From a virus: DNA of 21,000 nt. This document shows positions 1 to 21,000 of this stretch, in pieces. The stretch spans positions 1 to 21,000 of the IMG/VR virus record IMGVR_UViG_3300020465_000114. One strand, given 5' to 3'. How positions within the stretch are numbered: position 1 is the stretch's first letter; the number at the start of each line of letters is the position of its first letter. A program made the translations under genes and the position numbers. A model generated the notes under the pieces. It was not told the origin of the DNA and ran no database searches. It saw nothing but the letters and a program-made list of their open reading frames with translations.

Positions 1-56
1 CGAAAAAAGGTAAAGTCCCTAACCTACAACAGTGGGAAACTGCTAGAGAGATATAA
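1..56 (+). CDS. Possible 3' end of an upstream protein gene (partial)
   Basis: Reading from base 3, a frame stays open for 17 codons and stops at TAA 54-56; it encodes KKGKVPNLQQWETAREI. The residue mix looks like a genuine protein end. The alternative frame from base 1 stays open to TGA 94-96 but gives a Lys-rich, low-complexity tail read from poly-A DNA, so I prefer frame 3. No domain can be recognised in so few residues, and the function is unknown. Confidence 0.35.
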   Translation, partial: KKGKVPNLQQWETAREI

Positions 57-89
57 AAAGAATAAAAAATTTCTGAGATATAAAAAAAA

Positions 90-254
90 ATGCTGAGAGT
101 AATTTTTGCCCCTGTAAGGTTCACTGTGTTTGTCCTTTTAGGGGCATTAGTATTATCTGTAACTAACTGTGTGCCTGAGCAAGGTGATATAGGTATACCT
201 GAACGGAGTGAGAACCCCCCACAAAATGGGAGAAGTCTTATTGACACTCTCTAA
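90..254 (+). CDS. Small signal-peptide or membrane-anchored protein, 54 aa
   Basis: The ORF starts at ATG 90 and stops at TAA 252-254. The N-terminus is basic (MLRVIFAPVR) and is followed by a hydrophobic helix (FTVFVLLGALVLSV, about residues 11-24) and then TNCVPE. This resembles a signal peptide or an N-terminal membrane anchor. The single Cys (C27) is placed like a lipoprotein cysteine, but the Asn before it is not canonical for a lipobox. The remaining 27 or so residues are polar and Pro-rich and would lie outside the membrane. There is no strong Shine-Dalgarno sequence, only an A-tract. The last codons contain the -35 box of the promoter for the next gene. I recall similar short hydrophobic proteins ending in polar tails from cyanomyoviruses, but the function is unknown. 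A spanin-like or other envelope role is possible but unsupported. Confidence 0.55.
   Translation: MLRVIFAPVRFTVFVLLGALVLSVTNCVPEQGDIGIPERSENPPQNGRSLIDTL
107..146 (+). other. RNA hairpin inside the 54-aa gene
   Basis: TGCCCCT (107-113) pairs perfectly with AGGGGCA (140-146). A G-T wobble and a T-T mismatch follow, then AAGG (116-119) pairs with CCTT (134-137), closing a loop of about 14 bases. No T-run follows on the + strand, and none follows on the complementary strand either, so it is not a typical intrinsic terminator. It may be an mRNA structural or processing element, or a by-product of coding. Confidence 0.3.
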
Positions 255-269
255 ATATTGTACTATAAT
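241..269 (+). promoter_or_regulatory. Consensus sigma70 promoter (early-type)
   Basis: TTGACA at 241-246 and TATAAT at 264-269 are both perfect consensus hexamers, and the spacer is exactly 17 bases. Transcription would start near base 276, about 18 bases before the ATG of the glycosyltransferase gene. T4-like phages use host-sigma70-like promoters for early genes, so this implies host-polymerase expression before the late phase. The -35 box lies in the last codons of the preceding gene. The spacer also contains TCTAAATA (250-257), which resembles a T4-type late promoter core. Confidence 0.82.
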
Positions 270-279
270 TATAACAAAT

Positions 280-285
280 AAGGTG
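280..285 (+). promoter_or_regulatory. Ribosome binding site for the glycosyltransferase
   Basis: AAGGTG lies 8 bases before ATG 294, at good Shine-Dalgarno spacing, and supports that start. It stands out because several of the baseplate genes downstream have no obvious Shine-Dalgarno sequence. Confidence 0.6.
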
Positions 286-293
286 AATTATTA

Positions 294-1193
294 ATGGCTA
301 AAGGATTTACTGTAAAAGCATCTAAACCCAAGAGTAAGAATCAGGATAAACCTGAGTGGGATTATGATGCCATTAAACGCAGATGGCGTGGAAAGAAGAT
401 AGTCTTCTGCTTACCTGGCAGGGGCGTCTCCTATGTCTACCTGAAAAACTTTTTGCAGTTAGCATTTGATCTTGTACAAAACCAAATGAGTTTGCAGATC
501 TCACAAGATTACTCATCTATGGTAAACTTTGCAAGATGTAAGTGTTTAGGTGCAAATGTATTGAGAGGTCCTGATCAAAAACCTTGGGACGGAAAGTTAG
601 ATTACGATTATCAGTTATGGATTGACTCAGATATAGTCTTTAACACTGAGAAGTTCTGGCAATTGCTTGACATGGCTCTCCCTGAAGAAGCAGTTACTGA
701 GGAGGCAATTACAGAAGAAGAGAAAGATGCTGAAGGTAATGCAATACTGAATGAAGATGGTTCTCCAAAGACTAAGGTAACAGGTATCAGACAAACTATT
801 GATCCTAGTAAGGAGAGAAAGATTGCAGCAGGTTGGTATGCTACTGAAGATGGTAGAACTACCTCTGTAGCACATTGGTTAGAAGAGGATGATTTCAGAA
901 CCAATGGTGGGGTCATGAACCATGAAATGGTTGAGGGTATCTCTAAGAGGAAGAAGCCTTTCACAGTTGACTACACTGGGTTTGGATGGGTGCTGATTAA
1001 GAAGGGTGTGTTTGAGCATGAGGATATAAAGTATCCTTGGTTTGCTCCTAAGATGCAGGTCTTTGAATCAGGTGCTGTCCAAGATATGTGTGGAGAGGAT
1101 GTGAGTTTCTGCTTAGATGCTATGGATGCTGGATTTGAGATCTGGTGTGATCCTAGAATTAGAGTAGGACATGAAAAGACTAGGGTGATATAA
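294..1193 (+). CDS. GT-A-like glycosyltransferase, 299 aa
   Basis: This protein probably transfers a sugar from a nucleotide-sugar donor; the acceptor is unknown. After a basic N-terminus there is a beta strand (KIVFCLPGRGVSY, about residues 35-47). A metal-binding DxD motif follows in WIDSDIVF (D111-S112-D113). Near the C-terminus, CGEDVSFCLDAMDAGFEI (from C266) and a late His (VGHEK, H293) match the ED-plus-His layout of many GT-A enzymes. Between them lies a Glu/Asp-rich stretch (about residues 129-165) that looks like an inserted loop. I recall similar proteins annotated as glycosyltransferases in cyanomyoviruses. A consensus sigma70 promoter and a good Shine-Dalgarno sequence precede it, suggesting early expression. 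It could modify host surface glycans, virion proteins or phage DNA; the sequence does not decide. The fold assignment is fairly firm and the substrate is not known. Confidence 0.75.
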   Translation: MAKGFTVKASKPKSKNQDKPEWDYDAIKRRWRGKKIVFCLPGRGVSYVYLKNFLQLAFDLVQNQMSLQISQDYSSMVNFARCKCLGANVLRGPDQKPWDGKLDYDYQLWIDSDIVFNTEKFWQLLDMALPEEAVTEEAITEEEKDAEGNAILNEDGSPKTKVTGIRQTIDPSKERKIAAGWYATEDGRTTSVAHWLEEDDFRTNGGVMNHEMVEGISKRKKPFTVDYTGFGWVLIKKGVFEHEDIKYPWFAPKMQVFESGAVQDMCGEDVSFCLDAMDAGFEIWCDPRIRVGHEKTRVI

Positions 1194-1194
1194 T

Positions 1195-1341
1195 ATGGCT
1201 ATCATGAAGAAGTCCCTGAGTGGACAGGACTTTGTTGAGACTATTCCTAAGAAGACACTGCAGGGCAGTGGGAAACATACTAAGTATGCTGCTACTTCTA
1301 GGAATAGAGCAAAGAAACCATATAGGGGTCAGGGGAGATAA
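1195..1341 (+). CDS. Small basic conserved phage protein, 48 aa
   Basis: ATG 1195 follows the glycosyltransferase stop codon by one base, so the two are probably translationally coupled. The protein is strongly basic (MAIMKKSLSGQDFVETIPKK at the start, RNRAKKPYRGQGR at the end) and has no membrane helix or Cys. The basic, Gly/Arg-rich tail suggests nucleic-acid or ribosome contact, but that is only inference. I recall short proteins with the same SLSG start and KHTKYAATSRN to YRGQG pattern as a conserved hypothetical family in cyanomyoviruses. The function is unknown. Confidence 0.7.
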   Translation: MAIMKKSLSGQDFVETIPKKTLQGSGKHTKYAATSRNRAKKPYRGQGR

Positions 1342-1392
1342 AAAAATCCGCGGAAACCCCTCTTCCTCTCTGTAGTATATGAGTATAGTTCT

Positions 1393-1482
1393 ATGTGGAT
1401 ACTGATTGCTTATGGGATTGTAATGATCCTAATACTTTTGATGGTGGGGGTTGCCGCTCTAATTAAAAAAGATAGTAAATAG
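1393..1482 (+). CDS. Single-helix membrane miniprotein, 29 aa
   Basis: The ORF encodes MWILIAYGIVMILILLMVGV, then AALIKKDSK and a TAG stop. It is one continuous hydrophobic helix (about residues 2-24) with a Lys-rich end, which by the positive-inside rule would face the cytoplasm. There is no clear Shine-Dalgarno sequence. The 51 bases between the previous stop and this start contain a perfect 8-base palindrome (TCCGCGGA) but no other obvious signal. Single-helix miniproteins are common in T4-like phages. A role at the host membrane is likely from the sequence, but nothing more can be said. Confidence 0.5.
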   Translation: MWILIAYGIVMILILLMVGVAALIKKDSK

Positions 1483-1491
1483 TTAAACCTT

Positions 1492-1498
1492 AAGGGGG
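1492..1498 (+). promoter_or_regulatory. Strong Shine-Dalgarno sequence
   Basis: AAGGGGG sits 5 bases before ATG 1504 and is the best ribosome binding site in the window. It fixes the start of the 87-aa gene. Confidence 0.6.
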
Positions 1499-1503
1499 TA
1501 CTG

Positions 1504-1767
1504 ATGACTGTTAAAGAACACGACCTAGATCATGAGGTCTACTTAGATCCTAAAGATGGTAAGGAGCATGTCAATCATGGTATGCTTGAATATTCTCAAG
1601 AAGATCTAAAACTTCACAATGATGCTTTTCATACTCATAGTGAAGAAGAGGTAGATAAGAATGATGCTAAGATTAATGATTGGCATACAAGACATGAAGA
1701 TCAACACTTAGAAGTGTATTGCGATAACCATCCTGATTCAATGGAGTGTAGAGTTTATGACGACTAA
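1504..1767 (+). CDS. His- and acid-rich small protein, 87 aa
   Basis: The protein has 11 histidines, about 13% of its residues, scattered through a strongly acidic background of Asp and Glu. It has no hydrophobic helix. Pairs such as HTH, WHTRH and EDQH could bind metal, but no known metal-site motif is evident. The C-terminal segment LEVYCDNHPDSMECRVYDD has two Cys and resembles the end of a short conserved cyanophage protein family I recall, so the N-terminal part may be an extension added to it. The start is set by a strong Shine-Dalgarno sequence. Its last 11 bases overlap the next gene in another frame, which implies coupled translation. The function is unknown. Confidence 0.7.
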   Translation: MTVKEHDLDHEVYLDPKDGKEHVNHGMLEYSQEDLKLHNDAFHTHSEEEVDKNDAKINDWHTRHEDQHLEVYCDNHPDSMECRVYDD

Positions 1768-1912
1768 AGAATCTTTCTTAAGAGAAATCAATTACGATGG
1801 GTTAATGCCTAAGCCCAAAAGGGAGTCAAAACATAACGATCTATATGAAAAAACTGATATAGATCCTGAATTATATGATGATTTTGAGAACCCAGTTCCC
1901 ATCCAAGATTAA
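1757..1912 (+). CDS. Small acidic protein, 51 aa, overlapping the previous gene
   Basis: ATG 1757 lies inside the end of the 87-aa gene, in another frame (11-base overlap), and the frame runs to TAA 1910-1912. The protein starts MTTKESFLREINYDG, has a short basic centre (PKPKRESKH), and ends with an acidic tail (DIDPELYDDFENPVPIQD). It has no Cys and no membrane segment. The overlapping start suggests reinitiation by ribosomes leaving the upstream gene. It is the last gene before the late promoter of the baseplate cluster. I do not recognise a family. Confidence 0.6.
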   Translation: MTTKESFLREINYDGLMPKPKRESKHNDLYEKTDIDPELYDDFENPVPIQD

Positions 1913-1921
1913 AAGTTGAAC

Positions 1922-1953
1922 TTACTGTAATAAATAAACAATAATTACTGTAA
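1922..1953 (+). repeat. Direct repeat TTACTGTAA flanking the gp25 promoter
   Basis: TTACTGTAA occurs at 1922-1930 and again at 1945-1953, 23 bases apart. The first copy overlaps the late-promoter motif TAATAAATA (1928-1936) and the second lies just downstream, in what would be the initial transcribed region. Each copy is nearly palindromic. It could be an operator-like pair or chance in AT-rich DNA. Confidence 0.3.
1928..1936 (+). promoter_or_regulatory. T4-type late promoter for gp25 and the baseplate cluster
   Basis: TAATAAATA resembles the T4 late -10 element TATAAATA, which gp55-programmed RNA polymerase recognises without a -35 box. It ends 26 bases before the gp25 start. The same nine bases precede the 723-aa protein and gp8, which strengthens the call. 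It is likely to drive gp25, gp6 and the giant gp7-like gene, since no other such motif is seen at the gp6 or gp7 starts. Confidence 0.65.
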
Positions 1954-1962
1954 CATTAATAC

Positions 1963-2364
1963 GTGCCTATTCAAAGGATTAGTAAAGGATTTCTAGATTT
2001 AAGTGCTAGTTTCCAAAATAACCCTCTCAGCAATGATTTAATTGCGTTAAAAAATGAGAATGCAATTTCACGTTCAGTTCGCAATCTAATATTAACTATA
2101 CAAGGTGAGAGACCTTTTGCTCCTGTACTAGGATCTAATGTCTCGAACCTTTTATTTGATAATATGGATAAATTAACTGCAGCTGCATTGAAAGAAGAGA
2201 TTATTACTACAATAGAAAACTATGAACCACGTGTGGATGTGAATGAAGTAGTATGTAATCCAAATTATGATAATAATGAATATAACGTCACAGTAAAATA
2301 TTATATTGTTGGCATTGATGTGCCAGAACAAGAACTTTCGTTCGCATTAGAACCCACTAGGTAG
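1963..2364 (+). CDS. gp25: Baseplate wedge subunit gp25
   Basis: This is the gp25/TssE-family wedge protein, which sits between the inner baseplate and the sheath and helps trigger sheath contraction. At 133 aa it matches T4 gp25 (132 aa). The family pattern is clear: the MPIQRISKGFLDLSASF start, AISRSVRNLILT, GERPFAPVLGS (about residues 48-58), and the conserved YEPRVDVNEV motif (about residues 87-96) before two C-terminal strands. The start is GTG at 1963; no ATG gives a full-length protein, and cyanophage homologues begin with the same MPIQR. There is no clear Shine-Dalgarno sequence. A late promoter lies 26 bases upstream, and gp6 follows after 4 bases. Confidence 0.95.
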   Translation: MPIQRISKGFLDLSASFQNNPLSNDLIALKNENAISRSVRNLILTIQGERPFAPVLGSNVSNLLFDNMDKLTAAALKEEIITTIENYEPRVDVNEVVCNPNYDNNEYNVTVKYYIVGIDVPEQELSFALEPTR

Positions 2365-2368
2365 ATAA

Positions 2369-4429
2369 ATGCCTTTAGTAAATTTTAGCAACGTCGATTT
2401 TGACCAGATAAAGACCTCAATCAAAGATTATCTTAGATCTAATTCTAATTTCACTGATTATGACTTTGAGGGATCTAATTTATCTGCAATTATTGATACG
2501 CTTGCTTATAACACCTATATTACCTCATATAATGCCAATATGGTAACTAATGAGGTGTTCATTGATTCCGCCACTCTCAGGGAGAATGTGGTATCACTGG
2601 CAAGGAATATAGGTTATGTACCTAGATCCAGAAAGGCAGCAAAAGCATTAGTATCTTTTACTGTTGATTGTACAAATCAAACATCAGTGACGCTGACACT
2701 GAAAGCAGGTATTGTTTTAACAACAGCAAATAAGTTTGGTGGAAGAAATTATACATTTGCTATTCCTGAAGACATTACTGTACCTGTTTTATCTACTGGA
2801 TTTGCTAATTTTGATAATGTTGAGGTATATGAAGGAACTTACATCAATCAGACCTTTACAGTTAGTTCTAGAAACCCAAATCAGAAATATATCCTTCCAA
2901 ATGTAGGAATTGACTCAGATTTGATTAGAGTAATAGTAAAAGATAATGAATTATCATCAGTAAGAGACAAATATCAAAAATTTGATAGTTTATTTAATGT
3001 TAATAAGGATTCTATGGTCTATTTCCTACAAGAAATAGAAAATGAGAGATATGAGGTTATATTTGGTGACGGTGTATTTGGTAAAAAGGTAGAAGAACCT
3101 AATTTTATAGAAGTTAGTTATATTACCTCTAGTGGTTCTGATGCAAATGGTCTACAAAACTTTACTTTCTCTGGAAGACTTATAGATAATGGTGAAACGT
3201 CCATTACTACTGGAATTTCTTTAGTTTATACTGATCAATCCTCTTCAGGAGGTAGTTCTATAGAAAGTATTGAGTCTGTTAAGAAATATGCTCCACAAAT
3301 TTACTCTTCACAGAACCGTGCAGTCACAGCATCTGATTTTGAGGGGTTAGTTCCTAGAATTTATGCTGAAGCAGAGTCAGTCTCTGCATATGGTGGTGAA
3401 GAATTAACACCCCCTAGATATGGTGAAGTGTTTATTAGTGTTAAACCTTATAATGGGGTTTATTTGTCCAGTGCTGTTAAAGATAATATTAAAAATGAGT
3501 TAAGAAAGTACTCTTGTGCTGGAATTATCACTAAAATTCTAGATTTGAAGTATTTGTATGTAGAAACTGATAGTACTGTATATTATGATACAAGTAAAGT
3601 TGCTTCTCCTAACACAGTTAAGAATACTATAGTAGATAATATCACAAATTATGGAAATTCTACCCAATTAAATAAATTTGGAGCTAGATTTAAGTATAGT
3701 AAGTACATTGGAATGATTGATAACAGTCAATCTGCTATTACTTCTAATATCACTACTGTGCATATGAGAAGGGATATGGAACCTGTGTTAAATACTTATA
3801 CAGAATATGAAATTTGTTATGGAAATAGGTTTCATGTAAAGAGTGAGGACGGTTATAACATTAAATCTTCAGGATTTAAGGTTAGTGGTATTAGTGATAT
3901 GGTTTATTTTGGTGATCTTCCAGATAAAAACCTAAAAACAGGAAAAGTTTTCTTATTTAAGTTAAATTCTCCTACACAACCAGTTGTTGTAAAGAAATCA
4001 GTTGGAATTATTGACTATGTTAAGGGTGAAATTAAGTTAAATCCAATAAATTTCATCTCCACTAAGCTTACTAGAGGAGTTACTGGTCAAGAAGTACCAT
4101 TAATTGAAATATCTATGTGTCCTTATTCTAATGATGTTATTGGATTGCAAGATCTTTACTTACAATTAGATGTTGGTAATACAACAGTTACTATGGTTCC
4201 TGATGAAATTACCTCTGGTACTAATACTTCAGGTAGTAGCTATAAAGTAACTTCTAGTTATGCTAATGGACATTTAGTTAGAGGCACTCCTTCATTATCT
4301 ACATCATCTAATGGCACAAATAATGCCACAACAAGTACAAGAACTGTTACATCATCTAACGGTACTAGTACAGCAGGTACAACTAGCACACCTTCCACTA
4401 CTTCTACTGGTAATGGATCTGGATATTAA
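2369..4429 (+). CDS. gp6: Baseplate wedge subunit gp6
   Basis: gp6 forms the ring that joins neighbouring wedges around the T4-type baseplate. The protein has 686 aa, close to T4 gp6 (660). The N-terminal region VDFDQIKTSIKDYLRSN, then LAYNTYITSYNANMV and LRENVVSLARNIGYVPR (about residues 8-89), is typical of the family. A Baseplate_J-like core follows, with FGDGVFGKKV (about residue 231) and GEVFISVKPYNG (about residue 352). Unlike T4 gp6, it ends in a Ser/Thr/Gly/Asn-rich, low-complexity tail from about residue 612 to 686, with the near-repeated units TSSNGTN and TSSNGTS. It starts 4 bases after gp25, with AGGTAG as a weak ribosome site, and the giant gene follows after 6 bases. It should be co-transcribed with gp25. 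Confidence 0.93.
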   Translation: MPLVNFSNVDFDQIKTSIKDYLRSNSNFTDYDFEGSNLSAIIDTLAYNTYITSYNANMVTNEVFIDSATLRENVVSLARNIGYVPRSRKAAKALVSFTVDCTNQTSVTLTLKAGIVLTTANKFGGRNYTFAIPEDITVPVLSTGFANFDNVEVYEGTYINQTFTVSSRNPNQKYILPNVGIDSDLIRVIVKDNELSSVRDKYQKFDSLFNVNKDSMVYFLQEIENERYEVIFGDGVFGKKVEEPNFIEVSYITSSGSDANGLQNFTFSGRLIDNGETSITTGISLVYTDQSSSGGSSIESIESVKKYAPQIYSSQNRAVTASDFEGLVPRIYAEAESVSAYGGEELTPPRYGEVFISVKPYNGVYLSSAVKDNIKNELRKYSCAGIITKILDLKYLYVETDSTVYYDTSKVASPNTVKNTIVDNITNYGNSTQLNKFGARFKYSKYIGMIDNSQSAITSNITTVHMRRDMEPVLNTYTEYEICYGNRFHVKSEDGYNIKSSGFKVSGISDMVYFGDLPDKNLKTGKVFLFKLNSPTQPVVVKKSVGIIDYVKGEIKLNPINFISTKLTRGVTGQEVPLIEISMCPYSNDVIGLQDLYLQLDVGNTTVTMVPDEITSGTNTSGSSYKVTSSYANGHLVRGTPSLSTSSNGTNNATTSTRTVTSSNGTSTAGTTSTPSTTSTGNGSGY

Positions 4430-4435
4430 TAAAAA

Positions 4436-5350
4436 ATGACAATAGATACCAGAATTAAATTTCAGGACATAGTTGAAAATCAACTTCCTCGTTTTGTGAG
4501 GGAAGATTTTCCACTTTTATCCGATTTTTTAAAGAGTTTTTACGTTTCTCAAGAAATTCCTGGTGGACCTTATGATTTAATACAAAATTTAGACCGTTAT
4601 GTGAAAGTTGATGAGTTATTTGCTCTTAAAGACTCAACAATTCTTAACGGTGACTTGAATATGAGTGCTGTTAGCATCAAAGCTGGTGCTGAAGGAAACT
4701 TTACTGTTGGTTTTCCTGAAAATAATGGTCTTATTAAGATAGATGATGAAATAATTACATACGATTATAAAACAGATAGCACTTTTGAGGGGTGTAAAAG
4801 GGGTTTCAGTGGCATTACTTCCTACATTGGGACAAATACACCAGATAAACTAGTATTTTCTCCTTCTGTTGCTGGAATTCACACTTCTGGGTCTCCAATT
4901 CAGAATTTAAACATAGTTTTTCTTCAAGAATTCTTCAAAAAAGTCAAAACACAGTTTGCTCCAGGGTTTACTGATAGAGCTTTTGCTCCAGAAATTGATC
5001 AAAGGAACTTTATTTTTAATTCGGAGAGTTTTTATACCTCAAAAGGTACAGATAATGCCTTTGAAATTCTTTTTAAAGCACTTTATTCTGCAAATGTAGA
5101 AGTTATACATCCAGATCGTTACTTATTCAGACCATCTAATGCAGATTATAAGATAACAAAGGACTTTATTGTTGAAACTATTAGTGGTGATCCTAAAGAA
5201 TTAACTAATTTAACAATAACTCAGAAAGCTACAGGTGCAAGAGGAACAGTTACTAGAGTAGTTCCTATTCTTTATGATAAAGGACAATATCATGAAATCA
5301 GTATAGACTCTGGATTTTCTAGAGATATTAGTGTAAAGGGTACTATTTTT
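4436..5350 (+). other. First half of the split gp7 core
   Basis: These bases encode about residues 1-305. The match to T4 gp7 runs through the short helices (LPRFVREDFPLLSDFL), the FYTSKGTDNAF helix and the ATGARGTVTRV strand pair. In T4 gp7 the next conserved block follows within a few dozen residues; here it comes more than 2,100 residues later. Confidence 0.7.
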
Positions 5351-8300
5351 AACGAATTTGATGTAAATCCTAAAACAAAGATTACAAATGAGATTAGTAT
5401 TGGTACTACTACATTAGATGTTGACTCAACTCTTGGTTTTCCTGATACAGGAAAGCTTATTATGTTGGATGTTGATAATCAACCAGTATCTTTAGCATAT
5501 ACTGGAAAGACAGTTAACCAATTTTTTGATATTACAGGCATTAATAATACATTTCCAGCAGGAACTGATGCTAGAATAGATGATTATTCTTATGCTTATG
5601 TTGGTGTTAATACTACAGAACAAATTCAAGTAAGAATTGGTGCTGCTCTTCAAGATATTGATTTTAAAGAACCTAATTTCTCTTATGAACCAGGTGATGT
5701 TATAAGACTTCAATCACTTGGAGTACAATCTCAGTTAGAAAAAGCAGTTAATTTTATTGGAAATATAAAAACTAAGTGGGAATTAAAAAATATTACACTT
5801 CTTGATGAAGATCAAAGAACATATCAATTTACAACTTGGGACACTCAATATTTAAGAGCAGGACATACCTTCATAATGAAGAGTCGTGATCCTATTCCTG
5901 TAGTGGTTACTGGTTCAGTTACTCAAATTACTTCTCCATATACATTTGAAGTAATCTTATCTAATAATATTTCATTAGTAAAAATTTGGGATCTTGAAAA
6001 TCAAATATTAAAAGGTGATTCTTCAAAATATCCTTATATTAACAATTATATTACTAATGTTCTTAATACTTATGTAAGGACTAGAACTGGTGATGTTTTA
6101 GTTGCTACTAACTCTATTCCATCATATGAGAATAAGGAAATTAATCCTTATGATAGAAAGATATCTTATACTGGTCGTTTAGTCAGTCAGGAAGAAATTC
6201 CTTTGACAACTACTACTGATCATGGATTTTATACTGGAGATACTCTTTATTATAAGGCTGGAGTTACTTTAGTTGTAAGTACCACTTCTGATGGATTAAC
6301 ATTTGAAACTCCAATTGATAGTAGATTTAATAATATAGATGATGGAGTTTATTATGTAAGAAGAGTAGATGCTAATAGAATTAAAATGTCCCGTAGTAAG
6401 GGAAATTTATATAATGACATCTATGTTGAATTTACAGGAGATGTAGAAGATAATTTATTCATATATTATGAATTTAAGGATAAAATATTTGATGCTCAAA
6501 AAACAGTAAGAGCTCTTCTTCCACCAGATAAAAAGAGTGGAAGTTATGTTACGCCTCCTGGATATACAGGTATTTTAAATAATGGCGTAGAGATAATGAA
6601 CTATAAATCTCAAAATAGTACAGTCTACTATGGAGATGTTAGATCATTTGAAGTTAAGAGAGGTGGTTACAATTATGATGTTGTAAATCCTCCTGTTCTC
6701 GTAATTAATGATGATGTTGGAGTTGGAGCAACTGGTACTGTTGCTACTCAAGGTGAATTTGAAAGAATTGAAATACTTAATACTGGATATGACTATGTTG
6801 ATACTCCTGTTGTCTTAATTAGTGGTGGTAATGCTGAAGAGGATGCAGAAGCAGAAGTAAGAACTATTGCAGTTCCTCATGAATTACCTTTTAATGCTGG
6901 TGAAGAATCTAAAGGAAGTAGAGGAGTTGATTTAACTAACAATACTATTGGATTTACTACTTTCCATAAATTTAGAGATGCTGAAGAGATTATCTATGAA
7001 TCTAGGGATTTAGATCGTGTGGTTGGTTTAGTTACACAATCATCTTACTATGTTTCTGTAGTTGATAATTATATTATTAAATTACATAATAAAGAGCAAG
7101 ATGCTATTGAAGGAATTAATGTTGTTGATCTAACTGATTATGGTCAAGGTAGACAATTTATTAAAACGGCTCAATTAAAGAGAATAGTTTCTAGTGTAGA
7201 AATAACTAAGAAAGGAAAAGGATATCAAAATAAGAAAAGAACAATTAGAACTACTGGGATAAGCACTGCTGCTAATACTTTTGCTATTCCTTCACATGGA
7301 TATTTGAATAAAGAAATAGTTCAATATACTGCACCAGAAACTGGAGATTCCGTTACTGGATTATCTTCTAATGATGATTATTATGTTGTTAAGAAGAGTG
7401 AAGATGAATTTGGTCTAAGATTAGTAGGTGTTGGATCTACAGCAAAGGATTATTATTGGAATAATGTTATTCCTGTTGATATAACAAAAGGTGGTGGTGG
7501 ATCATTTAACTATCAACCTATTGTAGCTAGGGTAGAAGGGTCTATAGGGGTCTCTACAAGAGCAGGAGGGCAAGACTTCCAAGCAGTGCTTCAACCTGTT
7601 GTAAGGGGTTTAGTGACCTCTGTAGACCTTACTCAGAATGGAGTAGGGTATGGTGCTTCTGAGATTGTTAATTTCAATAGACAACCTGTAATTACTTTTG
7701 AGAATGGTGAGTTAGCACAAGCAAAACCAGTTATTAATAATGGACAAATAACTTCCATTATGATACAAAATTCTGGTAGAAATTATCATGCACCTCCTGA
7801 TGTTACTATTAAGAGTGCTGATGGTGATTTTGCTCAATTAACTCCTATTATTGATACTGGAAAATTAGTAGAAATTAAAGTTATTAAGGGTGGAGCAGGA
7901 TATGTAAAAGATGAAACTGATATCATTATCAAATCACCTGGAGCAACTGCTCAAGTAGAAGCTACTATTCGTACATGGCAAGTCAACTTATTCCAAAGAA
8001 ACTTTAATAATATTGAAAGTGATGATGGTGTATTGGATGAGAACCTTTCTCATGACAAATTACAATATTCTCATATCTATGTTCCTAGAGCATTAAGAGA
8101 ATCTACTTATGCTATATCTGGGGAAGCAATAGATAATACTCTTTATGGAACACCAGATCTAGTTAAACTGGATGGATCTGAAGTTGCTAGTTCTGAACAT
8201 TCGCCCATATTAGGATGGGCTTATGATGGGCATCCAATATATGGTCCTTATGCATTAACTAATACTGATGGATCTGGATCTATTGGTGAAATGACGTCTG

Positions 8301-11300
8301 GATATGAATTAAAGGTTGGAGATGTTTTAGTAACTGATGCTGTAGATGCAACTAATAGACCTCCTGTTTCTGTATATCCTGCTGGATTCTTTGTAGAAGA
8401 TTTTGTATATACTGGAAATGGAGATTTAGATGAGCATAATGGTAGATTTGCTATAACTCCAGATTATCCAAAAGGAACATATGCTTATCATGCTACTATA
8501 AATGCTCAAAATGATTCTACTGGACCTTTTGAGAATTATAGATCTCCTGCTTTCCCTTATTTCATAGGAAAGAGTTTTAAATCTAAACCAAATCCATTTA
8601 ATTTTAGTATTGAGTCAAATCAAGATGAGTATGATATAGAAACAGGTGAATGGTTAAGAAATACAAGAGATTACCATACTAACTCTGTTAGAAGTGGATA
8701 TGATTATATTTTCAATTCTAATGATGTAAAAGAGCAAACATTAGAAATAACTGAAACCTCTTTGGGACATATTAATAATATAGGAATCACCAGTGGTGGA
8801 ACAAAATATAAGATGGGTGATGAAGTTGAATTTGATAATGCTGGTACTAATGGTAGAAATGCTAATGCAGAGGTTGCTAGAGTTGCTGGTAAAGTAATTG
8901 ATACTGTTAGTCTTGCTACTACTAGTTTTGATAATGTTGAATTTGTTCCTTCTAGAACTTCAACTACATTTGTAGGAGTTACCACTGCTCCTCATAATTT
9001 ATTAAACAGAGATATAGTTAGAATTTCTGGACTTTCTACAAACGTTGGTGGTCTTTCTGCTAGTTATTCTGTAGGGGTTACTAGTGAAGCTTTATCTTTG
9101 ACTGTTGGAATGGCAGCAACAACTAATAGTGGACAAGTAGAATGGGTTAATGTTGGTGGTGCTTTAGGTAATTCATCTTTAAGAGATAATGATATTCTTA
9201 TAGTAGATCAAGAAAAGGTTAAAGTATTAGACATTAATGTAGATGCTGGACAAATTCTTGTTAGAAGAGCACAGAGTGGTACTACAGCAGGGATTCATAG
9301 TAGTAGAGCAATCTTATTTGAAGATCCTAGAACCTTTAGTTTCCAAGTAGCAGGAATATCAACTACTAAGAAATTTAGACTTAATAGACAACAATATTTC
9401 TATCCTGCAGATGTAGTTGGAATGGGAACTGCCAGAGGAACTGCTAGATCTACTGGTTATGGAACAACTATAAGCTTTAGTAGAACTATAGGGTTGGGAT
9501 TGACACAAGTTTGGGTTCCTTCTCAATCTCTCTGGTTTGCTGATCATGGATATCAATTAAATGATGAAGTTGTTTATTCTGCTAATGGTGGTACACCTAT
9601 TAAAGCTTATAGTGGAGTAACTGCAACTCCTTATAGAAATCTTGATACTTATGATAATCTATATGCTGTTCCTCTTGATTCTAATACTATTGGTTTGTCT
9701 ACAGGTAGAGTTGGTCTTGGAAGTGATTCTAATGGTTATTATGTGGGTGTTAATAGTTCACTTGTACCATCTACACTTTACTTCCCTACTCAAACTTTAA
9801 CTGGAGTAGGAAATACTCATAGTCTACTTACTAGACTTACTGATACAATTAGTGGAAAAGTTACTCAAAATGTAGTTACTGTTTCTACAGCTACAACTCA
9901 TATCTTAGAAAAAGATGATACTGTCTTTGTATCTGTAAAACCAATAGGTGTTACTACAGTTACTGTAAAATATAATGATTATAATAGAAGAATAGTTTTT
10001 GACCCTCAAGATTTTGTTGCTGGTGATGTAGATCTCTCTTTAAATACCATTTCTGTAACTGAAGGTGTTTTCAATTTAGGAGATAAAGTAATTCATACTG
10101 CTTCAACTCCATCTGGTGGATTAGTAGATGAGAAAATGTATTATGTTATTTTCTATGATAAGACTAATATTCGTTTGGTTGAAGATAGAATTCAGGTACA
10201 ATCAACAAATCCAAAATTTGTAGATATTACTAGTGCTTCTGCTGGAACTTTATCTAAAGTCAATCCTTCATTATTGGCTAGAAAGAATCAACAGATTAAA
10301 TTTGACTTATCAGATTCTTCTCTATCATTTATTGATAATGGAGAGACATATTCTGCTTTTGACTTAAATTTATATATTAACAGTGAATATACTGATGAAT
10401 TCGTTACTACAGAGAAAAATGATGCTTATGAAGTCCTTAAGACTGGAAGAATTGGTATAGATGCTACAGCAAATCTTCTTTTAACTTTAACTGATGATAT
10501 TCCTAAAAATCTTTTCTATAAGTTTAGTCAGGATAATATTTCTATCATCCCTGATGTAAAGAAACAGATAGTTATTGATACTTTAGTTTCTAATTTTAAT
10601 CAGATTAATATAAGAGCAACATTCTATGATGGTAATTGGAGTGTTAGTGGGGTAGGAGCTACTACTTTCCAATATAACATCCCAAATACTCCAGATGTAA
10701 CTTCATACACTAAAGCTAATTCTAAACCAGTATATGAAACTACTTCTAAAACAGCAGAAGGAGCTATACTTAAATTTAAGGTGAAGAGTGGTGGAGCAAT
10801 GTACAAGATTGCTCCTAGAGTAAGTGGAGTAGGTGCTGGTACTACTGTTAGGTCTGGAATTGGAAGTGGAGCAATTCTTACTGCAGAAACCTCCTCTATA
10901 GGTCAAATTACTAAGACTCGTCTTAATAGTATTGGTTTTGATTATCCTTCAGATAAGACTTTAAAAGTTATTCCTAATCTTCCTGATATTGTAGAAGTAG
11001 AAAGATTGAATACTTTGGGTTCTATTGGTATAACATCTCAAGGAAGGAATTATTTGGTATCACCCGATTTGGTTATTCAAGATGGATATACTAAACAAGT
11101 GTTAAATGATGTTGATCTTGAATATGCTTTAGGTGATACAGAAGTTAGAATAGTAAAAAATACAGAAGGAATCTATGATGTACCTCCAATAATTTTACCA
11201 GTTGGTAACTCTAATGGTGTAGTTATTAGAGATCTTTTGTATAGTAATACTGGTGGTGGTACTTCTACAGGTAAACCTAATACTGTTAGACTTTATATTG

Positions 11301-14300
11301 ATGATGTTTTCCAAGAAGCAGAAGATTTCAATAAAGGTGGATGGTTCCCTGGTGAGAAGTTCATGTTGGAGAATGTGAGCGTTGGTCTAGGAAGTACAGG
11401 TACAGGTTATAATTCAAAAGAATATAATTACCATTTATGGGAAGTAACTGCTGCTAGTGGTCAAATTGGTGGTGCTAATGCATTCATTGAATTTACTTTC
11501 CCTGATGGATTTATTGGTGTTGGAAGAACACCAGGTAAGATGGTTCCTGGTAGGTCATTTGCAAGAGCAATCTTAAAAGAACACTTCCCAGTATATGAAC
11601 CAGTAGTATTAAAACAAAGTGAATTCTTTACTGGAGAAACAGTAGAAGATGAAGTAGGTGCTCAAGGTATTATTCAAAGGTGGGTTCCTGAAAGTAATAC
11701 ACTGACTATTTCTGCTCAACAGGAATTTGATGTAGGGTCTAAAATTAAGGGATTAAGTTCTAGAGTACAAGCATATATTAAAAAGAATGTTAGTTTTGCA
11801 GCAGAAATTGCAACTGGTGCTGGTGCAACAGTAAATCATGGATTCCAATCTGATTCTGGTTTCTTAAACAATAGTTTCCAAAGACTTCCAGATAATGGAT
11901 ATTATCAAAGATTTGCTTATGCTTTAAGATCTCAAGTTCCTATTGATAAATGGGGTGATGATGTAAAAGCATTAAGTCATGTTGCTGGATTTGATAGATG
12001 GTCTGATTTAGAAATTGAAAGTAAAGATCCAGATGCTGTTATTACTAGAACAGAACCTGCTAACTTTGAATTAGTTGCTGAACAGCAATGTTATGGTGAT
12101 GTACAGTCATATCCTGATTTTGATGATGTAAGTGAAATTACAGTTGATGTAGCAGGTCAAATAATCTCTAAAGAAGTTTTATTTGCTAATAGACCTATTA
12201 CTGATTATTATCAGTCTATTGGAAATAGAGCACTTGATATAGATGATTTTAGTGCTACATTTAATGATAGAGAAAGACCTACTAAATTCTCCACTGTTGG
12301 TGAATTTACAGATAATGATGTATTCAATAAAATCTTTACTTTAGTAAAAGATCAAACTTATTCTGATGAAAGACAATTCTCTATTGTTTCTCTTCTTCAG
12401 CATGATAATGTTGCATATATTAATGAGTATGCAACTGTAGAAACATATCCAGAATTAGGAACTTTTGATTATGCTCCTAAGAAAGAAGGTTGGGATTTAA
12501 CTTTTGTTCCTAATAAAAATGAATATAATTTATATGATATTTCTAGTGTTTCTATAAGTGTTAAAGATAATATTGTTGGTGTAGCAAGTACTGCTTTAGG
12601 TGATTCATGTTACTTGGATGATTCTCAAACTAATATTGGTGCTAATGTAAGAAAAAATATTGTTGAATTTGGAGTAGATTATAGAGCTGCTCATATTATG
12701 GTTCAACTTGAAAATAATGTTCAAGAGTTTGTAGGAAGTGAATTTAACCTCATTCATGATGGTACTAAGGTAGCACTTAACCAATATGGAGATCTTACTA
12801 ATAGTCTTTCTCCTGATTCTTTAGATGTTGGGTTTGGAACCTATTATGCTACAATTGAAGGTGGTCATGTTAAATTAGATTTCCATGAAGCAGTAGGTGC
12901 TGCTGTTACAGCAAATGCTTCCTTTATTGCTTTAGAGAAATATGGTTCTGTTGGTGTTGGATCTGTAACTTTAGATATTGGTAGACTTACTTCAAACAAA
13001 CAAACTGTTGGTGTAGGGTCTACTGCTACTCCTATAGCATCTTATGGAACAGATGGTTCTGGATTCGATTTTAAAGCAACTACTGGATATTACTTTGTAT
13101 CTGTAGAGGGTGCTAATGCTGCTTCTACTGGACAGTATGAGTGTTTTGAGGTTGCTGTTTTAAACTCATCATCTAATGTAGTAACTGTTGATTATGCTAA
13201 TGTTGGTCTTAATACTACTAGTTTGGGAACTGTTGATGCTCAATTGGTAGGTGATAGTGTAGATATAACTTATAGTCCTAGAGCTGGTGCTTCTGTCCAT
13301 GTCAAGACCTTTGGTATTGAGATGCAGATTTATGATAATATTCCTTTAGCACCTAGCTTAGATTTAGACAATACAGAATGGTATAGTAAATTTGGTAGAT
13401 ATGTTGGAACTAAATTAGATCTTCAAACTGCATTTAACTTAAAGCATGATGAAAAGCAAATTTTTAGAAGAATATTTGATGGTTCTAGTGATGCTGGAAC
13501 AGGTGGTAATGGAATCAACTTAACTAATAATACTGTTGATATTCCTGATCATTACTTTGTTACAGGAGAAAAGGTTAATTATAGTTACACTGGTTCAAGT
13601 ACTGTTAATGCTGTAGGAATTAAAGCTGCTACCGTTGCTGGAGTAAGCACTACTAAACTTCCTAATGAATTATATGTTGTTAAATTCTCTAATTCTGGAT
13701 TAAGATTTGCTGAAAGTGCTGCTAAAGCTTTACAACAGGTTCCAGAAACATTTGAATTAAATTCAGTTGGTATAGGAACTTCTCATCATATTACTGCTAC
13801 TAATCAGAATTCCAAATCATTAGTAACTATTGATAACATGATTCAGTCTCCTATTGCAGGAACTGCTGTTACTACTGCTTTATCAGCAGCTATAGTATTT
13901 GGACAGAATACTCCTGTAGTTGGAATAACGTCATTTGCCGCTGCGGACTTAGTTAAAATCGACGACGAGATCTGTAAAGTATTAGACGTAGGAGTTAACG
14001 GGAATAATCTAACTTTATTGAGGGGTCAATTAGGAACTCCTGTGGAAGCTCATAGTAATGGATCTGTTATTACTAAGTTAAGTGGAAATTATAATATTGC
14101 ATTAAATACCCTTCATTTTGCTCAAGCACCAAAAGGAAATACTCCTTTAAGTACTACTTCTGACCCAGATGAAACTTCTTGGGTTGGTCTTGTTACTCAT
14201 TCTACTTTCCACGGTAGAATCTTTACTAGAACTGCACCTCCAAGGTCTACCAAAGAAACTTATACTACTAATGCAGTTTTTAATGATATTTCAGATCAAT

Positions 14301-17134
14301 TTACTGGAATTCAAAGTGCTTTCTCCCTTACAACTGGATATGGTAGCAGTGAAACTAATGCTTTAGGATTCTCTACTTATAATGGAGTACTCTTGATCAA
14401 TGATATGTTCCAAGAACCTGCAAGTACTGAGCAAGGAAATTATAGTTTTGGAGAAGGAAGTGGTATTACTACTGTTACATTTACTGGTGAAGAAACATCT
14501 CTTGCAGCATATCGTAGACCAACTGATACTGTTTTAGGTGAGAATGCAAATAGGACTAATTATCCTAATGGTGGTAAGATTCTTTCTGTTGGATCTACTG
14601 GAGGATTGGGTTATCAACCTTTAGTTGCTGCTGGTGGTACTGCTATTGTTTCTGGTGTTGGAACTATTACTTCTATTAGTATAGGTAATACTGGTTCTGG
14701 ATATAGATCTGGAATCCAGACTACAGTTAATGTGGGAGTTCAGACTTATGGTGTAGGTATAGCAAGTTACGTTTCTATTGGTACTGCTGCTATTAGTGGT
14801 GGTCATATAGTAAGTATTGCTGTTACTAATCCTGGAATTGGATATACTTATTATCCTATTGATTCTACAACATTCATGACTGCTGCTGGTGCTGCAGGAA
14901 CTACAATTATAGGGGTTGCTGATACTAGTAGAATCACTACAGGGTCTATAATTTCTATTGCTCAAACTACTAATTCATCAACTACCAGTAAAGTAACTCT
15001 AATTGCTAATGTTTCTGTAGTTAGTGTTGGTCAAAGTCAGTTTACTATTGGTACAGGAGACACTATTAGTTCTGCAATAGGTATTGGAACTACTACTGCT
15101 GCACCAGTGGTTACTATTAAGAGTTTTGATCCACCTGAAGTAGTAATTGATTCACCACTAAATTACACTAACATTCCTTTGATATATGATCCTAATTCTA
15201 CTACTGGAGCAGGACAAAGTGCATCTGTAGATTTTGTTGTTGGAATGGGTGGTAGTGTAGTTGACTTTAAAGTTAAGAGAGAAGGATTTGGATATGGTAA
15301 TGGTGAAATATTAACTGTTGCTACTGGTGGAGCAACTGGAATTCCTACTACAAGTTCTACCAGTCATATAGATTTTGAACTTACAGTGCAAAAGATTCAT
15401 ACTGATGAATTCTCTGGATGGCATTTTGGACAACTTGAAGCATTAGATAATTTTAGTACTGATTTGGATGGATTTAGAACAGTCTTCCAGATGAAGGTAA
15501 GTAATAAACCTGTTTCACTTAAAACTGCTCCTGGATGGAATGTAAGTCCAGTTCATTCTTTATTAGTATTTGTTAATGGTCTTCTTCAAGAACCAGGATA
15601 CGCATATAACTTGGGTAGTGGTGGAAGTTCTATTGTATTCTCAACTGCTCCTAATGCTGATGATTATATACATGTTCTTTTCTATAAAGGAACTCCTGGA
15701 ATAGATGTAGCACTATTAAATGTTGCTAAAACTATTAAGAAGGGAGATCAAATAGATATTCAGAATAATCCAGAGAAATTATTTAATGGATATCCTCAAG
15801 GACCAGGATTAAATCAAGAACCAAGAATTATTGTAGGAATTACATCATTAAGTTCTGATAGTGTAACCACTACTCCATATAATGGAATAGGAATAAGCAC
15901 TGATATAAGCTTATTAAGACCTTCTAATTGGAGAAAACAAACTAGTGATTTAATTGTTAATAATAGACCTGTTGGAAAAGATAGGGTTGAATTAGAGGCA
16001 GATATATTCCCTACTGCTTTTGCTATACAACCTATAGGAGCAGGTACTACGTATGTTTATGTTGATACAGTTAGACCTTTCTTTAATCAATATAATGAAC
16101 AGTCTGCTAGTAGAGATACCTTACAAGACTTTATTAATATAGCTGAACAAGATGATAAATTACCAGGAATTGCAACTGCTATAGTTTCTGATACTGGAAC
16201 TGTTAGTTCTATTGATTTAACTAATATTGGAGTTGGATATACAGCAGTTCCTACACTTACTTTCTCTCCTCCTCCAGAAGGTGGTAGTTTTGTTACAGCA
16301 ACTGCTACTTGTACTGTAGGTGCTGCTGGAACCATAACATCAGTAACAGTTACTAATGCTGGAACTGGATATACTACTACAAATCCACCTGTTCTAGAAA
16401 TTGCTGCTCCTCAAGCAGTAAAAGAAGTTAAAGTGGATGTAGATGCTTATGAAGGTGATTTTGGAACTATAGTTGGATTTGGTACAACTACTACAAGTGG
16501 AAAACCTCAAATTATCTTTGATTTCTATATTCCAGATGGTTCTCCTTTGAGAGATGTTGCTTCTGGTGGAACTGGACCTGTTTCTGCTGCTACTACAGTT
16601 AGTGGTATTACTACTGGAGATTTCTTCACTGCAAATAATACTAATTACACATTTGGAGATGGAACTCTAGAAACTAGAAAGACAGATAGTACTATTAAAG
16701 TTGGTGCTACTACATCTTTCTTAGATTGTGTATATCAAGTTGCTAGTGCTGAAACTGTAACTGTAACCAATGCTTCAATTGGTGCTACTGGTATTAACGG
16801 ACCATTTACTGGTCTTACTACAGATGTAAGAAGAGTCTTCTGTAATATTGCTGGTATTGGTACAGAGAACTTCTCTTCTACATACTTTAAATTTGATCAA
16901 AATAAAACTGGTGTAGGAACAGTTACATTTGATACTCAAAATATTACCACATACTCTGGTACTATTACTGTTTCTCCTAACTTAGGTCACTTTAGTTGGG
17001 GTAAGATTACAGTACAAAGAAAAGAAGGTAACACATTTACCTATTATGGTGATAATGGGATTAGTGGTTTATCTACTTCAACAGTGATTACTAGATATAA
17101 TCCACTGAAAATGAAAGAGTATGTTATTTCATAA
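4436..17134 (+). CDS. gp7: Giant gp7-like baseplate wedge protein, 4,232 aa
   Basis: This uninterrupted gene fills the T4 gene 7 position between gp6 and gp8. Residues 1 to about 305 resemble the C-terminal third of T4 gp7: PRFVREDFPLLSDFLKSFY; FYTSKGTDNAFEILFKALY (about 198-216; T4 has FYSTKGIEASYKFLFKVLY); and ITQKATGARGTVTRV. The T4 region that follows directly reappears only at about 2489-2522 (YYQRFAYALRSQVPIDKW, then HVAGFDRW; T4 has SYYVMKIKSNLPSSRWKSDV). Between them lie GxGY repeats, HGFxTGDxVxY-type repeats and a YHYH-like domain (about 1255-1385). The remaining 1,700 residues hold further repeats, an IDDE to LLRGQLGT module (about 3165-3205) and NGLLQEP-type modules. I see no signal peptide or membrane segment. 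The large N-terminal part of T4 gp7 is not recognisable. There is no Shine-Dalgarno sequence. The gp7 relationship is from recalled T4 sequence and position; the functions of the insertions are unknown. Confidence 0.85.
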   Translation: MTIDTRIKFQDIVENQLPRFVREDFPLLSDFLKSFYVSQEIPGGPYDLIQNLDRYVKVDELFALKDSTILNGDLNMSAVSIKAGAEGNFTVGFPENNGLIKIDDEIITYDYKTDSTFEGCKRGFSGITSYIGTNTPDKLVFSPSVAGIHTSGSPIQNLNIVFLQEFFKKVKTQFAPGFTDRAFAPEIDQRNFIFNSESFYTSKGTDNAFEILFKALYSANVEVIHPDRYLFRPSNADYKITKDFIVETISGDPKELTNLTITQKATGARGTVTRVVPILYDKGQYHEISIDSGFSRDISVKGTIFNEFDVNPKTKITNEISIGTTTLDVDSTLGFPDTGKLIMLDVDNQPVSLAYTGKTVNQFFDITGINNTFPAGTDARIDDYSYAYVGVNTTEQIQVRIGAALQDIDFKEPNFSYEPGDVIRLQSLGVQSQLEKAVNFIGNIKTKWELKNITLLDEDQRTYQFTTWDTQYLRAGHTFIMKSRDPIPVVVTGSVTQITSPYTFEVILSNNISLVKIWDLENQILKGDSSKYPYINNYITNVLNTYVRTRTGDVLVATNSIPSYENKEINPYDRKISYTGRLVSQEEIPLTTTTDHGFYTGDTLYYKAGVTLVVSTTSDGLTFETPIDSRFNNIDDGVYYVRRVDANRIKMSRSKGNLYNDIYVEFTGDVEDNLFIYYEFKDKIFDAQKTVRALLPPDKKSGSYVTPPGYTGILNNGVEIMNYKSQNSTVYYGDVRSFEVKRGGYNYDVVNPPVLVINDDVGVGATGTVATQGEFERIEILNTGYDYVDTPVVLISGGNAEEDAEAEVRTIAVPHELPFNAGEESKGSRGVDLTNNTIGFTTFHKFRDAEEIIYESRDLDRVVGLVTQSSYYVSVVDNYIIKLHNKEQDAIEGINVVDLTDYGQGRQFIKTAQLKRIVSSVEITKKGKGYQNKKRTIRTTGISTAANTFAIPSHGYLNKEIVQYTAPETGDSVTGLSSNDDYYVVKKSEDEFGLRLVGVGSTAKDYYWNNVIPVDITKGGGGSFNYQPIVARVEGSIGVSTRAGGQDFQAVLQPVVRGLVTSVDLTQNGVGYGASEIVNFNRQPVITFENGELAQAKPVINNGQITSIMIQNSGRNYHAPPDVTIKSADGDFAQLTPIIDTGKLVEIKVIKGGAGYVKDETDIIIKSPGATAQVEATIRTWQVNLFQRNFNNIESDDGVLDENLSHDKLQYSHIYVPRALRESTYAISGEAIDNTLYGTPDLVKLDGSEVASSEHSPILGWAYDGHPIYGPYALTNTDGSGSIGEMTSGYELKVGDVLVTDAVDATNRPPVSVYPAGFFVEDFVYTGNGDLDEHNGRFAITPDYPKGTYAYHATINAQNDSTGPFENYRSPAFPYFIGKSFKSKPNPFNFSIESNQDEYDIETGEWLRNTRDYHTNSVRSGYDYIFNSNDVKEQTLEITETSLGHINNIGITSGGTKYKMGDEVEFDNAGTNGRNANAEVARVAGKVIDTVSLATTSFDNVEFVPSRTSTTFVGVTTAPHNLLNRDIVRISGLSTNVGGLSASYSVGVTSEALSLTVGMAATTNSGQVEWVNVGGALGNSSLRDNDILIVDQEKVKVLDINVDAGQILVRRAQSGTTAGIHSSRAILFEDPRTFSFQVAGISTTKKFRLNRQQYFYPADVVGMGTARGTARSTGYGTTISFSRTIGLGLTQVWVPSQSLWFADHGYQLNDEVVYSANGGTPIKAYSGVTATPYRNLDTYDNLYAVPLDSNTIGLSTGRVGLGSDSNGYYVGVNSSLVPSTLYFPTQTLTGVGNTHSLLTRLTDTISGKVTQNVVTVSTATTHILEKDDTVFVSVKPIGVTTVTVKYNDYNRRIVFDPQDFVAGDVDLSLNTISVTEGVFNLGDKVIHTASTPSGGLVDEKMYYVIFYDKTNIRLVEDRIQVQSTNPKFVDITSASAGTLSKVNPSLLARKNQQIKFDLSDSSLSFIDNGETYSAFDLNLYINSEYTDEFVTTEKNDAYEVLKTGRIGIDATANLLLTLTDDIPKNLFYKFSQDNISIIPDVKKQIVIDTLVSNFNQINIRATFYDGNWSVSGVGATTFQYNIPNTPDVTSYTKANSKPVYETTSKTAEGAILKFKVKSGGAMYKIAPRVSGVGAGTTVRSGIGSGAILTAETSSIGQITKTRLNSIGFDYPSDKTLKVIPNLPDIVEVERLNTLGSIGITSQGRNYLVSPDLVIQDGYTKQVLNDVDLEYALGDTEVRIVKNTEGIYDVPPIILPVGNSNGVVIRDLLYSNTGGGTSTGKPNTVRLYIDDVFQEAEDFNKGGWFPGEKFMLENVSVGLGSTGTGYNSKEYNYHLWEVTAASGQIGGANAFIEFTFPDGFIGVGRTPGKMVPGRSFARAILKEHFPVYEPVVLKQSEFFTGETVEDEVGAQGIIQRWVPESNTLTISAQQEFDVGSKIKGLSSRVQAYIKKNVSFAAEIATGAGATVNHGFQSDSGFLNNSFQRLPDNGYYQRFAYALRSQVPIDKWGDDVKALSHVAGFDRWSDLEIESKDPDAVITRTEPANFELVAEQQCYGDVQSYPDFDDVSEITVDVAGQIISKEVLFANRPITDYYQSIGNRALDIDDFSATFNDRERPTKFSTVGEFTDNDVFNKIFTLVKDQTYSDERQFSIVSLLQHDNVAYINEYATVETYPELGTFDYAPKKEGWDLTFVPNKNEYNLYDISSVSISVKDNIVGVASTALGDSCYLDDSQTNIGANVRKNIVEFGVDYRAAHIMVQLENNVQEFVGSEFNLIHDGTKVALNQYGDLTNSLSPDSLDVGFGTYYATIEGGHVKLDFHEAVGAAVTANASFIALEKYGSVGVGSVTLDIGRLTSNKQTVGVGSTATPIASYGTDGSGFDFKATTGYYFVSVEGANAASTGQYECFEVAVLNSSSNVVTVDYANVGLNTTSLGTVDAQLVGDSVDITYSPRAGASVHVKTFGIEMQIYDNIPLAPSLDLDNTEWYSKFGRYVGTKLDLQTAFNLKHDEKQIFRRIFDGSSDAGTGGNGINLTNNTVDIPDHYFVTGEKVNYSYTGSSTVNAVGIKAATVAGVSTTKLPNELYVVKFSNSGLRFAESAAKALQQVPETFELNSVGIGTSHHITATNQNSKSLVTIDNMIQSPIAGTAVTTALSAAIVFGQNTPVVGITSFAAADLVKIDDEICKVLDVGVNGNNLTLLRGQLGTPVEAHSNGSVITKLSGNYNIALNTLHFAQAPKGNTPLSTTSDPDETSWVGLVTHSTFHGRIFTRTAPPRSTKETYTTNAVFNDISDQFTGIQSAFSLTTGYGSSETNALGFSTYNGVLLINDMFQEPASTEQGNYSFGEGSGITTVTFTGEETSLAAYRRPTDTVLGENANRTNYPNGGKILSVGSTGGLGYQPLVAAGGTAIVSGVGTITSISIGNTGSGYRSGIQTTVNVGVQTYGVGIASYVSIGTAAISGGHIVSIAVTNPGIGYTYYPIDSTTFMTAAGAAGTTIIGVADTSRITTGSIISIAQTTNSSTTSKVTLIANVSVVSVGQSQFTIGTGDTISSAIGIGTTTAAPVVTIKSFDPPEVVIDSPLNYTNIPLIYDPNSTTGAGQSASVDFVVGMGGSVVDFKVKREGFGYGNGEILTVATGGATGIPTTSSTSHIDFELTVQKIHTDEFSGWHFGQLEALDNFSTDLDGFRTVFQMKVSNKPVSLKTAPGWNVSPVHSLLVFVNGLLQEPGYAYNLGSGGSSIVFSTAPNADDYIHVLFYKGTPGIDVALLNVAKTIKKGDQIDIQNNPEKLFNGYPQGPGLNQEPRIIVGITSLSSDSVTTTPYNGIGISTDISLLRPSNWRKQTSDLIVNNRPVGKDRVELEADIFPTAFAIQPIGAGTTYVYVDTVRPFFNQYNEQSASRDTLQDFINIAEQDDKLPGIATAIVSDTGTVSSIDLTNIGVGYTAVPTLTFSPPPEGGSFVTATATCTVGAAGTITSVTVTNAGTGYTTTNPPVLEIAAPQAVKEVKVDVDAYEGDFGTIVGFGTTTTSGKPQIIFDFYIPDGSPLRDVASGGTGPVSAATTVSGITTGDFFTANNTNYTFGDGTLETRKTDSTIKVGATTSFLDCVYQVASAETVTVTNASIGATGINGPFTGLTTDVRRVFCNIAGIGTENFSSTYFKFDQNKTGVGTVTFDTQNITTYSGTITVSPNLGHFSWGKITVQRKEGNTFTYYGDNGISGLSTSTVITRYNPLKMKEYVIS
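8198..8590 (+). other. YHYH-like domain inside the giant protein
   Basis: About residues 1255-1385 read HSPILGWAYDGHPIYGPYAL, then DLDEHNGRFAITPDYPKGT, TYAYHATI and FPYFIGKSF. This order (GWxxDGxPIYGPY, LDExNGR, TYAYHATI, FPYxxG) is that of the YHYH protein family (Pfam YHYH), found in many secreted bacterial proteins and marine phage proteins. Its biochemical role is not established. The His residues (H1266, H1334 and H1352) are conspicuous. Confidence 0.7.
11600..12010 (+). other. Second half of the split gp7 core
   Basis: About residues 2390-2525 contain VVLKQSEFFTGETVEDEVGA, then YYQRFAYALRSQVPIDKW (from about 2489) and VKALSHVAGFDRW. The last two match the T4 gp7 segment of Tyr-Tyr, Ser-x-Leu-Pro, Arg-Trp and His-Pro-x-Gly-Phe that precedes its C-terminal end. 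Locally the codons are of the same AT-rich type as the flanking repeats. Confidence 0.65.
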
Positions 17135-17140
17135 TAAATA
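17132..17140 (+). promoter_or_regulatory. T4-type late promoter for the 723-aa structural gene
   Basis: TAATAAATA overlaps the stop codon of the giant gene (TAA 17132-17134) and ends 28 bases before ATG 17169. The sequence and spacing match the motif before gp25. It would let the fibre-like gene be transcribed independently of the 12.7-kb gene upstream. Confidence 0.65.
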
Positions 17141-17168
17141 CCTTTACGGAATAATAACCTAGCGAATA

Positions 17169-19340
17169 ATGGCGAAACAAGGAATTAGTACTGGATCAAG
17201 TCCGAATGACGGAACAGGTGATAGCCTCTTAGCTGGTGCCGTTAAAGTTAATGAAAACTTTGATGAGGTTTATGGTAAACTGGGTGATGGGACAAGTTTA
17301 TTTGTAGGAATTGTTAGTTCTATTGCTGTTGATGGTGCTCTGAGTATATCAACCTCCTTTGGTGCTCCTACTATTACAGGAACTGCTAATACAGCAGTAA
17401 TTAACTCAAGACAGATTTTTAGTGCAGGTATAGTTACTTTTGCTACTGATGCTAAGATAAGTGGAATTAATACTTTTTCAAGTGCTGGATATGATGTAGC
17501 AGGTATTATAACTGCTCAAAATGTAATTTTATATGATACTGCAAAGATTGCTGGTATTACTACTATTAATTCTTTTGGAGTTAATGTTGGTGGTGCAGTA
17601 ACAGCAAATTCTTTAGCAGTTAGAGATACTGGAGATGGTTCATATGTTGGTCTAAACACAGTCAGTATTGATAATACAGGTATTGCTGCAACTGCAATCA
17701 GTATTACTGATACAGCAACTTTAGTCACTATACAAAATAGTGGTACTGCTAATCTAGCAACAGCAAATATTAATAGTGGAATAATTACATCTGCTGTAAT
17801 TGGTGCTGGAATCACAATGAATTCCAGTGGTATTGATTTTGCTTCTTCTACTGGTATTGCTACAATATCTCTATTAAAAGGAAATGTAGAAGGTAATGTA
17901 ACTGGTAATGTAACTGGTACTGCTTCTAATGCTACTCTTGCTGCTAATGCTCAAGGATTGCAGGGTACTCCTAATATTGTTGTTGCAAGTATTTCATGTA
18001 GTGGTAGTGCTTTAAATGCTAACTTTACCACTGGTATTGCTACTGCATCTGCATTTAAAGTTGGTACTAATCAAGTTATTAGTAGTGCAAGACAATTACA
18101 AAATATTGCTTCTTTAGATACTACAACCAGAGATACAATTGAGGCTGCTATAGAAGCAGGTCCAAATGACTTTACAGATATAAATGTTTCTGGTTTAGGT
18201 ACTGTTGGAACTCTTTATGTTCCTGGAACTGTTAGAGGACTGAATATAAGTGGTGTTACAACTGGATTAACTGTATCTGGTGTTACTACTGTTGGTATTG
18301 TAACTGGTGCTACATCACTTCAAGTTACTGATGTTTATTCTAACTTCTACTTTGGTGATATAACTAATGTAAGTGGTAAACCAACATTATCTAAAGCTAT
18401 AATTGGTACTGGTGTTACCATAGATCAAGGTAATATTGATGCTGGATCTTATGTTGGAATTATTACTGCAAAAGAATTTCATGGTGATGGATCAAATTTA
18501 ACTAATGTAACCTCATCTGCTACAGCAATAACATTAGCTGATGAGTCAACTGATACCTCATGTTTCCCTGTATTTGCTACTGGAGCAACAGGTAGTTTAG
18601 GACCTAAAACAGGTACAAACCTTACATTTAATTCAGCATCAGGTGCATTAACTGCTACATCTTTTGTTGGTGCTGTAACTGGTAATGTAACTGGTAATGC
18701 ATCTGGTTCATCTGGATCTTGTACTGGTAATGCTGCAACTGCAACACTTGCTACTACTGCCCAGGCATTAACTGCAGCAACTATTAATCTTAATGGTAAT
18801 ACCCTTGGGTTAAATCTAACAGGTATTCAGACAGGATTAAATGTTACTGGAGTTGGAACTATTACCACTTTTGGTAGTACAACAGCAACTTTAACTACTG
18901 CTAATATAACTACTGCTAATGTTGGATCTGCTGTAACAAGTAGTTCTACTGGTATTGTAGTTGGTGCTGGTAAATCTTACACAGGTGACTCATCTAGGGT
19001 TGTTAGTGGAAGATGGATACTGGGTGCTAATGGTACTAGTGATTATACCTTTACTGGTGTTGGACTCACTGTTACTGAAAATGATCCAGATTTATACCTT
19101 GCAAGAGGTAATACCTATGAATTTGTAAATGCATCTGGTGGTCATCCATTTAGGATTCAGAGCACTACTAATGGATCTACTGGTGCTGCTTATGGTTCTG
19201 GTGTTATAAACAATGATGGTGGTAATGGTTCAACTATTACCTTTGAAGTACCATTTAATGCTCCTGATACACTCTATTATCAGTGTACAGCACATACTGG
19301 AATGGGTGGAACTATCTTTGTCTACCCAGCTCTTAGATAA
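17169..19340 (+). CDS. Fibre-like virion protein with C-terminal cupredoxin domain, 723 aa
   Basis: This is probably a tail or baseplate fibre-like structural protein. The N-terminus (SPNDGTGDSLLAGAVKVNENFDEVY) matches a module I recall at the start of many cyanophage structural proteins. The middle is Gly/Thr/Ser/Ala-rich beta sequence with FHGDGSNLTNV (about residue 437) and ADESTDTSCFPVF (about 457). Two related GNVTGN stretches each run into ATLA...AQ (about residues 240-265 and 500-530). The C-terminal 100 residues or so form a plastocyanin-like domain: DLYLARGNTYEFVN, GGHPFRI (H659) and YYQCTAHTGMGG (C706, H709, M712). These are the four ligands of a type-1 copper site, in amicyanin-like CxxHxxM spacing. 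It sits between gp7 and gp8, where T4 has no gene, and has its own late promoter but no clear Shine-Dalgarno sequence. Whether copper is bound is not known. Confidence 0.8.
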   Translation: MAKQGISTGSSPNDGTGDSLLAGAVKVNENFDEVYGKLGDGTSLFVGIVSSIAVDGALSISTSFGAPTITGTANTAVINSRQIFSAGIVTFATDAKISGINTFSSAGYDVAGIITAQNVILYDTAKIAGITTINSFGVNVGGAVTANSLAVRDTGDGSYVGLNTVSIDNTGIAATAISITDTATLVTIQNSGTANLATANINSGIITSAVIGAGITMNSSGIDFASSTGIATISLLKGNVEGNVTGNVTGTASNATLAANAQGLQGTPNIVVASISCSGSALNANFTTGIATASAFKVGTNQVISSARQLQNIASLDTTTRDTIEAAIEAGPNDFTDINVSGLGTVGTLYVPGTVRGLNISGVTTGLTVSGVTTVGIVTGATSLQVTDVYSNFYFGDITNVSGKPTLSKAIIGTGVTIDQGNIDAGSYVGIITAKEFHGDGSNLTNVTSSATAITLADESTDTSCFPVFATGATGSLGPKTGTNLTFNSASGALTATSFVGAVTGNVTGNASGSSGSCTGNAATATLATTAQALTAATINLNGNTLGLNLTGIQTGLNVTGVGTITTFGSTTATLTTANITTANVGSAVTSSSTGIVVGAGKSYTGDSSRVVSGRWILGANGTSDYTFTGVGLTVTENDPDLYLARGNTYEFVNASGGHPFRIQSTTNGSTGAAYGSGVINNDGGNGSTITFEVPFNAPDTLYYQCTAHTGMGGTIFVYPALR
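17901..18696 (+). repeat. Identical 19-base direct repeat in the fibre gene
   Basis: ACTGGTAATGTAACTGGTA occurs at 17901-17919 and at 18678-18696, in the same reading frame, encoding TGNVTG. In both places the downstream protein reads NAT or AAT, then ATLA and AQ, so the 19 bases belong to a longer, diverged duplication of a GNVTGN module. Such repeats in fibre genes can recombine and change fibre length. Confidence 0.6.
19044..19337 (+). other. Cupredoxin domain with complete type-1 copper ligands
   Basis: About residues 626-723 of the fibre-like protein show the order strand, GGHPF, an acidic and Gly-rich loop, ITFEVPFNAPDTLYYQC, then HTGMGG. The His659, Cys706, His709 and Met712 set corresponds to the His-Cys-His-Met ligands of plastocyanin-type proteins. 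The Cys-to-Met spacing of six residues is that of amicyanin. Confidence 0.72.
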
Positions 19341-19343
19341 CCT

Positions 19344-19352
19344 TAATAAATA
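19344..19352 (+). promoter_or_regulatory. T4-type late promoter for gp8
   Basis: TAATAAATA follows the stop of the fibre-like gene by 3 bases and ends 20 bases before ATG 19373. A perfect 8-base palindrome, GTTTAAAC (19364-19371), lies between the promoter and the start codon. There is only an A-rich stretch (AAAAAGAAAA) where a Shine-Dalgarno sequence would be. Confidence 0.62.
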
Positions 19353-19372
19353 AAAAGAAAACTGTTTAAACA

Positions 19373-20944
19373 ATGGCTGCGATAATTACTGATCAACTTC
19401 GTATTGTGAATGCTACTAATTTTGTGGCTGGGGTTCAATCCAGTGCAAATTCGTATTATTGTTTTATCGGAGTACCTAATCCTGCAGATTATGTTTCTAC
19501 TTGGGATTCAGATCCTCCTGCACCTAAAGATAGCTTTAGTCAACAGGATGATTATTATGATACCATGTTGGCAGTTAAAAGAATTAACTCAGCCGATATA
19601 AGTCAAGTTGTTAGAAAACTTAAGTGGCAATCTGGTGTTACTTATGATATGTGGAGAAATGATATCACTAGAGATAATCCATCTCAACCTTCTGGTGCTT
19701 TTGATATCTATTCAGCAAATTATTATGTAATTAATGATGATTATAGAGTATATGAGTGTCTGTTTAATAATGCTAGTCCTGAAAATAATAACCAAGGTGG
19801 TCCATCATTAGATCAACCTACTTTTACAGATTTAGAACCTAGAGCTGCTGGAAGTAGTGGTGATGGATATATTTGGAAATATCTCTTTAGTATTAGACCA
19901 AGCCAAGCAATTAAGTTTGATTCTACAGATTATATTCCAGTTCCTGATGATTGGTATACTAGTGCTAGTTATGTCCCTATGAGGGAAAATGCAGATGCTA
20001 GTGGTCAAATTAAAATTTGCACAGTAACAAATCGTGGTGTTGGTTTAGGAACTGCTAATATCACTTATAACCAAGTTCCTATTCTTGGTGATGGTGAAGG
20101 TGCTAAGGCAACTATTGTTATTAACAATGATTCTAAAGTAGAATCTATTACTGTTGCTGATGGTGGTGCTGGTTATACCTATGCTAATGTTGATTTACCA
20201 GCAGGTGGAGTTCCAACTGGTACTACAACTCCAACATTTAATGTTATTATTCCTCCTCCAGGTGGATATGGAAAAGATATTTACTTAGAGTTGGGAGCAT
20301 TAAATGCTTTAGCATATGCTAGATTTGAAAATGATTCTGAAAACCCTGATTTTATTACAGGAAACCAATTTGCTAGAATAGGAGTTCTTAAGAACCCTCA
20401 AGCATATGGTTCTGAGCAAATGTTAATTTTAGATAAAGCAAGTTCTGCTTATGCTCTTAGATTAACTGGTACTGGTTACAGTTCTGCTGTTTTCACTCCT
20501 GACTCCTTTATTACTCAAACTGTTGGTGTTGGTTCTACTGCTGTAGGAAGAGTTATATCATATGATCAAATAACTGGGGTATTGAAGTATTGGCAAGATA
20601 GAACTACTGCTGGATTTACTTCTACTGGTTTGGCTGACCCTACTCCAATTTATGGTTTTAGGTCAAATAGATTCAATCATATGATTACTGCTCCAGGAGA
20701 GACTGGAGGTGGTAGTTATATAATTAATGGTGGAAGTGTATCTTTGGGAATTAATACTGATTTCCAAGGTGTTTCGACAGTAATAAATAATAGAACATAT
20801 TATCTTGGGCAAAATTTCAGCAGCGGTGTAGCTCAACCAGAGATTAAAAAATATTCTGGTGAAGTAGTATATGTTGATAACAGACCATCTATTACTAGAT
20901 CAAAGTCCCAAAAAGAAGACGTAAAAATTATCTTGCAATTCTAA
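19373..20944 (+). CDS. gp8: Baseplate wedge subunit gp8, enlarged (523 aa)
   Basis: gp8 is a wedge protein that in T4 binds gp7 at the baseplate periphery. Both ends match T4 gp8 as I recall it. YRVYECLFNN (about residue 124) and GDGYIWKYLFSI (about 163) correspond to T4 YRCLDV and GDGYVWEYLFEI. GNQFARIGVLKNP corresponds to KGFRQISIITNP. The end YSGEVVYVDNRPSITRS, then EDVKIILQF, matches T4 HSGEMIYMENRP and INILFTF. T4 gp8 has 334 aa; the extra 190 or so lie in two blocks. One (about 222-300) contains a GxGY repeat (ESITVADGGAGYTYANVDL) like those in the giant neighbour. The other (about 350-490) lies between the NP and SGE motifs. The gene has its own late promoter. The next gene starts 6 bases after its stop. 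Confidence 0.88.
   Translation: MAAIITDQLRIVNATNFVAGVQSSANSYYCFIGVPNPADYVSTWDSDPPAPKDSFSQQDDYYDTMLAVKRINSADISQVVRKLKWQSGVTYDMWRNDITRDNPSQPSGAFDIYSANYYVINDDYRVYECLFNNASPENNNQGGPSLDQPTFTDLEPRAAGSSGDGYIWKYLFSIRPSQAIKFDSTDYIPVPDDWYTSASYVPMRENADASGQIKICTVTNRGVGLGTANITYNQVPILGDGEGAKATIVINNDSKVESITVADGGAGYTYANVDLPAGGVPTGTTTPTFNVIIPPPGGYGKDIYLELGALNALAYARFENDSENPDFITGNQFARIGVLKNPQAYGSEQMLILDKASSAYALRLTGTGYSSAVFTPDSFITQTVGVGSTAVGRVISYDQITGVLKYWQDRTTAGFTSTGLADPTPIYGFRSNRFNHMITAPGETGGGSYIINGGSVSLGINTDFQGVSTVINNRTYYLGQNFSSGVAQPEIKKYSGEVVYVDNRPSITRSKSQKEDVKIILQF
20781..20789 (+). promoter_or_regulatory. Possible internal late promoter within gp8
   Basis: The same nine bases, TAATAAATA, occur inside gp8, 161 bases before the next gene's ATG at 20951. 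It has the same core as the three promoters at gene starts, but it is further from its gene and it encodes protein. It could give the downstream gene extra late transcription, or be chance. Confidence 0.3.
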
Positions 20945-20950
20945 GAGATC

Positions 20951-21000
20951 ATGCCACAGGAAACCAATTTAAATGTAGCTCCCTACTTTGATGATTTTAC
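20951..21000 (+). CDS. N-terminus of a structural protein (partial)
   Basis: Sixteen codons are visible: MPQETNLNVAPYFDDF. I recall this start (MPQETNLN, then PYFDDF) from a large conserved cyanophage and marine T4-like virion protein with a DUF4815-type N-terminal region, encoded next to the wedge genes. AAGAGA, 4 bases upstream, may serve as a weak ribosome site. The gene begins 6 bases after the gp8 stop and is cut by the window edge, so the assignment rests on the first residues and the position alone. Confidence 0.6.
   Translation, partial: MPQETNLNVAPYFDDF

Follow-up and report, generated by a model that had tools for sequence, protein, structure and literature searches.

A 4,232-residue gp7-type baseplate wedge protein of a T4-like cyanophage, with a conserved core probably split by a giant insert

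Giant proteins annotated as the baseplate wedge protein gp7 are already on record in S-SM2 (4,156 aa), P-HM2 (4,454 aa) and P-SSM2 (5,195 aa), and the ACG-2014d homologue, named virion structural protein, is larger (6,817 aa) than the 4,232-aa protein described here. Neither this gene nor its giant size is new: the family was annotated before, and our protein is not its largest member. The closest annotated relative that we found is the putative baseplate wedge initiator of Prochlorococcus phage P-TIM68 (4,307 aa, phrog_2885), which has a like architecture, without visible difference, and is 80% identical in the first of two conserved blocks (block 1) and 67.5% in the insert that separates it from the second (block 2). 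T4 gp7 (PDB 5IV5, 5HX2) also carries the FYxxKG helix, the beta region and block 2 in like order, in the slot after gp6, but it has N-terminal domains of its own (~650 residues), only ~50 residues between the blocks (814 to 862) against ~2,150 in the 4,232-aa protein, and no counterpart of the 1,670-aa C-terminal extension of the latter.

In the accessible part of Sullivan et al. (PMC3037559), gp7, gp10 and gp12 are listed as non-cyanophage core genes, divergent and in up to nine clusters. The accessible text of PMC7029224 (2020) has T4 gp7 absent from pelagi- and cyanomyophages, with VrlC as its substitute. A minimal form is known from Vibrio phage XM1, whose gp7 ortholog (gp17, 242 aa) we liken to ours by the description in the accessible part of PMC10457771: it has a core-bundle helix pair and two unresolved stretches (80-106, 201-242) that hold tail spikes. 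We found no description of a gp7 split by an insert in the accessible portions of the open-access literature on cyanophage baseplates, gp7, VrlC and virion proteomes, and no mention of such an architecture in those of PMC2984593 and PMC5587285. The A-1(L) tail paper (PMC10966104) was considered as a precedent and dismissed as irrelevant, since the gp7 of its accessible part is a neck protein.

We analysed a window of 21,000 nucleotides (positions 1 to 21,000 of IMG/VR virus record IMGVR_UViG_3300020465_000114), in which the following features were assigned, with the evidence in brackets:

1963..2364, + strand: gp25, context (profile searches)
2369..4429, + strand: gp6, context (profile searches)
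4436..17134, + strand: gp7-type baseplate wedge protein, 4,232 aa, 458 kDa (phrog_2885, E 0)
4436..4621, + strand: N-terminal helical segment of core-bundle type, residues 1-62 (alignment A2, HMM 'hth')
4631..4909, + strand: small inserted beta module of DEI...RG type, residues ~66-158 (HTH-to-KG gap)
4910..5362, + strand: block 1, FYxxKG helix and following strands, residues ~159-309, homologous to T4 gp7 ~726-814 (profiles, fold)
5363..5587, + strand: second small beta-barrel module, within the gp7 beta domain, residues ~310-384 (structural match only)
5588..5647, + strand: strands with which the gp7 domain may continue (to T4 ~841), residues ~385-404 (structural match only)
5648..11800, + strand: giant insert, residues ~405-2455, about 225 kDa (profiles, joined profile)
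8033..8506, + strand: degenerate YHYH-type domain (PF14240), residues 1200-1357 (Pfam, 93.6 bits)
11801..12115, + strand: block 2 (YYQxFxY...W...H..GF), residues ~2456-2560, homologous to T4 gp7 862-891 (profiles)
12116..17131, + strand: C-terminal extension, residues ~2561-4232, separable from the insert (comparison with S-CREM2 and S-SSM7)
12275..12529, + strand: domain best matching the C-terminal domain of T4 gp9, residues ~2614-2698 (model, borderline)
17169..19340, + strand: gp9/gp10-type fibre connector with a possible C-terminal cupredoxin-like domain, context (profile searches)
19373..20944, + strand: gp8, context (profile searches)

The 4,232-aa protein is encoded by a single frame (4436-17134, + strand) with no stop inside, and its best stretch in a profile search against phrog_2885 ('baseplate wedge subunit', 4,179 positions) ran from residues 1-3451 to positions 4-3370 (E 0, two stretches). 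The local gene order is CP12-like protein, gp25, gp6, the 4,232-aa protein, gp9/gp10-type fibre connector and gp8; the T4-type order gp25-gp6-gp7-(..)-gp8 is thus present, with the fibre-connector gene between gp7 and gp8. P-TIM68 has the same order (CP12, two baseplate wedge genes, the 4,307-aa putative initiator, a hypothetical gene, a baseplate wedge gene). The source is a P-TIM68-like marine phage with a cyanobacterial host, and the 4,232-aa protein occupies the gp25-gp6-gp7 slot. Directly upstream of the baseplate genes lies the CP12-domain protein (1504-1767; PF02672, E 5.4e-8); CP12 is a host carbon-metabolism regulator that many cyanophages carry. The fibre connector (17169-19340) has a cupredoxin-like end at residues ~640-720 (Pfam Copper-bind E 0.029, under the cut-off), whose GHPF...C-T-A-H-T-G-M pattern we take to resemble type-1 copper ligands.

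The relation of the N-terminal region to gp7 was assessed by profiles and by structure prediction. With hhalign, using 15 cyanophage-type sequences for block 1 and 12 for block 2 against five T4-branch gp7 sequences, residues 191-291 aligned to T4 726-814 (probability 96.5, E 9.3e-10). The block 1 HMM scored 27.4 bits on T4 gp7, against 3.2 for the best of 200 shuffled T4 gp7 sequences. An alignment of 11 sequences (A2), which includes Xanthomonas phage X1 and the Desulfovibrio phage and leaves T4 out, retrieved T4-type gp7 from the whole PDB at 7.1e-8 and 1.3e-5; these were the sole hits below E 0.01, and the next, at 0.03, was unrelated. The whole 4,232-aa protein run against the PDB by phmmer gave nothing below E 0.88. 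An AlphaFold2 model of residues 1-440 reached a mean pLDDT of 67 (middling confidence), and residues 1-62 were modelled poorly alone (39-51). The top two Foldseek hits of the model were T4 and Klebsiella phage baseplate chains of 1,004 and 1,031 residues (E 4.7e-4 and 6.6e-4, probability 0.80 and 0.66, low global TM of 0.13 and 0.12), which are taken, by their length, to be gp7. VIA-align placed model residues 230..404 on 761..841 of gp7 (5hx2_A; Z 8.7, rmsd 2.1, 81 residues) at rank 4, where it was outranked by two barrels that cover residues 311-383 of the model (Z 10.8 and 9.6) and by one portal-tail chain, GP4 (Z 8.9, rmsd 7.2). Since the barrel matches at 311-383, a segment that resembles EF-Tu-type and phage-tail barrels, fall inside the 230..404 match, a separate barrel appears to lie within the gp7-like range. 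The beta module at ~66-158 is missing in T4, X1 and the Desulfovibrio phage, and the HTH-to-KG gap is 122 in the 4,232-aa protein versus 22-25 in the shortest relatives.

The same site is enlarged in ACG-2014d (L008 17207-37660) and P-SSM4 (L019 17264-38558), where this gap is 634 and 626 versus ~120, and related-looking modules of the DEI...RG type recur in our protein at residues 72-126, 322-372, ~1591-1627 and ~3176-3212. Gp7-type proteins are matched by PHROG families 3465, 460, 4406, 701 and 19630, whose labels, 'head closure Hc2' or 'head and packaging virion structural protein', look misleading.

These data bear on the view, printed in the accessible text of PMC7029224, that gp7 was lost in cyanophages and pelagiphages and VrlC took its place, so that the 4,232-aa protein would be another structural protein of chance similarity. 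The gene is indeed annotated merely as 'structural protein' in several records. The gp7 matches by profile, synteny and fold speak against it, as does a separate VrlC gene directly after gp8 in S-SM2, P-HM2 and Mosig, and we regard it as highly improbable. We also considered VrlC as a gp7 homologue and rejected this, there being no meaningful core match: in six VrlC-type proteins (two full, four cut; identified by an annotation such as VrlC or virulence-associated, or by their position), the best score with the gp7 core HMMs was E 0.012, 4.3 bits, in the beta part.

Block 2 is recognized by the pattern R/K-S...P...W...H..GF downstream of block 1 and is weak against T4 alone. It aligned by hhalign to T4 862-891 of the gp7 family with probability 65 and E 6e-5; with another alignment the match of block 2 by itself was weaker, at probability 18 and E 0.0013. 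Its profile scored 13.0 bits on T4 gp7 (E 1e-3, and E 0.024 in another search), and against the PDB it retrieved no gp7 and a single hit, an unrelated maturase at E 0.041. A fold search with the region gave nothing at E<=0.001 and, on a second look, no gp7 among the rows listed. Block 2 holds invariant residues and was modelled, without block 1, at pLDDT ~35, while most of its surroundings reached 75-93; a poor alignment may be the cause of the low value. Because block 2 alone matches T4 weakly, what ties it to gp7 is the order of the blocks, the joined profile and the existence of bridging proteins. The protein of Desulfovibrio phage 7757, found by the C-terminal part of T4 gp7 (tblastn, E 1e-3), hits both phrog_964, the T4 gp7 family (8-209 to 644-830, E 4e-6), and phrog_2885 (231-299 to 2398-2467, E 4.8e-20), so that this compact protein bridges both ends.

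When the two blocks were joined in natural order, the hhalign score rose to 91.5 (E 8e-12) over T4 646-889, compared with 76.9 for block 1 alone, 76.7 with the order reversed and 76.9-78.3 for block 1 plus any of six random insert segments. Leaving out residues 385-405 gave 94.4 (E 3e-12). Sequence profiles thus do not confirm residues 385-404 as a gp7 continuation, and since the joined profile gains nothing from them, that boundary is set by the structural match only. Compact relatives (frames of 391-587 aa) hold both blocks 56-68 residues apart, a nearly empty state. The preliminary description had placed conserved blocks at residues 1-305 and ~2489-2522, and there they lie, inside the open 4,232-aa frame. 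It had also proposed that they are nearly adjacent in T4 gp7; the separate profiles agree, both matching gp7 at neighbouring, non-overlapping places (726-814 and 862-891) and not the same segment. Duplication of one gp7 segment was discarded, as none of 144 proteins (among the matches listed) holds either block twice at E<0.01.

The idea of an insertion inside a conserved domain was supported, with a refinement. The giant insert is there; its length is ~2,050 residues if the gp7 domain is taken to end where the structural match does (~404), or ~2,145 counted from 305. It seems to be one of three extra pieces in the core: a beta module at ~66-158, a second one at ~310-384, and the giant insert itself (~405-2455), the second module and the insert start (~405) being placed by structural match only. 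Judged by the sequence comparisons, the gp7 core is kept (N-terminal helices, FYxxKG helix, beta region and block 2), with a beta module before the FYxxKG helix, ~2,050-2,150 residues between blocks 1 and 2, and ~1,670 after block 2, close to the ~1,700 of the preliminary description. The model suggests that the core is opened at T4-equivalent residues ~841-862.

That the N-terminal two thirds of T4 gp7 cannot be recognized in this protein, as noted earlier, was confirmed: T4 1-640 gave a best E of 0.3 among 22 reference proteins, X1 and Desulfovibrio phage 7757 included. Since the T4 N-terminal domains are also missing in these two compact forms, their absence from the 4,232-aa protein need not be a loss. 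By its profile matches the protein is gp7-type and outside the T4 branch (phrog_964), and the T4 N-terminal domains are apparently a feature of that branch, not of gp7 at large. A gain of several megadaltons by the baseplate, expected in the preliminary description, proved too high: at 458 kDa versus 119 kDa for T4 gp7, six copies (the number assumed from T4) give only about +2.0 MDa over T4.

We then compared the distance from the FYxxKG block to block 2 across relatives. The sample comprised the 144 proteins that carry both blocks (E<0.01 for block 2), made up of 21/23 named references and 123/160 IMG/VR frames; T4 gp7 (block 2 E 0.024) and S-SSM7b were the references left out, and the other 37/160 frames were either cut on the 5' side (34) or uncut yet without a block 1 match (3). 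Three frames, L087, L101 and L168, have block 2 without a block 1 match and an uncut 5' side; a split gene, a frameshift or divergence is possible in them. Among the matches listed, the blocks stood in forward order in 144/144 and in reverse in 0/144, and the gap ranged from 56 to 2,787 residues: below 100 in 8 proteins, 151-813 in 37, 1,398-1,754 in 32, 2,104-2,312 in 65 and 2,767-2,787 in 2. These class sizes are not frequencies, the IMG/VR frames being the best 80 of at least 449 plus the best 80 of at least 557 confirmed matches. The 4,232-aa protein has a gap of 2,198. Both blocks are found in like order in Desulfovibrio phage 7757 (587-aa frame, gap 65), Xanthomonas phage X1 (498 aa, gap 220), Pelagibacter phage Mosig (874 aa, gap 330) and Melnitz-1 (896 aa, gap 349), and in X1, Mosig and Melnitz-1 the gp7 gene is preceded by two genes whose annotation reads baseplate wedge or J protein. 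In later records outside the 144, the gap was 57 in Ochrobactrum phage OC, 508 in Caulobacter phage Cr30 and 1,605 in S-CREM2.

Size classes clustered on a quickly built tree of the joined core with 140 rows: the six classes needed 8 changes, against a minimum of 5 and a shuffled mean of 67.3, and 0/200 shuffles were as low; the tree is midpoint-rooted for drawing only, 45/134 of its inner branches are open, its deep forks are weak and long branches meet. Window-by-window profiles, built from an alignment of 37/50 complete proteins of the 2,100-2,330 class, were run on the 45 short (gap under 1,000) and 32 middle forms. Residues 151-300 and 2401-2550 matched all of both (45/45 and 32/32). The segments 1051-1200, 1351-1500 and 2101-2250 matched 32/32 middle forms, in order in 32/32, and 22, 25 and 14 of the 45 short ones; residues 601-750 matched 31/32 middle and 0/45 short forms, and the YHYH stretch (1201-1350) 32/32 and 0/45. 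Residues 901-1050, 1651-1800, 1951-2100 and 2251-2400 matched no middle and no short form, and 1801-1950 matched 2/32 middle forms. We considered, and rejected, that the insert of the short forms has a collinear origin: 13/45 were hit by all three repeat-rich segments, in non-overlapping order in 0/13 versus 32/32 middle forms. As these hits are never ordered, only the same kind of repeat is common to short and large forms. Middle and large inserts, on these profile matches, have a common collinear frame, the large ones with extra inner segments, and growth of the insert is the simpler reading compared with loss in the middle forms.

The reverse course, with the large form ancestral and the insert deleted in T4, X1, the Desulfovibrio phage and others, draws on the same data, since segments found in large but not in middle forms could equally be losses and the tree has an arbitrary root and weak deep forks. 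The short forms, however, are scattered over several tree branches and occur in Desulfovibrio, Xanthomonas, Ochrobactrum, Caulobacter, Pelagibacter and Methylophilales phages, and in Vibrio phage XM1 the ortholog is minimal, with 242 residues (PMC10457771, accessible part), so we consider deletion unlikely and prefer growth.

The only Pfam domain recognized in the insert is of the YHYH type. Searches showed it in gp7 of 8/8 cyanophages and did not find it in the records of Melnitz-1, Mosig and T4. A comparative study (PMC7824862, accessible part) describes YHYH as a predicted metal-dependent hydrolase with three histidines and an aspartate. Compared with the stand-alone YHYH protein of ACG-2014d, the gp7 copies keep His121 in 0/65, His131 in 2/63 and His167 in 66/66; Asp176 is kept in 66/66, but the motif used for picking the copies contains it. 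The YHYH-motif segment is missing or changed in the gp7 insert and its two histidines (121, 131) are gone, so that a binding or structural role is, from these alignments, more likely than catalysis. TYAYH/TYAYF at residue ~1350 was tried as the YHYH motif and rejected, because the alignment with a stand-alone YHYH protein puts the motif earlier, in the lost segment. In ACG-2014d (L008 37683-38471) a separate full-motif YHYH protein (142 bits) follows directly after gp7, whose own inner copy is degenerate. Short motifs in our protein were counted against 200 shuffles: the HG..GD type occurs 5 times (shuffle mean 0.09, maximum 2), the DEI type 3 times (0.02, maximum 1), the YYV type 4 times (0.46, maximum 3) and the G-Y-P type 10 times (2.3, maximum 8), counts that are biased, since the regular expressions were made after viewing the protein.

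The C-terminal extension is separable from the insert. S-CREM2 gp122 (1,937 aa) resembles our protein in having both blocks (FYxxKG block 181-237, block 2 1847-1931) with a ~1,600-aa gap and, according to the accessible part of PMC10665884, was detected in virions; it differs in stopping 6 residues past the block 2 match, without the extension. In S-SSM7, counterparts of residues 3196-3452 and 3571-3944 are found in a second gene past the connector gene. This record (L013 19001-38095) has two genes named gp7 with the connector gene between them, the second matching mainly the C-terminal extension. Within the extension, the model of residues ~2614-2698 matched the C-terminal domain of T4 gp9 (Z 8.2, rmsd 2.9, 84 residues, Foldseek E 0.011) and also a tailspike domain (Z 7.2).

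The preliminary description had read selection over the whole length from the open frame, and the comparison with P-TIM68 bears this out, with rough dN/dS ratios (dS of 0.7-1.4 is high) of about 0.10 in block 1 (dN 0.144, dS 1.415), 0.25 in the insert (0.249, 0.995), 0.23 in block 2 (0.171, 0.734) and 0.28 in the C-terminal extension (0.281, 0.990). By this measure the insert is under purifying selection and all parts of the protein are constrained. In the S-CREM2 virions, gp122 was represented by 91 unique peptides and 27.2% coverage (PMC10665884, accessible part); 27.2% of 1,937 aa amounts to ~527 residues, and since only ~391 lie outside the insert, peptides of the insert would be present in virions if coverage refers to the full length. 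This argues, on the same assumption, against a post-translational cut that would leave the insert outside the mature wedge, while a cut piece that stays bound would still be compatible with it. Such cutting, for which the separate gene for part of the extension in S-SSM7 could be cited, we hold to be quite unlikely.

Profile searches, in each of which the T4 control was positive, covered ten related records, namely Melnitz-1, Mosig and eight cyanophages, including one from a reservoir. They found gp11 in 0/10, full-length gp10 in 0/10, with fragments that span no more than 107 of 606 positions in 6/10, and gp12 in 0/10 except for a weak partial match in P-SSM2; absence of gp10-gp12 by profile is not proof of replacement. 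The 4,232-aa protein probably serves a T4-like cyanophage as its gp7 wedge scaffold, with its core split by the insert and the insert looping out as a peripheral, host-facing arm. By analogy with T4, the core chain would run through the wedge, one gp7 with two gp6, and blocks 1 and 2 would meet within it. The insert would leave the beta region as a long outward arm, and arm and C-terminal extension together would form a peripheral host-facing layer in the role of T4 gp10, gp11 and gp12 and may relay the binding signal to the gp6-gp7 ring. More tentatively, the wedge initiator could have absorbed the peripheral baseplate, its insert and C-terminal extension (the gp9-like domain included) replacing gp10, gp11 and gp12, a step that is possible and that we would not expect to hold; if true, host sensing and wedge opening would lie in one polypeptide. 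The insert might also serve to enlarge the baseplate as a spacer or scaffold, with host contact absent. The loss of the YHYH-motif segment from its sole recognized Pfam domain fits such a role, and the binding of tail spikes by stretches 80-106 and 201-242 of the XM1 ortholog (PMC10457771, accessible part) goes against it; we find it rather doubtful and retain the host-facing arm as our reading.

The profile, joined-profile and VrlC comparisons contradict, at the level of sequence, the claim of gp7 absence in the accessible text of PMC7029224, and a printed statement on missing gp7 in cyano- and pelagimyophages is thereby corrected. They also supply a rule for spotting gp7 in these phages, namely two blocks far apart. 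Since PHROG families labelled 'head and packaging' or 'head closure' match the 4,232-aa protein, marine phage annotation can be improved. In our sample, this core assembly protein ranges from 391-residue frames to more than 6,800 residues, with much of the length added inside a conserved domain, and the replacement of the T4 peripheral baseplate in cyano- and pelagimyophages becomes a directly testable question.

Follow-up and report, generated by a model that had tools for sequence, protein, structure and literature searches.

The locus described here raises the question whether the C-terminal end of a phage structural protein is a copper protein, and what such a domain would be doing there. 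The window, by which we mean the whole stretch of DNA that was analysed, covers positions 1 to 21,000 of the IMG/VR record IMGVR_UViG_3300020465_000114. A sequence-only reading of this stretch had described a cupredoxin with all four type-1 copper ligands on a virion fibre protein. The protein in question has 723 amino acids and lies in a cluster of baseplate genes:

1963-2364, gp25
2369-4429, gp6
4436-17134, giant wedge protein of 4232 amino acids
17169..19340, plus strand, T4 gp10/gp9-like baseplate wedge / tail-fibre connector protein of 723 amino acids, which carries the cupredoxin domain (assigned by PHROG_677, the T4 gp10 N-terminus and the gene order)
19373-20944, gp8

The resulting gene order, gp25 - gp6 - giant wedge protein - 723-aa protein - gp8, is identical to that of the baseplate genes in P-TIM68. 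In P-SSM4 and S-ShM2 (Kyanoviridae) the same order is interrupted by one or two additional genes. The C-terminal half of the 723-aa protein (residues 294-720) matches the PHROG_677 family, named 'baseplate wedge tail fiber protein connector', with an E-value of 2.4e-46. Furthermore, residues 3-45 match T4 gp10 (PDB: 2fl8, 5hx2) with an E-value of 1.1e-6, and no match to T4 gp10 was found beyond residue 46. The N-terminal sequence, MAKQGISTGSSPNDGTGDS, corresponds to a baseplate anchor of the gp10 type and has no signal peptide. Judged by these homologies, this protein of a marine cyanomyovirus is a baseplate wedge (pin) protein of the gp10/gp9-like kind, which is a better name than fibre. Its place in the virion would follow from the same homologies. 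Virion proteomics papers on cyanophages report baseplate proteins in the particles, and in the accessible parts of these papers the 723-aa protein is not recognisable by name.

The baseplate genes are immediately preceded by a CP12 gene (1504-1767, Pfam: PF02672, E 5.4e-8). CP12 is a Calvin-cycle regulator typical of cyanophages, and its gene in the window indicates a cyanobacterial host. The giant wedge protein contains a YHYH domain (Pfam: PF14240, E 2e-26) at residues ~1200-1357. One of the BFVD matches obtained in the fold search with the cupredoxin domain was named YHYH domain-containing phage protein, so both domains can occur together.

The AlphaFold model of the full-length 723-aa protein is unreliable (pLDDT 38.8), and the domain was modelled with AF2 together with 33 relatives. 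The following parts and residues were distinguished:

17175..17303, plus strand, gp10-type N-terminal baseplate anchor (residues 3-45), from the match to T4 gp10 and the NDGTGDSL motif common to related loci
17304..18968, plus strand, repetitive, fast-evolving and beta-rich shaft (about residues 46-600), with 18-23% identity to relatives
19011..19337, plus strand, cupredoxin domain (residues 615-723, first strand at 616), from AF2, Foldseek and profile matches
19143..19145, plus strand, His659, predicted first copper ligand, in the motif HPFRI and in the loop before model strand 47-50, from the profile alignment and AF2
19284..19286, plus strand, Cys706, predicted thiolate ligand, the final residue of model strand 87-92, from AF2 and conservation
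19293..19295, plus strand, His709, predicted second His ligand, from AF2 and conservation
19302..19304, plus strand, Met712, predicted axial ligand, just before model strand 99-105, from AF2 and conservation

The domain model has eight strands and a mean pLDDT of 94.7. Searching the PDB with this model using Foldseek gave 16 matches at E<=0.001, all of which are copper proteins, with a best E-value of 8.6e-5. Rusticyanin, Cu nitrite reductase, AcoP and multicopper oxidases (CueO, McoA and others) are among the matches, and plastocyanin and amicyanin rank just below the E<=0.001 set. The TM-scores to solved cupredoxins are modest at 0.45-0.6, with an rmsd of 4-8 Å. A profile of the family searched against the PDB matched plastocyanin with an E-value of 3.8e-5 and amicyanin with 1.5e-4. 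The Pfam model Copper-bind (Pfam: PF00127) reaches E 0.001 on the single sequence, with 19.9 bits and therefore below its curated cut-off of 21.2. It matches seven of 34 relatives at E<=0.01 (best 9.6e-5), and the NCBIfam amicyanin model reaches an E-value of 1.3e-6 in the best family member. On the grounds of profiles and predicted structure, residues ~615-723 are to be regarded as a genuine cupredoxin. The domain had earlier been placed at 19044-19337, corresponding to residues 626-723; it is present there, and its real start lies about 10 residues earlier.

The four ligand residues His659, Cys706, His709 and Met712 are found where they had been claimed, with codons starting at 19143, 19284, 19293 and 19302 of the open reading frame 17169-19340. 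These two His, one Cys and one Met, all at predicted ligand positions, are the only residues of their kinds within 626-723, and the complete protein of 723 amino acids contains no more than three His, four Cys and three Met. In the AF2 model, His709 and Met712 are positioned in the loop preceding the last strand, and the placement of all four residues on strands and loops indicates the arrangement of a cupredoxin. Both this placement and the fold matches are consistent with a His659 that is close to the CxxHxxM loop. In the single-sequence alignment, His659 is found two residues from the usual ligand position. That it is out of register was rejected, since in the profile alignment His659 falls on the ligand His of plastocyanin and since it is the most conserved of all 103 columns of the family alignment.

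In this alignment of 225 distinct copies the four ligands rank 1, 3, 5 and 7 in conservation among the 103 columns, and the structural residues F652, G647, Y703 and Y704 are conserved to a similar degree. A search pattern such as YYQC..H..M is biased towards intact sites, and the search was therefore repeated with the N-terminal half as a seed that is free of ligands. The loss of Cys706 or Met712 in close homologues had been named beforehand as a finding that would refute the site, and with this ligand-free seed all four ligands were found in 67 of 67 distinct complete homologues; one further sequence is truncated at the end of its contig. Of the 217 long copies, 198 carry the ligand set HCHM, three divergent copies have Gln at the position of Met712 (HCHQ) and 16 have other sets. 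Parsimony on the tree places these 16 non-intact copies in about five loss events, in every one of which Cys and the second His are gone together. No copy was found among the 217 in which one of His659, Cys706 and His709 is lost and the other two are kept. The first His is also missing in three single copies (YSAM, NSNM and GNRM), and an exception to this all-or-none pattern is a clade in a neighbouring 1500-aa protein which keeps HPL and has no Cys, His or Met. Moreover, Cys is rare elsewhere in intact copies, with only 4 in 19,472 non-ligand residues, and in S-SKS1 two residues are inserted between Cys and His with all four ligands retained.

Taken together, the conservation ranks, the 67 of 67 intact homologues, the joint losses, the scarcity of Cys and the S-SKS1 insertion point to a metal site and not to a relic. 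The related domains in neighbouring proteins that have no Cys, His and Met indicate that the fold alone does not require copper. From sequence and model combined we consider it very likely that the domain is a cupredoxin with a predicted type-1 copper site (2His-Cys-Met) that is intact and under selection. Sequence, fold and conservation are thus in line with the earlier proposal that a virion-type protein carries a complete set of type-1 ligands which selection has preserved.

Intact and degenerate copies can also be found side by side. In three fibres with tandem cupredoxins (L059, with a 1043-aa reading frame and the repeats at residues ~196-485, L038 and L053) a YSAM copy, in which His, Cys and His are all lost, directly adjoins intact copies. 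Two further proteins (L074 and L080, reading frames of 1525 and 1527 aa, domain at residues ~780-889) are near-identical, and one has the intact His/Cys/His/Met set and the other NSNM, which indicates that three ligands were lost together not long ago.

The domain was detected by tblastn in 361 out of 50,697 phage records, mostly in phages of Synechococcus and Prochlorococcus. Counted from the match list, there are also two Pelagibacter phages, four Methylophilales phages and one Actinomycetia phage. Both Autographiviridae and T4-like phages possess the domain, several virion-type proteins per genome carry it and tandem copies occur. Its cellular relatives include small lipoproteins of Bacteroidetes (Marinifilum, Flavobacteriaceae). 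A tie to photosynthetic hosts, which had been suggested for the domain, is not supported, since the Pelagibacter, Methylophilales and Actinomycetia phages and the Bacteroidetes lipoproteins show that such hosts are not the common factor. A search of plasmids with the domain gave no match.

Two of the Bacteroidetes lipoproteins (L103, 4785-5240, and L099, 4878-5294) have lipobox-like sequences (SCGG and ACSD, respectively) and consist of hardly more than the domain. Judging from their sequences, they are likely to be stand-alone blue-copper proteins, and lipoproteins of this type are a possible cellular source of the domain. A related domain with the pattern HPL...CxNHxxMG was found at three loci of Prochlorococcus single-cell genomes (L112, L113 and L114) in large proteins with reading frames of 1056-2543 aa, which are counted among the cellular relatives and may be either cell-surface or viral proteins. 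Small beta-sandwich proteins of Pithovirus- and Marseillevirus-like metagenomic viruses (BFVD: A0A481Z6J5, A0A481YVH3 and others) have a similar predicted fold. Furthermore, a ~1840-aa protein of P-HM1 (L203, 2949-8447) and its MED4-213 relative (L197, 4554-10076) carry two cupredoxins together with an Ig V-set domain, the latter assigned as PF07686 in the note of the P-HM1 record.

In hundreds of phage records the domain is currently annotated as 'baseplate wedge tail fiber connector' or 'hypothetical protein', and the annotations listed for the matching phage records never mention copper. In the open literature we found no description of phage virions that contain a cupredoxin; a superfamily match may already be recorded in InterPro or UniProt. 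What appears to be new here, as read from sequence and model, is a cupredoxin employed as a baseplate module.

The conservation along the protein bears on what this module may do. The C-terminal domain shares 67-74% identity with relatives whose shafts share 18-23%, and the N-terminal anchor shares 46-68%. Receptor tips are usually the fastest-diverging parts, and a domain so much better conserved than the shaft argues against a fast-evolving receptor-binding tip. Adsorption in this sense, as considered in the sequence-only reading, is therefore less likely. The best explanation overall, and in our view a probable one, is a predicted copper cupredoxin at the C-terminus of a baseplate protein, where it may form a rigid end-module. 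The gp10-type N-terminus would anchor the protein in the baseplate, the variable shaft would serve as a spacer and the cupredoxin would close the end. The end-module would probably be a trimer, giving 18 copies per virion if the T4 stoichiometry holds. Having no export signal, the protein would fold in the host cytosol in the absence of free copper, and the copper that we infer for the site may be acquired at or after lysis, from the cell contents or from seawater. The metal would mainly serve to lock the loops of this small beta-sandwich, which has no disulphides, and so produce a rigid and durable end-module. The contacts of this module may be with adjacent wedge or fibre proteins or with a conserved feature of the cell surface, and redox chemistry may be incidental. 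That the role is mainly that of a rigid and stable end-module loaded with copper after assembly is proposed tentatively, at somewhat less than even chances. It is favoured by the identity of the domain compared with that of the shaft, by the gp10-type N-terminus and by the tandem use in fibres, in which the domain resembles Ig domains.

Two other explanations see no copper in the virion. The domain may be an inherited cupredoxin sandwich with a purely structural function, in which the ligand residues persist for structural reasons. This is consistent with the related domains in neighbouring giant proteins, which keep the fold region without the Cys, His and Met, and with the four structural residues that are about equally conserved. 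However, Cys or the second His is never lost singly, the insertion in the S-SKS1 loop left the ligands in place, Cys is scarce in the rest of the domain and none of the 67 complete homologues has a broken site. A copper-free domain is thus very unlikely. Alternatively, the site may be real but occupied in the virion by a different metal; Zn(II) would be the best candidate, as it could be taken up in the cytosol, which offers little free copper. Zinc uptake is known for cupredoxins that are expressed in bacteria, and the 723-aa protein is made in the cytosol without a signal peptide. The conserved axial Met and the thiolate between two His fit copper best, however, and the cellular relatives are exported lipoproteins, so that we regard a zinc site as quite unlikely.

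Other explanations give the copper an active part. In a redox-active module, type-1 copper would cycle between Cu(II) and Cu(I) at the host surface, either exchanging electrons with a periplasmic or outer-membrane partner of the host or sensing the redox state, which would prime or trigger the baseplate on a live cell. Electron transfer is the classic task of a complete type-1 site with its axial Met, and almost every copy has Met in the axial position. Yet no partner is known, no other redox genes were recognised in the 21-kb window, electron carriers are not typically used in tandem in fibres and the hosts differ widely; such a module is unlikely. Distinctly unlikely is also a ring of up to 18 working blue-copper centres per virion that is read by its redox state or copper loading at adsorption, which would make infectivity a function of copper or of the redox state at the host surface. 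Copper capture or mimicry would mean that the domain displays or scavenges copper, either engaging a metal-uptake receptor of the host, as the 'Trojan horse' idea proposes for iron, or holding toxic copper. Phage tail fibres (T4 gp37, alterophage R22Y) that bind iron at HxH sites provide a precedent (PMC11705849), and secreted Bacteroidetes lipoproteins are among the cellular relatives. Against this, the conservation of the domain is similar to that of the baseplate anchor, whereas receptors vary, phages of unrelated hosts carry it and the 723-aa protein contains no HxH motif, which makes copper capture highly improbable.

Should the predicted cupredoxin end-module bind copper, a blue-copper centre would be part of the adsorption apparatus in viruses that are among the most abundant of the sunlit ocean. 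Copper would then be a new virion metal, after the iron of T4-like fibres, and a possible term in marine copper speciation. Whether cyanophage virions contain copper and whether infection depends on it would become testable, and a domain so far without informative annotation would receive a name.

Among known systems, amicyanin and plastocyanin (Pfam: PF00127; NCBIfam: TIGR02657, TIGR02656) share the eight-stranded cupredoxin sandwich with the phage domain. The order and spacing of the ligands had been described as amicyanin-like, which is correct for the ligand loop C-x2-H-x2-M, as found in amicyanin, but not for the distance from His659 to Cys706. This distance is 47 and equals that of plastocyanin, where the first His and the Cys are residues 37 and 84; in amicyanin they are residues 53 and 92. 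In the phage domain the first His is followed by Pro (HP), where plastocyanin-like sites have Asn (HN) or Ser, a point that speaks against the assignment. Unlike amicyanin and plastocyanin, it is part of a 723-aa baseplate protein and has no known electron partner. Amicyanin is an exported, periplasmic protein with a signal peptide, which the phage protein does not have, and no gene for methylamine dehydrogenase, the electron donor of amicyanin, was recognised in the window. In multicopper oxidases the first ligand is found within HPFH(L/I)H, and the HPF at the first ligand of the phage domain resembles that of the laccase/CueO-type T1 domain. In contrast to these enzymes, the phage domain is a single domain with a short amicyanin-type ligand loop and without the motifs of the trinuclear cluster. 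The HxH iron sites of phage fibres are likewise metal sites of the adsorption apparatus of the virion, and differ from the predicted copper site in fold, metal and ligands. With T4 gp10 and the PHROG_677 'gp9' connector of Kyanoviridae, the 723-aa protein has the N-terminus, the gene order and the profile in common, whereas the cupredoxin end, which T4 does not have, is found in marine phages.
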